From positions 38,470 to 102,469 of the forward strand of contig NZ_AUFR01000009.1 in the NCBI RefSeq assembly GCF_000426605.1: 64,000 nucleotides of DNA. The letters are read 5' to 3'. The notes below the pieces were generated by a model. The model saw only the letters and a program-made list of their open reading frames with translations, ran no database searches and had not been told where the DNA came from. Below are positions 1 to 64,000 of this stretch, piece by piece. Position numbers and translations under genes: made by a program. The stretch's first letter is position 1; every line of letters begins with the position of its first letter. This DNA is from Propionibacterium acidifaciens DSM 21887 (GTDB lineage: Bacteria > Actinomycetota > Actinomycetes > Propionibacteriales > Propionibacteriaceae).

Positions 1-2169
1 GTCATTATTATCGGACGTCAATCCGGCGATGTCCTGCTGCCAGTCATCCGCAACGCTCTTCCAGTCAACGTCTCGCCTCTTCTCCCCTGACCAGACACCC
101 CAATAATCAGGATCGTCAGATTTCGGACGGTACTCCTCCGGAATTTCATCGATTTCGACCAGCACTGGCAGTTCGGAGGCCCATCCGAGCAGTACGGCCT
201 GCCGAGAGGGCAGGGAGGGGAGATCGTGCAGCAAGCCACTCAGACTGTCAGGAAGCAGCCTACTCACCAGTTCTTGATCCTTGTCATTGCTGATTCGATG
301 GAGCAGGAAAGAGTTACACTGGGACAGCACCGTTGGAGAGAGCTCGCTTGGCCGCTGGGACGAGAGAACCATCCCCAAACCGAATTTTCTGCCCTCTCGG
401 GCGATCTTCTCGAAGACCTTGCAGCAGACTGCGGCAACGGATTGATTGTCGGGGTCATCACGATAACGCCTGACGAAGGTGTGCGCCTCTTCCATCACAA
501 GAACCGTCGGCAGGGTCTTCCCACCGTTGAGTCTCCTGTAGCGCTGGAGCGCTTCGAGCGTCACTCGGGCGATGACGGCTGTCACCAAGTGCACTATTTC
601 TGCGGGGACGAGGGAAAGATCGATGATGGAAACAGGGACAGCTGCACTTCCATCGTCCCCGATGTATGACGCGAGCCAGTCTGAAAGGGACTCCTCTGAA
701 ATATTTCCGCCAGAGCCCGCGATCTGCTTCATCCGGGCATCCGAGAGCAGGGCCTTGATTCGTATGAGCATCGTCTCGACATAGTCTGAAACACCCATGA
801 GCTCGGCATTGGCCTCCACGCTGCGCAGCAATTGGTCACCCGTGAAGGGCAAGGGAAGATCAGCATCAATCGGGAGAGCATCGGAATCGCTACCACCGAA
901 TGCTTCGTAAGCCATCTTCGCAGTGCAAAGAAGAATATCAACCTCTTCCTTACTCAGGTTACAATTAGGGTGAGCAGGCTGACGAGAAGTTAACAAGGTG
1001 TTCATATTGTTGGAAAGTGATTCGATCATTTTGACTTCCCACTCCGAGAAAGAGCTCTGGACGGTGAGACCTTCTTTCCACTTCTCAATCATCTCAAAGA
1101 AGCCTTTTGCCTTGGGGAAACCCGACCACGGCGTTCCAGCATTTTTGGCCATTTGGATCAGACTCACGATCGTCCGCAGGTATCTTCTCATCTCCTGCCG
1201 AGAAGAAGTGTTTTCATCAACAGATCCATCCTTGACCGTCCTCAGCGCTTGCACCAAGGTGGGACGTTGGGTCTTCGCTGTCGCCTGGGCGAATGCGCTC
1301 CATTCCGCACTGTTCCAGAGCCAGAGCGGCACACGGAGTTGATCGGCTCCTTCCCCAGTCTCAACGGCGAATCGACGCACCCCTTGTATGTCATCGAACG
1401 CATGCGAGTACTCTCCGTTGGGGTCGAGGATGATGAACCTCGCATTCGGATTCCTCTCATCCCCGCACTCGCGTTGAGCCGCCTCAAGAGACCAGCGGAT
1501 GAGACCGGCGACCGAACAGGATTTTCCGCTTCCCGTGTTCCCCAAGACGGCGAGATGACGACCGAACAGACGATCCGGGTCGATTCTGACCTCAGCGTTC
1601 GCAGCGAGAGGGCTGGTGCCGATACGCACCCGTCGATTCACCCCGGACTCAACGATCGCTCGCAGCTGACGTTGAGTGGGAAGCAGGACCTCATCACCGA
1701 CTGCAGGGTAGGTGCTCATCCCTCGGGTGAAGCTATAGGAATTTTCATTTTCTGGTTCACTGGCTTGTTGAGGCCTATTCATCGGGGTTGGATCACGATC
1801 GCCATCCCCAGGCACAACGTCGTCTGCAGACGCTGCGAATAAGCCTCGTTGCAGTGTACCCAGCGGGTTGAGACTCAGTTTGCGCACCGGGTACGGGAGA
1901 TCAACGAGACCGAAATCCTGCATTCCCCTGCGTTTGGGGAACTGGGAGGGCTGAACCGTGATCCATTGGATCTGGCCCACCATGTAGCCATCACTCGTGC
2001 CGACCAAGACGTAACCGTTGAGACGGGGGAAGGGTCTGGGGATGCCCGTGTTGAGAGCGATGTCCTCTGGCGCTTCGATGTCCAACGAGACTCTGATCTC
2101 ATCCGAGGAGACGAAGTCAACCGTTCCGATGCGCAGGGCACCAGCATAAGCAATCGGTGTTGCACTCAT
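1..2169 (-). CDS. herA: HerA-type hexameric ATPase/translocase, 3' end beyond window
   Basis: The reading frame is open from an ATG at 2169 to the left edge (723 codons, no stop seen), so the C-terminus is missing or nearly complete. Residues 1-90 look like the beta-rich HAS-barrel of HerA proteins. Walker A is GNTGSGKS (residues 210-217) and Walker B is VLVMEEAH (about 556-562), followed by SSQRPSEL as the sensor region. HerA proteins are DNA-pumping hexameric ATPases. Its ATG overlaps the stop of the upstream SIR2 gene (ATGA), which implies translational coupling. SIR2-HerA is a known two-gene anti-phage pair in which HerA assembles with the NAD-consuming SIR2 subunit. Family call secure; a defence role is inferred from the partner and the BREX context. 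Confidence 0.93.
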   Translation of the reverse strand, partial: MSATPIAYAGALRIGTVDFVSSDEIRVSLDIEAPEDIALNTGIPRPFPRLNGYVLVGTSDGYMVGQIQWITVQPSQFPKRRGMQDFGLVDLPYPVRKLSLNPLGTLQRGLFAASADDVVPGDGDRDPTPMNRPQQASEPENENSYSFTRGMSTYPAVGDEVLLPTQRQLRAIVESGVNRRVRIGTSPLAANAEVRIDPDRLFGRHLAVLGNTGSGKSCSVAGLIRWSLEAAQRECGDERNPNARFIILDPNGEYSHAFDDIQGVRRFAVETGEGADQLRVPLWLWNSAEWSAFAQATAKTQRPTLVQALRTVKDGSVDENTSSRQEMRRYLRTIVSLIQMAKNAGTPWSGFPKAKGFFEMIEKWKEGLTVQSSFSEWEVKMIESLSNNMNTLLTSRQPAHPNCNLSKEEVDILLCTAKMAYEAFGGSDSDALPIDADLPLPFTGDQLLRSVEANAELMGVSDYVETMLIRIKALLSDARMKQIAGSGGNISEESLSDWLASYIGDDGSAAVPVSIIDLSLVPAEIVHLVTAVIARVTLEALQRYRRLNGGKTLPTVLVMEEAHTFVRRYRDDPDNQSVAAVCCKVFEKIAREGRKFGLGMVLSSQRPSELSPTVLSQCNSFLLHRISNDKDQELVSRLLPDSLSGLLHDLPSLPSRQAVLLGWASELPVLVEIDEIPEEYRPKSDDPDYWGVWSGEKRRDVDWKSVADDWQQDIAGLTSDNND

Positions 2170-3518
2170 GACTCATCACCCGGCCCGGCCCCCTCCCGGC
2201 CTTTCTCCGCAGAAGGCTCTTCGGTCCCGAATCTCTGGCGGAGGAGCTCTGCCATCCGGAAGGTGGTGCGGTCTATCGCAGGTTTGGGAAGATAATTCTG
2301 TGTAAGCTTCGCGAGGTCAGCCAGATCCGGGCCAACCAGTAGGCTCATCTGCGCGCTTCGACCAATATTTTCATAGAATTTGATGATTCTGTTCGATGCA
2401 TCATCATGCGAGATGATGACCACATGCGTCGATGGGATGGTGAGCATGTCCCGGAGGACTCTGTTGATGTGGTCGTCGCCGAAACTGTACCCGTAAGTGA
2501 CAAGGGTGCTGTTTGGACGGCACAGAGCTCCTGCGAGATCGCGGAACATTTCCACGTAGGGGTACCCGGCGGTCTCCCTGTCCTTGCTCGAGTTCGGATA
2601 GATCATGAGCTGGAAGGCCGAGGCGCCGTTCAGCCCGGGAGCTTCGAGATATGGTTCCAGTGATTCTGCTCCGAACGGCAGACCAACCCGTCTGATGTCT
2701 TCCCCTGTCGTCACCCAGTCCACCGATCCATGCAGCTTGGTGAAATGAGCAACGCCTTCGAGGAATCGTGGTTCTCCTTTGATGCCGGGAGGATTGTAGT
2801 GCATGTCAAGATTCAGTCGTGATGACCGGAACACGGGTGCCAGCGTTCCGACGAAACGGTCCAGCAGATGCATGCCGGCGAGTTCAGCTCCGGCCTCAAT
2901 CAGGCGATCGTAGTTCGTGGTGAAGATGTGAAGACGCTCACGAGGTCCGCCTCTGCCGGCAAAGCTCATCAGGAAGGACACGAGAACATTGAATGCCTGT
3001 TCCCTCTTCTCGCTCACCGCGGTAGCTATCCCACGTTCGCTAGTCAGTATGCTTTGCGCGAACTCATTGATGGTCATGTCGATCTCTGAGCGGAGATCAT
3101 CGGTTCGGTCATGATCCAGTATTTCAAGACCTCGTAGCAGTTCATTGGCCACGCGCAACGCATCCTCGAGGTTCTCCCCGTTCCTCGACATGCGCTCAGC
3201 AGATTCTTTTGCGGCTTTGCTGATCTTGTCTCCACAAGTCTTGAACTTCGGCGTGTTCATCCCCGTTGCAGACTTACCTACTGCAAGGTGATGGACAGCG
3301 TGAGTGAGGCCAGACCCGGCGAGGAGTGACAGATGCTCGGACTGGAACAGTGAGGAGAGCCATGGTTCGATCCTCTTGCGAAGGTCTGGAACGCCAAGGT
3401 TCTCACCGAACCAGGATGACCGATTATCGCTGGTCACCCGAAAGCCATCTTCTCCATTCTGCTTGAACCGGATCGGCTTGGAGTCCTCACGAACCTTGAG
3501 AATGTTCTCAGCAGTCAT
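2166..3518 (-). CDS. SIR2-like NAD-hydrolase domain defence protein
   Basis: 450 residues. SIR2-family signatures are present: an AGSGLT nucleotide loop (67-72), TTNYD with the catalytic-type Asn202, KLHGSVDW with His263, and GYSFGDDHIN (343-352), which is typical of bacterial SIR2-like effector domains. Such proteins deplete NAD when phage infection is sensed. I start at the ATG at 3518 because it overlaps the pglX stop as ATGA; longer starts lie inside pglX. The gene ends in another ATGA overlap with herA. Base composition is lower in GC than brxC. It could act as a HerA-partnered stand-alone module or as an effector wired to BREX; the sequence does not distinguish these. Confidence 0.93.
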   Translation of the reverse strand: MTAENILKVREDSKPIRFKQNGEDGFRVTSDNRSSWFGENLGVPDLRKRIEPWLSSLFQSEHLSLLAGSGLTHAVHHLAVGKSATGMNTPKFKTCGDKISKAAKESAERMSRNGENLEDALRVANELLRGLEILDHDRTDDLRSEIDMTINEFAQSILTSERGIATAVSEKREQAFNVLVSFLMSFAGRGGPRERLHIFTTNYDRLIEAGAELAGMHLLDRFVGTLAPVFRSSRLNLDMHYNPPGIKGEPRFLEGVAHFTKLHGSVDWVTTGEDIRRVGLPFGAESLEPYLEAPGLNGASAFQLMIYPNSSKDRETAGYPYVEMFRDLAGALCRPNSTLVTYGYSFGDDHINRVLRDMLTIPSTHVVIISHDDASNRIIKFYENIGRSAQMSLLVGPDLADLAKLTQNYLPKPAIDRTTFRMAELLRQRFGTEEPSAEKGREGAGPGDES

Positions 3519-6500
3519 TTCTTGCTCTCCTCGGGCTGGAGCGGGTTGACGGGCCATGTCCACGTCTCGACGTCGTGACGTTTCTCCTCGATGGCCTTGA
3601 TTCTGACGAGGGCTTTGCCGAAGCGGAGGTAGTTGACCAGGACGCCGTCGTCCAGGTCAAGATCGAGGTTCCGGGTGGCCAGCGGGTAGAGGATGTCGCG
3701 CTCGTAGTCCTCGCATTCGAGCAGGTCCTTGCGGTACTTGTCGGCCCTCTTGAGGTTCGCACTCCTATCGGATCGTTCCAGTTGGTCGATCTCTGCACGG
3801 AGCTTGGTCTGGAATTCGCGAAGGTACTCGTTGAGCACGGTGTTCAGTGTCGCCGGGGTGTAGCGGTGCAGGTAGATCAGCGCGTTGAAGACGCCCTTGC
3901 CATCGGGGCGCGAGGAGAACATCCAGTAGATCGGGCGGTTCGAGTAGCGCTTGCAGTGGTCCTTGTAGAAGTCCCTCAGGAAGTACCGTCGCAGGGGTTT
4001 CCCGAGAACGGATTCGATGCATCGGACGTTCTCCTCGAGATTCGCCTCCCCGAAGGAGGCCTTGAGGAAGGTTCGGAAGCGGGCGACGATGTCATCCTCG
4101 AACCAGTCGTCCTGTGTCACGGGGATGACGTTGTCGTCGTCCGGCGCGAAGGTGGGCTCTGGTACCCGTGCCACGTAGTCTTGGATCGTCTCGCCCTGAC
4201 TGGCCAGGATGAGCCCGGGTTCATCGAGGCTGTAGCGGCCGAACATGCAGCCCACGGCGTAGGAGATGAGATCGCGGACCGCATCGGCCGCGAACAGCTC
4301 GCGGTATTCAGCCTCGCTACGTTCTTCGCCTTTGGCGGGGGCATAACGGAACCAGGGGTTCGAGGTCAGGGAGACGCGGTTGAGCGGAACCTCGGTCGGC
4401 ACCTCATCCTCCAAGCCGTAGACGCAGGTCCAGTAACGGTTGTTCTCTTCCTCCAGCTCTTGGGCCTCACGGCCAGCACGAGTCGAGTCATTCCACCAAC
4501 ACTCAAGAGCACCCTCGAGAGATTCATTGGGCTGAGTGCACTCCATCAGCGGCGAACCGACGAAGCCCCAAGAGAGCTCATATGAATTCCAGTCCCCACG
4601 AGACAACTCAATAAGACCATCAGCAATTGACGCACTTTTGGAATTATCATCGGGCACGCCGAAGTCAATGATGGGAAGTTCCGCAAGTTGACCGACTTCG
4701 AAGTGCATGGTTGCCGCAAGCGACTCGAGAATCCTCTGAGTAGCAGTCGAATTCAACAGCGCAAGCCTCTCAAGATCCGAGCCTAAAATGACTGGCGCCA
4801 CATCGTTCGGAATGAATCCTTCACTCGTAAAACGGAAAGAAGGCTCACCGCTCGACACTCGAGACCACGAGATCGCCGGCTTGAAGTAGGAGTCGATGTT
4901 CTGCGGGCGAGACTTCTGCTTCCCTCCCGCGTCACGGAACTCTTGAATCTCGGCGCCGTCATGCTCCCAGTTCACCACGTACTCCTGGTTGCCCCACCAC
5001 TTGCGGAAGGCGCCGCCCTTGAGGTGGGGGAACCACTTCGCACCGCTGGCGGCGGCCTCCTCGCGGGATGCGGCGGTGAAGCACGACTTGTCCCGGGAGA
5101 CCTCGAACCAGTGGCGCAGGAAACGCAAGTTGTCTCCAGTCTGGAGACCAACCCTCGGGGCGGCGATCTCGCCCAATGGGCTGCCCTCGGCGAAGACCCT
5201 CAGCATGGCGGGCGAGAGCCAGTAGGCGATGCGAGCGCCTGGGACACTGGCGAGTTCCCGGGCTGTCAAGATGAAGCGGGGAGCGCTCCCCCTCACCGCC
5301 TCTGCGAGCAGTTCCTCTTTCTCCGCTTCGGAACTCCCCTCGACCAGCCTGAGGTAGCAGGACTGTCTCTCAGGAGAGCGCCCCTGCTCGAGGATGAAGG
5401 CAGTGGTGGAGACCACCTCGCCCCCGATGGAGTCGAAGGCCCTCTCCCCCAGGTGCGCCATCGTCACCGGCGGGGCCGAGCTCAGGATGCGGCGTCGCAG
5501 CTCCTCGAAGGATCCGAGGAACATCCAGCCCTGCATCGTGATCATCGCGACCAGCCCGTGGCCGCCCTCGGCCAGCGCGAGGCACCGTTCGATGAAGGCG
5601 GCGAAGAGATCGGCCTTGGCCGCCGGGTGGTGCGTCTTCCCCCAGTCCGACAGGACCGCATCCATGTTCTTGCTGCCCATGTACGGCGGATTGGTCACCA
5701 CGACGGCGTACTCGCGGGCGAGGTACTCGGCCTGGCACAGCACCTGTTCGGCGCGTTCTCTCAGGTTCGCACCGACCAGAGTGTCAGAGTCGAGATCTTC
5801 CGCCTGCGCCTTGGCAACTGCCAGTGTCTCGGAGTCGGGGCTGATCAGTGAGCCCAGCATGTCAGCATGGCGGAAGCACTGCCAGAAGTCCTCCTCGGCC
5901 CGGCGGTCGCCGCCGGCGCTGACGAGGCGGTCCAGCTCGTCCGGGGTGAACTCGGCCGACTCGATGACACGGATCCGGGGCTGGACGTGCGTGCGCAGGA
6001 AGCGGCGCTGCCGGGCCCGGGCCTTCATCATGAGCGCGAACGCCGCGAGCGCCCCGGCGCGGCCGTCGATCTCGGTGCCGCGCAGATTGTGGGTGAGGAT
6101 CAGCTCGGGGATCTCGGAGGGCGCGTAGCCCTCCTCCTCGTAGATCTCGTAGAGCAGGTCGAAGGCGTAGGTGAGCATGTGCCCCGAACCGCAGGCCGGG
6201 TCCATCACCGTCAGCTCCTCGGGCCGCTCGATCCGCAGGAAGTCCTCCTCGCCGGTCGGCTCGATGTAGTACTCCATCCGACCGCCCAGGGCCGACTCGG
6301 GGTGGTTGAGCAGCCACAGACGGCCAACAGAGTTCTGCACCAGATAGCGGACGATCCAGTCCGGGGTGAAGAGCTGGGTCGCGGCGGGGATCTCGTCGGG
6401 GCCGGCCTTCTTGTTCCTCTTGAAGCCGGCGAAGACCTCGTTCTTGCGTTCGGAGATGTAGAACTGGTAGAGCCAGCCGATCACCTCGACGTCCTGGCAG

Positions 6501-7096
6501 TCCTCGACCGTGAGGGTCTCGACCGCCGTGGCCCGCACCGAGCCGTCGGCCAGCAGGTTGCCGGGCATGAGCAGGCTCGTGAAGCTGCCGTCGGCGGCGA
6601 ACATGAAGGGCATGGCCCGGTGCCAGAAGGCGCAGTGGGCGGCCAGGATCAGCCCGTAGGCCTCGCCCTGCGCGTCGTGGCTGGTCAGGGTTCCGTCGAG
6701 CAGGCCGGTGATGCGTTCCACCTGCGCCGGGCGGGTGAAGACATCGGGGTCGAACTCGCCGCGTTTGGCCGCCGCCAGCACTGCCGGTTGGCCGCTCGCT
6801 CGGCCCGCCTCGGGCGAGACGACGGGCGTGGGCGTGCACCGGTTGGCGTCCATGAAGCGCAGGGCGACGATCCGGTTGAACCATGCGTAGGCCTGCTCCT
6901 CGACGATGCGCCGTCGCCCCTCCCGGCCCCCGCCGTGGCGGGCGATGGCGTCCTCGAGTTCTCCGACCGCACCGGGGGCCTCGACCCGTGCGGTCGAGGC
7001 CGGGGCGAGCGCGGCCATGAGCCGGGCCTCGACCTCTGCGATGAGCCCGCTGCGGGCCGAGGCCGCGAAGGCTTCGAGTTTCTTCGTGTCGATCAC
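3515..7096 (-). CDS. pglX: BREX adenine-specific DNA methyltransferase PglX
   Basis: 1193 residues, the usual size of PglX. The N6-adenine methyltransferase core shows SAM motif I DPACGSGHML (299-308) and catalytic NPPY (469-472). In BREX this enzyme marks host DNA at a non-palindromic site so that the system can tell self from phage. The C-terminal half would carry target recognition. The DNA encoding about residues 725-845 (roughly 4560-4920) is much richer in A+T than the rest of the gene, suggesting exchange of the specificity segment. The ATG overlaps the brxC stop, and the stop overlaps the SIR2 start, both as ATGA. Confidence 0.96.
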   Translation of the reverse strand: MIDTKKLEAFAASARSGLIAEVEARLMAALAPASTARVEAPGAVGELEDAIARHGGGREGRRRIVEEQAYAWFNRIVALRFMDANRCTPTPVVSPEAGRASGQPAVLAAAKRGEFDPDVFTRPAQVERITGLLDGTLTSHDAQGEAYGLILAAHCAFWHRAMPFMFAADGSFTSLLMPGNLLADGSVRATAVETLTVEDCQDVEVIGWLYQFYISERKNEVFAGFKRNKKAGPDEIPAATQLFTPDWIVRYLVQNSVGRLWLLNHPESALGGRMEYYIEPTGEEDFLRIERPEELTVMDPACGSGHMLTYAFDLLYEIYEEEGYAPSEIPELILTHNLRGTEIDGRAGALAAFALMMKARARQRRFLRTHVQPRIRVIESAEFTPDELDRLVSAGGDRRAEEDFWQCFRHADMLGSLISPDSETLAVAKAQAEDLDSDTLVGANLRERAEQVLCQAEYLAREYAVVVTNPPYMGSKNMDAVLSDWGKTHHPAAKADLFAAFIERCLALAEGGHGLVAMITMQGWMFLGSFEELRRRILSSAPPVTMAHLGERAFDSIGGEVVSTTAFILEQGRSPERQSCYLRLVEGSSEAEKEELLAEAVRGSAPRFILTARELASVPGARIAYWLSPAMLRVFAEGSPLGEIAAPRVGLQTGDNLRFLRHWFEVSRDKSCFTAASREEAAASGAKWFPHLKGGAFRKWWGNQEYVVNWEHDGAEIQEFRDAGGKQKSRPQNIDSYFKPAISWSRVSSGEPSFRFTSEGFIPNDVAPVILGSDLERLALLNSTATQRILESLAATMHFEVGQLAELPIIDFGVPDDNSKSASIADGLIELSRGDWNSYELSWGFVGSPLMECTQPNESLEGALECWWNDSTRAGREAQELEEENNRYWTCVYGLEDEVPTEVPLNRVSLTSNPWFRYAPAKGEERSEAEYRELFAADAVRDLISYAVGCMFGRYSLDEPGLILASQGETIQDYVARVPEPTFAPDDDNVIPVTQDDWFEDDIVARFRTFLKASFGEANLEENVRCIESVLGKPLRRYFLRDFYKDHCKRYSNRPIYWMFSSRPDGKGVFNALIYLHRYTPATLNTVLNEYLREFQTKLRAEIDQLERSDRSANLKRADKYRKDLLECEDYERDILYPLATRNLDLDLDDGVLVNYLRFGKALVRIKAIEEKRHDVETWTWPVNPLQPEESKK

Positions 7097-10000
7097 AGCG
7101 AGACCTGCTTCCCGGAGTCGATGGCCTCGTGCAGGATGGCGCGCAGCTCCTCGAGGTAGGCGTCGGCGTCGGCGGTGGTGCGCAGCAGCCTGGCCCGGGG
7201 CCTCGGCAGGCGACGGATCGGGACGATGGGCCGGGGCGGGGCGGCCGGCTCGTCAGAGCCCTGCTCCCGGTGCGGGCGGGCCGTCTCGACGAGTGAGAGC
7301 AGTTCGGTGTAGCCGTCCTCGTCGAAGTCGTTCGCGATCTGGCGGATGAGCGGCACCGAGGCGGCATCGGCGATCCTGACCTGGACGCTGCTGCCCGCAT
7401 CTTCGACCCCGGCGCGGGCCTCGTCGGTGGTCTCGGCCCAGGCGGCGCTGCCGCGGATGGCCGCCACCCGTGCGTTGACCACGGCGGCGGCCTTCTCGCG
7501 CTCGTCGTCGAGCACCCGGCCGAGACCCCTCCGCAGCGCCGCTGCGGTCTCCTTGAGCCGGTTGATGCCCTGCCCGCGCAGGATCCGCGGATCGTCCAGC
7601 AGGGCCTGGACCCTCTCGGCCTGCCCGTCATGGAGATAGGCGAGATTGTCGCGGTTGGCGCCCACCAGCCGCATCGCGTCGTCGTAGATGCCCTTCTGGG
7701 GGCTGGCCAGGAAGTGGCGCACCGGGTCGATGGCGTTCTCCTTGGCGTCCAGCAGATCGTCCGCATGGGCGGGTAGTTCCTCGAGGTACCACTCGGTGGG
7801 CTTCTCGAGGGTCCGGTCGAGCAGAGCGAGGGGCTCGTCGAGCAGCCTCATGAACGGGTACGTGCCGGCGTAGGCGTCGTGCGTCGTCCGCAGATCGCGG
7901 CGCTCCTCGGCAAGGGCACTCTTGACTTGGGATGCCAGCTCCGAGGGATCGGCCGGCAGCTCGCCCCGGGAGAAGAACTCCTGGGCGAAGGCGCGAACGC
8001 GCTGCACCGCGGCCGGGTCGAACCGGCGCTGCCGGGTCACGACGATGCCTGCGTGCTTGTGACCGTTGCACAGGGCCTCGGGAAGCTCGGTGCGCTTGAG
8101 CCTGCGCCCGTCCAGGGAGAGCGCGACCTGCGATGTGGTGCACAGCCTGGTGACGGCGCACAGGATCGCCGCCAGCGGCCAGCCGTAGGGCTTGTCCTCG
8201 AAGCTCTCCACGATTCCCCTGACGGTGACGGTGGCATTGAGCCGGTGCTGGGCGGTGATGAAGGCCACCACCTCGTCGGCCGCCGGCTGGAGCCTGTCCT
8301 CGCCGCGGTCGATCATGGCGGGATCCTCCTCGGCGAACCGGGTGATGTCCGGCTCGGCGTAGTTGATCCCGTCCAGGAGCGAGAGCTGGGTGTAGGTGCG
8401 GTCGACGAGCTGGGCCATGGCCTCGTCGATGCGGTCCTTCGGGCCGACCGCCCGCACATTGATCTGGGCTCCGTTGATGATGAATTCGGCCCGTTCGATG
8501 GCCTCCCTGACCCGTCCGACCAGCTCTCGGCGGCGTTCCTGGTTGAGTCGGCTCTTGGCGTCGAGGATGTGGCGCTGGGTCTCGGTCAGCGACGAGGAGC
8601 GCCGGCGCCGCGCATATTTGTCCGTCTGCACGTGCAGGCGCAGGTCGGCGTACAGCCGCGGGTCGTCGGGCAGCAGCACCCGTACCTCGTCGCGCCCCAT
8701 GGACTGCGCCATGACGACCTCGCGCGGCTGCCCCAGCGCCGGGGAGACGTAGTGGACGGCGAGCGGATGGGCGCGGCTGTAGAGGACGTCGTCAAGCCGC
8801 AGCTCGTACTTGAAGTCGCGTCCGGTCGGCGTGTGGCGGAAGGTCGTGGACTTCACCACGTCGTCACTGATGATCGTGGACAGGAGCTTGGAGACCTCCG
8901 CCGGGCCGATGTCGGTGTTCTTGATCTCCTGCTCGATCTCCTGCTCCTCGTCGGTCAGGTATTCGTACGCGGTACCGGCGCGCTGCACATAACTCCGCCC
9001 CTCCAGCAGGTCGAGGGCCCCGGTGATCCTGCTGGTGAGCCCGGCGATGTCCTGGTCGAAGCGGTCGTAGAGCAGCACGGTGAGGTTGCGGGCCGTTGCG
9101 GTGAAGCCGTCGACGTATTTGACGAGGAACAGGGCCTTGAGCAGGCGGATCGCGATCGTGGAGGTCTCGGAGCCGGAGGGCAGCTGCTTCTCGGCCTCCA
9201 GGATGTTGCGGATCGCGGCGGCCTTCACGGTCTGACCGATGCCCGAGAACATGAGGTCGAAGGGCGCCACGGCGCCGACGGGCTCGTCCGCGAGCTCCTT
9301 CGCCACGTCCTGGATGACGCCCAGCATGGAGCGCTCGCCGACCGAGGCGTGGCGGCCCTCGAACACGTTGTGCCCCGACAGGCCGACCAGCGCCGCCTGG
9401 AAGAGCGGGAACTGGTAGGGCACGAAGGGATAGCTGCCGGTGAAGTGCTCCCGGCCCTGATAGTTGCGGTAGGTCTTGGCCCCGTCCGCGAAGTCGAACA
9501 GGGTGCGGAAGTTCGCGCGCTGGGCGTCGTACAGCGCGTCGAGCTCGGCCTCGCCGTCGGCGTTCTTGCCGAGCAGGCGCTTCTCGATGACCTCCTCGAC
9601 ATCGCGGCTGGTCAGTTTCATGCGGGTGGCGAAGCGGGCCTGGATCTTGGAGAAGTCGTTGGCCTGCCATGTGGTGCGGTCGCCGATGACCCCGTCCATG
9701 TCCTCCTGGCTGGTGACGCACACCCACGCCCTGCCGCCGCACTTCGTGTTGAGGGATTCGACGATGGTCTGGAGGTTGAGCATGAGTTTCGTGTCGGAGC
9801 CGATGAACTGGCCCACCTCGTCGGCCAGGAACAGCAGCCGACGATCCGCGGGGCGCTCGGCCAGCCACTGGGCGACCTCGTCGGCGAAGTCCTCGATGGA
9901 CAGGGTGAACCGCTCCTCGTAGCGGGCGAGGATGTTCTCGGTGGGCGGCTCCCCGGTCACCTTCGCCCAGGCCTGCGTGACATTGCGCTCCTGCAGGATG

Positions 10001-10608
10001 CCCTCCTCGCGGCCCTGCTCCCAGGGCACCGAGGCGATCTCGGCGAAGGCCTCGCGGAAGCGCCCCAGCAGGCCGCGGCGGTCGAGGTCGCGTTCGAAGC
10101 GGGCCACCGACGGCTCGCCAGAGTAGTAGCCGCGGGCCTCGTTGAACACCTTGACGAAGACCTGCAGCAGGGCGTCGGTCTGGTTCTTGTCGATGAGCGG
10201 CGCCTTCTGGTCGATGTTGAACAGCAGGCAGGTGGCGGGAATGCGCGCCACCCTCGCCAGCGAGGCGGCGAGCATGGAATCGCCCTCGGCCTTGGCGGTG
10301 AAGGCGTCGACGACCGACCCACGAGGATGATCCTGGCCCGGCACATCGCCCAGCAGGTGGGCGAGCATCTTGAGCAGGTGCGATTTTCCGGAGCCGAAGA
10401 AACCGGAGATCCACACGCCGTTGCCGCCGCCGTAGACCGGGGCGGTGTAGGCCTCCAGCAGATCGGACAGGGCGGCGGCGGTCTCGCCGGTGAGCACGTA
10501 CTCGTCGATCTCGGTCGCCAGATGCTCGGCGTCGTCGGCCTTGATGACGCCCTCGATCGGACGGGCGATGTCCTTGGCGAAGATGCTGCCGATCGTGACG
10601 TCGCTCAT
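7093..10608 (-). CDS. brxC: BREX P-loop ATPase BrxC
   Basis: 1171 residues with an N-terminal P-loop GFFGSGKSHLLKML (69-82) and a hydrophobic strand ending LLFLADEVGQF as the Walker B region. The length and start (MSDVTIGSIFAKDIARPIEG) match the large BrxC/PglY-type proteins, ATPases required for BREX methylation and exclusion. Its ATG overlaps the end of brxB and its TGA overlaps the start of pglX, so stoichiometry is probably set by coupled translation. High-GC codon use is like the chromosome, unlike the downstream SIR2 gene. The exact biochemical role of BrxC remains unclear in general. Confidence 0.96.
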   Translation of the reverse strand: MSDVTIGSIFAKDIARPIEGVIKADDAEHLATEIDEYVLTGETAAALSDLLEAYTAPVYGGGNGVWISGFFGSGKSHLLKMLAHLLGDVPGQDHPRGSVVDAFTAKAEGDSMLAASLARVARIPATCLLFNIDQKAPLIDKNQTDALLQVFVKVFNEARGYYSGEPSVARFERDLDRRGLLGRFREAFAEIASVPWEQGREEGILQERNVTQAWAKVTGEPPTENILARYEERFTLSIEDFADEVAQWLAERPADRRLLFLADEVGQFIGSDTKLMLNLQTIVESLNTKCGGRAWVCVTSQEDMDGVIGDRTTWQANDFSKIQARFATRMKLTSRDVEEVIEKRLLGKNADGEAELDALYDAQRANFRTLFDFADGAKTYRNYQGREHFTGSYPFVPYQFPLFQAALVGLSGHNVFEGRHASVGERSMLGVIQDVAKELADEPVGAVAPFDLMFSGIGQTVKAAAIRNILEAEKQLPSGSETSTIAIRLLKALFLVKYVDGFTATARNLTVLLYDRFDQDIAGLTSRITGALDLLEGRSYVQRAGTAYEYLTDEEQEIEQEIKNTDIGPAEVSKLLSTIISDDVVKSTTFRHTPTGRDFKYELRLDDVLYSRAHPLAVHYVSPALGQPREVVMAQSMGRDEVRVLLPDDPRLYADLRLHVQTDKYARRRRSSSLTETQRHILDAKSRLNQERRRELVGRVREAIERAEFIINGAQINVRAVGPKDRIDEAMAQLVDRTYTQLSLLDGINYAEPDITRFAEEDPAMIDRGEDRLQPAADEVVAFITAQHRLNATVTVRGIVESFEDKPYGWPLAAILCAVTRLCTTSQVALSLDGRRLKRTELPEALCNGHKHAGIVVTRQRRFDPAAVQRVRAFAQEFFSRGELPADPSELASQVKSALAEERRDLRTTHDAYAGTYPFMRLLDEPLALLDRTLEKPTEWYLEELPAHADDLLDAKENAIDPVRHFLASPQKGIYDDAMRLVGANRDNLAYLHDGQAERVQALLDDPRILRGQGINRLKETAAALRRGLGRVLDDEREKAAAVVNARVAAIRGSAAWAETTDEARAGVEDAGSSVQVRIADAASVPLIRQIANDFDEDGYTELLSLVETARPHREQGSDEPAAPPRPIVPIRRLPRPRARLLRTTADADAYLEELRAILHEAIDSGKQVSL

Positions 10609-11213
10609 GCTGGCTCCTGTTCCAGGATGTTCTTGGCCCGGTAGTACTGGTCGTCGGAGAGTCTGCCGAACAGCACGAGGGCCGAGCCGAGGGTGGCCGA
10701 CTGACGGTACTCGCCGGGGAAGAGCACCAGCATCGGCCGGCTCGAGGCCACCGTCTGAAGATTGTTCAGCACGGTGTGGGTGCGGATGACGGGGAAGACC
10801 TTGCCGATGCCGGTGAGGAAGAGGATGTCGTAGTCCGGCTGGGCGTCGAGACGCTTCCTGATGGCCGGGGCGATGTGCTTCTCGGGGTCGAGCATCCGCT
10901 GGAGATCATGCTGGAAGTCGCTCTTGCAACGGCGGGATTCCAGCTCGTCGAGCCGATCGAGGACGCCGCGCTCCCCCAGCATGCCGATCGCGAGCTCGAA
11001 CAGGTCGATGGTGATGACGGTCAGGCCCTGCTCGGTCTGCAGCGCGGTCCGGATTCTGCCGGCGGCGGCCGCCACCTCGAGCTCCCACTCGGGTGGATAG
11101 GCCCAGATGAAGAAGGGCACCTCACGGCCCAAGCCCTTCATCCGCTGGAAGCGCCGGGACGAGAGCACCGCCAGAACACGCTGCTCCTCCTCGGCCAGGT
11201 TGCGCTCGCTCAT
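10605..11213 (-). CDS. brxB: BREX protein BrxB (DUF1788)
   Basis: 202 residues. The chosen ATG at 11213 overlaps the brxA stop (ATGA); longer in-frame starts lie inside brxA and give low-complexity antisense-like sequence. The protein has the DUF1788 pattern: an early FFIWAYPPEWE segment, ITIDLFEL in the middle, DILFLTGIGKVFPVIRTHTVLNNLQ, and a C-terminal LVLFPGEYRQ. BrxB is a small conserved BREX core protein of unknown biochemical activity. Its position between brxA and brxC is the standard type 1 order. Confidence 0.94.
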   Translation of the reverse strand: MSERNLAEEEQRVLAVLSSRRFQRMKGLGREVPFFIWAYPPEWELEVAAAAGRIRTALQTEQGLTVITIDLFELAIGMLGERGVLDRLDELESRRCKSDFQHDLQRMLDPEKHIAPAIRKRLDAQPDYDILFLTGIGKVFPVIRTHTVLNNLQTVASSRPMLVLFPGEYRQSATLGSALVLFGRLSDDQYYRAKNILEQEPA

Positions 11214-11842
11214 GCCGGGCTCCCCACCAGCGCGTCCTCCACCGGGAAGAACCGGAGATCGCTCGGCGTGCGGGCGCGGAGGAAGGAGGCGACCTCGCAC
11301 GACAGCAGCGGAGACAGGATCCGGCCGTCGTCGAGGAGCTCCGCCTGGCGCATGGCAAGGAACAGGTTCACGCGCAGCTTGGACCGGGTGGACGGCTTGA
11401 CCGCATCGAGCTCGTGGTGCCACAACGCCTTCGCGGCCCAGAAGCGTTCGAAGTCCTCGGCCCCCAACGCGGGAGCGCCGAGGAGGAAGCCGTCGCGCAG
11501 CACCTCCTGCGCGAACTCGCCGACGAAGGCGTACCGGCGGCAGAACGCGACCCACATGAGGTGCCTGTGGTCGGGCCCGGGCGCCGTGGCCACGTGCGCC
11601 GTCTCCTCGTCGCTCAGGGTCGCCATGCGCTGGACGAGCTCCCGGGCGAGCCGCACCGCCGTGGCGTGCGTGCGGGCGTGGAGCAGATTGCCCTCGTCGA
11701 GGGCCCGGCGGGCAGCCGCCCAGTCGCCCAGCTCCCCGTGGAGCCGGGCGGCGACCCTGGACTCCTCGGCGAACAGGCCGCCGACGAGGAAGGACAGGCG
11801 GTACGGCTGCGGAATCGTCTCGTGCACTCTGCTCGCTTTCAT
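11210..11842 (-). CDS. brxA: BREX protein BrxA (DUF1819), first gene of operon
   Basis: 210 residues, matching the DUF1819 small helical BrxA proteins, which are reported to bind DNA. Characteristic stretches are YRLSFLVGGLFAEES near the start, HLMWVAFCRRYAFVGEFAQEVLR in the middle, and the KLRVNLFLAMRQAELL region. It opens the BREX operon; the promoter must lie in the 11843-12239 divergent intergenic region. It ends in an ATGA overlap with brxB. Confidence comes from both family features and gene order. Confidence 0.93.
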   Translation of the reverse strand: MKASRVHETIPQPYRLSFLVGGLFAEESRVAARLHGELGDWAAARRALDEGNLLHARTHATAVRLARELVQRMATLSDEETAHVATAPGPDHRHLMWVAFCRRYAFVGEFAQEVLRDGFLLGAPALGAEDFERFWAAKALWHHELDAVKPSTRSKLRVNLFLAMRQAELLDDGRILSPLLSCEVASFLRARTPSDLRFFPVEDALVGSPA

Positions 11843-11955
11843 GCTCGTGCGGGGCGTCGTGGGCGCAGGCGGCCGCCCTGCCGTGTCAGTGCTCGCCCGG
11901 CCCGCGCTTCACTTCACGAACAGGGTACGGCGGCCCACTGACATGTTGCCGCCCC

Positions 11956-12042
11956 CCACGCCCGCGCGCAGCGGAGCGCCGTTTCTTCCCGATGTCGGTC
12001 ATCGGCCCCGAAAGTCCACGCCCGCGCGCAGCGGAACGCCGT
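11956..12042. repeat. Pair of 27-bp direct repeats, 60-bp period
   Basis: Two copies (11956-11982 and 12016-12042) begin CCACGCCCGCGCGCAGCGGA and end CGCCGT, with one G/A mismatch. They are separated by a 33-bp unrelated spacer. The spacing resembles a two-repeat CRISPR remnant, and a short match (CCCGCGC at 11901) sits one further period upstream. No cas gene is in the window. The pair lies in the divergent region between brxA and the alpha-galactosidase gene, so it could equally be a tandem regulator site. Confidence 0.6.
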
Positions 12043-12050
12043 CCCGGCCC

Positions 12051-12100
12051 GTTCACTGTGCGGAGATCGCTCGTCATTCCACCGGCTCCGCACAGTGAAC
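12051..12100. promoter_or_regulatory. 15-bp perfect inverted repeat, divergent intergenic region
   Basis: GTTCACTGTGCGGAG (12051-12065) is perfectly inverted at 12086-12100 across a 20-bp loop. It lies about 210 bp upstream of brxA and 140 bp upstream of the alpha-galactosidase gene. It could be an operator for either side or a stem-loop in a leader; no T-run follows, so a terminator is less likely. The rest of 11843-12239 shows no gene. Confidence 0.55.
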
Positions 12101-12239
12101 CGGCGGGGTGAACCGCCACGTGGTGAGACGCGCACCCACCATCGGCCCACCGGTTATCATGGTGCCCACGCGGCTCCCGCCGCCGGGCACCGCGCTCCGC
12201 ACCCCTCACAAGGGGTCCTGAGACGAGGACATCGTTGTC

Positions 12240-14456
12240 ATGACCGTGCATCTGCGCCGAGCCGGCACCTCGCTGGTCCTGGACCTGCCGACGGACCGCT
12301 TCCCCGTCGTCCGCCACTGGGGCACGGACCTGGGGCCGTTCGACGGCGCGGCGTTCACCGACCTCGCGACGGCGCAGGCGACGTCGACCGGCGACAACAG
12401 CACCTGGATCACCAACGACCTGCCCGTCCTGCCGCTGCCCCACCTGGGCTGGGCGGGGCGCCCCGCACTGCTCCTCCACCGCCAGGACGGCTCGGCCTTC
12501 TCCGCCCACGTGACCGGGATCGCCCATGCGGTGGCCGCCGAGGCCGGCGCCGACGTCGTGCGCTCGGTCGGCGCCGACCCCGTCCATGCCATCGGCGTGG
12601 CCACCGAACTGCGCCTCGAGGCCTGCGGGCTCGTCCGCGTCCGCGTCACCGTCACGAACCGGGCGACCGACGGGCGGGGCCCCCAGGGCTCACCCCTCGT
12701 CGTGGGCGAGGTCACCCCCGTCCTGCCGGTCCCCGCCGATGCGTCCGAGCTGCTCGACATGGCCGGGCACCACGGCCGGGAGCGTCGTCTCGTGCGCACG
12801 CCCTTCACCGCCGGCACCAGACTGCGCGAGAGCTGGGAGGGCCGCCCGGGCCACGACGCCGCCACCTGGCTGGCCGCCGGACGCACCGGTTTCGGCTGGC
12901 GCTCCGGCACCGTCCACGGCGTGCACCCGGCCTGGTCCGGGAACACCCGCTCGGTCGCCCTCAACACCTCCCAGGGCCTGCGCCTGCTCGGGGCGGGCGA
13001 GCTGCTCCACCCGGGCGAGGTCGTGCTCGACCCGGGCGAGTCCTACACGTGCCCCTGGGCGGTCTTCTCCTGGGGGGAGGGCCTGGACGAGCTCGCCGGC
13101 CGCGCCCACGCCTGGCTGCGCTCCCTGCCCTCGCACCCCGCCCGGCCCCGCCCCGTGCTGCTCAACACCTGGGAGGCCGTCTACTTCGACCACGACCTGG
13201 GCACCCTCACGGCCCTGGCCGACGAGGCCGCCGCCCTCGGGGTCGAGCGCTTCGTCGTCGACGACGGCTGGTTCGGTTCCCGCCGCGACGACCGCTCCGG
13301 CCTGGGCGACTGGTGGGTCTCCCCCGACGCCTGGCCGCAGGGGCTGGAGCCGCTGGCCGAGCACGTGCGGGGCCTCGGCATGGAGTTCGGCCTGTGGTTC
13401 GAGCCCGAGATGGTCAACGCCGACTCCGACCTCGCCCGGGCCCACCCCGACTGGATCCTCTCCGACGGCGCGGGCGGCGCCCCCGAGCACCGCAACCAGC
13501 GGGTCCTCGACCTCACCGCCCCCGGCGCCTGGGACCACCTCCGCGACACGATGAGCGGGCTCGTCGAGCGACTGGGCATCGCCTACATCAAGTGGGACCA
13601 CAACTCGCCCCTGCTCACCGCCGGGCACCAGGCGGCCGGCACCCGCTGCGGCGCCCCCGCCGTCCACGACCAGACCCTCGCCTACTACCGGCTCCTGGAC
13701 GCCCTGCACGGGCGCTTCCCCGGGCTGGAGATCGAGTCGTGCGCCGGTGGGGGCGGGCGCATCGACCTCGGCGTCACGGAGCGGGTCCAGCGCGTGTGGG
13801 CCAGCGACTGCAACGACGCCCACGACCGCCACGACATCAACCGCGGCACGATGCTGCTGCTGCCGCCCGAGCTCGTCGGCACCCACGTGGGGAACCGCCG
13901 GGACCACACGACCCGCCGCGAACTGGACATCTCCTTCCGGGCCGGCACGGCCCTGTGGGGCCACATGGGCGTGGAGTTCGACCTGCTGTCGGCCCCCGAG
14001 CCCGAGCGGCGCGCCCTCGCCTCCTTCATCGCCCTGCACAAGCGGCTCCGCCCCCTGCTGCACTCCGGCGTCCTCGTCCACGCCGACCTCGACGAGGACG
14101 AGCCCCTGCGCATCCAGGGCGTCGTCGCGGCCGACGGCTCCGACGCCCTCTACGAGATCGCGGCCCTCGGCCAGCCGCTCTCGTGGCCCGCCGCGCCCCG
14201 CCCGCTGCCGGGCCTCGACCCGGCGCGCACCTATCACGTGCGGCTCGAGACGCCGCTCGGCGAGGAGCTGCGCTATGGGGCCCCCTGGACCCGCCCCGAG
14301 GGCGTCGTCCTGCCCGGCGCCTATCTGTCGGCGACGGGCCTGTCCCTGCCCTCCATCCACCCGGACCACCTTCTGCTCGTGCGCGCGACCGCCCTCGGCC
14401 CGGACCGCGCGCCGGCGATCCGAGCACACTCCACGGCGAACGGAGGATCCTCATGA
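12240..14456 (+). CDS. GH36 alpha-galactosidase
   Basis: 738 residues, the normal length of bacterial GH36 alpha-galactosidases, which hydrolyse terminal alpha-1,6-galactose from melibiose, raffinose and stachyose. The N-terminal beta-sandwich is followed by a TIM barrel with FVVDDGWFGSR, GLWFEPEMVN and the nucleophile motif YIKWDHN (Asp453). The acid/base is probably Asp523 in WASDCNDAHDR. No signal peptide, so it acts in the cytoplasm on imported sugar. The last codons overlap the first permease as ATGA, tying it to the ABC importer that follows. An AGACGAGGA stretch precedes the ATG. No regulator gene is adjacent. Confidence 0.93.
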   Translation: MTVHLRRAGTSLVLDLPTDRFPVVRHWGTDLGPFDGAAFTDLATAQATSTGDNSTWITNDLPVLPLPHLGWAGRPALLLHRQDGSAFSAHVTGIAHAVAAEAGADVVRSVGADPVHAIGVATELRLEACGLVRVRVTVTNRATDGRGPQGSPLVVGEVTPVLPVPADASELLDMAGHHGRERRLVRTPFTAGTRLRESWEGRPGHDAATWLAAGRTGFGWRSGTVHGVHPAWSGNTRSVALNTSQGLRLLGAGELLHPGEVVLDPGESYTCPWAVFSWGEGLDELAGRAHAWLRSLPSHPARPRPVLLNTWEAVYFDHDLGTLTALADEAAALGVERFVVDDGWFGSRRDDRSGLGDWWVSPDAWPQGLEPLAEHVRGLGMEFGLWFEPEMVNADSDLARAHPDWILSDGAGGAPEHRNQRVLDLTAPGAWDHLRDTMSGLVERLGIAYIKWDHNSPLLTAGHQAAGTRCGAPAVHDQTLAYYRLLDALHGRFPGLEIESCAGGGGRIDLGVTERVQRVWASDCNDAHDRHDINRGTMLLLPPELVGTHVGNRRDHTTRRELDISFRAGTALWGHMGVEFDLLSAPEPERRALASFIALHKRLRPLLHSGVLVHADLDEDEPLRIQGVVAADGSDALYEIAALGQPLSWPAAPRPLPGLDPARTYHVRLETPLGEELRYGAPWTRPEGVVLPGAYLSATGLSLPSIHPDHLLLVRATALGPDRAPAIRAHSTANGGSS

Positions 14457-15358
14457 GCGCCCTCACCGGGGCGGTTCCGAGACCCGGCAGGAGGACGAAG
14501 GACGACCGCGTGCTCGGCATCGCCTTCATCATCCCCGCCGGCATCGGGCTCGTCGCCTTCTACCTGTGGCCGCTGGTCCGCGGCATCTGGTTGTCCCTCA
14601 CCGAGTACAACCTGCTCACGCCCGAGCAGTTCACCGGTCTCGCGAACTACGAGCGCATGCTCGGCGACTCGATCTTCTGGAACGCGGTCAAGGTCACGCT
14701 CGAGTACGTCGTCATCAACATCGGCCTCCAGACGCTCCTCGCGCTGCTCATCGCCGTGCTCATGCAGCGCCTCACCCAGTCGACCCTCGTCCGCTCGGTC
14801 GTCCTCACGCCCTACCTCGTCTCGAACGTCGTCGTGGCCATGCTCTGGCTGTGGATCCTCGACAACACCCTCGGCATCTCCAACCAGATCATCGAGGCCA
14901 TCACCGGCGAGAGCGTCAACTTCTTCTCCTCGGCGCTCGCGATCCCGACCATCGCGCTCATCAACGTGTGGCGCCACATGGGCTACACGGCCCTGCTCAT
15001 CTTCGCCGGCCTGCAGTCCATCCCGAACTCGGTCTACGAGGCCGGCAAGGTGGACGGCGCCAGCGAGTGGACGATGTTCTGGCGGATCACGATGCCGCTG
15101 CTGCGCCCCATCCTCGCGCTCGTCCTCATCATGACGATGATCGGCTCCTTCCAGGTCTTCGACACGGTCTCCGTGACGACCCAGGGCGGCCCGGTCAACG
15201 CCACCCGCGTGCTCCAGTACTACATCTACGACATGGCCTTCGGGCGCTTCCAGTTCGGCTACGCCTCGGCGATGGCCGTCGGACTGCTCATCGTGCTGGC
15301 CGCCATCACGATCCTCCAGTACCGGATGACGCGCGCCGGCGAGACGGACCTGGCCTGA
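14453..15358 (+). CDS. ABC sugar transporter permease (MalF type)
   Basis: 301 residues with six predicted membrane segments. The binding-protein-dependent permease loop EAGKVDGASEWTMFWRITMP (about residues 199-218) docks the ATPase. The ATG at 14453 overlaps the alpha-galactosidase stop (ATGA); longer frames upstream are antisense noise within that gene. It forms a heterodimer with the permease encoded 12 bp downstream. No ATPase gene is in the operon, so a shared MsiK-type ATPase encoded elsewhere is likely, as is common in actinobacteria. Confidence 0.93.
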   Translation: MSALTGAVPRPGRRTKDDRVLGIAFIIPAGIGLVAFYLWPLVRGIWLSLTEYNLLTPEQFTGLANYERMLGDSIFWNAVKVTLEYVVINIGLQTLLALLIAVLMQRLTQSTLVRSVVLTPYLVSNVVVAMLWLWILDNTLGISNQIIEAITGESVNFFSSALAIPTIALINVWRHMGYTALLIFAGLQSIPNSVYEAGKVDGASEWTMFWRITMPLLRPILALVLIMTMIGSFQVFDTVSVTTQGGPVNATRVLQYYIYDMAFGRFQFGYASAMAVGLLIVLAAITILQYRMTRAGETDLA

Positions 15359-15370
15359 GGAGGAACGACC

Positions 15371-16315
15371 ATGAGCACCATCTCCACCACCGGCCCGGCC
15401 TCTGAGGCCGCCACCGCACCGGCCGCCGAGCCGGCCGGCGGGCGCCGTTCCGTCGGGCACGCCCTCGCCTGGATCGTGATGATCCTCATCATGATCATCA
15501 CGATCCTGCCCTTCTACTGGGTGCTGCGCACCGCGCTGTCCTCGAACGCCGGGCTGACCAGCGGCCCGACCTCGATCCTGCCGGTCGATGCCAATCTGCG
15601 CGGCTTCGAGCGCGTCTTCGGCATGCAGTCCACCGAGGAGGCGATCGCCGACGGCGGTTCCGGCGCCTCGATGAACTTCTGGATCTACCTGCGCAACTCC
15701 TTCGTCGTCGCGACACTCGTGACGGCGGGCCAGGTCTTCTTCTCCTCGATGGCCGCCTACTCCTTCGCCCGACTGCGCTGGCGGGGCCGGGACGTCGTCT
15801 TCGGCGTCTTCCTCGCGGCCCTCATGGTGCCGTCGATCTTCACGCTGCTGCCGAACTTCGTGCTGATCAGGCAGCTCCACCTCATCGACAGCCTGCTGGG
15901 CATGGCCCTGCCGACGATGTTCATGACGCCCTTCGCGGTGTTCTTCCTGCGGCAGTTCTTCATGAACATCCCGTACGAGCTGGAGGAGGCCGCCCTCCTG
16001 GACGGCGCCTCGAAGATCCGCGTGTTCTTCCAACTCGTCCTGCCGATGGCCAAGGCCCCGATCACGACGCTCGCGATCCTCACCTACATCACGGCGTGGA
16101 ACGACTACTTCTGGCCCCTGCTGGTCTCCTACTCGGACTCCTCACGGGTGCTCACGGTGGCCGTCGCGGTCTTCAAGTCCCAGGCGCCCTCCAGCGGCAC
16201 CGACTGGGCCGGTCTCATGGCCGCCACCCTCGTGGCGGCCCTGCCGATGCTCCTGCTCTTCATGGCCTCGGCCAAGCGCATCGTCAACTCCATCGGTTTC
16301 ACCGGGATCAAGTGA
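15371..16315 (+). CDS. ABC sugar transporter permease (MalG type)
   Basis: 314 residues. An N-terminal cytoplasmic tail is followed by six membrane segments and the EAA-type loop EEAALLDGASKIRVFFQLVLP. The gene ends with a typical MalG-like tail (KRIVNSIGFTGIK). An AGGAGGAACGACC ribosome-binding region precedes the ATG. It pairs with the upstream MalF-type permease, and the solute-binding lipoprotein follows 9 bp later. Substrate specificity for alpha-galactosides is inferred only from the linked GH36 enzyme. Confidence 0.93.
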   Translation: MSTISTTGPASEAATAPAAEPAGGRRSVGHALAWIVMILIMIITILPFYWVLRTALSSNAGLTSGPTSILPVDANLRGFERVFGMQSTEEAIADGGSGASMNFWIYLRNSFVVATLVTAGQVFFSSMAAYSFARLRWRGRDVVFGVFLAALMVPSIFTLLPNFVLIRQLHLIDSLLGMALPTMFMTPFAVFFLRQFFMNIPYELEEAALLDGASKIRVFFQLVLPMAKAPITTLAILTYITAWNDYFWPLLVSYSDSSRVLTVAVAVFKSQAPSSGTDWAGLMAATLVAALPMLLLFMASAKRIVNSIGFTGIK

Positions 16316-16324
16316 GGCACCACG

Positions 16325-17740
16325 ATGAACGAGAGAATCCCCCGCACCGGCAGGCCCTCCTCGCCCATGATCACGCGCCGCACCGCGCTCGCCTCCCTCG
16401 CGGCGGGCACCGCCGCCCTGGGTCTGGGCGCCTGCTCCTCCGACGGCACCGGCTCACAGGGCGGCAGCACGGTCGAGTACTGGCTGTGGGACTCGCTCCA
16501 GAAGCCCGCCTACGAGGCCTGCGCCGAACGCTTCAAGGAGAAGACCGGCATCACGGTCAACATCACCCAGACCGGCTGGGACGACTACTGGACCAAGCTG
16601 ACCGCCGCCTTCATCGCCGGCACCGGGCCGGACGCCTTCATCGACCACGTCTCGAAGTTCGCCCAGTTCGTCGACCTCGACGTGCTCGTGCCCCTGGACG
16701 AGCAGGAGGCCTGGGCGGGCGTCGACGAGTCGTCCTTCCAGGCGGGCCTCATCGACCTGTGGAAGGGCGAGGACGGCCACCAGTACGGCTGCCCCAAGGA
16801 CTGGGACACCGAGGCGGTCTTCTACAACCGGAGCATGCTCGCCGATGCCGGCTACACCGAGGAGGACGTCGCGCACTGGGACTGGAACCCCGACGACGGC
16901 GGCAGCTTCGAGGCGATGATCGCCCACCTCACCGTCGACCGCAACGGGGTGCGCGGCGACGAGGAGGGCTTCGACAAGGACCACGTCGCCGTCTACGGCC
17001 TCGGCACCAAGGACGCCGGGGACGGCGACGGGCAGACGTCCTGGAGCCCCTTCACCGGCTCGGTGGGCGACTGGTCGTACATGGACAGGCCGACCTGGGG
17101 CACCCGTTACCGGTACGACGACGCCGACCGGTTCCAGCGGACCATCGACTGGTACTTCGGGCTGGTGGACAAGGGCTGTCTGAACAGTTACGGCACCTTC
17201 TCCGACGTGACGGGGCAGGACATCCAGCTCGGCTCGGGCGCCGTGGCCATGGTCGTCCACGGCGCCTGGATGTTCAACACCTTCGCGAAGCTGGACATCG
17301 ACGTCGGCATCGCCGCCACCCCGGTGGGCCCGTCGGGGCGCAACGCGTCGATGCTCAACGGCGTCGGCGACTCGGTCGTCAAGCAGTCGCCGAGGATCGC
17401 CGAGGCCTGCCAGTGGGTGGCCTTCCTCGGCACGGCCGAGGCGCAGGACATCGTCGCCTCGTACGGCGTCGTCTTCCCGGCGATCGCCTCGTCGACCGAG
17501 AAGGCCATCGAGGTCTTCGAGCGGACGGGCCTGCCCGTGGATTCCTTCACCCAGCACGTCGAGAACGGCACCGGCTTCTACTTCCCGCTGTCCTACTTCG
17601 GCGCCGACATCCTGGCCATCATGAGCCCGGCGATGGAGGCCGTCTGGTCGGAGCGCCTCCCCGCGTCCTCCCTCGACGAGGCCAACGAGCAGATCAACCT
17701 GCTGTTCGAGACCTCCTCGCACGGCAGAGGGGGATCCTGA
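16325..17740 (+). CDS. ABC sugar-binding lipoprotein
   Basis: 471 residues. The N-terminus has a twin-arginine-like TRRTALASL stretch and the lipobox LGLGACSS, so it is exported and lipid-anchored at Cys. The mature part has the family-1 extracellular solute-binding fold pattern (VEYWLWDSLQ, FIAGTGPDAFIDHVSKF). An internal ATG at 16367 (MITRRTALAS) would give a more usual signal-peptide length and may be the true start. It is the last gene of the alpha-galactoside operon; about 200 bp separate it from glnA. Confidence 0.92.
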   Translation: MNERIPRTGRPSSPMITRRTALASLAAGTAALGLGACSSDGTGSQGGSTVEYWLWDSLQKPAYEACAERFKEKTGITVNITQTGWDDYWTKLTAAFIAGTGPDAFIDHVSKFAQFVDLDVLVPLDEQEAWAGVDESSFQAGLIDLWKGEDGHQYGCPKDWDTEAVFYNRSMLADAGYTEEDVAHWDWNPDDGGSFEAMIAHLTVDRNGVRGDEEGFDKDHVAVYGLGTKDAGDGDGQTSWSPFTGSVGDWSYMDRPTWGTRYRYDDADRFQRTIDWYFGLVDKGCLNSYGTFSDVTGQDIQLGSGAVAMVVHGAWMFNTFAKLDIDVGIAATPVGPSGRNASMLNGVGDSVVKQSPRIAEACQWVAFLGTAEAQDIVASYGVVFPAIASSTEKAIEVFERTGLPVDSFTQHVENGTGFYFPLSYFGADILAIMSPAMEAVWSERLPASSLDEANEQINLLFETSSHGRGGS

Positions 17741-17938
17741 GGACGGGCCGGCCGGGCGCGGGCCGCGATGAACATCCGGCGGGCCCGCCGGGCGCGGTCC
17801 GATCCCTGCCGCGCGGTCCGGCCCCGTAACCTCGCTGAAACCCGCGTGCAACACCGGGGGCCCCGCACCTAGTAGCGTGATGCCCGTCACCGTACGAGCA
17901 GGGCACCGGGCCCCGCTCGACTCTCCCGGGGGGAAAAC

Positions 17939-19360
17939 ATGTTCAAAGGCGCCGATGACCTGCTGAAGTTCATCGAGGACGAGCACGTCGAGTTCATCGA
18001 CGTGCGCTTCTGCGATCTGCCAGGTGTCATGCAGCACTTCGTCGTCCCGTCCAGCGGCTTCGGCCCCGAGGTCTTCACCGAGGGCCTCGCCTTCGACGGC
18101 TCCTCCGTCGAGGGCTTCGCCACGATCAACGAGTCCGACATGGCGCTCATGCCCGACCCGTCCAGCGCCTGGCTCGACCCCTTCCGCGAGCACAAGACCC
18201 TCATCATCGACTTCTTCGTGCACAACCCGATCACGAAGGAGCCCTACAGCCGGGACCCCCGCAACATCGCCCGCAAGGCCCAGGCCTACCTCGGCACCAC
18301 CGGCATCGGCGACACCGCCTACTTCGCCCCCGAGGCGGAGTTCTACGTCTTCGACGACGTGCGCTACGAGACCAACGGCCACAGGTCCTTCTACTCGGTC
18401 GACGCCGAGGCGGCGGCCTGGAACACCGGCCGCACCGAGGACCGCGGCAACCAGGGCTACAAGGTGCGGGTCAAGGGAGGCTACTTCCCCGTCGCCCCCA
18501 CCGACCACTACGGGGACCTGCGCGACGAGATGGTGAAGCGCTGCCTGGCCGCCGGCCTCGACATCGAGCGCGCCCACCACGAGGTCGGCTCCGCCGGCCA
18601 GGCCGAGATCAACTGGCGCTTCGACGAGCTGCTCACCAGCGCCGACAACACGATGAAGTTCAAGTACATCGTGAAGAACACCGCCTACCTGCACGGCAAG
18701 ACCGCCACCTTCATGCCCAAGCCGGTCTTCGGCGACAACGGCTCGGGCATGCACTGCCACCAGTCCATCTGGAACAGGGGCGAGCCGCTGTTCTTCGACG
18801 AGAACGGCTACGCGCAGCTGTCCGACATGGCCCGCCACTACATCGGCGGCCTGCTCAGGCACGCCCCCAGCCTGCTGGCCTTCACCAACCCGACCGTCAA
18901 CAGCTACCACCGTCTCGTGCCGGGCTTCGAGGCGCCGGTCAACCTGGTCTACTCGAACGGCAACCGCTCGGCCTGCATCCGCATCCCGATCACCGGCCCG
19001 AACCCGAAGGCCAAGCGCATCGAGTTCCGCTGCCCCGACCCGAGCTCCAACCCGTACCTCGCCTTCGCGGCCCAGCTCATGGCCGGCATCGACGGCATCC
19101 AGAACCGGATCGAGCCGCCGGCCCCGATCGACAAGGACCTCTACGAGCTGCCCCCCGAGGAGTACGACGAGGTCGACCAGGTGCCCGGTTCGCTGTCCGA
19201 GGTGCTCGACGCCCTCGAGAAGGACAACGACTACCTGCTCGCCGGTGACGTCTTCACCCTCGACCTCATCGACACCTGGATCGCGATGAAGCGCGCGGAG
19301 ATCGCCGAGCTGCAGCAGCGCCCGCACCCCTACGAGTTCGACCTGTACTACCAGATCTGA
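17939..19360 (+). CDS. glnA: Glutamine synthetase type I (adenylylated form)
   Basis: 473 residues, full length for GSI-beta. It makes glutamine from glutamate, ammonia and ATP as a dodecamer. Visible signatures are FDGSSVEGF, the ATP-binding [16 protein letters not shown] region, NRSACIRIP, and the adenylylation loop DLYELPPEE whose Tyr is the target of GlnE. GlnE is encoded 3 kb downstream on the other strand. The ATG is preceded by GGGGGGAAAAC. A strong hairpin follows the stop. The 197 bp upstream hold the promoter and no gene. Confidence 0.97.
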
Positions 19361-19378
19361 GCCGTCCGGGCCGAGTCC

Positions 19379-19411
19379 GGGGCCCGCCCCCTGCCACCGG
19401 GGGCGGGCCCC
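19379..19411. terminator. glnA terminator hairpin
   Basis: GGGGCCCGCCCCC (19379-19391) pairs perfectly with GGGGGCGGGCCCC (19399-19411) across a 7-base loop, 19 bp after the glnA stop. There is no long T-run, as is usual in high-GC actinobacteria. Confidence 0.8.
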
Positions 19412-19552
19412 GGCGCGTCGGGCCTCATGCGGCTCGTCGGACGGGCCCGCCGCGCATGATCACGGCGTTCCGCATGGAGGACCCCACCAGCAAGAACGAC
19501 GCCGCCCCCGATCGGGTCCTCTCGAGCCCACCGGACACCCCGTGCACGGATG

Positions 19553-19951
19553 TCAGATCTCGTCGCCCTCCACCGCGAAGGCGGCGCTCTGGCGTTCACG
19601 GCGCCTGCGCAGTTCGGCGAAGACGTCCTGGGTCCTCAGACGATGGTGCGTACCGACCTCATGGGCGGGAATCCGCCCCTCGTGGATCATCTTCATCAGG
19701 GTGGGGCGCGAGATGCCGAGGATCTTGGCCGCGGTGGACGTCGTGAGCTCCTCGGGAAGAGGAGTCACGCTGAGGGTGCCTCCTCTGGCCGTCGCGTCGA
19801 GCACCCGGAGAAGAAGTTCCACGATCCGCGGCGGCAGGTTCCCCGCATGAAGCGCGGGGTTCGGACGGCGCAGCTCCTCGGCCACGGCCCCTGCATCCCG
19901 GGCATCCTCGGCCGTCGTCAGGACGTGTTCATCGTCGATCATCATGGCCAT
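19553..19951 (-). CDS. Excisionase-like HTH DNA-binding protein
   Basis: 132 residues. The middle contains a MerR/excisionase-type helix-turn-helix (TTSTAAKILGISRPTLMKMI) followed by a basic wing (GTHHRLRTQDVFAELRRRR). Proteins of this size and layout are often antitoxins or autoregulators paired with a PIN toxin, but no toxin gene follows. The next 140 bp toward glnA contain only a short open frame. The start is the ATG at 19951, preceded by GAGGAGGATCC; ATGs at 19945 and 19942 are alternatives. Function unknown. Confidence 0.75.
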   Translation of the reverse strand: MAMMIDDEHVLTTAEDARDAGAVAEELRRPNPALHAGNLPPRIVELLLRVLDATARGGTLSVTPLPEELTTSTAAKILGISRPTLMKMIHEGRIPAHEVGTHHRLRTQDVFAELRRRRERQSAAFAVEGDEI

Positions 19952-20105
19952 GGATCCTCCTCGCCTCATCGCATCCCGTGATGCCGTGGCAGGACCGCCG
20001 CGGAACCGTCCGGCAGGAGCACCTGCCACGATATGAACTTTCACTTGTATCCGCGAGTCCGTGCTCGTCCCTCGTCCTGTCCGGAACGGCTGCCATACTT
20101 GCCCC

Positions 20106-20633
20106 ATGGGCTCTTGGAGGGATCCGCTCGTCATCGTCGGCGCGGCACTGGCCGTGCTGGGGCTCGCCGGATGCGCGGATTCGCCGGAGCCAGGGCCTTC
20201 GGCCAGCGCCTCGTCGAGCCCGTCGACCCCGGCCGCGAGCACGTCGGACAGCCCCACCCCCCTGGCCGCCGACGACCTCGCCCTGCCCGCGCAGTTCGAC
20301 GGCTGGAGCGCCCAGGAGTCCCCCACGCCGGCGCCGACGACCATCGACAACACCCCGGCGGTCATGCAGACCGGCGTCTACTCCGACGGCACCGGCACGC
20401 GCCTGGTGACGCTCATCGCGACCCGCGACAAGGGCTACCTGGAGTCGCTGCGCAAGAAGACCAGCGACACGACCGAGGTCGGCGCCTCCGTCTGCGGTGC
20501 ACCGCAGGACGTGCCGCAGGCCGTCACCTGCACCCGCGAGCTGACCGGTGGCCTCATCCAGGTCACCGCGACGGGGCCTGCCGCCGAGGAGCTCGGCGCC
20601 TTCACCAACGGGCTCTACGACTCCCTGGGCTGA
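20106..20633 (+). CDS. Small secreted lipoprotein, unknown function
   Basis: 175 residues. The N-terminus is a short signal peptide ending in lipobox GLAGCADS, followed by a Ser/Pro/Thr-rich linker to about residue 60 and a compact domain with two Cys (SVCGAPQD, VTCTREL). It is probably anchored on the outer face of the membrane. A CATACT box lies 6 bp before the ATG, which fits a leaderless transcript. The TetR-type gene starts 4 bp after the stop, so the two are likely co-transcribed. No family recognised. Confidence 0.8.
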   Translation: MGSWRDPLVIVGAALAVLGLAGCADSPEPGPSASASSSPSTPAASTSDSPTPLAADDLALPAQFDGWSAQESPTPAPTTIDNTPAVMQTGVYSDGTGTRLVTLIATRDKGYLESLRKKTSDTTEVGASVCGAPQDVPQAVTCTRELTGGLIQVTATGPAAEELGAFTNGLYDSLG

Positions 20634-20637
20634 CCTC

Positions 20638-21189
20638 ATGGCTCTCAACGACACGGATGTCACCGACGCGGCCCTGGCGATCCTCGACGAGTACGGCCTG
20701 GCCGATCTCACGATGCGGCGCCTGGCCGACTCTCTCGGGGTGAGGGCCGGCGCCCTCTACTGGCACGTGAGCAACAAGCAGACCCTGCTGGCCGGGCTCG
20801 TCACCGTGATCCTCGACGGCCTGGAGGAGCCCGCAGGGCCGTGGCGGGCCGGGCTGGCCGGGTGGGCCGATGCGCTGCGCTCGAGGCTTCTGGCCCACCG
20901 GGACTCGGCCGACCTCGTCGCCACGATGCGTGCCATCGGCATGGCCGCGACCGATCTCGCCGACGGCCCGGCCGCCTGCCTCACCGGGGCGGGGCTCGAG
21001 CCGGAGCGGGCGGGGCTCGGGGCCCGCACGCTCGTCCACTTCGTCATCGGTCACGTCAACGAGGAGCAGCAGCGGGTCCAGCTGGGCCCGCTGGCCGGCA
21101 AGGACGCCCCGCCGGTCCCGTCGGGGGCCGAGGACTTCCGCGCCGGTGTGGGGCTGCTCCTGGACGGCATCGCGGCCCAGTTCCCCTGA
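20638..21189 (+). CDS. TetR/AcrR family regulator
   Basis: 183 residues. The N-terminal helix-turn-helix reads LTMRRLADSLGVRAGALYWHVSNKQ, very like TetR class regulators, and the C-terminal ligand-binding part is helical. The layout (TetR_N then a TetR_C-like helical domain) suggests a one-component repressor of an export or lipoprotein function. The ATG at 20638 is 4 bp after the lipoprotein stop, making that gene the obvious candidate target. Ligand unknown. Confidence 0.85.
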   Translation: MALNDTDVTDAALAILDEYGLADLTMRRLADSLGVRAGALYWHVSNKQTLLAGLVTVILDGLEEPAGPWRAGLAGWADALRSRLLAHRDSADLVATMRAIGMAATDLADGPAACLTGAGLEPERAGLGARTLVHFVIGHVNEEQQRVQLGPLAGKDAPPVPSGAEDFRAGVGLLLDGIAAQFP

Positions 21190-21270
21190 GCCCCGTCGGC
21201 CGCGGGGGCGTCCCGCGCGACGACGCCCTCGTCGGGCACGGGCCCGACCGGGCGACCGCGGCCCCGTCGG

Positions 21271-22146
21271 TCACCAGGGCATCCTGCGCGCCAGCGCCTG
21301 CGGCATCAGCCTGAAGACCGTCATGACCGGCCCGAAGACGGCCGGCACCCGCACCAGCTCGCGGCCCCGCTCGTCCGCCTCGGCGACGGCCCGCCCGACG
21401 CGACGCGGGTCGACGGCCAGCGGCATGCTGCGGCCGGCCGTCATGGCGCTGCGCACGAAGCCGGGCCGTACGACGAGCACGCCGATGCCGTCGGGGCGCA
21501 GGGCTTCGCGCAGGCCGGTGAAGAAGCCGTCCATGCCGGCCTTGGAGGCCCCGTAGACGAAGTTGGGGCGCCGCACCCGCTCGGCGGCCACCGAGCTGAT
21601 CGCGATGATGCGCCCGCGGCGGCCGGTCGCCCGGGCCTGCCCGCGCAGCCGCTGGGCGACGAGCACGCCGATGCTCACGGCGGCCGTGGCGTTGACGGTG
21701 AAGACGGTGACGGCGGCCCCGGCGTCCTGCCAGGCCCGCTCCTGGTCGCCGAGCACGCCGAAGGCGAGGACGACGCGGTCGACCGGCCCGGCGAGGGCCT
21801 CGGCGACGGCCGCCTCGTGAGCGCCGAGCTCGGCGACGTCGAGGTCGACGATCCGCACCCGGGTCGCGCCGGCCTCGAGCATCGCCCGCCGCGCGGCGGG
21901 CACGCGCGGGGCGCCGGGCCGGCAGACGAGGACGACGGGGCGGGGTGCCGCGGCGAGCAGCTCGGCGGCGACGGCCAGGCCGATGTCGCTCGTCCCGCCG
22001 AAGACGACGAGGGAGCCGTCGGCGCCGTGGCCCGCCCCGCGGCCGTCGCCGGACGGCGCGGGCTTCCCGCCGGGGGCGTGCGTCATGCCGGGGACGACGC
22101 GCCCGCCGACGGGGCGCGGGCGCTGCGGGAATCTCGGGTGTCTCAT
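21271..22146 (-). CDS. SDR family oxidoreductase, DprE2-like
   Basis: About 291 residues from the ATG at 22146, which overlaps the glnE stop as ATGA; an ATG at 22086 is a shorter alternative. The Rossmann fold shows GGTSDIGLAVA, AFGVLGD, the catalytic ISSVA serine and YGASKAG. The C-terminus (RVPAVFGPVMTVFRLMPQALARRMPW) resembles decaprenylphosphoryl-ribose 2-epimerase reductase subunits (DprE2). No DprE1-like flavoprotein is in the window, so the specific substrate is unproven. Confidence 0.8.
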   Translation of the reverse strand: MRHPRFPQRPRPVGGRVVPGMTHAPGGKPAPSGDGRGAGHGADGSLVVFGGTSDIGLAVAAELLAAAPRPVVLVCRPGAPRVPAARRAMLEAGATRVRIVDLDVAELGAHEAAVAEALAGPVDRVVLAFGVLGDQERAWQDAGAAVTVFTVNATAAVSIGVLVAQRLRGQARATGRRGRIIAISSVAAERVRRPNFVYGASKAGMDGFFTGLREALRPDGIGVLVVRPGFVRSAMTAGRSMPLAVDPRRVGRAVAEADERGRELVRVPAVFGPVMTVFRLMPQALARRMPW

Positions 22147-25109
22147 GAGTCGCGCTCCCAGAAGATGCGGTCGACGACGTTCGAGGCCCTGCGGGAGGTG
22201 CGCTCCCAGTCCTCGATGAGCTCGGAGGCGTTGGCCATGTCGCGGTGCAGCTGCACGGCGATGGCGGCCAGGTCGCGCGGGTCGGAGGGCAGCAGGTCGC
22301 TGGAGCGGCCGCTCACGAGCATCGTGTGGTCGCGCAGGGCGCTCGCCAGCCGCCACGCCCGGCCGAGGGCCCGGGCGTCGGGCTCGTCCACGAGACCGGC
22401 CTCGCGCAGGGCCGTGAGGGCCGTCATCGTCGTGGGCGTGCGCAGCCCGGGCATCCGGCCCGCGTGCTGCATCTGGAGCAGCTGCACGGTCCACTCGACG
22501 TCGGACAGCCCGCCCGGGCCGAGCTTGAGGTTGCGGTGCGGGTCGGTGCCGCGACGGATGCGCTCGCGCTCCATGCGGGCCTTGAGCCTGCGGATCTCGG
22601 CGACCTGCTCGGGCCTCAGCCCGTCGGCGGGCCAGCGCAGGTGGTCGACGCCCGCCAGCAGGGCCTCGACGAGGCGGCGGTCCCCCGCCCCGTGGTCGGC
22701 GCGCACGAGGGCCTGGTGCTCCCAGGTGCTCGACCAGCGCTCGTAGTAGCTCAGGAAGCCCGACAGGGTGCGCACCATGGCGCCGTCCCTGCCCTCGGGG
22801 CGCAGGCCGGCGTCGATCTCGAGGGCCGGGCCGCGGCCCGGCGCCTTGAGCAGGGCGCGCAGGCGGGCGACGACCCGGGTGGCGACGGTGATCCCCTCGG
22901 GGTCCGTGCCGTCGGGGACGACGAACATGGCGTCGGCGTCCGAGCCGTAGCTGAGCTCCGCGCCGCCCCAGCGGCCCATCGCGACGACGCCGATCGGCGG
23001 CACCGGCCCGTCCTGCTCGCGCGCGGCGATGGCCAGGGCCACGTCGATGGTGGCGCCCATGACGGACGACAGGCCCGCGCCGACGTCCTGGGTGCCGATG
23101 AGGCCGAGCGCGTCGCCGAGGGCCAGGCGGGTGAGCTCGCGGCAGCGAACGGTGCGCAGCGCCTCGACGGCCCCGTCGGTGTCGTCGTGGCGGCGGGCGG
23201 CGGCGCTCATCGTCTCGACCAGGGCCTCGCGGGGCCTGACGGCCAGCTGGGAGGCGTCGGCGAGCATCTGGACCGCGCCGGGAACGTAGCCGATCATCCG
23301 GATGACGTAGCGGCTGCTCGACAGGATCGAGGCGAGCAGCTCGGCCATCTGGCCCTCGTCGCGCAGGGCCCTCATGTACCAGCTCGTGCCGCCCATCTCC
23401 TCGGAAAGCTGGCGGAAGCTGAGCAGGCCGAGGTCGGGGTTGGGGCCCTCCGCGAACCAGCCGAGCATGGCGGGCATGAGCTGACGCTGGATCTCGGCGG
23501 TGCGGCTGGCCCCCGTCGTGAGGGCCCTGATGTGGGACAGCGCCGAGCGCGGGTCGGCGAAGCCGAGGGCCTTGAGGCGGTCCTGGGCGGCCTGCGGCGA
23601 CATGCGCAGCTCCTCGTCGGACAGGTGCGAGACGGCCTCGAGCAGCGGCGAGTAGAAGATGCGGCGCTGGCGGTGCTCGACGTCGCGTGCGGTGCGCCGC
23701 CAGGCATCCCACAGCTCCTCGCCCTCGTGCATGCCGAGGGAGCGGGCGATGCGGCGCCGGTCGTCGTCGCCGGACGGCATGAGGTGGCTCCGGCGCAGGG
23801 AGAACAGCTGAATGCGGTGCTCGACGGTGCGTTCGAAGCGGTAGGCGCGGTCGAGCTCGGAGGCGTCGCCGCGGCCGATGTACCCGTGGGCGGCCAGGGC
23901 GTGCAGGGCGGGGAGGGTGCCGCGCAGGCGCAGGCGCTCGTCGACGCGCCCGTGGACGAGCTGGAGGAGCTGGACGCTGAACTCGACGTCGCGCAGGCCG
24001 CCGGAGCCGAGCTTGATCTCGGTCCGGGCGTCCTTGGCCGGGATGAGGCCGACGACCCGCCGACGCATCGCCTGGGCCTCGCTCATGAAGTCGTCGCGCC
24101 CGCCGACCTGCCAGACGAGGGGCTCGACGATCCGGCAGAAGCCCTCCGCCAGCTCCGGGTCGCCGGCCATCGGGCGGGCCTTGAGCATGGCCTGGAACTC
24201 CCAATTCCTGGCCCATCGCTCGTAGTAGGCGCGGTGGGCCGAGAGAGTGCGGGTGAGCGGGCCCTTCTTGCCCTCGGGGCGCAGCGCCGCGTCGACCTGC
24301 CAGATGGTGCCGCAGGTCGAATGGGCCGAGCAGATGCGCGTGGTGGCGGCGGCGATGAGGTTGCCGATGGCGGTGGCCTCCGCCGTGGTGACCGTCTCGT
24401 CGGCGGGCTCGGCGACGAAGAGCACGTCGATGTCGGACAGGTAGTTGAGCTCCTGGGCCCCGCACTTGCCGAGCGCGATGACGCCGAGCCTCGCCCGGGC
24501 CTGGTCGACGACCTCGCTGCGGGCGATGGTGAGGGCGCAGACCATGACGGCGTCGGCCAGGTCGGCCAGCTCGGCGGCGACCGAGCCGACGGCCAGCACC
24601 GGGTCGGGGGACGGCAGGTCGCGGCCGGCGATCCGCACCAGATGGCGCCTGTTGGCCAGGCGCAGCCGGTCGGCGGCGTCCGGGGCGCCGGCGACGGCAC
24701 GGGCGAGCTCGCCCGGCTCGGCCCCGATCAGGTCCGGCAGGCCGATGTCGGCCAGCAGGTCGTCGAGGATCTCCCGGGCCGACCAGCGGAGGGGCTCGGC
24801 CGCGAGCACCCGGGCGTCCTGCGGGTGGGCCCCCAGGTGGTGGCCGAGCGCCTGGCTGAAGCCGATGACGGCGACGAGGCGGCGGCGCCATCCCTGGTCG
24901 GCCATGATCTCGCCGACCAGCTCGGGGGCCTGCTCGAAGAGTTCGGCGAACGCCGCCAGGCCGAGGTCGGGGTCGGCCGCCGTGGACAGCTCGTCGATGA
25001 GTCCTGCGGGGTCGACGGGAAGGGAGCCGAGCACCTCCGCGGCATGGGCGACGCCGGTGAACCCGCGCCGCGCCAGGACACCCGTCAGTGTCATCCTGCG
25101 TGCTGCCAT
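22143..25109 (-). CDS. glnE: Bifunctional glutamine synthetase adenylyltransferase/deadenylase
   Basis: 988 residues, as in other actinobacterial GlnE. It contains two nucleotidyltransferase halves, each with a GxD..D type motif: LNYLSDIDVLFVAEP in the N-terminal deadenylase half and LSYGSDADAMFVVPD in the C-terminal adenylylating half. It attaches or removes AMP on the GlnA tyrosine in response to nitrogen status. The start is the ATG at 25109 (MAARRMTLTG); upstream in-frame sequence is low quality. The SDR gene is coupled to its 3' end. Confidence 0.96.
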   Translation of the reverse strand: MAARRMTLTGVLARRGFTGVAHAAEVLGSLPVDPAGLIDELSTAADPDLGLAAFAELFEQAPELVGEIMADQGWRRRLVAVIGFSQALGHHLGAHPQDARVLAAEPLRWSAREILDDLLADIGLPDLIGAEPGELARAVAGAPDAADRLRLANRRHLVRIAGRDLPSPDPVLAVGSVAAELADLADAVMVCALTIARSEVVDQARARLGVIALGKCGAQELNYLSDIDVLFVAEPADETVTTAEATAIGNLIAAATTRICSAHSTCGTIWQVDAALRPEGKKGPLTRTLSAHRAYYERWARNWEFQAMLKARPMAGDPELAEGFCRIVEPLVWQVGGRDDFMSEAQAMRRRVVGLIPAKDARTEIKLGSGGLRDVEFSVQLLQLVHGRVDERLRLRGTLPALHALAAHGYIGRGDASELDRAYRFERTVEHRIQLFSLRRSHLMPSGDDDRRRIARSLGMHEGEELWDAWRRTARDVEHRQRRIFYSPLLEAVSHLSDEELRMSPQAAQDRLKALGFADPRSALSHIRALTTGASRTAEIQRQLMPAMLGWFAEGPNPDLGLLSFRQLSEEMGGTSWYMRALRDEGQMAELLASILSSSRYVIRMIGYVPGAVQMLADASQLAVRPREALVETMSAAARRHDDTDGAVEALRTVRCRELTRLALGDALGLIGTQDVGAGLSSVMGATIDVALAIAAREQDGPVPPIGVVAMGRWGGAELSYGSDADAMFVVPDGTDPEGITVATRVVARLRALLKAPGRGPALEIDAGLRPEGRDGAMVRTLSGFLSYYERWSSTWEHQALVRADHGAGDRRLVEALLAGVDHLRWPADGLRPEQVAEIRRLKARMERERIRRGTDPHRNLKLGPGGLSDVEWTVQLLQMQHAGRMPGLRTPTTMTALTALREAGLVDEPDARALGRAWRLASALRDHTMLVSGRSSDLLPSDPRDLAAIAVQLHRDMANASELIEDWERTSRRASNVVDRIFWERDS

Positions 25110-25551
25110 GGCCCCTCCCGGTCGCCGCGCGCCCGTGCCGCGGTGGTCAGCACCGAGCCTAGTGGAGGGAGGTGCCGGGGCGGGTGGCGACCTCGGACGG
25201 AGGCACGGCCCCGGATCACTGGCACGAATCCGTCGTGCCCGCCGTGATGCCAATGGCCTCTCCCGGTTGGACCATCGGCCACCGCTGGATCCGCGCGGCC
25301 GTCTGGCCGGTATGTTCTCTCCGCCCATCACCTTGTCGGTGGCCACGGGGACGGTCCAGCGATCGAAGTGCCACCTGCGCGAGACCGCCAAGGACGAATG
25401 ATCACCGATCGGGGTCGGACGGACCGCCGGAGACACTCGTTCCTCATGCCCAAGAACGGCCCAACGACAGAAAGGAATCTGGTCAGCTCCCCGGTGAACG
25501 AGTCTCGACGGATCCTGTGGAGACGGCCGGCGAATCAGCAGGATCGTACCG
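25110..25551. other. 442-bp intergenic stretch at left edge of AT-richer island
   Basis: No convincing gene on either strand. Composition changes here from the very high GC of glnE to the lower GC of the MFS gene, so this is the likely left boundary of the transferred cluster. I see no tRNA, integrase or clear direct repeat at the boundary. Confidence 0.5.
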
Positions 25552-26949
25552 TCATCCCGTTCCTCCGTCGACCGGATCACGACTCCTGGATTGCGATCTG
25601 AGCAGCATGGCAGCGAACGCCAGTGCAGCAAGGATCGAAATTTCCTGGAAGAAGAGCGCTTCGACGTAGTCGGAGGGAGTGGCCCCAAGCGTGCCGGCGT
25701 TCGACATCATGGATCCAGTGATGGCGACACCGACCGCCCCGAACAGCTGCTGGGCGGTGGTGAGGATCGCCGAGCCCGCCCCCGCGTCCCGCACCGGAAG
25801 ATGACGCAGCACGACTCCGGTCACGATGGGAAGAATGGAGCCGTTCCCGAATCCGAACACGAACAGCGGTGCGAGAAACGCCCAGCCACGGGCAGCACCG
25901 AGGGACACCAGGACCATGACGATTCCGAGTCCCGCAGCACTGGTTGCGGAGCCGGCAACGAGCACCAGAGGAGCACTGATCGCACGCATGATCCCGGGAC
26001 CGAGCACTGAGGCCACGACGAACCCGATGCCGATCGGGACGAAGAACAACCCGGACTGCCAAGAGGTGAGATGCACGATGGACTGGAAGTAAAGCCCCAG
26101 AAGGAAGAAGAAAGGAATTATTCCTATGTACAGGGCACCGTTCAGGAAAACACCGAGCACGAACCCGGACGACTTGAAGAGCCGGTAGGGTATGAGCGGC
26201 ACCGATCCTCTCACGGCTGCAGCATGTTCGTGATATATGAACAGCCCGATGAACGTTCCCCCCGCCGCAAGCAGCACGACCCCCGCAGGAAACCGTTCCA
26301 GCCGGGTCGGGTCGAGCAGGGGGACGAAGAGCAGCACAACCGAAGCCGCGAAAAGTATCACACCGAGTGTGTCCATCCTCACCGCGGGCGCTCCTTGGTC
26401 GTGGACCAGCCAGCGCCCACACCCCAGCCAAGCGAGCAAGCACACCGGAACATTGATCAGGAAAATCGGCCGCCAGCCCAGACCCAGGACATCGAGACTC
26501 GGGATCATGCCACCGAAGACCTGTCCCATGACCTGACCGAGACCCAACGAAATCCCGAACCAGGACAGCGCCCGTGTGCGTTCCTCCCCAAGATAATTCA
26601 CCCTGATCAGGGCCAGGACCTGCGGGACCATGACTGCCCCCGACAGCCCCTGGCCAAGGCGCGCCGCAACCATTTGGGTCGCGGTCCCCGCCAAGCCACA
26701 GCACAGAGAGGTCATCGCAAACATCATCAGCCCAGTCCGGTACACTCTGCGTCGGCCGAACCTGTCACCGATCCTGCCTCCCGTGATCAGCCCCAGCCCG
26801 TACACGAAGGCATAACCACTGATCACCGCCTCCAACTGCACTGACGATGCGCCAAGATCCCGACCTATCTGATAGGCAGACACGTTTATCACGAACTGAT
26901 CAAAAATGGACAGGAAGGCACCAACGAGCACAAAAAGAAGTCCTGTCAT
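25552..26949 (-). CDS. MFS exporter, DHA2-like, of the CitD-type cluster
   Basis: 465 residues from the ATG at 26949 (MTGLLFVLVGAF), with about 14 hydrophobic segments. Motif A-like GGRIGDRFGRRRVYRTG follows TM2, and LGFGNG-type glycine-rich helices occur near the C-terminus, as in the EmrB/QacA drug and metabolite exporters. It is the last gene of the minus-strand cluster and is a natural candidate to export the product or give self-resistance. A 323-bp gap separates it from citG, so it may have its own promoter. GTG at 27006 is a weaker alternative start. Confidence 0.9.
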   Translation of the reverse strand: MTGLLFVLVGAFLSIFDQFVINVSAYQIGRDLGASSVQLEAVISGYAFVYGLGLITGGRIGDRFGRRRVYRTGLMMFAMTSLCCGLAGTATQMVAARLGQGLSGAVMVPQVLALIRVNYLGEERTRALSWFGISLGLGQVMGQVFGGMIPSLDVLGLGWRPIFLINVPVCLLAWLGCGRWLVHDQGAPAVRMDTLGVILFAASVVLLFVPLLDPTRLERFPAGVVLLAAGGTFIGLFIYHEHAAAVRGSVPLIPYRLFKSSGFVLGVFLNGALYIGIIPFFFLLGLYFQSIVHLTSWQSGLFFVPIGIGFVVASVLGPGIMRAISAPLVLVAGSATSAAGLGIVMVLVSLGAARGWAFLAPLFVFGFGNGSILPIVTGVVLRHLPVRDAGAGSAILTTAQQLFGAVGVAITGSMMSNAGTLGATPSDYVEALFFQEISILAALAFAAMLLRSQSRSRDPVDGGTG

Positions 26950-27272
26950 CTTGCCTCTACTCTCTGACAGAAGAATCCGCTCCCATGGAAAACGCCAAGA
27001 AACCACCGATTTTATTTTACGTCATTTCCATTTCAGTCAAAGCTCTGAAAACTTGTCTCCGTCATCGACGGATGGGCTCCACATCCCTTGCGGACACACT
27101 TCTAGAAGATTGTTCACAACAACAGTAGACCTGGCTACCACTGGGGACCATGTTTTTCCGCCGAGCCTCCATGAATAGATCCTCGAGCGACACGGAAGCG
27201 CACCAATTCTGTGGTGAGCCCCTGAACCTCTTCCCCCCTTGATTATTTCATGATGACAGCCCAAGAAGAGGG
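26950..27272. other. Gap between MFS gene and citG
   Basis: AT-rich sequence without a convincing gene on either strand. It probably holds the promoter and leader of the MFS gene; no clear hairpin terminator with a T-run was found. Confidence 0.4.
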
Positions 27273-28247
27273 TCAGATCCAGAAAGATTGGCCATCGACT
27301 CCCTCGCATAGAGAAGAATAATTCTTCTTGCAAGCCACACGGCCATGACTCGACCACAAATGAAGATACAGGCTGACCGCAGTGAGATCAGCCGCTCCCC
27401 CCGGACTGATCCGCAATCGAGTAAACTCACCATTTGCACGTCGGATGAGTCGTTTCCCTCGCTTCGTGAAAATACTTCCATTGGCCAAAATGTCATTTGC
27501 ACGATCCTGCACGAGAGCTAGCCTCTTAGGATCATTGACACGGTTGAGAACCGTCGAATCCTGCACCACGGCCATGAGAGAAATCAACGTATGCGTCAAA
27601 GCCGCCCCGATGCGCACACCACGATTTAATGATAGCTCAAGAGCAGGAATTCCATTGTTCAACACACTGGAGAAACCCGAGATTACTTCTCCGCGGATCC
27701 CCTGCACACCGAACATCCTCCAAGCTCTCAACCCACCCGATAGATGATCAACGGAGTCACTGTCATCATCGGAGAAGATCATGTCAGAAAGCAGAGCAGG
27801 AAACGCCAATTGCCGCGCCACAAGACATACTTGCGAAGGATTGAGGAAAGGCTCACGATCCACAACAATCCGCGCAGCAGCCGCCAAGAGAACTCCGAGA
27901 AAAATTCCTCCTTTGTGGGTATTGACTCCACCAGTGACCCTGAACATCACCTGTTCGCCATATTTCCCAATGCTACGTAGTTCTGCGAACAAGCTTGAGC
28001 AAGAATTTATAGCCTGCCCCACATCAAGGTTTGCGCACAGCAAAGCCGCATCGCGAAAAGTATCTCGAAGACTGCACGCGCTACGCAGAAGCGTGAAGAC
28101 ATCCATATCCGTGTGGCTGGCCGTTTGTGACGCTGTGACAAGTCCTGGCTTTGACTCTGCAGCGGCTTCCGCGGCAAGCGCATAAACAATATCCTCAGCG
28201 AGGAACTCAGCCGACTCATCGGTGGCCATTGATGTTGACAGGCTCAT
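27273..28247 (-). CDS. citG: CitG-like triphosphoribosyl-dephospho-CoA synthase
   Basis: 324 residues carrying the CitG landmarks in order: KPGLV (33-37), HTDMD (45-49), TGGVNTHKG (105-113), GIRGEVISGF, LISLMAVVQDSTVLNR and RLRISPGGAADL. CitG condenses ATP and dephospho-CoA to the precursor of the citrate-lyase prosthetic group. In canonical loci it serves CitX and CitD; both homologues lie in this same operon. Its ATG overlaps the stop of the YrdC-SDR fusion (ATGA). Composition is clearly AT-richer than the chromosome. Confidence 0.92.
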   Translation of the reverse strand: MSLSTSMATDESAEFLAEDIVYALAAEAAAESKPGLVTASQTASHTDMDVFTLLRSACSLRDTFRDAALLCANLDVGQAINSCSSLFAELRSIGKYGEQVMFRVTGGVNTHKGGIFLGVLLAAAARIVVDREPFLNPSQVCLVARQLAFPALLSDMIFSDDDSDSVDHLSGGLRAWRMFGVQGIRGEVISGFSSVLNNGIPALELSLNRGVRIGAALTHTLISLMAVVQDSTVLNRVNDPKRLALVQDRANDILANGSIFTKRGKRLIRRANGEFTRLRISPGGAADLTAVSLYLHLWSSHGRVACKKNYSSLCEGVDGQSFWI

Positions 28248-29677
28248 AAGCAGAGCAAACCACCATCAACATGAAGGGCTGTCCCAGTCACGTAACTGCT
28301 CAACGGGGATGCGAGAAAACAAACAGCATCGATGATATCAAAAATATCAACTGCTCTCCCCAGCGGTATGCCAGCAAGAACATCATGATTCCCCGCAACG
28401 AACAGATCCTCAGTCATCGGCGTACGGATGAGTCCAGGGCAAACGGCATTCACTCGTATGCCGCTGGAAGCCAAATGACGAGCCGCCGAACGCGTTAAAG
28501 GCAACAGTGCCCCCTTGCTGGTCTCATACGCCACTCCCGTATAAGGGCGACTGATTTTCCCGAACACTGATGAAACATTCACGATCGATGAATGCATCCC
28601 CATGTATGGCGCAGCAGCACGAATTCCATAGAAGGCGGCCGATGTATTGACAGCAAAACTGAGCTGCCAATCGTGCCGGTCAACCTCATCAAGCTGCCTT
28701 GACTCAAAATACCCTGCGTTATTTATAAGTAGATCCAATCCCCCCCACTTTTTCAGAACATGTTTCACGGCATCACCCCACTGCACAGGATCCGTCGCAT
28801 CCAGCACACGGAACTCCACATCGAAGTCTTGAGCAATCAGTTCCTCTGCCACTGATTCTCCGGTTTCGCTCTTGTCCGTGACCAATGTGCGCACGCCTGA
28901 CTGAGCAAGAACGCGTACAAGCTCAGAACCACGTCCACGCGCAGCCCCAGTGACCAGCGCCGTCATTCCAGCAAGAGTCGGGTGCCAAGTTGCAACGCTC
29001 TGCTGCCGACGCTTGAGCCTTGTTTTGTAGTCTTTCGTTCGGTCAACCAGATCCGGAAGGTGTTTCCGCACATCCGTCAGCGCGATCCGACCGGCCCTGA
29101 CAAGCAGTGGGGTTCGTCCAGTGAGGTCGACAATGGTATTACCAGAATCAGAAACCGCAGGGCCTCCGTCAACCATCAGAGAAACCTTATCCCCTAGCTG
29201 ATCAGCCGCCTGACGGAACGTGACCAACTGCTCACCCTGACCTGACAGATTCGCTGAAGTACAAACACCCCAGCCGCCGATTTTTTGCAACAATTCTACA
29301 AATACTGGATTTCGATGACAGGCAACGGCCACGGTAGGCAATCCCGCCGTGATATAATCAGGAACTTTCGAACGACGCTTGGGAAGAATAAGCGTAAGCC
29401 CTCCAGGCCACAGATCTTCCGCCAGAGCTTTTACGCGATCATCCACGAGCGCAACTTGATCCAACAAACCCGGGCCGGACAAGAAGATCGTCAACGGAAA
29501 ATCTGAGTCCCGTTTCTTGATCTCATATATTCGGGCGGACCCAGCTTCCTGCGCAGGAGAAGCAAGCAACGTGTAGTGCGTATCCGTCGGGGATATCACT
29601 ACTTCACCGCGCACAAGGGCCTCAGCCGCCAGACTGATGTCCTGCTGACTTGTTCCAACCACACGCCTAGGACTCAC
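28244..29677 (-). CDS. YrdC/Sua5-domain and short-chain dehydrogenase fusion
   Basis: 477 residues from a GTG at 29677, chosen because GAGGAG lies about 9 bp upstream. Residues 8-205 are a YrdC/Sua5 fold: PTDTHYTLL (30-38), KKRDSDFPL (54-62) and SAN.SG (141-146). That family makes carbamoyl-type adenylates such as threonylcarbamoyl-AMP. Residues 237-477 are an SDR with TGAARGRG (243-250), NNAG (319-322), catalytic Ser369 or Ser370, and YETSK (384-388). The start overlaps the end of citX by 11 bp and the stop overlaps citG. A fusion of these two domains is unusual, and its reaction is unknown. Confidence 0.88.
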   Translation of the reverse strand: MSPRRVVGTSQQDISLAAEALVRGEVVISPTDTHYTLLASPAQEAGSARIYEIKKRDSDFPLTIFLSGPGLLDQVALVDDRVKALAEDLWPGGLTLILPKRRSKVPDYITAGLPTVAVACHRNPVFVELLQKIGGWGVCTSANLSGQGEQLVTFRQAADQLGDKVSLMVDGGPAVSDSGNTIVDLTGRTPLLVRAGRIALTDVRKHLPDLVDRTKDYKTRLKRRQQSVATWHPTLAGMTALVTGAARGRGSELVRVLAQSGVRTLVTDKSETGESVAEELIAQDFDVEFRVLDATDPVQWGDAVKHVLKKWGGLDLLINNAGYFESRQLDEVDRHDWQLSFAVNTSAAFYGIRAAAPYMGMHSSIVNVSSVFGKISRPYTGVAYETSKGALLPLTRSAARHLASSGIRVNAVCPGLIRTPMTEDLFVAGNHDVLAGIPLGRAVDIFDIIDAVCFLASPLSSYVTGTALHVDGGLLCL

Positions 29678-30206
29678 TACTGTTCTCTCCTCGCATCTTC
29701 CCATTCGGACGCGCCCTATGAAGAATCGCTCTTCCAATCAGGGAGATCCATATTTTGACTATTGTTCTCGGACGAGAGTGCCTGCTCTTCACCACGCACT
29801 CTTTTGACGGTGACCCACACACATAGCAGGAACGAGGAGGAAGACCAAGAGAATGCCTGGTGACAGGAATGACACCATCATAAACATCCACATCGACCAA
29901 GAAACCATACCATAGGTCCTGCTCCAAACGCACTGCCATCCGTTTCGTCTCCAACGGTCCAGGCGAAAACTGCAAGATGTACGTGCCACAGACCCGGTGA
30001 ACAGCCCCATATTCACCATCGAGTCGACAGCGCATGGCTCTCACAACACGAAGGCAAAAAGAGTCGATGATTGGCGACGGAAGCGCGCCGTGAGGCACTC
30101 GCCGGCCAACAACCAGAACACCCGCTCCTGGTTGCCTCCCCATATCGCGAATCTTCCGCGAGACGCAGTCACGTCGTTTCAACTCGTGATCATATGCCCA
30201 CTTCAC
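29667..30206 (-). CDS. citX: CitX-like holo-carrier-protein synthase
   Basis: 179 residues, the usual CitX length. Matching features are KRRDCVSRK near the start, the LEQDLWYGFLVDVDVYDG segment, and the hallmark GLPPRSCYVCG followed by ECVVKSRHS. CitX transfers the triphosphoribosyl-dephospho-CoA arm made by CitG onto a serine of CitD. The start is a GTG at 30206; an in-frame TGA lies two codons upstream, so the frame cannot be longer. It overlaps the downstream fusion gene. Similarity to CitX is by motif only but is specific. Confidence 0.87.
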   Translation of the reverse strand: MKWAYDHELKRRDCVSRKIRDMGRQPGAGVLVVGRRVPHGALPSPIIDSFCLRVVRAMRCRLDGEYGAVHRVCGTYILQFSPGPLETKRMAVRLEQDLWYGFLVDVDVYDGVIPVTRHSLGLPPRSCYVCGSPSKECVVKSRHSRPRTIVKIWISLIGRAILHRARPNGKMRGENSSES

Positions 30207-30384
30207 CGGTCACCAGTTCTGATTTCATTCGTAACAGCCATCAATAAAACGCCTTCTCGTAGGTGTCATTGCTTGTAGGTCAAGACACCCGCAGCCCCTT
30301 GCCCGAGGTATCCATTGACACACCCTGAGTGCTTCTGGGAAACCAAATACTCCACGACCCGCCTGAGAGGAGCCCCGCCACAAA

Positions 30385-30582
30385 TCACCCGAACCGGTGA
30401 AGGGCCGACCACGAGGACTCTGTGGAGTTCGATAGGTTCTTCTGGTCCATGACGGTAAAACCATCGCCCCCACCCCACAGAATGTCCTCACTTAGTCTTA
30501 CCCTCGCACCCTGCATCGCCTCAAGTGGAGAGAATGCCCCCTCTTGGACAGGACACACATGAAGCCGGTCCTTGCGCAGCGT
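30385..30582 (-). other. In-frame continuation of citE after TAG
   Basis: Directly after the citE TAG the same frame runs 65 codons to a TGA at 30385-30387. It encodes AFSPLEAMQGAR, then GGGDGFTVMDQKNL. This matches the layout of the C-terminal tail of CitE/HpcH proteins (x-P-x-E...AR...G-x-G...K-x-L), as seen in the intact homologue at 45607-46470. Together the two parts make 296 codons, a normal CitE length. The remaining 30207-30384 shows only short frames and no recognisable gene. Confidence 0.6.
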
Positions 30583-31275
30583 CTACGAACAGGCGTCGGA
30601 AAATGCCTCGCGCGTAACAGGAATCTGCGCAGGGTGGATAACACTCTTCCCATGAAAACCAAGACTCGCGGCTCTCAATGCGTCACCGAACACGAGATCT
30701 CGCGAATGATAATCGGAGAATACAGTGTCATATGCGGGCAGTCCACATTCACGGGCAACAGCGACCAACTGACGTTTCGCCTCCCACAAGGACTCAAGGG
30801 ACTCACTTTTGATGTCAGCCAGATAGTCTCCACCACCAAATGTCAGTGCCTTCACCTGCGGAAAAGTTTCGACAATCCTTGTGATATCACTAAAAATCTC
30901 CCTGTTCTCGATCATCAATTCTAGTCGGACAGAACTTTGATCCACGAATTCCTTTGTCCACGAAAAGAATCGCGATACATCCTCAAATCTCCGCGCCCCC
31001 GGAAGACGAATCGCACGCAAACCGAGCGGAACAAGTGCACTCAGGTCATCATACAGAGCAGTACCACGAGGTTGATTCACCCGAATTATGAGATTCTCGA
31101 CGCCTGGATGAGCCCGCAGGAACTCTCTGGCAACATCTCGTGCGCTATCTTTTTCGTCACTTGGCACAGAGTCTTCCAAATCGACAACAACTTCGTCGAC
31201 AGATACTGTCAGTGCATGCTCAATGTACCCCGGCTTCGTGGCTGAGACATATAAAGAGATGACGTGGTCAGTCAT
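30583..31275 (-). CDS. CitE-like lyase/aldolase (HpcH/HpaI), ends at in-frame TAG
   Basis: 230 residues before a TAG; typical CitE proteins have about 290-300. Features are VVVDLEDSVP (29-38), an Arg in RVNQPR (65), the acidic IEN (Glu123), GGGDYLAD (Asp150) and GFHGKSVIHPAQ (207-217). These form the Mg- and thioester-binding barrel that cleaves or forms the C-C bond in citryl-carrier. The start overlaps the CitD-like gene by 8 bp. The conserved tail follows after the stop codon, so the gene is truncated, read through or mutated. Without CitF its thioester substrate must come from another route, probably the adjacent ligase. Confidence 0.85.
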   Translation of the reverse strand: MTDHVISLYVSATKPGYIEHALTVSVDEVVVDLEDSVPSDEKDSARDVAREFLRAHPGVENLIIRVNQPRGTALYDDLSALVPLGLRAIRLPGARRFEDVSRFFSWTKEFVDQSSVRLELMIENREIFSDITRIVETFPQVKALTFGGGDYLADIKSESLESLWEAKRQLVAVARECGLPAYDTVFSDYHSRDLVFGDALRAASLGFHGKSVIHPAQIPVTREAFSDACS

Positions 31276-31537
31276 GAGGAGCCCCCTGCTCCCTCCAACG
31301 CCTGAAGGCTGTGGCAAGCCGTGCTCTCACAGCCCATTCCGACGCTGCGTTATCAAGAATCTTGATCCGAACATTATCAATGCCCCGCTGAGTCAAAGTC
31401 TCGTTGACCAGTTCACGAATCAGTCGTTCGGCCTGGTCACCGAGCGGACTGATGACCCTCACTGAGACGGACGAGCTTGATCGAATCTCGACAAGAACGT
31501 CTCCAGACAGCTGGCTTCCTGCATTCACAGCACTCAT
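31268..31537 (-). CDS. CitD-like acyl carrier protein
   Basis: 89 residues; citrate lyase CitD is about 98. The N-terminal AGSQLSGDVLVEI aligns with AGTLESSDV of CitD and places Ser11 where CitD Ser14 carries the triphosphoribosyl-dephospho-CoA arm. The C-terminal NVRIKILDNAASEWAVRARL matches the CitD pattern that ends in an invariant-looking RARLEAA region. The ATG at 31537 lies 2 bp after the stop of the ligase gene, with AGGAG inside that gene. I infer that this is the carrier charged by the ligase and modified by CitX/CitG. Confidence 0.85.
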   Translation of the reverse strand: MSAVNAGSQLSGDVLVEIRSSSSVSVRVISPLGDQAERLIRELVNETLTQRGIDNVRIKILDNAASEWAVRARLATAFRRWREQGAPHD

Positions 31538-31539
31538 CG

Positions 31540-32724
31540 TCAGCGGGCTCCTTCCAGCACAGCGCGCAATCCGTGCGGCCAGCGTGCAGGATTCGTGCCG
31601 TGCTGCATGACAGCCGCCCATGCCCATCGCTCCAGTCCGAAAGCCGTACAACCTGTCCATGCGGTTCCACCATCACTCAACATGATGTTCGAAGTCGAAC
31701 CGAAGAAAGTCCCGCTGATGTTGAACGATGCACAGGCTGAATCTGCATCCCGATAGGGCAGATCAAGGCGAAGCTCAAACTTCGCGTCCGGGTCGAGCTC
31801 GCACTCAGGACGCTCACCGCGGAGGAAGAAGGGATCATGGCCAGCTTCGACGACCCCGCTCAAGCCCCACTGTTCGACTAGTCGGAGAACACGTTCCTGT
31901 GTCTCGTCTCGACAGTCACGAACGAACTGACGCGAACCCAAGTAAACAATTTCTCGCATTTGAAAGTCCCAGAGACGCTCCAACGTCGACGCATTACGCC
32001 CTTCGTACCGATAGCAGGTACCACGCGTGGTCACAAGAGTGTTGCCCTCCAAAGTTTTTTCTTCATTCGCCATGTAAACATGGAAACACGCCGCTGGCGC
32101 GAGGACATGCGTACGTTCCTGAAAACCAGAATAATCACGCGGCGGCCGACCACGATGATTCACCGTGTAGTCGCTGAATTTTTCAGCAGCATCCACATCC
32201 GTCTGCATCATCGTCGGATACATGATGTTCTGCGGAAAAGCGTCGAAGTAATGACACTTCTCGAAAAACTCGATGGGCAGCAACGTCGAGTATTCACGTT
32301 CACAGGCCCCCATACTTGTTCCAAGACGGCGAAACTCATCATCGAATCCTCTTGCGAGTGCCGTCATCAATTCTCCGATCTCCGTGTCCGCGAGGCCGAG
32401 TCGTCGTACTAACCCTGCATCCGCCGCACCCGCCGGGTCAGCCCCCCTCACATCTTCACCTGACGACTCGATCCCAACACGTCGTGGCACCGCATCAATG
32501 ACATTTGTCGACTGAGCGAACCGTGCCAGCGTCATCCTCACCTTTCGATCGATCTCGGATTCCTCATTCTCTGCGAGGCTCCAGACATGCACACGCCGAC
32601 GCTCGACTGGATCAATGTAGAAGCGAGCGATGTTAGGACTCGCGAAGTAGAGCCAGTAGGCGGCCTCTGAGAGGCAGTCGGCAGCGAGCGGTGCATCCAG
32701 CACCACGTCCATCTCGAACACCAT
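31540..32724 (-). CDS. Class II aaRS-like amino acid:carrier protein ligase
   Basis: 394 residues. The catalytic core resembles atypical seryl-tRNA synthetases but lacks a tRNA-binding arm, as in the amino acid:[carrier protein] ligases. Those enzymes adenylate Gly or Ala and load it on a phosphopantetheine thiol. Visible signatures are APAACFHVY with Cys213, GTCYRYEGRN (motif 2), WDFQMREIVYLG with Glu258, SFNISGTFFG, and GCTAFGLERWAWA (motif 3) with Cys359. Cys/Glu/Cys are the expected zinc ligands for the amino-acid amine. It is the first gene of the operon, divergent from the MocR gene, and stands where citC would stand in a citrate lyase locus. Confidence 0.87.
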   Translation of the reverse strand: MVFEMDVVLDAPLAADCLSEAAYWLYFASPNIARFYIDPVERRRVHVWSLAENEESEIDRKVRMTLARFAQSTNVIDAVPRRVGIESSGEDVRGADPAGAADAGLVRRLGLADTEIGELMTALARGFDDEFRRLGTSMGACEREYSTLLPIEFFEKCHYFDAFPQNIMYPTMMQTDVDAAEKFSDYTVNHRGRPPRDYSGFQERTHVLAPAACFHVYMANEEKTLEGNTLVTTRGTCYRYEGRNASTLERLWDFQMREIVYLGSRQFVRDCRDETQERVLRLVEQWGLSGVVEAGHDPFFLRGERPECELDPDAKFELRLDLPYRDADSACASFNISGTFFGSTSNIMLSDGGTAWTGCTAFGLERWAWAAVMQHGTNPARWPHGLRAVLEGAR

Positions 32725-32745
32725 GTCCCCCCATACTGTGACAGA

Positions 32746-32766
32746 TCAGATAAAATCTGATACAAT
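32746..32766. promoter_or_regulatory. Operator-like palindrome and -10 box between divergent genes
   Basis: TCAGATAAAATCTGA (32746-32760) is a perfect 6-bp-arm palindrome. It abuts TACAAT (32761-32766), which with the preceding TG makes an extended -10 (TGATACAAT) for the plus strand. The box lies 7 bp before the GTG at 32774, fitting a leaderless regulator transcript. The palindrome also sits about 22 bp upstream of the ligase start on the minus strand. Likely site of MocR autoregulation and control of the operon. Confidence 0.6.
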
Positions 32767-32773
32767 ACAATCC

Positions 32774-34102
32774 GTGTTCGCCCTTGACAGTACCAGCATC
32801 CGTTCCGCTCGACAATTGGTCCATCTCATCGAGGACGCGATCGCCACTGGCCAGTGCCAGCCGGGCGAGCGGCTCCCCGCCGTGCGTGAGCTCGCATCGC
32901 TCGCGGACCTGAGCCCTGTGACGGTCTCAGCAGCCATCCGCGACCTGCGCCAGCGCGGTCTCCTCGTCACGGAGGGCCGGCGCGGAACTTTCGTGTCCAC
33001 GGCCCGGGCCCATCCGCCCAGCCGTCTGACGATCGACCGACCCGCAGAGTCAGTGGACCTGTCCAGCGGCCATCCCGATTACACCCTCCTGCCTGCGCTC
33101 CATGACACGCCCGTGTCCCTTCCTGCCCGCCCGGACAGCGCAACTCGGCTGGCCGAACTGGAAGAGCTCTTCAGACAGGGATTCGCCGCTGATGATGTGA
33201 CCGCCGAGCACATCGTCTTCACCCACGGAGCCATGGAAGCGGTCGGAGGACTCCTGAGATCGGCCCTCTCCCAAGGCGATGCCGTCGCAGTGGAGGATCC
33301 GGGATACCCGCACGCGCATCTCCTCGTGGATCTTCTCGGCATGAGGAAGACCCCCATCGCGCTCGACGATGAGGGGATCTCCCCGGAATCGCTCCGTCAG
33401 GCGATCCGAGCAGGCGCGAAGGCCGTCATCATCACCGCACGCTCGCAGAACCCCACAGGGGTCGGGACGACACCGCAGCGCCATGCGGCGCTGCACGCCA
33501 TCATCTCCGAGCATCCGGACCTGCTGGTCATCGAGGACGACTACCTCGCGTATCTGACCAGTGCACCGCTGAGGACACTGACCGGCATCACGACCCGGTG
33601 GGCCTGCATCCGGTCGTTGTCCAAGAGTCACGGTCCGGATCTGAGGTTCGCGGCCCTGTCGGCTGATCCTGTGACCGCCGACCGCTTGGACAGAACGCTG
33701 CTCATCACGTCGGGCTGGATTCCTCGGACCATGCAGGAACTCGTCCTCTCCCTCATGACGGGCCAGCACACGCTCCACGCCCTCAGGAATGCCGCACGCA
33801 CCTATGACAGAAGACGACACATCTTTCTTCAGACGCTCCGCAGACACGGGATCCCGGTCACCGGGACGAACACCACGGGGCTCCATGTGTGGATACCGAC
33901 CGATGACGAGGCGCGTCTGTGCACGGACCTGCTCGCCAAGCACTGGAGCGTCGCACCAGGCTCACTGTTCAGAATCAACAGCGAACCCGCCATCCGAGTG
34001 ACCACGACTTGCCTGCTGTCCGATCAGGCGGAGGCTCTCGCCGCAGATCTCGCCGCGATCCGCGCGCACAGCGCCATGGACATCGGCTGCAAGGCCCCAT
34101 GA
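32774..34102 (+). CDS. MocR/GntR-type PLP-dependent regulator
   Basis: 442 residues from the GTG at 32774 (an ATG at 32723 would add 17 residues but would lie upstream of the predicted -10). The N-terminus is a GntR winged helix (LPAVRELASLADLSPVTVSAAI, GLLVTEGRRGTFV). From about residue 100 there is an aminotransferase class I domain with ITARSQNPTG and the PLP lysine in RSLSKSHGPDLR. MocR regulators sense amines or amino acids through bound PLP and control an adjacent divergent operon. That fits a pathway that activates an amino acid. GC content is higher than in the operon it faces. Confidence 0.92.
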   Translation: MFALDSTSIRSARQLVHLIEDAIATGQCQPGERLPAVRELASLADLSPVTVSAAIRDLRQRGLLVTEGRRGTFVSTARAHPPSRLTIDRPAESVDLSSGHPDYTLLPALHDTPVSLPARPDSATRLAELEELFRQGFAADDVTAEHIVFTHGAMEAVGGLLRSALSQGDAVAVEDPGYPHAHLLVDLLGMRKTPIALDDEGISPESLRQAIRAGAKAVIITARSQNPTGVGTTPQRHAALHAIISEHPDLLVIEDDYLAYLTSAPLRTLTGITTRWACIRSLSKSHGPDLRFAALSADPVTADRLDRTLLITSGWIPRTMQELVLSLMTGQHTLHALRNAARTYDRRRHIFLQTLRRHGIPVTGTNTTGLHVWIPTDDEARLCTDLLAKHWSVAPGSLFRINSEPAIRVTTTCLLSDQAEALAADLAAIRAHSAMDIGCKAP

Positions 34103-34203
34103 CCATCCCGCATGGCCGGCGGCGGATGGAGCAGCGGGTAGCCTCAATGCCGTCAGCAGGCCCCGATGGGCACCATCGACACGGGCAGCGGAAGGAGGAC
34201 ACC

Positions 34204-34938
34204 ATGACGGCTCGCTCCGAGACCGCCGCACGGAGGGCGGCCGGCACCTGCGTGGCGCTGCTGCGGGCGCTGCGGGCCGCGGTCTGCGACGACCCGCGTG
34301 CCCTCGCCGAGCTGACGCTGGCCGCCGACGAACTGGCGGCGGCCGCCGCCAGCCCCCTGCGGGCCGCCGCGATGCCGCTCGCCGACCACCTCGAGGCCCG
34401 GGAGCGCACCCGTGCCGCCCGCGCCGGCCGCGTACGGGGGCTCATGGCCGGCACGGACCCGGATCGTCTCGCCGTCCGTGCCGACGAGGCGATCGACGCC
34501 TGCGAGCGGGCCCTGGAAGGAGCCGGGTGCGGCACCGTCGGCACCGAGGAGGGCCCGGTGCGGCTGGTCGACGTCGTCCGGGCGCTCACGATCGAGGCGC
34601 GCCTGCTCGCCGACCGCTGCGGCGTCGTCCCGGACCGGGCGGGCGCGGCGCAGGCCCTGCGCGCCTGCTCCCAGGTGCTCGGCGAGCGCTTCGGCGGTCT
34701 GAGCATCGAACTGCGGGTGCCCCCGACGACGGCCGTGCAGCTGAGGGCGCCCGGCGGCGGGCCGGTGCATCACCGCGGCACCCCGCCGAACGTCGTCGAG
34801 ACCGACCCGGACACCTTCTGGGCCCTGTGCACGGGCGCCCTCACGTGGGAGCGGGCGCACGAGAAGCACCTGCTGCGCGTCTCGGGCGTGCACGCCGCCG
34901 AGGTCGCACGGATGCTGCCGGTCGTCAGTCCGCGCTGA
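34204..34938 (+). CDS. Sterol carrier family protein (actinobacterial)
   Basis: 244 residues. The first 110 residues are Ala/Arg-rich and helical. The C-terminal half (VPPTTAVQLRAPGGGPVHHRGTPPN, ETDPDTFWALCTGALTWE) matches the bacterial sterol-carrier-protein-like domain common in actinobacteria. Biochemical role unknown. The start ATG at 34204 follows AAGGAGGACACC. It returns to chromosomal GC content, so it marks the right side of the transferred cluster. Confidence 0.78.
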   Translation: MTARSETAARRAAGTCVALLRALRAAVCDDPRALAELTLAADELAAAAASPLRAAAMPLADHLEARERTRAARAGRVRGLMAGTDPDRLAVRADEAIDACERALEGAGCGTVGTEEGPVRLVDVVRALTIEARLLADRCGVVPDRAGAAQALRACSQVLGERFGGLSIELRVPPTTAVQLRAPGGGPVHHRGTPPNVVETDPDTFWALCTGALTWERAHEKHLLRVSGVHAAEVARMLPVVSPR

Positions 34939-34974
34939 CCCGAGGACGGTCAACGCCTGAGCGCCCGGAGCGGG

Positions 34975-36072
34975 TCAGTGGTCGGACTTGAGGCCGGCCC
35001 CGCACATGGTGGTCAGGCAGTCCGGGGTTGGGCCCCACTGGCGGCAGTACTGCCAGTAGGCGGCCAGGTTCGCGGCCGTCGTGTGCTCGCAGTGGACGCC
35101 CCGGGCATCGAGCGCCGCCCGGGCGGGCAGGATCTCGTCCTCGGGGGCGTGGACGAAACGCACGCCGTATCTGCGGGCGCAGGCGAGGATCTGCGCGCCG
35201 CGCATCGGCGCCCCGATGGCGATGCCCTCGGCGAGGGTGGGTTCGGGCGTGACCGCCGCAGGCTGCGAGGCCCCGGCCTCGGCCGCGCGCAGCAGCGGAT
35301 CGCAGCCGGCGGCCTGCACGGCGATGATCTGCGGCATCGCCTCGATGAGCCCGGCGTCCAGCAGCTCCTCCAGGCCCTTCACGAGCCCGAGGAACAGGGT
35401 GCCGTTGCCCACCGGCACGAGGATGTTCGCCGGGATGCGCCCCAGCTGCTCCCAGATCTCGTAGGCGAAGGTCTTCGTGCCCTCGTAGAAGACCGGGTTG
35501 TAGACGTGGTTGGCGTAGTAGACGCCCTCGGCCGCGACCTTCGCGCGGCAGACGTCGGCGCAGTGGTCGCGGCTGCCGGGCACGACGTTGACGGCGGCGC
35601 CGCTGGCCCGGATCAGGTCGATCTTCTTCGGTGAGGTGCCCTGCGGGACGAAGATCTCGCAGCCGATGCCGGCCCGGGCGCAGTAGGCGGCCACGGCGTG
35701 CCCGGCGTTGCCGCTGGAGTCCTGGACGACGCGGTCCACCCCGATCGAGACGCAGTGCGCGATGAGCGCGGCCGCCCCTCGGTCCTTGAACGAGCCGGTG
35801 GGCATGAGGTAGTCCATCTTCAGCGCGAGGTCGTCGTCGAAGTCGATGATCGGCGTCATGCCCTCGCCCATGGTGACGGACTGCCATGTGGCGTCGTCGT
35901 CGAGTTCCATGAAGGCCCGGTAGCGGAACATGCTCCACTCGCGCCGGTCGACCGCGGCGGGGTCGAACGGCGGGTGCTCGTGCTCGAGACCCCACAAGCC
36001 GCCGCAGCGGCAGCGGGGCGCGCGCGTGGCGGACGGTTCATGGGCCCCGCAGCGGGAGCAGACGAACATCAT
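34975..36072 (-). CDS. Threonine synthase-like PLP enzyme with zinc-ribbon N-terminus
   Basis: 365 residues. Residues 5-25 contain two Cys pairs (CSRC, CRCGG), a zinc-ribbon-like start seen in some threonine-synthase-like proteins. The fold-type II PLP domain has PTGSFKDRGA with the Schiff-base lysine, QDSSGNAGHAVA, and a glycine-rich PVGNGTLFLG phosphate-binding loop. It could be a threonine synthase or a related lyase or racemase. ATG at 36072 with AGGAG upstream. It is followed on the same strand, 20 bp away, by the end of the second glutamine synthetase. Confidence 0.85.
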   Translation of the reverse strand: MMFVCSRCGAHEPSATRAPRCRCGGLWGLEHEHPPFDPAAVDRREWSMFRYRAFMELDDDATWQSVTMGEGMTPIIDFDDDLALKMDYLMPTGSFKDRGAAALIAHCVSIGVDRVVQDSSGNAGHAVAAYCARAGIGCEIFVPQGTSPKKIDLIRASGAAVNVVPGSRDHCADVCRAKVAAEGVYYANHVYNPVFYEGTKTFAYEIWEQLGRIPANILVPVGNGTLFLGLVKGLEELLDAGLIEAMPQIIAVQAAGCDPLLRAAEAGASQPAAVTPEPTLAEGIAIGAPMRGAQILACARRYGVRFVHAPEDEILPARAALDARGVHCEHTTAANLAAYWQYCRQWGPTPDCLTTMCGAGLKSDH

Positions 36073-36092
36073 GGCCGACTCCTTCCTCACCC

Positions 36093-37427
36093 TCAGATGC
36101 GGCCGATGCCCCGCCTGAGCTCCCACGGGGTGACCTGCTGGGCGTACTCGACGTACTCGGCGCGCTTGTTGCGCAGGAAGTAGTCGAAGACGTGCTCGCC
36201 GAGGGTCTCGGCGACGAGCTCGCTGGACTCCATGGCCTCGATCGCCTCGTCGAGACTGCGCGGCAGCGGCGCGATGCCGAGCGCGTGGCGCTCCTTGTGG
36301 GACAGGGCCCACACGTCGTCCTCGGCCTCGTCGGGCAGCGGCAGCTCGCGCTCGATGCCGTCAAGCCCGGCGTTGAGGAGCAGCGCGTAGGTGAGATAGG
36401 GGTTGCACGAGGAGTCGATGGCGCGGTACTCGATGCGGGCGCTGGACTGCTTGTTCGGCTTGAACAGCGGCACCCGCACGAGGGCGGAGCGGTTGTTCCG
36501 GCCCCAGCAGACGTAGGCCGGCGCCTCTCCGCCGCCCCACAGGCGCTTGTACGAGTTGACGAACTGGTTCGTCACGGCCGTGATCTCGCGGGCGTGGGCC
36601 AGCAGGCCGGCCACGAAGTGGCGTCCGGTGCGCGACAGGCGCACCTCGTCGGCGGCGTCGAAGAAGGCGTTGCGGTCGCCCTCGAACAGGCTCATGTGGG
36701 TGTGCATCCCGGAGCCGGCCGCGTCCGTGAACGGTTTCGGCATGAAGGACGCCTGGATGCCCTGACTCGCGGCGATCTCGCGCACGACGACGCGGAAGGT
36801 CATGATGTTGTCGGCCATCGACAGGGCGTCGGCGTAGCGCAGGTCGATCTCGTGCTGGCCGGGGGCGCTCTCGTGGTGGCTGAACTCGACCGAGATGCCC
36901 ATCTGCTCGAGCATCATGACGGCGTCGCGGCGGAAGTCGGTGCCGTCGTCCATGGTGGTGTGGTCGAAGTAGCCGGCGTTGTCGAGCGGCTTGGGCTCGT
37001 ATTCGCCCTGACGCAGTTTCTCGATGAGGAAGAACTCGATCTCGGGATGGCAGTAGAAGGTGAACCCCCTGTCGGCGGCCCTGCCCAGGGCCCGCTCGAG
37101 CACGTGCCGCGGGTCGGCCATCGCCGGTGAGCCGTCGGGCATGGAGATGTCGCAGAACATGCGGGCCGTGTTGGCGTGCGTGCGCCAGGGCAGCAACTGG
37201 AAGGTGGACGGGTCGGGGTGCGCGATCATGTCGGACTCGTAGACGCGCGCGTAGCCCTCGATCGCCGAGCCGTCGAAGCCGGTGCCCTCGTCGAAGGCGC
37301 TCTCGAGTTCGGCCGGGGCCATCGCCACGGACTTCAGGAAGCCCTGCACGTCGGAGAACCACAGTCGGATGAACTTCACATTGCGTTCCTCGACGGTGCG
37401 CAGGACGAACTCGGTTTGGCGATCCAT
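36093..37427 (-). CDS. glnA2: Second type I glutamine synthetase (GlnA2 type)
   Basis: 444 residues, the length of actinobacterial GlnA2. It has FDGSAIEGYAR, HEIDLRY, FMPKPFTDAAGSGMHTHMS, NRSALVRVP and a distinct C-terminal ALSHKERHALGIAPLP. The tyrosine adenylylation loop of GlnA is absent, so GlnE should not act on it. Members of this group can be true glutamine synthetases or gamma-glutamylpolyamine synthetases. In many actinobacteria it lies next to glnE; here about 11 kb including the island separate them. Confidence 0.93.
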   Translation of the reverse strand: MDRQTEFVLRTVEERNVKFIRLWFSDVQGFLKSVAMAPAELESAFDEGTGFDGSAIEGYARVYESDMIAHPDPSTFQLLPWRTHANTARMFCDISMPDGSPAMADPRHVLERALGRAADRGFTFYCHPEIEFFLIEKLRQGEYEPKPLDNAGYFDHTTMDDGTDFRRDAVMMLEQMGISVEFSHHESAPGQHEIDLRYADALSMADNIMTFRVVVREIAASQGIQASFMPKPFTDAAGSGMHTHMSLFEGDRNAFFDAADEVRLSRTGRHFVAGLLAHAREITAVTNQFVNSYKRLWGGGEAPAYVCWGRNNRSALVRVPLFKPNKQSSARIEYRAIDSSCNPYLTYALLLNAGLDGIERELPLPDEAEDDVWALSHKERHALGIAPLPRSLDEAIEAMESSELVAETLGEHVFDYFLRNKRAEYVEYAQQVTPWELRRGIGRI

Positions 37428-37574
37428 GACCCCTAGTCTGCCAGTGCCGGCCGTACGGCGCCGGGCGGGCCGGACCACGGGCGATAAACTCCAAGGCGAG
37501 TCACCGTCCACCGTCCCGGTCGGCGGCCGGGCTCGGGAGCCCGCCCGCCGACTCATCGTCCCCGAGGAGACCGC

Positions 37575-38462
37575 ATGCCCAGCCCCGGTTGGTATCCGGA
37601 CCCCGCCGGCACGCCCGGCAGGTATCGCTACTGGGACGGCCAGGCATGGTCCGAGACGACGACGACGGACCCCGCGGCCACGCCCCCGCCGGGGGAGGCC
37701 CCGACCGCGGCCGGCGGCGCCGGGAGGAGCGGCGGGGGCAGGGGGTTCGTCGTCGCCATCATCGCGATCCTCGCCGCCGTCGCCCTCGTCGTCGTCATCG
37801 TCCTGACCCGCGGCGGCCAGGGCACCGGAGGCGACGTCCCCGAGGACACCAACTCCGCCGCACCCACCGAGTCCGCCTGGGACGAGACGAGCACCCCCAC
37901 GCCGACGCCCAGCTCCCACCAGTCCAGCCAGCGCTGCCCCGTCACCACCGTCAGCACGCAGACGAACCAGCCCTCCAAGGGCATCGCCGGCGGCGGGCTC
38001 CAGGCCCCGGACATCTCGGGCTGGGACAACAGCCCGTCCTTCTACCTCGACTGGGTCTCCGACCTCCACACGCTCATCGACGACGTCTACCCGGGGTGGA
38101 TGTCGAACGTCAGCGTGGGCGCCCTCAACGCCACCGACGGTTTCACCGACCCGACCGTCTCGGCCCACCAGACCATGGAGTGCTACGCCTCCAGCGGCTA
38201 CTACTCGGGCTACACGGGCCGCAAGGACCTCGTCGACGAGGCGACCACCGTCAACGGCCACCAGGCCTGGCACATGCAGGCCGAGGTCTACGTCACGATG
38301 AGCAATCTGCCGCAGGTCGAGGGCGACGTCGTGGACGTCTACGTCGTCGACGTCGGCTCGGACGACCACTTCGGGGTCTTCATCTCCAGCGTCACGATCG
38401 GCGACTCCGCCCGCGACAAGAAGGTGCGCGACTGCATCGCCGGACTGAAGGTCGTCTCCTGA
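37575..38462 (+). CDS. DUF2510 single-pass membrane protein
   Basis: 295 residues. The first 25 residues are a DUF2510 motif (PGWYPDPAGTPGRYRYWDGQ). A Pro/Gly-rich cytoplasmic linker leads to one hydrophobic helix (about residues 56-77), then a Ser/Thr/Pro linker and an extracytoplasmic domain of about 180 residues with few Cys. This layout is common in actinobacterial cell-surface proteins of unknown role. CGAGGAGACCGC precedes the ATG. The promoter lies in the 147-bp divergent region shared with glnA2. Confidence 0.85.
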   Translation: MPSPGWYPDPAGTPGRYRYWDGQAWSETTTTDPAATPPPGEAPTAAGGAGRSGGGRGFVVAIIAILAAVALVVVIVLTRGGQGTGGDVPEDTNSAAPTESAWDETSTPTPTPSSHQSSQRCPVTTVSTQTNQPSKGIAGGGLQAPDISGWDNSPSFYLDWVSDLHTLIDDVYPGWMSNVSVGALNATDGFTDPTVSAHQTMECYASSGYYSGYTGRKDLVDEATTVNGHQAWHMQAEVYVTMSNLPQVEGDVVDVYVVDVGSDDHFGVFISSVTIGDSARDKKVRDCIAGLKVVS

Positions 38463-38502
38463 CGGGACCCGCAGCCGGGCGTCCGGCGACGGGGCCCGGT
38501 CC

Positions 38503-38508
38503 TAGACT
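38503..38508 (+). promoter_or_regulatory. -10 box of map, leaderless start
   Basis: TAGACT lies 7 bp before the GTG at 38516, placing the transcript start on or next to the start codon. This decides in favour of GTG 38516 over ATG 38525. Confidence 0.65.
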
Positions 38509-38515
38509 TGGGCCC

Positions 38516-39424
38516 GTGACTGCCATGAAGCCGTATCCTCAGAGCCCGACGCGTCCCGTTCCCGCGGGCATCGTCCGCCCCCCCTACGTCGGGAGGATGG
38601 AGCCGGAGGACTACGAGGGCTCCGACATCCAGAGCGATGAGGTCGTCGAGAGGATGCGCGTCGCCGGCCGCATCGCCGCGGACGCCATCCTCGTGGCCGC
38701 GGCCCGGATCGCCCCCGGGGTCACCACCGACGAGCTCGACGCGGTCGCCCACGAGTTCATGTGCGACCACCACGCCTGGCCGGCCAGCCTGGACTACCGG
38801 GGCTTCCCCAAGAGCATCTGCACGAGCGTCAACGAGGTCATCTGCCACGGCATCCCTGACAAGCGCCCGCTCGAGGACGGCGACATCATCAAGCTCGACG
38901 TCACCGCCTACGCCGAGGGAGTGCACGGCGACAACTGCGCCACCTTCTACGTCGGCGAGGTCGACGAGCAGTCGCGGAAGCTGTCCGAGGTGACCCGCGC
39001 GTCGATGTACCGCGCCATCAAGGCCTGCAAGCCCGGTCGCTCGGTCTCGGTCATCGGCCGCGTCATCGAGAGGTACGCCCGGCGCTTCGCCTACGACGTG
39101 GTGCGCGAGTACACCGGCCACGGCGTGCACACCGCCTTCCACTCGGGGCTCATCATCTTCCACTACGACGAGCCGCGCTACGACCGAACGATGGCGCCGG
39201 GCATGACCCTGACGATCGAGCCGATGCTCACCATCGGCAGCGCCCGCACCCAGCAGTGGGACGACGGCTGGACCGTCGTGACCGAGGACGGCTCGCGCTG
39301 CGCCCAGTTCGAGCAGACGCTGGTGATCACCGAGACCGGCGCCGAGATCCTCACCCTGCCCAGCAGCGGCGAACCGATCCTGGGCGGCGATCCCGCCGGC
39401 ATCGACCTGTCGGGCATCCACTGA
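38516..39424 (+). CDS. map: Methionine aminopeptidase type I
   Basis: 302 residues. It has an N-terminal extension with an SH3-binding-like PPYVGRM segment, as in actinobacterial MetAP1c, then the catalytic pita-bread fold. The five metal ligands are seen in KLDVTAYAEGVHGDN (two Asp), GHGVHTAFHS (His), TIEPMLT (Glu) and AQFEQTLV (Glu). It removes initiator methionine from nascent proteins. Start at GTG 38516 by the leaderless promoter. Confidence 0.95.
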   Translation: MTAMKPYPQSPTRPVPAGIVRPPYVGRMEPEDYEGSDIQSDEVVERMRVAGRIAADAILVAAARIAPGVTTDELDAVAHEFMCDHHAWPASLDYRGFPKSICTSVNEVICHGIPDKRPLEDGDIIKLDVTAYAEGVHGDNCATFYVGEVDEQSRKLSEVTRASMYRAIKACKPGRSVSVIGRVIERYARRFAYDVVREYTGHGVHTAFHSGLIIFHYDEPRYDRTMAPGMTLTIEPMLTIGSARTQQWDDGWTVVTEDGSRCAQFEQTLVITETGAEILTLPSSGEPILGGDPAGIDLSGIH

Positions 39425-39483
39425 GCCGACCGGCCCGGACGATCAGCCCGCCGGGTCCCGCCCTCCTGCGCCGTCGTGCCTCG

Positions 39484-40335
39484 TCAGCGCGGATTCGGCC
39501 CGGTCATCGGAGGCCAGGTGGGCGGCGGGTACGGCAGGGGCCGGCCGCCGTGAGGGGCCGGCGGCATGGCCTGCTGGCCCGTTCGGGCGGGGTACTGCCC
39601 GGGCGGGCCGATCGGCGCGGGCCCGGGCGGCGGCGCCATGGGCGCCGGCGGGAGGGGGCGTCCCACGGGCGCCGGCACGGGGCCGGGAGCCCCCATCGGC
39701 ATGGGCTGAGGAACCGGGCCCGTGCCCGCGGGCACGGGCCCGGCCGGGACGGGAGAGCCCTTCCCGGCCCGGAACCACGACCGCATCCACACCGGCTTCT
39801 CGGCGCCGAACAGCTGTCGGTCGAGGCAGCTCCCGATGAGGACGAACGCCGGGCCCCAGGTGAGGGCCTGGAGGCTGAGGCCGAACGGCAGGCCCGCATG
39901 CACGAGGCCGACCGGGTTGACCAGGATCAGCAGGGACAGGCCCAGGCCGACGAGCCGGAGGACATGGTGCCGCGGCTCCTCCCAGAGCTGGCGGGTGACC
40001 TGGCGCGCCAGGAGCGCCAGGCCCAGGGGGAGGAGCCCGAGGGAGCACATGCCGGTCCACAGGGCCTTGCCGAACATGGCCCCGAGCGACATCCGCGGAT
40101 CGAGGCCGTCGAGGAAGACGCGCTCGAGGATCCACAGGATCATGTCGTTGAACGTGCCGGTCCCGTCCGTCTGGTAGCTGGCGGCCAGCATGAAGAGCAG
40201 GGCCAGCACGAAGAGCAGCAGGAAGGACAGGCCCCCGAGGACGAGGCCGACCAGCAGGAGGATCCTGACGGCCATGGACGTGAGACAACCGAGACTCGGC
40301 TCGTACCCGCTCCCGGAACCCTGATCTGCCACCAC
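39484..40335 (-). CDS. Membrane protein with proline-rich C-terminal tail
   Basis: About 283 residues from a GTG at 40335 (ATG at 40275, MAVRILLLVG, is an alternative). Four or five hydrophobic helices occupy the first 170 residues. The last 90 residues are a Pro/Gly/Ala-rich cytoplasmic or surface tail (PVPAPVGRPLPPAPMAPPPG). No family recognised. It converges on map from the opposite strand. Confidence 0.7.
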   Translation of the reverse strand: MVADQGSGSGYEPSLGCLTSMAVRILLLVGLVLGGLSFLLLFVLALLFMLAASYQTDGTGTFNDMILWILERVFLDGLDPRMSLGAMFGKALWTGMCSLGLLPLGLALLARQVTRQLWEEPRHHVLRLVGLGLSLLILVNPVGLVHAGLPFGLSLQALTWGPAFVLIGSCLDRQLFGAEKPVWMRSWFRAGKGSPVPAGPVPAGTGPVPQPMPMGAPGPVPAPVGRPLPPAPMAPPPGPAPIGPPGQYPARTGQQAMPPAPHGGRPLPYPPPTWPPMTGPNPR

Positions 40336-40383
40336 ACCATGGTGCCACCCGGTGACGAACGGTCGCCGAGCACGCGCCGCGGG

Positions 40384-40401
40384 GCGGACGAGCCGGCCTG
40401 T
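40384..40401. repeat. Duplicated copy of the rnpB 3' end (att-like)
   Basis: GCGGACGAGCCGGCCTGT matches 41168-41185, the 3' end of rnpB, exactly. The two copies bracket 766 bp containing a lipoprotein gene and a small inverted-repeat element. This is the layout left by integration into an RNA gene 3' end, although no integrase is present. Confidence 0.5.
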
Positions 40402-40440
40402 GCGAGCAGGGTCCGCACCTCCCCCTCGGGGGCGGTTCAT

Positions 40441-40520
40441 GAAGGCTTATTCATGGAGGGCCAGATCGCGATCGTCGCCCCTGGTCACAGTGTCATCCAC
40501 AGGCGCTGTGAATAAGCCTC
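40441..40520. mobile_element. 80-bp inverted-repeat element (MITE- or REP-like)
   Basis: The ends are GAAGGCTTATTCA (40441) and TGAATAAGCCTC (ending 40520), an imperfect inverted repeat. The end sequence GAGGCTTATTCACAG recurs exactly at 61293-61307 in the IS-rich right end. It provides the last codons of the adjacent lipoprotein gene, suggesting insertion into that gene's 3' end. Confidence 0.4.
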
Positions 40521-40930
40521 ACGGTCCCCGAGTACTGGACGATCGTCCCACCCAGCGCCTCCTTGAGGGAGGACAACTCAGCAGTGGGAGCGTTGATGAT
40601 CCAGTTCCCACCAGTCAGCACGTGAACCTCGGTACCGAGCGACTTCACACCGTCGATGGTCTGCTGCGCGTCTTCTTCTGACAGGTAGATGGAGAAGACG
40701 TCCGCACTGGAGCAGTTCCCTGACTGTGCCGCGTTCTTCACGACGTTGGTCTGCCGCCAGTCGGGGCAGTCGTATCCGTCCTCCACGGCGGCATCGCGGA
40801 GCTCTGTGACGCTGTCGTAGGTGACTTCGGGTGTCGGTGACGGTGAGGCCCCGGGGATGAGGGAGCCGGCACTGCACCCGGTGAGCGCGAGCATCGTCGC
40901 AGATGCAGCGGCGAGGCGACGTCCGTTCAT
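40493..40930 (-). CDS. Small lipoprotein, C-terminus altered by repeat element
   Basis: 145 residues from the ATG at 40930 (GGAGAG upstream). Signal peptide with lipobox MLALTGCSAG, then a domain with two Cys (DCPDW, NCSS). The final eight codons (VRLIHSAC and one more) are encoded within the 40441-40520 element, so the native end is probably lost. Lower GC than its neighbours. Function unknown. Confidence 0.7.
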   Translation of the reverse strand: MNGRRLAAASATMLALTGCSAGSLIPGASPSPTPEVTYDSVTELRDAAVEDGYDCPDWRQTNVVKNAAQSGNCSSADVFSIYLSEEDAQQTIDGVKSLGTEVHVLTGGNWIINAPTAELSSLKEALGGTIVQYSGTVRLIHSACG

Positions 40931-41168
40931 TGGTGACAGCTCTCCTTCGAACCACAAGAGCTGAGCTACAGGGGACTTGTGCATCCCCGACAGCGATGGC
41001 CGTGGCTGCTGCGGCATCTCTGCCGAGTCTCAGCATAAAACAACTGGGGAGGAATCAGGGAAACAACCTAAGGGTCATCACCGATCGTGGCGCGCACCGC
41101 CTCCGCCACAGGCGACTCCGGACGGCGGGTGCGGCTCCGCACGCTCGGTCATGCTTCATCCGGAGGAG

Positions 41169-41564
41169 CGGACGAGCCGGCCTGTAAGCCGGGTTCTGTG
41201 ACTGCACGCAGCCGACGGTCATCCATCTGCGAACGCCGTTGCCGGCGTCCTTCCCCCGCCGCTTCCGCGACGGGCGCGCGACCTACCCGCAGGCTCGGGC
41301 GGGCAGCCCTCGGACGCCTGCGCGGATGCCGGGGGCATCCTTCTTGGTCTTGCTCCGGGTGGGGTTTGCCGTGCCATCGCAGTCGCCTGCGATGCGGTGG
41401 TCTCTTGCACCGCCGTTTCACCCTTGCCCGATCGCTCGGGCGGTCTGTTCTCTGTGGCACTGTCCCGCGGGTCGCCCCGGGTGGATGTTGTCCATCACCC
41501 TGCCCTGTGGAGCCCGGACTTTCCTCAGCGCCTGGGCGCCGCGACCGTCCGGCCGACTCGTCCG
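41169..41564 (-). ncRNA. rnpB: RNase P RNA (type A)
   Basis: The 5' end (CGGACGAGTCGGCC on the minus strand, from 41564) pairs with the 3' end (GGCCGGCTCGTCCG, to 41169) as helix P1. The near-universal GAGGAAAGTCCGGGCTCC and ACAGGGCAGGGTGATGG segments follow the 5' end, CCACAGAGAACAGACCGCC lies in the middle, and ACAGAACCCGGCTTACAG precedes the 3' end. It is the catalytic RNA that matures tRNA 5' ends. No protein gene overlaps it. Confidence 0.95.
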
Positions 41565-41569
41565 TGGAC

Positions 41570-41575
41570 AGACTA
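41570..41575 (-). promoter_or_regulatory. rnpB -10 box
   Basis: TAGTCT on the minus strand ends 5 bp before the predicted 5' end of rnpB at 41564, consistent with transcription starting at P1. Confidence 0.55.
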
Positions 41576-41610
41576 GCGCGGGCGCGCGCCGGGTCCGTGC
41601 ACCCGCCGGG

Positions 41611-42354
41611 TCACAGCCCGGACTCGTCGGTGCGGACGAGGATGCGCCCGCACTCCTCGCAGCGCACGATGGCGTCCGGCGCGGCGGCGGCGATGGCATG
41701 CAGCTCGGTCGGGTCGATCTCGAGCCCGCAGCCTCCGCAGCGCCGGGCGCGCAACTCGGCGGCGCCGCTGGAGCCGCTGCGGCCGGCGATCCGGTCGTAC
41801 AGCGCCAGCAGCTCGGCGGGCAACCGCTCGCGGACCGCCCTCCGCTCGGCGGCCAGCCGCTCGGCCTGCTCGGCGATCTCGGCCCTGGCGCTCTTGCGAC
41901 TGGCCAGCAGCTCACGCATCCGCTCCTCGATGCCGGTGCGCCGGGCGACGAACTCGTCGCGCGCCGCCGTGGCGTCCTCGACGGCCTGCATGGCCTCGAG
42001 CTCGGTCTCCTCGAGGTCGTTGATGCGTCCGGTCAGGTGCTCGATCTCGGCGAGCAGGGACTGCAGTGCCCGCTGGTCGACGACCTCGCCCGAGTCGGCG
42101 CGCCCCTGGTCGCGCTTCTGGCGGACCTTGACCGTCTCGAGGTCGCGGTCGATGCGGTCGAGCTCCATCTGGACGTCGCCTCGGCGGGTGTCGGCCTCGG
42201 TGATGCGCTCGGTCAGCGCGACGCGCTCGGCCTGGAGCCCGCGGAGCTCCTCGTCCTCGGGGAGGTTCGCCGCCCTGTGCCGCAGGTGCACGGCCTTCAT
42301 GTCGAGGGCGGCCACATCGAGCAGTCGACGCTGTGCAACGGGATCGGCGAGCAT
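41611..42354 (-). CDS. Coiled-coil zinc-ribbon protein (C4-type, zf-RING_7)
   Basis: 247 residues. Residues 25-180 are long heptad-rich coiled coil; the C-terminus has two Cys pairs (RRCGGCGLEI and VRCEECGRILV) forming a zinc ribbon. This family sits beside rnpB in many actinobacteria and is thought to act in RNA or nucleic-acid metabolism, without a proven function. TAGGCT lies 6 bp before the ATG, a leaderless arrangement. Confidence 0.88.
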   Translation of the reverse strand: MLADPVAQRRLLDVAALDMKAVHLRHRAANLPEDEELRGLQAERVALTERITEADTRRGDVQMELDRIDRDLETVKVRQKRDQGRADSGEVVDQRALQSLLAEIEHLTGRINDLEETELEAMQAVEDATAARDEFVARRTGIEERMRELLASRKSARAEIAEQAERLAAERRAVRERLPAELLALYDRIAGRSGSSGAAELRARRCGGCGLEIDPTELHAIAAAAPDAIVRCEECGRILVRTDESGL

Positions 42355-42458
42355 GGGCCAAGCCTAGCCGGGCGCGCGGCGGGTGCGCGCGTCACGACGG
42401 TCCCGGACGCCCCCTAGACTGGCCCCGCTGGGCACCTTCGGCGACGGATCGGAGAGCG

Positions 42459-43145
42459 ATGGACGGTGACGGACCGGCCCCCGGGCTCGTCGTCCTCGAC
42501 ACCCCCGCGGCCGTCATCGTCTGGTCCCGTCCGCTGACCGACTGGGACCGCCCCGAACTCACCGCGCTGCTCGACCCGCCGACGCTGGCCCGTCTGCACC
42601 GCCTGCGCCGCGAGATCGACCGGGCGCGCATGGTGACCGCCCGGAAGCTCATCGCCGATGCCGGACGCGCGGCCGCCGAACGGGGCCTCCTCGGGACGAC
42701 GGGGCCCGTCATCCTGCACGAGCGCGCCGACGGGCGGGGCGGGCCGACGACCGGGCTGGCGGGATGGCGGGCCTCGATCAGCCACGACAACGCCGTGGTC
42801 GCCGTGCTCGCCCGGGCCGTGGTGGGGGTCGACACCCAGGGGCGGGACAGCGCCGTGGACGTCCGCGCCCTCACCTCGGTGTTCACCGACGCCGAGCGCG
42901 ACTGGTGGGCGGCCCGCGGCACGGACGCCGACGCCCTGCGCCTGTGGACGGCCAAGGAGGCCCTCCTGAAGGCGCGCGGCACCGGTTTCCTGTCCGACCC
43001 CGGGCTGCCCGTCAACGACACCCTGCGGCGGGCCGACGTGCGGCTGGCGCACTGGCGCCCCTTCCCCGACGCGGTCGCGGCGCTCGCCGTCCTGGGCGAC
43101 GGGCCCGTCGAGTGGCCGGCCGGCTTCACCCCGTACGGCCCCTGA
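42459..43145 (+). CDS. Sfp-type 4'-phosphopantetheinyl transferase
   Basis: 228 residues. It has the family motifs ASISHDNAVVAVL, VVGVDTQGR (GVDx, Mg site) and LWTAKEALLKARG (WxxKEA). It adds 4'-phosphopantetheine from CoA to a carrier-protein serine. The CitD-like carrier at 31.3 kb would instead be modified by CitX, so no link is implied. TAGACT at 42415 is the likely -10; GGAGAG precedes the ATG. Confidence 0.88.
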   Translation: MDGDGPAPGLVVLDTPAAVIVWSRPLTDWDRPELTALLDPPTLARLHRLRREIDRARMVTARKLIADAGRAAAERGLLGTTGPVILHERADGRGGPTTGLAGWRASISHDNAVVAVLARAVVGVDTQGRDSAVDVRALTSVFTDAERDWWAARGTDADALRLWTAKEALLKARGTGFLSDPGLPVNDTLRRADVRLAHWRPFPDAVAALAVLGDGPVEWPAGFTPYGP

Positions 43146-43236
43146 CCACGGCGCCCCGGGCGCCCGGCCCGTCGTCGGCGCGACCGGCCTACCATCGGCA
43201 CTGGTCGAACCGACGCTCAGAACCATGGAGGTGAGC

Positions 43237-44679
43237 ATGAACAGGGAAGGGACGGACACCCCCCGGGGCGGGTCGCCGTACTCGGAGGCGTTCAAGGAGT
43301 TCATCGCGGCGGACTGGGCACCCTACCCCGCCGAGCCCCCGGCCCGGCTGGCGTCGGTACCCAGCGCCACGGCCCACCGCGCGGCCCTGTCGGCGCGGTT
43401 TCCCGGCGAGCGCCTCGTCGTCCCGGCAGGCGGCCTCCAGCGACGCAACAACGACTGCGACTTCCCCTATCGGCCGCACTCGGCCTTCGCGCACCTCAGC
43501 GGGCTGGGCTCCGACCGCGAGCCCGACGCGGTGCTCGTCATCGAGCCCGACGGCGAGGGCGTGCTGCTCTTCCACCCGCGCGTGCCGCGCACCGACCCGG
43601 AGTTCTACTCCGACCCCCGCTACGGCGAGATGTGGGTCGGCGCCCGGGAGTCCCCGGCGGAGATGTCGTCGCTGTGCGGCATGCGCACGGAGAGCATCGA
43701 CCGGCTGCCGGCACTCCTCGAGCGCGCCGACGCCCCGGTCCGCGTCATCCGCGAGGCGGACCCCGCGGTCACCGCGCTCGTCGACGGGTCCCGCGGCGCC
43801 GATCCGCGGGCCGACGACGAGCTGGTCACCGCGGCCGACGAGCTGCGCATGGTCAAGGACGACTGGGAGCTCGGCCAGCTGCGCGAGGCCAGCCGGGTCA
43901 GCGCCGACGCCTTCACCGACGTCGTCGCCCACCTCGACCGCGCGGTCGCCCACCGCCGCGGCGAGCGGCTGCTCGAGGGAGTCTTCGGCATGCACGCCCG
44001 CACCGAGGGCAACGCCGTCGGCTACGACTCGATCGTCGCGGCGGGCGAGCACGCCAACACCCTGCACTGGGTGCGCAACGACGGTCCGGTGCGCCCCGGC
44101 GATCTCGTCCTCATGGACGCCGGCATCGAGCTGGACTCGCTCTACACGGCCGACATCACCCGCACGATGCCGGTCACCGGAGCCTTCACGGACGCCCAGC
44201 GCCTGGTCCACGACACGGTCCTCGCCGCCCAGCGGGCCGGTATGGCCGCGGCACGGCCCGGCGCCGGCTTCCTCGACGTGCACCGCGCCGCCGTCGAGGT
44301 GCTCGTCCGGGCCTTCCGGGACTGGGGCATCCTGCCCGTCTCGGTGGACGAGGCCCTGTCGACCGGCGGCGGGCAGTGGCGCCGCTGGATGGTGCACGGC
44401 ACGAGCCACCACCTGGGCCTGGACGTCCACGACTGCGCGCACGCCCGCGACGAGCAGTACCGCCGGGGCGCCCTCGCCGAGGGGATGGTCATCACCGTGG
44501 AGCCGGGCATCTACCTCAAGTCGTCCGATCTGCTCGTGCCCGAGCCGCTGCGCGGCATCGGCGTGCGCATCGAGGACGACATCGTCATCACCGCCGACGG
44601 CTGCTCGGTGCTCAGCGACCGGCTGCCGCGCGAGTCGGCCGCCGTCGAGGCCTGGATGGGCTCGACGGCCCGCCGGTGA
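43237..44679 (+). CDS. pepP: Xaa-Pro aminopeptidase (aminopeptidase P)
   Basis: 480 residues. The N-terminal AMP_N domain (FPYRPHSAFAHLSGL) precedes the M24 metallopeptidase domain with LMDAGIELDSLYTADITRT (metal Asp pair), HGTSHHLGLDVHD (His), ITVEPGIYL (Glu) and GVRIEDDIVIT (Glu). It releases N-terminal residues preceding proline. I start at ATG 43237 because GGAGGTGAGC sits just upstream, making the ATG at 43225 part of the ribosome-binding site. Confidence 0.94.
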   Translation: MNREGTDTPRGGSPYSEAFKEFIAADWAPYPAEPPARLASVPSATAHRAALSARFPGERLVVPAGGLQRRNNDCDFPYRPHSAFAHLSGLGSDREPDAVLVIEPDGEGVLLFHPRVPRTDPEFYSDPRYGEMWVGARESPAEMSSLCGMRTESIDRLPALLERADAPVRVIREADPAVTALVDGSRGADPRADDELVTAADELRMVKDDWELGQLREASRVSADAFTDVVAHLDRAVAHRRGERLLEGVFGMHARTEGNAVGYDSIVAAGEHANTLHWVRNDGPVRPGDLVLMDAGIELDSLYTADITRTMPVTGAFTDAQRLVHDTVLAAQRAGMAAARPGAGFLDVHRAAVEVLVRAFRDWGILPVSVDEALSTGGGQWRRWMVHGTSHHLGLDVHDCAHARDEQYRRGALAEGMVITVEPGIYLKSSDLLVPEPLRGIGVRIEDDIVITADGCSVLSDRLPRESAAVEAWMGSTARR

Positions 44680-44692
44680 CCCGGCCCGCCGG

Positions 44693-45457
44693 TCAGGCGG
44701 GGCCCCCGCCGCGATCGGCGGGGTCGAAGAAGCCGGGGCCGGTCTCCGACTGCCCGCCCCGGGCCTGGTCCGGGCCGGCCCCGCCCGGGGCCGCCTGGTC
44801 CGGGGCGGAGGACCCGCCCATCGGCGCTGGACGATCCGCAGGAGCGGCCGGGGGCGTCCGGGGAGGCGCCCAGTCGGGGCTCGGCTCGGAGCCCTGCGCG
44901 GCGTCCTGCCAGCCGGCGCCGGGCCGGGACACGACGGGTGAGCCGCGCACCGTCCGGGCGGGGCGCCCGCCCGTCAGGAGCCGGCGGGCCTGGCCGGCCA
45001 CCTCGTTCTCGCCGATGACCTCGTAGCGGGTCGCGACGATCTGGGAGCTCGAGGTGAAGTCGCGCCGCCCGGCGGTCATGGCGTAGCTGATGCCCGAGGT
45101 GAGCACGTTGGCCAGGACGAACACGACGATGGCGCCGAGGAAGACGAGGGCGATGCTCACATTGGGCACGAAGAAGTAAAACAGGAGCGCCGCCATGGCG
45201 CCCCAGACCAGGCCGTTCATCGCGGCGCTCGCGAGCACCCGGCCCCAGCTGAGGCCGCCCGTGATGCGCTCGATGCTCTTCAGCTCGGTGCCGACGATCG
45301 ACAGGAACTGCACCGGGAAGTTCCTGTCGGCCAAGTAGTCAACGGCGTGCTGGGCGTCCTCGTAGGTGTCGTAGACGGCGATGGACGCAGGCGAGCGGAG
45401 CCGCAGGCGCGAATTGCCACGGCCGGGGACGGAAGCAGTGCCACCCATCATGGACAT
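44693..45457 (-). CDS. General stress protein 17M-like membrane protein
   Basis: 254 residues. The N-terminal part (VYDTYEDAQHAVDYLADRNFPVQFLSIVG) is the alpha/beta unit of the GsiB/YflT heat-induced family. Two membrane helices follow (about 75-120), then a cytoplasmic domain and a disordered Pro/Gly-rich tail. AGGAGG precedes the ATG. The function of the actinobacterial homologues is not defined. Confidence 0.8.
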   Translation of the reverse strand: MSMMGGTASVPGRGNSRLRLRSPASIAVYDTYEDAQHAVDYLADRNFPVQFLSIVGTELKSIERITGGLSWGRVLASAAMNGLVWGAMAALLFYFFVPNVSIALVFLGAIVVFVLANVLTSGISYAMTAGRRDFTSSSQIVATRYEVIGENEVAGQARRLLTGGRPARTVRGSPVVSRPGAGWQDAAQGSEPSPDWAPPRTPPAAPADRPAPMGGSSAPDQAAPGGAGPDQARGGQSETGPGFFDPADRGGGPA

Positions 45458-45606
45458 GGGCCCTCCTCGTGTCTCTGGAACCGGTCCGCCCGCCGGGGCG
45501 AAACCTAAGCCTGACGGACTCAAGTTTAGTCGACACGGCGTGCGGGGCCACCGTGCCGCCCTGCGCCGACCGTGAACCGGGCGCGGACTGGGCGCGGACA
45601 GCCGGC

Positions 45607-46470
45607 TCAGCGGCCCCTGACGGCCTCGAACATGTCGACGGTGCGGTGCGCGGCCTCGACGTGCAGGTTCTCGATCATGCGACCGTGGAAGGTGGCGACG
45701 CCGGAGCCCGCCGCGAGGGCCTCGTCGAAGGCGGCGATCAGCTCGCGGGCCTCGGCGACCGCCGTCTCGTCGGGCGCCCAGATCTCGTTGGCGACGTCCA
45801 CCTGGCTCGGGTGGATGAGCGTCTTGCCGTCGAAGCCCCACTCGAAGCCCTGCTCGCACTCGGCGACGAGGCCCTCGCGGTCGTGCACGTCGTTGTAGAC
45901 CCCGTCGAGCACGACCCTGCCGTTGGCGCGGGCCGCGCAGACGACCGCCTGGAGCGCATGGGCCAGCGGGGCCCGGCCGGGCGTCCAGGCCGCGCGCAGC
46001 TCGTTGACGAGGTCGTTCGTGCCGAGCACGGCCACCTCGAGGCGCTCGGAGGCACCGAGGATCCTGTCCGCGTCGAGGACCGCCCGCGGGGTCTCGACCA
46101 TCGCCCACAGCCTCGTCGAGGCGGGCGCGCCGAGACGCTCCATGGCGGCGACCAGGGAGCGCACCTGCTCGGCCGAGTCGACCTTCGGCACGGCGATGGC
46201 GTCGGGGCCGGCCGCGCAGACGGCGGCGAGGTCGTCCTCGTGCCAGGCGGTGCCGACCGCGTTGACCCGCACGACGAGCTCGCGGTACCCGTACCGCCCG
46301 CTGCGCACGGCCTCGCAGGCGGCCTCGCGGGCCGCCGGCTTGGCGGTAGGCGCGACGGCGTCCTCGAGGTCGAGGATGATCGCGTCGCAGTCGATCGTCC
46401 TCGCCTTGGCCAGGGCCCTGGCGTTGGCGGCGGGCATGTACAGCACGGAACGGCGGGGTCGGTAGCTCAT
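45607..46470 (-). CDS. CoA-ester lyase of the CitE/HpcH family
   Basis: 287 residues with IILDLEDAVAP, RVNAVGTAW, WAMVETPRAVLDA, LGTNDLVNEL and GFDGKTLIHPSQVDVANEIWAPDE. It is a full-length, stand-alone member that probably cleaves malyl- or methylmalyl-type CoA esters. TAGCGT lies 6 bp before the ATG. It provides an intact in-window reference for the C-terminal tail that is cut off in the cluster's citE at 30583. Chromosomal GC; not linked to a carrier protein. Confidence 0.9.
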   Translation of the reverse strand: MSYRPRRSVLYMPAANARALAKARTIDCDAIILDLEDAVAPTAKPAAREAACEAVRSGRYGYRELVVRVNAVGTAWHEDDLAAVCAAGPDAIAVPKVDSAEQVRSLVAAMERLGAPASTRLWAMVETPRAVLDADRILGASERLEVAVLGTNDLVNELRAAWTPGRAPLAHALQAVVCAARANGRVVLDGVYNDVHDREGLVAECEQGFEWGFDGKTLIHPSQVDVANEIWAPDETAVAEARELIAAFDEALAAGSGVATFHGRMIENLHVEAAHRTVDMFEAVRGR

Positions 46471-46606
46471 GGCACAACGCTAACGCCCGGCCGGCCCGCG
46501 GACGCCGTCCGGGCGTCCCCCGGAGCCCGGCGGTACGCCACGACGACCGCGACGGCAAACCGCCTCACCGGGGCGCCCCCGGGGACCCGGCGGGTACCCT
46601 TCATGC

Positions 46607-47932
46607 GTGAGTCCTGTTTCCTCCTCGATCTTCCTCTCGCGCCTGCAGGGCCTCCCGGTGCTGGACGCCTCGGGCGATCAGGTGGGCAAGGTCCGCGACT
46701 TCGTCACGCAGTTCCGGGCGCCCGGACGCCTGCCCCGGGTCAAGGGCCTGGTCGTCGAGCTGCTCGCCGCGCGCCGCATCTTCGTCCCGATGGCCCGCGT
46801 CCAGTCGATCGACGCCGAGCGCCTGTCGCTGGCGGGCGTCATCGACGCCCGGCGCTTCCAGCAGCGCGAGGGCGAGACCCTCGTCTTCGAGGACCTCTTC
46901 GACCGCGCGGTCGTCACCACCGACGGGAAGAGGGCCACGATCTTCGACGTGGCGATGCGCGGGAGCCGCAACCGACAGTGGGAGATCACCAGGGCGGCGC
47001 TGCGCGAGACGACCGCGAAGCGCTTCGGCTTCGCGTCCCGCAGGGGCGCGCTCCTCCAGGTGCCGTGGTCGGAGATCGCCCCCTCGCTGGCCGCGGCCGA
47101 CGAGGCCACCGACCGCAAGGTCGCCCAGCTCGCCGACATGCGCCCGGCCGACGTGGCCCGAGAGCTGCATGACATGGCGCCCGCCCAGCGCACCGACGTC
47201 GCCCGTGCCCTCGCCGACGAGCAGCTGGCCGATGCCTTCCAGGAACTGCCCGAGGACGAGCAGGTCGCCCTGCTGAACACCTTGGAGGCCGAGCGGGCGG
47301 CCGACGTCCTGGAGGAGATGGACCCGGACGACGCCGCCGACCTCATCAACGACCTGCCCGAGGAGTTCGCCGAGGACCTCCTGGCCCGCATGGAGCCGGA
47401 GGAGGCCGCCGATGTGCGGAACCTCATGCAGTACGAGGAGCTCACCGCCGGCGGCATGATGACCCCCGAACCGGTCATCGTCGCCCCCGACGCGACGATC
47501 GCCCAAGCGCTGGCCGCGCTGCGCAACCCCGAGGTGACCCCCGCAGCGGCCTCGATGGTGTTCATCACCCGCCCCCCGACGGACACCCCCTCGGGGCGCT
47601 ACCTGGGCGCCGCCCACATCCAGCGCCTGCTCCGCGAGCCGCCGAGCCTCATGGCCTCAACGGTCATCGACACGGCGATGCGGCCGCTGACGCCCGACGC
47701 CGACCTGAACCGGGTCTCGCGCTACTTCGCCACCTACAACCTCGTCATCGCGCCGGTCGTCAACGCCGAGCACCAGCTCGTCGGCGCGGTGACCGTGGAC
47801 GACGTGCTCGACCACATGCTGCCGGACGACTGGCGCGGCGACCAGATGGACGGGATCGAGCCCGGCGAGCGCGCCGACGACGGCCCCGACCGGCGGCCCG
47901 ACGGCGGATCCGACGAGCAGGAGGTGGACTGA
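46607..47932 (+). CDS. PRC-barrel, MgtE-N and CBS domain protein
   Basis: 441 residues. Residues 1-75 resemble a PRC-barrel; residues 170-290 are the superhelical MgtE N domain with repeated ALADEQLADAFQELPEDE-type units; two CBS domains follow (GGMMTPEPVIVAPDAT, APVVNAEHQLVGAVTVDD). The membrane channel of MgtE is absent, so it is a sensor without transporter. It overlaps the DUF1003 membrane protein gene (TGATG), a pairing common in actinobacteria. GTG start at 46607 lies 6 bp after TACCCT. Confidence 0.9.
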   Translation: MSPVSSSIFLSRLQGLPVLDASGDQVGKVRDFVTQFRAPGRLPRVKGLVVELLAARRIFVPMARVQSIDAERLSLAGVIDARRFQQREGETLVFEDLFDRAVVTTDGKRATIFDVAMRGSRNRQWEITRAALRETTAKRFGFASRRGALLQVPWSEIAPSLAAADEATDRKVAQLADMRPADVARELHDMAPAQRTDVARALADEQLADAFQELPEDEQVALLNTLEAERAADVLEEMDPDDAADLINDLPEEFAEDLLARMEPEEAADVRNLMQYEELTAGGMMTPEPVIVAPDATIAQALAALRNPEVTPAAASMVFITRPPTDTPSGRYLGAAHIQRLLREPPSLMASTVIDTAMRPLTPDADLNRVSRYFATYNLVIAPVVNAEHQLVGAVTVDDVLDHMLPDDWRGDQMDGIEPGERADDGPDRRPDGGSDEQEVD

Positions 47933-48474
47933 TGGCCGACGCCCAGCGCCCCGAGGACCGTCTCAACACCCCCGGCGATCGCACCGGCTTCCACCGCAGA
48001 CGCCGCCTGCGGTTCAACGAGGAGAGCTTCGGTCAGTTCGCCGAGTGGATCGCCCGCTTCATGGGCAGCCCGCGCTTCCTGCTGTGGATGACGGTCTTCG
48101 TCGTCTCCTGGATCGTGCTGAACCTGCTGGGCAGCTGGCACCACTGGGACCCGTACCCCTTCATCCTGCTCAACCTGGCCTTCAGCACCCAGGCCTCGTA
48201 CTCGGCCCCCCTGATCCTCCTGGCGCAGAACCGTCAGGAGGCCCGCGACAAGGCCTCCCTCGACGGCGACCGGCGGGTCAACGCCCAGTCGCGCGCCGAC
48301 ATGGACTACTTGGCGCGTGAGATCGCCTCCCTGCGCGCCGGCATCGGTGACATGGCCACCCGCGACTTCGTCCGCTCCGAGCTGCGCGACCAGCTGCACG
48401 AGCTCCTCTTCGAGCTCGAGCACGGCAACAGCCCCGACGACGAGTCGTCCCCGTCCCCCGAGGACGCCCAGTGA
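47932..48474 (+). CDS. DUF1003 membrane protein
   Basis: 180 residues. Two membrane helices (FLLWMTVFVVSWIVLNLLG and PFILLNLAFSTQASYSAP) are followed by the conserved ILLAQNRQEARDK segment and a charged C-terminal coiled coil. The ATG overlaps the stop of the MgtE-N/CBS gene, suggesting the two act together, perhaps in Mg homeostasis. No experimental role known to me. Confidence 0.88.
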   Translation: MADAQRPEDRLNTPGDRTGFHRRRRLRFNEESFGQFAEWIARFMGSPRFLLWMTVFVVSWIVLNLLGSWHHWDPYPFILLNLAFSTQASYSAPLILLAQNRQEARDKASLDGDRRVNAQSRADMDYLAREIASLRAGIGDMATRDFVRSELRDQLHELLFELEHGNSPDDESSPSPEDAQ

Positions 48475-48629
48475 GCGAGGACGCCCCGTGAAAGGCGACG
48501 GCCCGGCCGTCCCCGGCCGCCCCGGTGCGCGCCCGGCGATGCACCGGTCGGCCGTGCGGCGCGGCCCGACGGATCATGATCGTCCGGATGATTTGAATCG
48601 ATCCCCGGAAGTGACGTAGACACGTGCCT

Positions 48630-49787
48630 ATGAGCGAAGCGCAGAACCCCATGCTGTCCCAGATCCGGACGGCCCTCCACACCGTGCAGGACCCCGAGAT
48701 CCGCCGCTCGATCGACGATCTGGGCATGATCGACGACGTCTCCGTCGGCGACGACGGCGTCGTCACCGTGAAGGTGCTGCTGACCGTGGCGGGGTGCCCG
48801 CTGCACGCGACCATCAGGCAGGACGTGACGAAGGTCCTGTCCGCCGTCCGCGGGGTCACCGGCGTCGAGGTCGAGATGGGGGTCATGAACGACGAGCAGC
48901 GCGCCGCGATGCGCGAGTCCCTGCAGGCCGGCCGCACCGAGAACGTCATCCCGTTCTCCCAGCCCGGCAACCTCACCCGCGTCGTCGCGGTGGCCTCGGG
49001 CAAGGGCGGCGTCGGCAAGAGTTCCGTCACCGTGAACCTGGCCCTTGCGCTCGCCCAGCGGGGCCTGACCGTGGGGCTGCTGGACGCCGACATCTACGGC
49101 CACTCGATCCCCGGCCTGCTCGGCATCGACGAGGCCCGGCCGACCGTCGTGGACGAGATGATCCTGCCCGTGCCGGTCTCGGGCATCAGCGTGATCTCGA
49201 TGGGCATGCTCAAGCAGTCCCGCGACCAGGTCATCGCCTGGCGCGGCCCGATCCTCGACCGGGCCGTCACGCAGCTGCTGTCCGACGTCTTCTGGGGCGA
49301 CCTGGACTATCTGCTCATCGACCTGCCCCCGGGCACCGGCGACGTCGCCCTGGCCATCGGCCAGAAGATCCCGAACTCCGACGTGCTCGTCGTGACGACG
49401 CCGCAGTCGAACGTCTCGGAGATCTCCGAGCGCGCCGGCACGATGGCGGAGATGCTGCACCAGCACGTGCTCGGCGTCGTCGAGAACATGAGCCACCTCG
49501 AGGTGGAGTGCCCGCACTGCCACGAGCGCCACACGGTGGAGCTCTTCGGCTCCGGGGGCGGTCAGGCCACCGCCGACGCCCTGTCCGAGCGCTGCAACCG
49601 CCAGATCAACCTGCTGGTCCAGATCCCGATCGACCCGCGGATCAGCGCCGGCGGCGAGACCGGCGAGCCGATCGTCCTGTCCGACGAGAACAGCCCGACG
49701 ACCAAGGCGATCCAGACCCTGGCCGCCATCGTCACCGCGCACCGCAAGGGCCTCAAGGGCACCTCGCTGAACCTCACGGTGAACTGA
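48630..49787 (+). CDS. Mrp/NBP35-type Fe-S cluster carrier ATPase
   Basis: 385 residues. An N-terminal MIP18/DUF59 domain (TVQDPEIRRSIDDLGMI, VAGCPLH) precedes a P-loop ATPase with the deviant Walker A ASGKGGVGKS, LLDADIYGHS and LLIDLPPGTGD. The C-terminal CPHC pair can bind a bridging Fe-S cluster. It transfers Fe-S clusters to apo-proteins. TAGACA lies 7 bp before ATG 48630, which favours that start over GTG 48624. Confidence 0.93.
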   Translation: MSEAQNPMLSQIRTALHTVQDPEIRRSIDDLGMIDDVSVGDDGVVTVKVLLTVAGCPLHATIRQDVTKVLSAVRGVTGVEVEMGVMNDEQRAAMRESLQAGRTENVIPFSQPGNLTRVVAVASGKGGVGKSSVTVNLALALAQRGLTVGLLDADIYGHSIPGLLGIDEARPTVVDEMILPVPVSGISVISMGMLKQSRDQVIAWRGPILDRAVTQLLSDVFWGDLDYLLIDLPPGTGDVALAIGQKIPNSDVLVVTTPQSNVSEISERAGTMAEMLHQHVLGVVENMSHLEVECPHCHERHTVELFGSGGGQATADALSERCNRQINLLVQIPIDPRISAGGETGEPIVLSDENSPTTKAIQTLAAIVTAHRKGLKGTSLNLTVN

Positions 49788-49797
49788 CCGGCGGTGC

Positions 49798-49839
49798 GCC
49801 GTCCGGCCGTCCGGCCCCGGGGCCGGACGGCCGGACGGC
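49798..49839. terminator. Bidirectional terminator between mrp and tatB
   Basis: A perfect palindrome with 21-bp arms and no spacer (49798-49818 and 49819-49839) lies 10 bp after the mrp stop and 19 bp after the convergent tatB stop. Confidence 0.75.
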
Positions 49840-49858
49840 ATCGGGCCGCGTCGAGGTC

Positions 49859-50383
49859 TCAGGTCGCGTCGAGGTCGAAGCAGAGGCCGTAGCGGGCCCG
49901 CATGGCGCCCACCGCGGCGTCGAGGGCGGCGGCCGCCGTCGCATCCGCGGTCGGGGGCCTCGCCTCCGACGCCGCGCCGACGGATCCCGCAGCGCCGGGC
50001 GCCGGGGAGTCCGGCGCGCGGACGGCCCGGTCCACGGCGCCCGTCGCGCTCGTGGCCGCGCTCGCCGCTGAGCCCACCTCGCGCCGGACGTCGTCGAGAT
50101 CGCTCCGGACGTCGTCGAGGTCGGCCTGGATCTCGTCGAGCAGGTGCTTCTGCACGAAGGTCTTGGGGTTGAGGTCCTCGAGGGTGAGGTCCTGGTACTC
50201 GGGCCCCAGCTCGTCCTTGAGCTGCTGGGTGGCGCCGTTGGCGATGTTGCGGACGTAGAAGACCACCCGCGCCGCCTTGCGGCTGAACTCGGGGATGCGT
50301 TCGGGCCCGAAGAAGATCACGGCGAGCACCACGAGGATGAGGAATTCGCTGGCGTTGATGCCGAGAAAACTCATGGGGACCAC
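49859..50383 (-). CDS. tatB: Sec-independent translocase subunit TatB
   Basis: 174 residues. The N-terminal helix INASEFLILVVLAVIFFGPERIPEFSRK has the TatA/B FGPE hinge, followed by an amphipathic helix and a long Asp-rich and Ala-rich tail. TatB with TatC recognises twin-arginine signal peptides. The binding lipoprotein at 16325 has such a signal. The GTG at 50383 sits 6 bp after TAGCCT, a leaderless arrangement; ATG 50374 is the alternative. Confidence 0.88.
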   Translation of the reverse strand: MVPMSFLGINASEFLILVVLAVIFFGPERIPEFSRKAARVVFYVRNIANGATQQLKDELGPEYQDLTLEDLNPKTFVQKHLLDEIQADLDDVRSDLDDVRREVGSAASAATSATGAVDRAVRAPDSPAPGAAGSVGAASEARPPTADATAAAALDAAVGAMRARYGLCFDLDAT

Positions 50384-50411
50384 GCCACAAGGCTAGCCGC
50401 CGCGACGAAAT

Positions 50412-50441
50412 CCGCCCGGCCCGTCGGTTCGGGCCGGGCGG
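50412..50441. terminator. dapA terminator hairpin
   Basis: CCGCCCGGCCCG (50412-50423) and CGGGCCGGGCGG (50430-50441) form a 12-bp perfect stem with a 6-base loop, between the dapA stop and the tatB start. Confidence 0.7.
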
Positions 50442-50484
50442 ATCCTTCCCGCCGGCGGACGCAGGGCCCGCGACCGGTCGGGGT

Positions 50485-51366
50485 CTACAGATCGGTGCTG
50501 TCGAGCAGCTCGCCGAAGGCCCCTGCCAGGTCGGCGGGGGCGCTGCGCAGCGGCGGGCGGCAGGCGCCGACGGGCATGCCCTGGTGCGCCAGGCCCGCCT
50601 TGACCATCATGCAGCCCTGGGTCGCGAAGACGCCGGTGAAGACCGGCAGCAGCATGCGGTGGAGGCGAAGGGCCTCGGCCACGTCGCCGCAGCAGAAGGC
50701 GTCGATCATCTCGTGGGCGCGCCGGCCCGTGAAATGGGTGCTCGTGCCGACCACGCCGACGCCTCCGATCGCCATGAGAGGCAGGGTGATGGCGTCATCG
50801 CCCGAGTAGTACTGCAGATCGGTCTCGGCCATGACGCGCGAGGACGCGTCGAGGTCCTTCTTCGCGTCCTTGACGGCGCGGATCCTCGGATGGGAGGCCA
50901 GCTCCAGGAGCGAACCGGTCTCGATCGGGCGCCCGGTGCGGTGCGGGATGTCGTAGAGGATGACCGGCAGGCTCGTCGCGTCGGCGATGGCGACGAAGTG
51001 GTCGACGATCATGTCCTGCGGGGGGAGCGAGTAGTAGGGCGTGACGGCCAGCAGGCCGTCGGCGCCGGCCTGCTCGGCCTGGCGGGCCAGCTCGACGCTG
51101 GCCGCCGTGTCATTCGTCCCGACGCCGGCGACGAGCCTCGCCCGGTCGCCCACCTCGGCCTTCACCGCCGACAGCAGGTCGAACTTCTCCCGGGGGGTCG
51201 TCGTGGGCGCCTCGCCCGTCGTGCCGGAGATGACGAGGCCGTCGTTGCGCAGGTCGTCGACCAGATGGGCGGCGAGCTCCTTGGCCTTGTCGAGGTCGAG
51301 CTTCCCCTCGTCGTCGAAGGGTGTGACCATCGCGGTCAACAGTCGCCCGAAAATCGGTTCGCTCAT
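50485..51366 (-). CDS. dapA: 4-hydroxy-tetrahydrodipicolinate synthase
   Basis: 293 residues. TIM-barrel DapA features are TAMVTPF, VISGTTGEAPTTT, VTPYYSLPPQ, LYDIPHRTG and the Schiff-base lysine in AVKDAKKD. It condenses pyruvate with aspartate semialdehyde, the first committed step to lysine and diaminopimelate. dapE and dapD, two later steps, are 7 kb away. GGAAGGCGACGACG precedes the ATG. Confidence 0.95.
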   Translation of the reverse strand: MSEPIFGRLLTAMVTPFDDEGKLDLDKAKELAAHLVDDLRNDGLVISGTTGEAPTTTPREKFDLLSAVKAEVGDRARLVAGVGTNDTAASVELARQAEQAGADGLLAVTPYYSLPPQDMIVDHFVAIADATSLPVILYDIPHRTGRPIETGSLLELASHPRIRAVKDAKKDLDASSRVMAETDLQYYSGDDAITLPLMAIGGVGVVGTSTHFTGRRAHEMIDAFCCGDVAEALRLHRMLLPVFTGVFATQGCMMVKAGLAHQGMPVGACRPPLRSAPADLAGAFGELLDSTDL

Positions 51367-51435
51367 CGTCGTCGCCTTCCGTCAGTGCGATATGCCTCAA
51401 CCCATGGTAGAGACCCGGGCGGCTAGGCTGTGCAC

Positions 51436-52104
51436 GTGTCGTCCTCTCGCAGCAGCAAGAACTCCGCCCGGGACGGGCTGGATTCCCGTTCCCTGTCCTA
51501 CGCCGATGATCTCATCCCCGCCGTCGAGGCGGTCCGCACCGCTCGCGAGCAGGCCGTCCTGAGCGGCGCGCCGGCGCTCAGCAATGGCGCATGCGCGACC
51601 CTCACGATGCTGGCCCGGGCGCTCGACGCGCAGGCCGTCGTCGAGATCGGGACGAGCACCGGGGCGTCCGGGCTGGCCTTCTTCGCCGGCATGAACGAGC
51701 GCGGGGTCCTCACCTCGATCGACGCGCAGGCCCAGTGGCAGGTGCAGGCCCGCCAGGCCTTCATCGCCGAGCGGATCCCCACGCGCCGCTTCCGCCTCAT
51801 CCCCGGCAGCCCGCTGGACGTGCTGAACAATCTGCGCGACGGAGCCTACGACATCGTCTTCATCAACGGCGACAAGCTCGAGTACGCCGAGTACCTCGAC
51901 CAGGCGCTGCGCCTGCTGCGCCCCGGCGGACTGGTGATCCTCAACGAGGTGCTCTGGCGGAACAAGGTGGCCGACCCCTCCGACGAGGAGGACGAGGCCC
52001 TCATCATCCGCGAGACGCTCACGGCGGCCATCGAGAACGAGGGCCTCATGAGCGCGCTGCTGCCGGTGGGCGAGGGCCTGTTCGTCGCGGTCACGGCGCG
52101 CTGA
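51436..52104 (+). CDS. O-methyltransferase (SAM-dependent)
   Basis: 222 residues from the GTG at 51436, which lies 6 bp after TAGGCT. The SAM site VVEIGTSTGASGLAF and the DIVFING, LLRPGGLVILNEVLW segments are those of the class I O-methyltransferase family found in actinobacteria, often beside sigE-type regulators. Substrate unknown. Confidence 0.88.
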   Translation: MSSSRSSKNSARDGLDSRSLSYADDLIPAVEAVRTAREQAVLSGAPALSNGACATLTMLARALDAQAVVEIGTSTGASGLAFFAGMNERGVLTSIDAQAQWQVQARQAFIAERIPTRRFRLIPGSPLDVLNNLRDGAYDIVFINGDKLEYAEYLDQALRLLRPGGLVILNEVLWRNKVADPSDEEDEALIIRETLTAAIENEGLMSALLPVGEGLFVAVTAR

Positions 52105-52186
52105 GGCCGCCTGCGAGGGGCCCGGACGTGCGGGCGCGGGGCCGCCACGCGCGGCACGTGCGTCGTGGCGTCGACGCCCGGCCCGC

Positions 52187-53431
52187 TCAGTCGTCGGCGC
52201 GGAAGGCCGCCTCCCTGGTCACCGTGAAGCCCTTCGGCACGACCGTGATACCGCCGGAGGAGACCGTCAGGCCGCGGGCCTCGTCGTCCTCGCGGTCCAG
52301 GCCCACGTGCGTGCCGGGGGGCAGGACGACGCCCTTGTCGAGGATGGCGTTACGCAGGATGCATTGCTCGCCGACGTGGGACCCGTCCATGAGGACGCAG
52401 CGGTCGAGTGAGGCGCCCTTCTCGACGCGGACCTTCGGGCTGAGCACCGAGTGGTCGACGTCGCCGCCGGAGATGACGCAGCCGGCCGAGACGAGCGAGG
52501 ACTCGGCGGTGCCGTGCAGGGTGAACTTCGCCGCTGGCGCCTGGATCGCGTCGGCCCAGATGGGCCACTGCTCGTTGTACAGGTTGAACTGCGGCACGAC
52601 CGAGACGAGATCCATGTGCGCGGCGTGGAAGGCGTCGATGGTGCCGACGTCGCGCCAGTAGTCCTTGTCGTGCTCGGTGGCGCCGGGCACGACGTTGTCC
52701 TTGAAGTCGTAGACCCCGCACTGGCCGGCCTCGACGAAGGCGGGGACGATGTCGCCGCCCATGTCGTGCTTGGACTCGGAGTTCTCGCCGTCGGCCTCGA
52801 GCATCTCGACGAAGGCCCTGCGACTGAAGATGTAGTTGCCCATCGAGGCCAGCACCTCGTCGGGCGAGTCGGGCAGGCCGGGGGGGTCCTTGGGCTTCTC
52901 GAGGAAGCCTTTGATGCGGCCTTCGGGGTCCGAGTCGATGACGCCGAAGGCCGAGGCCTCCGAGCGCGGCACGCGAATGCCGGCGACGGTGGCGTCCAAG
53001 CCCGAGTCGATGTGCGCCTCGAGCATCTGCATGACGTCCATGCGGTAGATGTTGTCGGCGCCGAAGACGACGATGTAGTCGGGGTCGGCGTCCTTGATGA
53101 GGTTCATCGACTGGTAGATGGCGTCGGCGCTGCCCTGGTACCAGTGGGGGCCGCGGCGCTGCTGAGCCGGGACGGGGGTGACGTAGTTGCCGAGCATCGT
53201 CGACATGCGCCACTTGACCGAGATGTGCCGGTCGAGCGAGTGCGACTTGTACTGCGTCAGAACGGCGATCTTCAGCAGGTTGGAGTTCGCGAGATTCGAC
53301 AGGACGAAGTCGATGAGACGGCAGGTGCCGGCGAAGGGCACGGCGGGCTTCGCCCGATCAGCGGTGAGGGGCATGAGCCGTTTTCCTTCGCCTCCCGCCA
53401 GCACGAGGGAGAGAACGCTGGGTGTAGCCAT
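52187..53431 (-). CDS. glgC: Glucose-1-phosphate adenylyltransferase
   Basis: 414 residues. The start [15 protein letters not shown] is the nucleotidyltransferase signature; [19 protein letters not shown] and [14 protein letters not shown] follow, with a C-terminal left-handed beta-helix. It makes ADP-glucose for glycogen or glucan synthesis. It is divergent from glgA. TAGGTT lies 6 bp before the ATG. Confidence 0.96.
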
Positions 53432-53567
53432 GGACTCAACCTACGGCCCGGGGCGGGCGGGCGGCAAGACGGTCCGGACGATCAGGGGCCGTTCAGCATC
53501 CACCGGAGCGGCCCCGGTCGCATGGGGCGGGCGATCCCCCCCAGGCGGCGTGTGAGACGATCGGGGC

Positions 53568-54758
53568 ATGCATGCATCCATTCTCACTCGCGAGTACCCC
53601 CCGTCCGTCTACGGCGGCGCGGGCGTGCACGTGGCCCAGCTGGTGCCGCGTCTTCGTGATCTCATCGACGTCGATGTGCAGTGCATGGGTGAGCCCCGCG
53701 ACGGTGTGGTCGCCCATGCCGAGGACTTCCCGCCCGGGGCGAATGCGGCCCTGCGCGTGCTCGGAGCCGATCTGTCCATGGTCTCGGCACTGCCCGACGA
53801 CACCGATCTGGTCCACTCCCACACCTGGTACGCGAACATGGCCGGCCATCTCGGCGGCCTGTTCCGCTCGATCCCCCACGTCGTCACGGCCCACTCGCTG
53901 GAGCCCCTGCGGCCCTGGAAGCGCGAGCAGCTCGGCGGCGGCTACGAGCTGTCCAGCTGGGCCGAGCGCACCGCCTACGAGGGCGCCTCGGCGATCATCG
54001 GCGTGAGCACCGCGATGGCCGGGGACATCCTGCGCTGCTACCCCGACCTCGACCCCGACAAGATCCACGTCGTGCGCAACGGCGTGGACGTCACAGAATT
54101 CTACCCCACCGAGGACCACGACTTCTGCGACCGCATCGGCATGGACACGAGCCGCCCGTCGGTCGTCTTCGTCGGGCGCATCACCCGTCAGAAGGGCCTC
54201 GTCCATCTCGTGCGCGCGGCCCGCGAGCTCCAGCCCGGCACCCAGGTCGTCCTGCTGGCCAGCTCGCCCGACACCCCCGAGATCGCCGCCGAGTTCGGCG
54301 AGAGCCTCGAGGCCCTCAAGGGGGTGCACGGCGACGACGTCATCTGGGTGCAGGAGATGGCCCCCCGCGAGGGGGTCCGTCAGGTCTACTCGCACGCCAC
54401 GCTCTTCGCCTGCCCCTCGGTCTACGAGCCGCTGGGCATCGTCAACCTCGAGGCGATGGCCTGCGAGGCGGCCGTCGTGGCCTCGGCCGTCGGCGGCATC
54501 CCCGAGGTCGTCGACGACGGCACGACCGGGACGCTCGTCGCCTACGACCCCGAGCGCGCCGAGGACGCCGAGTACGTGGCCGACTTCGAGCACCGTTTCG
54601 CGGTCGCGATGAACGACCTCGTCGGCAACCCCGACAAGGTCCGGGTCTTCGGCAAGGCCGGCCGTCAGCGCTGCATCGACCACTTCAGCTGGGAGGCCAT
54701 CGCGGCCCAGACCGTCGAGGTCTACCGGGCGGCCGTCGACTACCGCGCCGCCCGCTGA
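53568..54758 (+). CDS. glgA: Glycogen synthase (GT4, actinobacterial type)
   Basis: 396 residues of GT-B fold. REYPPSVYGGAGVHV binds the donor; VHSHTWYANMAGHL, VVRNGVDVTEFYP, FVGRITRQKGL and PSVYEPLGIVNLEAMAC are retaining GT4 motifs. Short GT4 GlgA/GlgM proteins of this type use ADP-glucose and can form alpha-maltose-1-phosphate. It is divergent from glgC, which supplies the donor. Confidence 0.93.
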   Translation: MHASILTREYPPSVYGGAGVHVAQLVPRLRDLIDVDVQCMGEPRDGVVAHAEDFPPGANAALRVLGADLSMVSALPDDTDLVHSHTWYANMAGHLGGLFRSIPHVVTAHSLEPLRPWKREQLGGGYELSSWAERTAYEGASAIIGVSTAMAGDILRCYPDLDPDKIHVVRNGVDVTEFYPTEDHDFCDRIGMDTSRPSVVFVGRITRQKGLVHLVRAARELQPGTQVVLLASSPDTPEIAAEFGESLEALKGVHGDDVIWVQEMAPREGVRQVYSHATLFACPSVYEPLGIVNLEAMACEAAVVASAVGGIPEVVDDGTTGTLVAYDPERAEDAEYVADFEHRFAVAMNDLVGNPDKVRVFGKAGRQRCIDHFSWEAIAAQTVEVYRAAVDYRAAR

Positions 54759-54792
54759 CCGGACGGGACCGCACGCGCGGCACGTGCGGCCC

Positions 54793-54853
54793 CACGACGG
54801 GACGGGTCGGGTCCGGCACCGCGGCGGTGCCGGACCCGACCCGTCCCGTCGTG
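54793..54853. terminator. Near-perfect 30-bp-arm palindrome after glgA
   Basis: The arms 54793-54822 and 54824-54853 are exact reverse complements with a single central base between them. They lie between the convergent stops of glgA and the DUF3117 gene, so they probably act as a bidirectional terminator. Confidence 0.7.
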
Positions 54854-54867
54854 CGGACCGATGATGG

Positions 54868-55035
54868 TCAGCCGACAACGCCCTTGAGACATCCGAGAAG
54901 TTCGGCGGCCTCTTCGGCGTTGAGCTCGACGACCAGACGGCCGCCGCCGTCGACCGGAACGCGCATCACGATGCCGCGGCCCTCTTTCGTTACCTCCATG
55001 GGGCCATCGCCAGTACGTGGCTTCATTGCTGCCAT
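54868..55035 (-). CDS. DUF3117 small protein
   Basis: 55 residues, MAAMKPRTGDGPMEVTKEGR at the start and a C-terminal ELNAEEAAELLGCL, the highly conserved actinobacterial DUF3117 pattern. Function unknown. GAGGAACC precedes the ATG. It overlaps the end of the DivIVA-like gene by 13 bp and ends next to the large palindrome. Confidence 0.9.
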   Translation of the reverse strand: MAAMKPRTGDGPMEVTKEGRGIVMRVPVDGGGRLVVELNAEEAAELLGCLKGVVG

Positions 55036-55418
55036 TGGTTCCTCGTTTCTGAGTCGTGCTGCACGCCATCGGCCGTGCGGATGCCACCATTATCCCCTAT
55101 GGCTCCGTCCGGAACCGAACCCGCCGGCGCGGGAGCACCCGGGGCGGGCCGGTCGGCGCTGGCCGCGGCGTCGGGCCCGGCCGCCGCCAGCTGCTCGCCG
55201 AGACGGGCCAGGACGGCGTCGACCTGCTCCATGTCGTAGCCGCGGGTGACGACGGCGAAGCGCACCGCGCGGAGGTCCTCGGCGCTCACCGGGCCGTCAG
55301 GCAGATCGGGCCCGGGACGCTCGGGGAGTTGGGGCCCGAGCTGCCCGAGGTGCCCGCGCGCGGCCCACAGACCGAGCGCAATGACGCCGACGACGAGGAT
55401 TCCGAGGGCCCAGACCAT
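55023..55418 (-). CDS. DivIVA-domain membrane protein
   Basis: 131 residues. One N-terminal membrane helix (MVWALGILVVGVIALGLW) is followed by a short DivIVA-like segment (LRAVRFAVVTRGYDMEQVDAVLARL) and a Pro/Ala-rich tail. TAGGAT lies 7 bp before ATG 55418, so I prefer that start to ATG 55427. It may help place cell-wall machinery; role unproven. Confidence 0.8.
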   Translation of the reverse strand: MVWALGILVVGVIALGLWAARGHLGQLGPQLPERPGPDLPDGPVSAEDLRAVRFAVVTRGYDMEQVDAVLARLGEQLAAAGPDAAASADRPAPGAPAPAGSVPDGAIGDNGGIRTADGVQHDSETRNQWQQ

Positions 55419-55467
55419 GCCCACCATCCTAGGTCGCCCGCCCGGGGCGGGCCCGCCGCCGGACTGC

Positions 55468-56931
55468 TCACTCGGACCGGGCGCCCGAGCGGGCCTGCTC
55501 GGCGTACAGGGCGCGGGACTCGAGCCGGTCCTCGAGCTGGTTGACGTAGATGGTGCGTTCGCCGACGACGAGCGTGGCGATGGCCACCGCGATCATGGCT
55601 GGGGCCAGCAGCGACAGATTGCCGGTCATCTCGGCGACCATGAGCATGACGCCGAGCGGGGCGTGGGCGATCGCGCCGAAGCAGGCGATCATCCCGACGA
55701 TGACGTACGGGGCGGGGCTGGCGCCGGTCCAGGGCAGGGCCGCCAGGACGCGCCAGAGCGCCCCGCCGGTGCAGCCCCCGACGACCATGCCGGGCCCGAA
55801 GACCCCGCCGGAACCGCCCGAGCCGATCGACAGGGTCGTGGCGAGGACCTTGACCAGCGGAATCACCAGGACGAGCCACAGCGGCGCGGCCAGGAGCCGG
55901 TCGGCGCGCATCTCGAGCTGCACCCAGCCGTAGCCGGTGCCGAGGGCCGCCGGCACGGCCAGGCCGAGCAGGCCGACGGCCAGGCCACCGAGGGCTGGCA
56001 GGAGGGCGGCCGGCACCGGCAGGCGCCGCAGGGCCGCGCCGCCGCGCTGGAACAGGCCCGCGTAGACGCGTCCGGCGAGCCCGGCGGCGACGCCGAGGAG
56101 CGCGAACCAGACGAGGGTCACCGGGTGCGTGAAGGTGAGGGCGCTCATCGTCCCGAAGATCGGCTGGAAGCCGTTGACCGCCCCGAAGACGGCGTAGGCG
56201 GTGATCGAGGAGACGAGGCTCGGCATGATCGCGTCGGCCTCGAGGTCGTTGCGGTAGAGCAGCTCGGCGCCGAGCAGCGCGCCGCCGAGCGGGGCGCGGA
56301 AGATCGCGCCGATGCCTGCCGCCATGCCGGCCGAGACGGCGATCCGCGCATCCCGGCGCGGCACCCGGAACCGGCCGCAGAGCATCGACACGACCGTCGC
56401 GCTGATCTGGGCGGCGGGCCCTTCGCGCCCGCCGGAGCCTCCCGAGCCGATGACGAGGGAGGAGGCGACGATCTTGACCAGCGCCACCCGTCCGCGCAGC
56501 GCGGTGGGCTCGTGGTGGACGGCGTGGATCGCCGCGTCGGTGCCGTGGCCCTTCGCCTCGGGGGCGAACGCCGCAACGAGCAGGCCGGCGACGAGCGCGC
56601 CGCCGCAGGTGACGAGCGGCACGGCCCAGGGGCGGGTAAAGCCGCCGCCCGTCAGGCCGCCACCCTCCCCGACGGTCGTCGGGGGCTGGTAGCCGCCGAG
56701 ACCGACGAGCAACCACCCGGTGGCGCGGCCGAGGCACCAGTAGAAGACGACGGCGCCCGCGCCGGCGACGAGGCCGATGGCGACGCCGAACAGCAGCCAC
56801 CGGGTCAGGGAGTCGCGCAGCGCCTTGGGGCGGCGCGGGACGAGGAGCCGCAGGAGGCCCCTGAGCCGGGCGCCGCGGCGACGGGACCGCGGGTTCCCCC
56901 GCACCGGCTCGAGCTTCGACACGGCGGCCAT
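55468..56931 (-). CDS. clcA: ClC-family chloride channel or transporter
   Basis: 487 residues with about 10-12 helices. The ion-path motifs are GSGGSGGREGP and GIGAIFRAPLGG, and a second GSGGSGGVFGPGMVVGG occurs in the C-terminal half. No CBS domains follow. Whether it is a channel or a proton-coupled antiporter cannot be told from what I see. Confidence 0.92.
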   Translation of the reverse strand: MAAVSKLEPVRGNPRSRRRGARLRGLLRLLVPRRPKALRDSLTRWLLFGVAIGLVAGAGAVVFYWCLGRATGWLLVGLGGYQPPTTVGEGGGLTGGGFTRPWAVPLVTCGGALVAGLLVAAFAPEAKGHGTDAAIHAVHHEPTALRGRVALVKIVASSLVIGSGGSGGREGPAAQISATVVSMLCGRFRVPRRDARIAVSAGMAAGIGAIFRAPLGGALLGAELLYRNDLEADAIMPSLVSSITAYAVFGAVNGFQPIFGTMSALTFTHPVTLVWFALLGVAAGLAGRVYAGLFQRGGAALRRLPVPAALLPALGGLAVGLLGLAVPAALGTGYGWVQLEMRADRLLAAPLWLVLVIPLVKVLATTLSIGSGGSGGVFGPGMVVGGCTGGALWRVLAALPWTGASPAPYVIVGMIACFGAIAHAPLGVMLMVAEMTGNLSLLAPAMIAVAIATLVVGERTIYVNQLEDRLESRALYAEQARSGARSE

Positions 56932-56965
56932 TATGGCACCGAGAGGCCGGTGCGGGGCGGCGGGT

Positions 56966-57712
56966 TCAGTCCGGCCCGGCCCCGGCCCGCGTGACGATCC
57001 GCACGGCCTCGTCCGGGTCGTCGGTGACGTGGAAGATGTCGACGTCCTCGGGGTTGATGCAGCCGCTGCCGGTGACGCTCGTGCGCAGCCAGTCGACCAG
57101 CCCCCGCCAGTAGCCGGAGCCGAACAGGACGACCGGGAAGTCCATCACCTTGCGCGTCTGGATGAGGGTCAGGGCCTCGAAGAGCTCGTCGAGGGTGCCG
57201 AAACCGCCGGGCATGGCGATGAAGCCTTGGGCGTACTTGAGGAACATCACCTTGCGGGCGAAGAAGTAGCGGAAGTTGACGCCGAGGTTCACGTACCGGT
57301 TCATCGTCTGCTCGAAGGGCAGCTCGATGCCCAGGCCGACCGAGCAGCCGCCGGCCTCGTGGGCGCCCCGGTTGGCGGCCTCCATGATGCCGGGGCCCCC
57401 GCCGGTGATGACGGCGAGCCCCCGGCTCACCAGCTCCCGCGCCATGTACTCGGCCTGCGCGTACTCGGGGGTGCCGCGCCCGGCGCGGGCGGAGCCGAAC
57501 ATCGAGATGGCCGGGCCCAGTTCGTCGAGGGCGCCGAAGCCCTCGACGAACTCGGCCTGGATCCGCAGCACGCGCCACGGGTCGTCGTGCATCCAGCTGT
57601 GGCCGCCCTCGAGCAGGCGCTGGTCTGTGGTGCGGCCGTCGATCTGGTCGCCCCGGCGGATGACCGGGCCCGCCGTCGCCTGCCGGTCCGGGGGACGGCC
57701 CGCCTCACTCAT
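56966..57712 (-). CDS. LOG-family (TIGR00730) nucleotide 5'-monophosphate nucleosidase
   Basis: 248 residues. The fold shows [32 protein letters not shown] and [12 protein letters not shown], the signature of LOG proteins. These hydrolyse nucleoside 5'-monophosphates such as cytokinin ribotides. Its start overlaps the dapE stop by 8 bp (ATGAGTGA); dapE-LOG pairs are common in actinobacteria, though the reason is unknown. Confidence 0.92.
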
Positions 57713-58820
57713 GGCCGCCTCCGGGCCGGAGCCAGGCGAGGAGGGCGTCGCGGGCGGCGTCGAGGTCGTCCAGCGGGCAGCACTCGTCGACGGCATGGGC
57801 CTTGCCGGCGTCACCGGGGCCGTAGTTGACGGCCGGCACACCGAGGGCCGAGAAGCGGGCCACGTCGGTCCAGCCGTACTTGGGGCCGGGCTCGCCGCCG
57901 ACGGCGGCGCAGAACTGACGGGCGGCCGGACGGTCCAGACCGGGGCGCGCGGCCGGCGACAGGTCGAGCACCTCGAAGTCGACGCCCGGGCGCTCGAAGG
58001 TGCGGCGCATCGCGGCGAGGGCGCCCTCGGCGGACACGTCGGGCGCGAAACGGAAGTTGACGTACAGCTCGGCGGTGTCGGGAATGACATTGCCGGCGGT
58101 GCCGCCGCTCACGATGGTGGCGTTGAGCCCCTCTCGGAAGACGAGGCCCTCGACCCCGACGGCCTCGCGCACCGGGTAGTCGCGGATGGCCTCGAGCAGG
58201 CCGGTGAGCTCGTGGATGGCGTTGCGGCCGAGCCAGCTGCGCGCCGAGTGGGCGGCGGTACCGTGGGTAGTCAGCTTGAAGCGGGTCGTGCCCTGGCAGC
58301 CGCCCTCGATGCGGTCGCTGGTGGGCTCCATGAGGACGGCGAAGTCCCCGGCGAGCCAGTCGGGGTGGTCTTCGGCGATGCGTCCCAGGCCGTTCGCCGA
58401 GGCCTCGATCTCCTCGCACTCGTAGAAGACCCAGGTGACGTCGTGGACGGGCTCGTCGAGCGCCTGCGCCAGGTGGAGGGCCACGGCCACGCCTCCCTTC
58501 ATGTCGGCGGCGCCGCGCCCGACGAGGACCTCGCGCCCGTCGCGCACCCCGACGCGGCTGGGCAGGTTGTCGGCGACCGGCACGGTGTCGAGGTGGCCCG
58601 CGATGATGACGCGCTGGTCGCGGCCGAGCCGGGTGCGGGCCACGATGCTGTTGCCGTGGCGCAGCACCTCCAGGTGCGGGCAGCCGGACAGCGCCCGCTC
58701 GACCAGATCGGCGAGGCGGGCCTCGTCCCGGCTGACCGACTCGATGTCGACGATCCGGGCGAACAGGCCGTGCAGATCGCCCGGCTCCAGGCCCTCGGCC
58801 TCCTCGTTGCGCATTGCCAT
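57705..58820 (-). CDS. dapE: Succinyl-diaminopimelate desuccinylase
   Basis: 371 residues of the M20 metallopeptidase family: [12 protein letters not shown] (metal His/Asp), [10 protein letters not shown] (bridging Asp), [13 protein letters not shown] (general base Glu and metal Glu) and a C-terminal [13 protein letters not shown] (metal His). It removes succinate to give LL-diaminopimelate. TAGGCT at 58828-58833 lies 7 bp before the ATG. It is divergent from dapD, the preceding pathway step. Confidence 0.94.
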
Positions 58821-59029
58821 GGACCGAAGCCTAGCCGCGCCGGCCCGGCGCGGGCGACCGGCGAGCCGCCCGGGGGCTGTCGTCGTGGGATGGGACCGTC
58901 CGGGGACCGGACCTGCGCGGGCGCTCGTCCGTGGCCCCGCGTCACGGAGAACCACCGCGGACGCCCGGACGGACCGGTCGGGGCGCCGGTCGGACTCGCG
59001 CGTCACGGGGAAACGGCGGCGCCCGTCAG

Positions 59030-59035
59030 TAGGCT
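59030..59035 (+). promoter_or_regulatory. dapD -10 box, leaderless start
   Basis: TAGGCT lies 7 bp before the dapD ATG. The mirrored dapE gene has the same hexamer at the same distance (58828-58833, minus strand). Confidence 0.6.
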
Positions 59036-59042
59036 GGGCGCC

Positions 59043-59969
59043 ATGACTGACGCAACCCGCACCGCCTGGGGCTGGGGCCTGGCCACCGTGCACGACTCGG
59101 GCCGGACGCTCGACACCTGGTTCCCCTCCCCCGCCCTCGGCGAGCCCGACGACGGGCCCGCGCCCGCCCGGCTCGCCGCCGGCCGCGACGAGCTGCGCCG
59201 CGTGAGCACCGAGGTGCGCCGCGTCGTCATCGACCTCGACGCCCCGCCCGAGGAGGTGGGCGACGCCTATCTGCGCCTGCACCTGCTGAGCGCGCGCCTG
59301 GTCATCCCCAACAGCATCAACCTCGACGGCATCTTCGGGATCCTGCCCACCGTCGTGTGGACGAGCGCCGGGCCCTGCTCGCCGGGCGACTTCGACCAGC
59401 TCCGCCGCGCCCTGGCGGCCGACCGCGGCTCGCTCGTCATCACGAGCGTCGACAAGTTCCCCCGCATGGTGGACTACGTCATCCCCTCGGGGGTGCGCAT
59501 CGGCGACGCCGACCGCATCCGCCTGGGCGCCCACCTGGCCGAGGGCACGACGGTCATGCACGAGGGCTTCGTGAACTTCAACGCCGGCACCCTCGGCGAC
59601 TCGATGATCGAGGGCCGCATCTCGCAGGGGGTCATCGTCGAGGCGGGCTCCGACATCGGCGGCGGCGCCTCCACCATGGGCACCCTGTCGGGCGGCGGGA
59701 CGCAGCGGGTGCGCATCGGCAGGGGCTGCCTGCTGGGCGCGGAGTCCGGCTGCGGCATCGCGCTGGGCGACAACTGCGTCATCGAGGCCGGCCTCTACGT
59801 CACCGCCGGCACCAAGGTGACGATGCCCGACGGCTCCGTGGTGCCGGCTCGCGAGCTGTCCGGCGGCTCCAACATGCTGTTCCTCCGCGACTCCGTCACC
59901 GGCGCCGTGCGCGTCATCGCCCGCGCCGGGCGGCGCATCGAGCTCAACACGGCCCTTCACGAGAACTGA
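59043..59969 (+). CDS. dapD: Tetrahydrodipicolinate N-succinyltransferase
   Basis: 308 residues of the actinobacterial DapD type. A left-handed beta-helix of hexapeptide repeats spans about residues 150-270 ([59 protein letters not shown]). It uses succinyl-CoA on the lysine pathway intermediate. A lysozyme-like lipoprotein gene starts 1 bp after the stop. Confidence 0.94.
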
Positions 59970-59970
59970 C

Positions 59971-60804
59971 ATGGCGGCCCTGACCCGACGGGGACTGCTC
60001 GCCGGTCTCGGCGCCGGGGCGCTCGCCCTGCCGCTCGCCGCCTGCTCCGGCGGGGCCGTGGAGAGCCTGCCGGAGCAGGGCGCGCTGGTGAGCGCCGACG
60101 GGCTCACCCATCTGCTCGACCTCGACCAGGCGGCGAACGCGGCGATCATCGTCGGCGAGGCGATCCGTCGCGGCCTGCGGGCCCGGGCGGCGACGATCGC
60201 CCTCGCCACGGCGCTCCAGGAGTCGAAGCTGTACAACATCGAGTACGGGGATCGCGACTCGCTCGGCCTGTTCCAGCAGCGCACCAGCCAGGGCTGGGGC
60301 ACCGAGGAGCAGATCATGGACCCCTGGTACTCCTCGGGCGCCTTCTACGACGCCCTGGTGAAGATCGACGGCTGGGACAGCGGGAGCATCAACGACGTGG
60401 CCCAGGCCGTGCAGCGCTCCGGGGTGCCCGACGGCTACGCCGAGCACGAGGACGTCAGCCGCACCTGGGCGAGCGCCCTGTACGGCTACGACCCGGCGGC
60501 CGTCACCCTCGTCGACCGGGCGGAGGCGGCTGCCGACGCGGAGGCGCTCACCGGTTTCGTCGGCACCGTCTGGGGCGAGGCTGTCGGCTCGGTAATCGAC
60601 GGGACAACGATCACCTTCACGGTCCCCGACTCGCGTCAGGGCTGGTCGCTGGCCCAGCTGCTCCTGTGCCGCGGCTCGGCCGCCGGCCTCACGGGACTGC
60701 AGGCCGGGCAGGCGAGCTGGACGGCCAGCCGCACCGTGCGGACCGACTGGACCGGCGGGACGGACGAGGACGCCAGCATCGTCACCGCCACCCTGCACTC
60801 CTGA
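59971..60804 (+). CDS. Lysozyme-like fold exported lipoprotein
   Basis: 277 residues. The N-terminus RRGLLAGLGAGALALPLAACSGG is a Tat/lipoprotein signal ending in a lipobox. The following part (ALATALQESKLYNIEYGDRDSLGLFQQR) has the Glu and Gln-rich pattern of lytic transglycosylase-like folds, with SLGLFQQR as the recognisable motif. Probably acts on or binds cell-wall glycans outside the membrane. Its last codons abut mobile-element debris. Confidence 0.8.
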   Translation: MAALTRRGLLAGLGAGALALPLAACSGGAVESLPEQGALVSADGLTHLLDLDQAANAAIIVGEAIRRGLRARAATIALATALQESKLYNIEYGDRDSLGLFQQRTSQGWGTEEQIMDPWYSSGAFYDALVKIDGWDSGSINDVAQAVQRSGVPDGYAEHEDVSRTWASALYGYDPAAVTLVDRAEAAADAEALTGFVGTVWGEAVGSVIDGTTITFTVPDSRQGWSLAQLLLCRGSAAGLTGLQAGQASWTASRTVRTDWTGGTDEDASIVTATLHS

Positions 60805-60940
60805 ACTGGGGTGAAGCGGGTTCTCGGGCGGCGGTGAGCGTCTGGTTCAGGTTGCCTTTGCGACGTCCGGGTTCGGTGTCGATTTCGTCGGGTGTGCGGT
60901 GGTCGATCGCCGAGTGGGGGTCGTCCGGGATTGTGCCCCG
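60805..60940 (-). pseudogene. Possible transposase C-terminal remnant
   Basis: One minus-strand frame reads DPHSAIDHRTPDEID, resembling the PHSALGYRTP segment near the end of IS3/IS481-type transposases, then runs to a TGA inside the end of the upstream gene. Nothing upstream is in frame. The rest of 60805-61506 has no gene; it holds the repeats listed separately. Confidence 0.28.
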
Positions 60941-61019
60941 GTTCGGTCCAGGATGGCACGTCCCGGGTCGCGTGGACCCTGCTCGGGTGGACCTTGCGGT
61001 TCACGAATTCTTTCCTCCG

Positions 61020-61420
61020 GGAGGATTGTTCAAAAGTCATTTTTGACTCTTCAGGGGACTTTCGTCCGATTTTCTTGTGGGGACAGCGGGGAGGGCCTGT
61101 TCGCGCGACGAATGAATTGTCGAAACAGTCGTCGCGAACAGGCCCTCACATGTAGACTGCAACGGGACTCCCGGTCGTGGTCGCAGACGCCCGCTACGAG
61201 CGGATCGCCGGTCGGTGCCCCACTCTTGACAGGCCCGGGGGAAGGCTCACGATCCTGGAAGCCCATTCAAAATTCTCGGCGAAGCAGGCTCTGAGGCTTA
61301 TTCACAGGAGGTCAGGCGAGAGGCGCAGCCTCTAGCCATGACCTGGTTCATCGAGGCAGTGAACAAGCTTCTCCGACCAGGTATTTCCCTTGTCGACGCG
61401 CCAGTTTTGAACAATCCTCC
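61020..61420. repeat. 16-bp inverted repeats flanking about 370 bp
   Basis: GGAGGATTGTTCAAAA (61020-61035) is exactly inverted at 61405-61420, and an imperfect third copy (TTTGGACAATCCTCC) lies near 61480. This looks like terminal repeats of a small non-coding element or of a deleted insertion sequence. The interval contains a large hairpin and the GAGGCTTATTCACAG end sequence at 61293. Confidence 0.45.
61091..61147. repeat. Long hairpin in mobile-element debris
   Basis: GAGGGCCTGTTCGCG (61091-61105) pairs with CGCGAACAGGCCCTC (61133-61147); the stem continues with one bulge through GACGA/TCGTC to a loop of about 17 bases. It could be a terminator or part of a transposable element end. Confidence 0.5.
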
Positions 61421-61506
61421 TTCCACACATTCACCCAGACCATCACCACAGCCATCGCATCACAGCTCCACGAACAGACTTTGGACAATCCTCCGGGAAC
61501 GTCCGT

Positions 61507-61835
61507 CTATGCCAATTCCGCCCTGCTGAAAAGGGTTCGCGCATCCTCGGGGTCGTCGACGAGCCGCTCGAGCAGGGCCCGGATTCGTCGGAGCGCCTTC
61601 GTGTCGGCGCTGAAGGCAAAAAGCTCCTGCGCATCAGGGTCGAGCTCGACCCGGTCGGCCAGCTCGGGAGCACGTTCATCGATCAGGACACGGGTCAAGG
61701 CCGCCCAATCGTCACCACTTCCCTCGGCACCTTCATCAGCCCGGGACGCGAAGACCTCCTTCAAACAGGTGCCGGCCTGGATCGTCAGGCACCCCTGATC
61801 ATCACCAGCCTCGGGATCCGGCTCAGACAAAGCAT
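61507..61835 (-). pseudogene. Imm51-like immunity gene, 5' end lost to IS630 insertion
   Basis: About 109 codons remain. The core EGSGDDWAALTRVL..APELADRVELDPDA...FAFSAD has the Imm51 immunity-protein pattern (G-x-DW, E-x-APEL, DPE). The frame continues into the IS end without a proper start; only a TTG at 61851 inside the IS is available. It probably protected against a polymorphic toxin like the one at the right edge. Confidence 0.6.
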
Positions 61836-61840
61836 GGCCG

Positions 61841-62581
61841 TCATGAAACAAAATCGTTTCTGGTTTCGCGGAGTGGGAGGTGTTCGAAGCCGTGGTCGAC
61901 GGTGCGTCCGGTGACGTGTGAGACGAATGCGCCGAAGGTTTCTTCGGGGGTCTCGCGCTGGATGTTCGCGATGTTGCTCTTGGCCGTGTTCCGGACGTGC
62001 CCGGCCGGGTTGTGGTCGGGCGCGTACGGCGGCAGATGAATCGGCGTGATGCGCTCCAACAGCCGGCCCGGCTCGTGGAGGCCGGTCAACGCTCTCGCAT
62101 GGTGGAATCGGGCGTCGTCCAGGACGACCACGATCTTGCCGGCCTCGGTTTCGCGTTGGAGTCGTTCCAGGGCGAGGATCGTCTGCTCGGTGTTCTGGTT
62201 CCCCTCGATCGGGTACAGTTTGACTTTTTTGCTGGTCGGGGAGAGGGCGCCGAAGAAGGACTGGGACGTCTTCTTCCGGTCCACGGACCGGCCTGGTGCG
62301 CTGCCCCCTTTTGGGGGCTGCATGCGGCGGGTCCAGGCCTCGTGCTCGGGGCGGGCCTCGTCTGCGGTGTAGACCTCCCAGCCGGCGTCCAACAGGGCAT
62401 TGACTTGGGTTTTCACTTCGGTCATGCGTCTGGTGACGGCTTTCTCGTTGCGGTGCTCGTCGAACGGGTCGGGCGGCTCGAGGCTCGGCCCGCACAGGGG
62501 CGGGAGCAGCTGGTGGGAGGGGCCCGACTGGTACCGGCCGTCGGACAGGATCTTCACGACGTCACCGCAGGGCCGGGACAT
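61841..62581 (-). CDS. IS630 transposase, catalytic part (orfB)
   Basis: About 246 codons from an ATG at 62581. DDE-type landmarks are WEVYTADEARPEHE, VVVLDDARFHHA and YAPDHNPAGHVRN. The last normally reads D-x-NP-x-E-H in this family, so the third catalytic acid is replaced by Gly. The frame continues that of orfA only after a one-base shift at CTGCGGTGACGTC. The element is therefore probably inactive, or relies on frameshifting. Confidence 0.75.
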   Translation of the reverse strand: MSRPCGDVVKILSDGRYQSGPSHQLLPPLCGPSLEPPDPFDEHRNEKAVTRRMTEVKTQVNALLDAGWEVYTADEARPEHEAWTRRMQPPKGGSAPGRSVDRKKTSQSFFGALSPTSKKVKLYPIEGNQNTEQTILALERLQRETEAGKIVVVLDDARFHHARALTGLHEPGRLLERITPIHLPPYAPDHNPAGHVRNTAKSNIANIQRETPEETFGAFVSHVTGRTVDHGFEHLPLRETRNDFVS

Positions 62582-62948
62582 CCCAGAACTCGGCGCGGAT
62601 GCCCGTCCGGGAGGGCGGCCGGGCCAGGATGGCCTTGAGTTCTTCCTTCCGGGTGCGGGTGAGTTTCGCCGCGTTCTGGTTCCCGGCATGCCCAGTCAGG
62701 ACCGAGCACATCCTGGTGGCCTGCCACTCGGCCAGCCATTCCTGCACGGCCCGCTCCGTGCGCTCAACCAGTTCAGCGAAGATGCCCACGTCGACCCCAC
62801 GGGAGGCGTACAGGACAGCTTCTGCTTTCATCCGAACCAGCACATGATTGTCGGAACGCTTCTTCCATCTGATCAGGACGGCTGTTTCTTCCGGGATGAC
62901 CTCGACCTGCATGCCCCGAACACATCCGAAACGGCACAGGAAATCCAT
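62562..62948 (-). CDS. IS630 transposase, helix-turn-helix part (orfA)
   Basis: 128 codons. The N-terminal half has a Tc1/mariner-like helix-turn-helix (IFAELVERTERAVQEWLAEW), which binds the element ends. It stops at GIRAEFWDVPALR, just where relatives with one frame continue into the catalytic domain. It overlaps orfB by 20 bp. Confidence 0.75.
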   Translation of the reverse strand: MDFLCRFGCVRGMQVEVIPEETAVLIRWKKRSDNHVLVRMKAEAVLYASRGVDVGIFAELVERTERAVQEWLAEWQATRMCSVLTGHAGNQNAAKLTRTRKEELKAILARPPSRTGIRAEFWDVPALR

Positions 62949-63059
62949 GGAAAATACGGTTTCGTTTCACGCCAGCCATACAAAAAGATTTTCGAATAAT
63001 CCTCCTGCGCTGGAGATTAAAAAGCAACGGGGTTTAATAAATTTTTTTGCAAGCAAATC

Positions 63060-63476
63060 TTATTTATCTTTACTAGTCCATTCAGCCATTCCACCACCCG
63101 GAAGACATATCAAATGAATCGAGTTCTCATACCATAGATCCCAAGCCTCGTACATCGGCGATGGCTTTATTGCAACTTGATATCCCCCATCAAAACTAAT
63201 ATGCATTTCACCAAAACTTGATATTTTCAGCTCTGTAAAGTATCTACGCACAAGGGCTAGCACAGGAGCTAAAGACTCTGGGTTTGATTGGGGGTCAAGT
63301 TCAATGGGAGCCGAGACTCGATTGAGTAGTGTAAAAGGACATTCGATGCGAATAGCAGTATCTGCGTCAAGCGTAAAAGTTACAGCCCAATCAAACGATA
63401 AAGAAGTCTGTACTGAATTAACCGCCACGAGAGACCATGACCCCTCAAGCGTCTTGTCCAAGATTAGCTGGGCCAC
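63060..63476 (-). CDS. DUF6188-like putative immunity protein
   Basis: 138 residues from a GTG at 63476 with GGGAGG 8 bp upstream. The pattern FDWAVTFTLDADTAIRIECPFTL near the start and YEAWDLWYENSIHLICLPGGGMAEW at the end fits DUF6188 proteins, small proteins often found behind polymorphic toxins. The start overlaps the toxin gene by 13 bp, as expected for a toxin-immunity pair. AT-rich compared with the chromosome. Confidence 0.72.
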   Translation of the reverse strand: MAQLILDKTLEGSWSLVAVNSVQTSLSFDWAVTFTLDADTAIRIECPFTLLNRVSAPIELDPQSNPESLAPVLALVRRYFTELKISSFGEMHISFDGGYQVAIKPSPMYEAWDLWYENSIHLICLPGGGMAEWTSKDK

Positions 63477-64000
63477 CCTGGCCGCCTCCCTTTATAAAAC
63501 TCGTCAATATGCGTTTCCACCTGGCCCCCTGGCTTACCATTTACATCGATAGACTGCCCCCCACCCTTGCCGTTATAAACTCTTACGTATCCATTAGGAT
63601 ACTGGGGAGTTGGCTCCATTATCCTAATTGAGTTCTGATTTTTTAGTGATCCTGGTTTTTGAAAAACAATTCCTCGACCATTATCGGCCGTTCTGCCAGC
63701 CCAACCGCTTGGCACATCAAATGTTGTGCCCCTAGGGGCTACAACAAAAGTCTTTCCACTGGACCCGCAGGCTCCGTTTTCGCCGGTGAGTGGGTTTTGG
63801 TCATTGTGGACGAGGATAGCCTGTCCGGTGTCGGTGACCACGTGGTAGTTGTGAAGGCCACCGATGGCTAGGTTGTGGACGGTTTGGGCGTGTCCGGTGG
63901 CCTGGACCGACACCACCTCGGTGACTCGCCCGTCCGGGGTGTGGAGGATGTCGCCCTCATGCAACTGCTCGGCCGGGATGTAGCCACGATCCTCAACATA
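63464..64000 (-). CDS. Polymorphic toxin C-terminus with Hint domain, 5' end beyond window
   Basis: The frame is open to the right edge (179 codons visible). Residues at the edge (GYIPAEQLHEGDILHTPDG) and VHNLAIGGLHNYHVV...ILVHN form the end of a pretoxin Hint (intein-like) domain that should cleave after the HN. The following 100 residues (GKTFVVAPRGTTFDVPSG to FYKGRRPGWPS) are the released toxin module, which I do not recognise. The large N-terminal delivery region lies outside the window. A DUF6188-like gene overlaps its 3' end. Confidence 0.8.
   Translation of the reverse strand, partial: YVEDRGYIPAEQLHEGDILHTPDGRVTEVVSVQATGHAQTVHNLAIGGLHNYHVVTDTGQAILVHNDQNPLTGENGACGSSGKTFVVAPRGTTFDVPSGWAGRTADNGRGIVFQKPGSLKNQNSIRIMEPTPQYPNGYVRVYNGKGGGQSIDVNGKPGGQVETHIDEFYKGRRPGWPS

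Follow-up and report, generated by a model that had tools for sequence, protein, structure and literature searches.

An inserted gene island in Propionibacterium acidifaciens with a candidate route for loading an amino acid on a CitD-type carrier protein

What would a CitD-type carrier protein, together with enzymes for its prosthetic arm, be used for next to a ligase resembling an aminoacyl-tRNA synthetase (aaRS)? The question is raised by a stretch of 64,000 nt, here called the window, from Propionibacterium acidifaciens DSM 21887 (GTDB lineage Bacteria; Actinomycetota; Actinomycetes; Propionibacteriales; Propionibacteriaceae), which corresponds to positions 38,470-102,469 of the forward strand of contig NZ_AUFR01000009.1 (assembly GCF_000426605.1). 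A sequence-only reading had described a minus-strand cluster facing a MocR regulator and had proposed that an amino acid is activated onto CitD; each gene that it named was recovered in its place by Pfam and NCBIfam searches (Table 1). The minus-strand genes (25552-32724) run in the order ligase, CitD, CitE-like, CitX, YrdC-SDR fusion, CitG and MFS, with the MocR gene divergent, and the six from the ligase to CitG are referred to as the core genes.

Table 1 Features of the island, in window coordinates.
Feature	Position	Strand	Basis or remark
Whole inserted island	25168..34200	.	Right edge approximate, 34103 to about 34216
MFS (EmrB/DHA2-type) exporter	25552..27006	-	PF07690, 2.5e-40
CitG/MdcB-like triphosphoribosyl-dephospho-CoA synthase, 324 aa	27273..28247	-	PF01874, 6e-58
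YrdC (TsaC/Sua5)-SDR fusion, 486 aa	28244..29704	-	Pfam YrdC 2e-40 and SDR 3e-57, single frame
CitX-like prosthetic-group transferase, 179 aa, GTG start	29667..30206	-	PF03802, 5e-14
373-nt stretch without convincing gene, between CitE and CitX	30210..30582	.	No similarity to CitE C-terminus or CitX
Short CitE-like C-C lyase, 230 aa, complete barrel	30583..31275	-	PF03328 (HpcH_HpaI), 9e-29
CitD-type carrier protein, 89 aa	31268..31537	-	PF06857 (CitD/MdcC ACP family), 3.6e-14
Class II aaRS-like amino acid:carrier-protein ligase, 394 aa	31540..32724	-	NCBIfam, alignments, AlphaFold model
MocR-type (PtsJ-like) regulator	32723..34102	+	GntR and aminotransferase (Pfam); true start possibly GTG 32773
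Palindrome ATCAGAT-AAA-ATCTGAT, candidate operator	32745..32761	.	Between divergent genes

The genes lie in an island of ~9 kb and low GC that was missing at the same site in the one sister species compared (G002, L121), where glnE and an SCP_3-like gene adjoin each other. The nucleotide match to the sister species ends at window position 25167 and restarts at 34480, and the protein match of the right-hand flanking ORF begins at its residue 86. The six core genes have 50-56% GC versus 74% in the flanks, and the island is an inserted gene set, likely acquired horizontally, with the MocR gene within the insertion. Promoter-like sites (6 versus 3.8 expected) and terminator-like sites (11 versus 7.9) were within chance, and six-base-arm palindromes were expected by chance ~0.26 times in the 68 bp searched for an operator. 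The regulator scored 289 bits with the PtsJ model, under the cut-off of 573, and the exporter, of efflux type, 174 bits with TIGR00711, under the cut-off of 230.

Streptomyces huiliensis has the six core genes too, with their order unchanged and protein identities of 32-55%, and the gene set is thus real and not a chance assembly. The complete set was followed at DNA level in these two loci. The ligase with the SDR fusion, or CitD with either, also occurred on contigs of the same listed size in Streptomyces sp. URMC 126, bgisy100, NPDC005931 and an uncultured Propionibacterium, and in URMC 126 the ligase and CitD names bear neighbouring locus tags. The set is rare: it was present in 1 of 392 Streptomyces genomes sampled (S. 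huiliensis), in 1 of 394 family genomes sampled (S. huiliensis again), the 4 best first-look candidates being scored per genome in both samples, and, within the window's own family, in 1 of 198 genomes, namely that of the window. Seven more genomes of the 392-genome sample passed 1e-50 at 34-37% identity and are left out of the count.

The ligase had been taken for an amino acid:carrier ligase, and in sequence and fold it agrees with that type. Its Pfam match was marginal (0.06), while NCBIfam returned amino acid--[acyl-carrier-protein] ligase (4e-36; 124.5 bits versus a cut-off of 357) and archaeal-type serine--tRNA ligase (1e-37), both under the curated cut-offs. Residues C213, E258 and C359, which we take to be zinc ligands, are invariant in 18 of 18 aligned sequences and align with those of Bll0957 and archaeal SerRS. 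The AlphaFold model (pLDDT 84.6) has archaeal-type SerRS and the Gly:carrier ligase Bll0957 as its nearest PDB folds. Judged from its sequence, the ligase keeps the zinc site and the class II core of amino acid:carrier-protein ligases. S333 and N335 of the pocket are common to Bll0957 and M. kandleri SerRS and do not separate Ser from Gly. A relative with 59% identity is present in a genome named uncultured Propionibacterium.

Carrier ligases of this type load 4'-phosphopantetheine carriers, according to a review (PMC9437257), a point against CitD as the acceptor. The ligase might charge a phosphopantetheine carrier encoded elsewhere, free CoA or a small molecule, with CitD and CitE performing a separate acyl step towards one product. 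Bll0957 was solved in complex with CoA (PDB), and two annotated Streptomyces clusters contain ligase relatives of comparable length (identity 33.9% over 97% of the query in one, 36.5% over 73% in the other), both of which adjoin a phosphopantetheine carrier, an acyl-CoA dehydrogenase and a 3-hydroxyacyl dehydrogenase, a layout known from serine-to-aminomalonyl-carrier conversion. The same two relatives also count in favour of the preferred reading given below. On the other side, the ligase and CitD genes are adjacent at both DNA loci (a gap of 2 nt in the window, within about 15 nt in S. huiliensis), and the Pfam scan of the eight island proteins disclosed a CitD-type carrier and no PP-binding one. 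Moreover, the CitD-linked ligases form one clade, 10 of 116 tree members with support 0.999, gene context being known for 5 of the 10. A different acceptor is therefore unlikely, and CitD is the preferred one, a pairing for which we know of no precedent. Chloroflexi ligases, considered as further CitD partners on weak profile matches (0.032 and 0.11), were rejected, as the downstream frames look like GNAT acetyltransferases by eye.

The carrier itself scored 41 bits with the citD model TIGR01608 versus 17 bits with the malonate-decarboxylase carrier model. All 8 listed members, of which two belong to this species itself, have its SGDV motif, and the serine in SGD is presumably the prosthetic-group site. 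CitD occurs once per genome in both P. acidifaciens and S. huiliensis, and a plasmid collection gave no match to it. The CitG-like protein reached 208 bits with TIGR03132, under the cut-off of 282. Alignment of CitX with its S. huiliensis counterpart scored 117 versus a shuffled mean of 31.5, a score reached by 0 of 2000 shuffles. The match of CitX to its family is weak.

In S. huiliensis, a divergent two-module NRPS (A, C and carrier domains each matched in two stretches) lies ~1 kb from the operon, along with an OKR (amino-acid) decarboxylase and a formyltransferase, and the operon could supply a precursor of a non-ribosomal peptide. The eight island proteins of the window include no NRPS, and the island has its own exporter and regulator; the NRPS is thus placed outside the conserved core, and the precursor role is decidedly unlikely. 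A UbiD decarboxylase gene, one of three UbiD genes of S. huiliensis, follows the six core genes there; a search of the window's genome yielded no UbiD, so that this enzyme lends no support to an end product common to both. The best solved relatives of this neighbour are a UbiD-like decarboxylase (7abn) and PA0254 (428 bits), followed by ferulic-acid decarboxylases (371 bits), and its top NCBIfam model is BagN/FevL, a bagremycin/ferroverdin enzyme (438 bits, below cut-off).

The presence of all of the CitD, CitE, CitX and CitG families would also suit a catabolic lyase of the citrate-lyase or malonate-decarboxylase type, in which CitD carries an acyl group, CitE cleaves the acid and the ligase replaces charging by CitC/CitF. 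CitF matched in neither genome (0 of 2; control genomes 3 of 14, E. coli included), and neither did MdcA, the malonate-decarboxylase alpha subunit (0 of 2); therefore the system is neither a citrate lyase nor a malonate decarboxylase. The absence of CitF and CitC noted in the window extends to the whole genome as assembled, and S. huiliensis, the one homologous cluster readable as DNA, has neither gene in its cluster; its genome gave one partial CitC match on another contig (model positions 9-66 of 182, 22.3 bits versus a cut-off of 20.9). In contrast, of the three further actinobacterial CitD loci located, one has CitF and two have MdcA. The Cys/Glu/Cys site typical of alpha-amino-acid ligases, the efflux-type transporter and a YrdC-SDR fusion without a role in a lyase likewise make the catabolic reading improbable.

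The CitE-like lyase keeps R65, E123 and D150, presumably the metal and substrate site residues, which are invariant in the window, S. huiliensis and an ordinary CitE. Its assignment as a lyase stands in this respect, but the C-terminal segment of the ordinary CitE is absent in both the window and S. huiliensis, a difference that may extend to its chemistry. A model built on a 3-sequence alignment (pLDDT 86.7) has eight strands, with acyl-CoA and malyl-CoA lyases as closest folds. The genes for CitE and CitX overlap in S. huiliensis, unlike in the window. The in-frame stretch past the CitE stop was rejected both as a lost CitE C-terminus (score 19 versus a shuffled mean of 20.9) and as a CitX N-terminus (21 versus 22.0), and gave no related family match. 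Despite the short CitE, the empty stretch and the foreign composition, a decaying, non-functional remnant is highly improbable, given the intact frames of all eight genes, the kept motifs, the same CitE end in S. huiliensis and the close ligase relative in the uncultured Propionibacterium.

In the fusion protein, the YrdC tetrad K63/R65/S150/N152 is kept (8-member alignment) and the pocket is altered (D66/F69/F74). The Sua5 residues P59/N62/H67 are replaced in 8 of 8 listed fusions including this one, by D/F/F in seven and E/F/F in one, versus P/N/H in 104 of the 112 other listed matches (pattern missing in 7, T/G/F in 1), and Sua5 PTETVYG becomes P(T/S)DTHYT. Pocket roles, including that of the threonine-binding His, are described for Sua5 in the available part of PMC10321239, according to which TsaC proteins vary too at Sua5-specific positions; therefore the changed residues alone are no proof of a new substrate. 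The domain had been called a carbamoyl-adenylate enzyme: an N-carboxy-aminoacyl-AMP synthase of the Sua5/TsaC type with an altered pocket is more likely than a carbamoyl-phosphate enzyme. The SDR part has N353/S379/Y393/K397, presumably catalytic, and D277, which we take to indicate NAD; it had been read as a reductase, and oxidation of a hydroxyl is more likely.

The preferred reading is that the ligase loads a small alpha-amino acid on CitD, and that the CitE-like enzyme and then the YrdC-SDR fusion build a small product for export. Chances for and against it appear evenly balanced; the loading, the step order and the product are what we infer. The proposal of the sequence-only reading is thus supported in part, by the conserved set lacking CitF, CitC and MdcA in the window's genome, the ligase core and the ligase-CitD adjacency. 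CitG would make, and CitX attach, the triphosphoribosyl-dephospho-CoA arm; the ligase would then form an aminoacyl-AMP and pass the amino acid, most likely serine or glycine, to the arm thiol, substituting for CitF/CitC charging. These two steps together may equally well be right or wrong. Next, the CitE-like enzyme, whose family works on thioesters of the CoA type, could make or break a C-C bond at the alpha-carbon, for instance joining glycyl-S-CitD to a 2-oxo acid or aldehyde to give a beta-hydroxy-alpha-amino acid, the substrate class of threonine. The YrdC domain would N-carboxylate and adenylate this compound and the SDR oxidise its beta-hydroxyl, after which cyclisation to a carbamate ring (oxazolidinone or oxazolone) would come naturally. 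As written, the steps from the CitE-like enzyme to the SDR are quite doubtful. The product would leave through the MFS exporter, with the operon under MocR, and in S. huiliensis the neighbouring UbiD may decarboxylate it.

A bolder version, rather unlikely, treats CitD as a protein-bound coenzyme A: the ligase would charge glycine or serine, the lid-less CitE perform an aldol reaction, and a neofunctionalised Sua5-dehydrogenase fix bicarbonate on the amine and oxidise the beta-hydroxyl. The outcome would be a heterocyclic amino-acid antibiotic or antimetabolite, either a cyclic carbamate or a relative of one.

Among the best-ranked matches in the open-access literature no pathway with this gene set was described, and the predicted route to a small amino-acid-derived molecule is likely undescribed. 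To our knowledge, citrate lyase, citramalate lyase and malonate decarboxylase are the only enzymes known to bear a triphosphoribosyl-dephospho-CoA arm. If the proposal is true, the CitD arm would be a further holder of activated amino acids besides phosphopantetheine carriers and tRNA, CoA-type lyases would gain access to amino-acid enolates, and a tRNA-modification enzyme would have been recruited into small-molecule synthesis. Genome mining could use this set of genes directly as a signature.

Among known systems, the amino acid:[carrier protein] ligases (Bll0957 of Bradyrhizobium; archaeal-type SerRS relatives) share the class II core, Cys/Glu/Cys site and fold, whereas the island has a CitD-type and not a phosphopantetheine carrier, and its ligase an extra N-terminal ~110 residues. 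Citrate lyase (CitCDEFXG) shares the CitD, CitE, CitX and CitG families, but CitF and CitC are missing from the window's genome and the C-terminal segment from the island CitE. Malonate decarboxylase (Mdc) has the CitG/MdcB-like synthase and carrier type in common; no MdcA was found, and the citD model fits the island carrier better than the mdc model does. The TsaC/Sua5 threonylcarbamoyl-AMP synthases share the YrdC domain and K-R-S-N tetrad, which in the island is fused to an SDR and has a changed pocket. The serine-to-aminomalonyl carrier pathways and the two Streptomyces clusters (L090, L092) resemble the island in that a ligase relative of comparable size neighbours a carrier and dehydrogenases; unlike it, these clusters have a phosphopantetheine carrier, acyltransferase and ketosynthase-like genes, and phmmer found no CitD, CitE, CitX, CitG or YrdC match in the stretches of them that were searched, just as their carrier and dehydrogenase types were absent from the eight island proteins scanned (Pfam). 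Last, the gene list of Pseudomonas sp. P482, in the available part of PMC4880745, differs from the island in having no CitD carrier and no aaRS-like ligase; there a CitE-like gene, without CitF/CitD, adjoins an SDR gene, and both are required for antibacterial activity.

The island is transcribed in the order class II aaRS-like ligase, CitD-type carrier, short CitE-like enzyme, CitX, YrdC-SDR fusion, CitG and EmrB-type MFS exporter, and the gene for a MocR-type regulator is divergent from that for the ligase, which confirmed all of the genes named in the sequence-only reading together with their arrangement. The GC content is 50–56% in the six core genes, 61% in the exporter, 65% in the regulator and 74% in the flanks. 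In G002, a sister species of the same genus, glnE directly adjoins the SCP_3-like gene; nucleotide likeness to G002 stops at position 25167 of the window and restarts at 34480, and the match of the right-hand ORF protein begins at residue 86. Thus, the entire set including the regulator is a single insertion of ~9 kb relative to G002, the one genome used for this comparison; in the other two sister genomes, the flanking gene chosen had no close counterpart.

Coordinates of the island and of related or neighbouring features
Feature	Location	Observation
Operon, ligase to exporter	window 25552-32724, minus strand	
Palindrome ATCAGAT-AAA-ATCTGAT	window 32745-32761	between ligase and MocR genes; candidate operator
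Promoter-like site	window 32738-32766, plus strand	would suit MocR start GTG 32773; such sites are here no commoner than chance
Segment of 373 nt	window 30210-30582	no recognisable gene, in an otherwise tight operon; flanking genes overlap in S. huiliensis
SIR2-like domain protein	window 2166-3563	another low-GC stretch (GC 0.57); possibly a defence gene
DDE_3 transposase	window 61841-62689	low-GC stretch near the right end
Second, partial ligase match (L009)	41862-42446, contig C15 of the window's genome	36% over residues 195-390
Ligase relatives in Streptomyces plasmid NRPS/PKS clusters	L090 14992-16191; L092 14704-15897	adjoin phosphopantetheine-binding (PP-binding) protein, acyl-CoA dehydrogenase and 3-hydroxyacyl dehydrogenase
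Paenibacillus and Tumebacillus ligases	L073 10917-13072; L087 11354-13492	adjoin DltD- and MBOAT-like polymer-modifying genes (by eye)
Two-module NRPS, Orn/Lys/Arg decarboxylase, formyltransferase	L105 358-10578, contig C14 of S. huiliensis	divergent from the S. huiliensis operon, ~1 kb gap

A ligase-profile scan of 84,980 species genomes returned 367 relatives and, in the surroundings of the best 80 of these, the only match to the other core genes was in Streptomyces huiliensis. There the ligase, CitD, CitE, CitX, YrdC-SDR and CitG genes are followed by a UbiD gene, and the six proteins share 51, 47, 52, 32, 55 and 43% identity, respectively, with those of the window; the six genes recur in the order seen in the window. 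In protein databases, ligase and YrdC-SDR were on contigs of equal listed size in an uncultured Propionibacterium (66462), Streptomyces sp. bgisy100 (197639) and URMC 126 (15705), the last with CitD also on the 15705 contig under a name bearing a tag adjacent to that of the ligase, and NPDC005931 has CitD and YrdC-SDR on one 411234-base contig by listed size; in these strains equal sizes were taken to indicate the same contig. S. pactum, S. collinus and NPDC001922 gave CitD only among the matches listed, and missing from the ligase match list carries little weight, since scoring was limited to the 7995 candidates with most words in common. The ligase relative from the uncultured Propionibacterium has 59% identity, which fits a host that most likely belongs to Propionibacteriaceae. 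In a tree of 116 sequences (17 of 91 database matches, the window's ligase and the best match per locus, leaving out L001, L093 and L102, which are second copies of the window and S. huiliensis ligases), the CitD-linked ligases formed one clade of 10 with a support of 0.999, half of them (5/10) without known context. With four candidates scored per genome, a scan of 392 Streptomyces genomes and one of 394 family genomes each found the gene set in a single genome, that of S. huiliensis itself; among 198 genomes of the window's family it was found once, in the window's own. The system is rare.

Neither CitF nor MdcA was found in the genomes of the window and S. huiliensis, and E. coli, one of the control genomes, was positive for CitF. 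CitC was also not found in the window's genome, and the absence of CitF and CitC first read from the cluster therefore holds across this whole genome as assembled; S. huiliensis has one partial CitC match, barely above the cut-off, on a different contig. Each of the two genomes has exactly one CitD-family member, and the three sister species have none. Within the class, such a carrier was found in 4 of 394 genomes, the window's and three others, in which it adjoins CitF (L118) or MdcA (L119, L120). The gene set is unlikely to be a lyase of the citrate-lyase or malonate-decarboxylase type.

All 8 CitD sequences listed, including the window's and a near-copy of it, keep DNAASEW-VRARL and the SGDV motif, presumably the site of the arm-bearing serine, and both loci also contain CitG and CitX. 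CitX gave the weakest family match (5e-14), and its alignment with S. huiliensis CitX far exceeds that of shuffled sequence. The CitE-like proteins of both loci stop ~50 residues short, without the C-terminal segment bearing GGKMIDAP, and have R65, E123 and D150 in common with an ordinary CitF-linked CitE. A model from a three-sequence alignment (pLDDT 86.7 for the best of five, 70.9 for the lowest) displays a complete eight-stranded barrel, whose nearest folds are acyl-CoA lyases and malyl-CoA lyases. Thioester enolisation is probably retained, and the enzyme may either form or break the bond.

For the ligase, the best models were archaeal-type SerRS and amino acid--[acyl-carrier-protein] ligase, both under the cut-off, and the nearest folds to its AlphaFold model (pLDDT 84.6) were archaeal-type SerRS and Bll0957, the Gly:carrier-protein ligase of Bradyrhizobium. 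C213, E258 and C359, invariant in 18 of 18 aligned sequences, align with C131, E176 and C279 of Bll0957 and with the equivalents in M. barkeri SerRS, all of which we take to be zinc ligands. Glycine is the substrate of Bll0957, the nearest solved carrier ligase, and by alignment and tree the pocket residues do not discriminate between serine and glycine. Relatives of similar length (33.9% and 36.5% identity) in two annotated Streptomyces plasmid clusters have neighbours in a layout presumably serving the conversion of carrier-bound serine to aminomalonyl units; since the neighbours fit this layout, serine is favoured for the ligase family at large, and these aaRS-like relatives may be the enzymes that load serine for such units. 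As stated in a review (PMC9437257), carrier ligases charge phosphopantetheine attached to a carrier. Chloroflexi ligases of the same family (L012, L017, L023, L038, L041, L060) have, as read by eye, genes of GNAT acetyltransferase and AAC(3)-like type downstream, and their loci are candidates for another uncharacterised amino-acid pathway.

The best 120 of 488 matches comprised 8 YrdC-SDR fusions, the window's included, and 112 others. The K-R-S-N tetrad and P(T/S)DTHYT were kept in all 8 listed fusions; the other listed matches had PTETVYG (105/112), PTDTVYG (3/112) or did not match the pattern (4/112). Residues at Sua5 positions 59/62/67 were D/F/F or E/F/F in 8/8 fusions, and P/N/H (104/112), T/G/F (1/112) or of no pattern (7/112) in the non-fusions; single-domain TsaC proteins vary too at these sites. 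In Sua5 structures (PMC10321239), the hydroxyl of threonine is bound by His67, and Asn62 binds either the ribose or the pyrophosphate. Given the kept tetrad and the changed threonine-site residues, the YrdC domain has very likely retained the synthesis of an N-carboxy-adenylate, and the amine that it uses is probably not threonine. As for the SDR domain, the residues kept are presumably the catalytic ones, and oxidation appears likelier than the reduction assigned in the sequence-only reading, since the invariant D277 is at the position that we take to be that of the Asp of NAD-dependent members.

Threonine, the usual YrdC substrate, is a β-hydroxy-α-amino acid. A CitE-type aldol reaction on glycyl-S-CitD, or serine itself, may supply such a compound, and N-carboxylation and adenylation, then attack of the β-oxygen and oxidation, would lead to a carbamate ring. 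Among the closest solved relatives of the S. huiliensis UbiD is P. aeruginosa PA0254 (428 bits), presumably a pyrrole-2-carboxylate decarboxylase, and this likeness would suit a five-membered heterocyclic acid as the UbiD substrate. Also near are ferulic-acid decarboxylases, at 371 bits, and the BagN/FevL model, at 438 bits and under the cut-off; the S. huiliensis genome has two further UbiD genes and the window's genome gave no UbiD match, so that the UbiD step is neither shared nor decisive.

Among the matches listed in the open-access full-text literature, none described a pathway with the whole gene set. The gene set is confirmed, and the core of the original interpretation, a new pathway with an amino acid activated onto CitD, is the best explanation, with loading, order and product as predictions. 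In Pseudomonas sp. P482 (PMC4880745), a CitE-like gene beside an SDR gene, without CitF and CitD, is required for antibiosis; CitE-like enzymes can therefore act outside citrate lyase.
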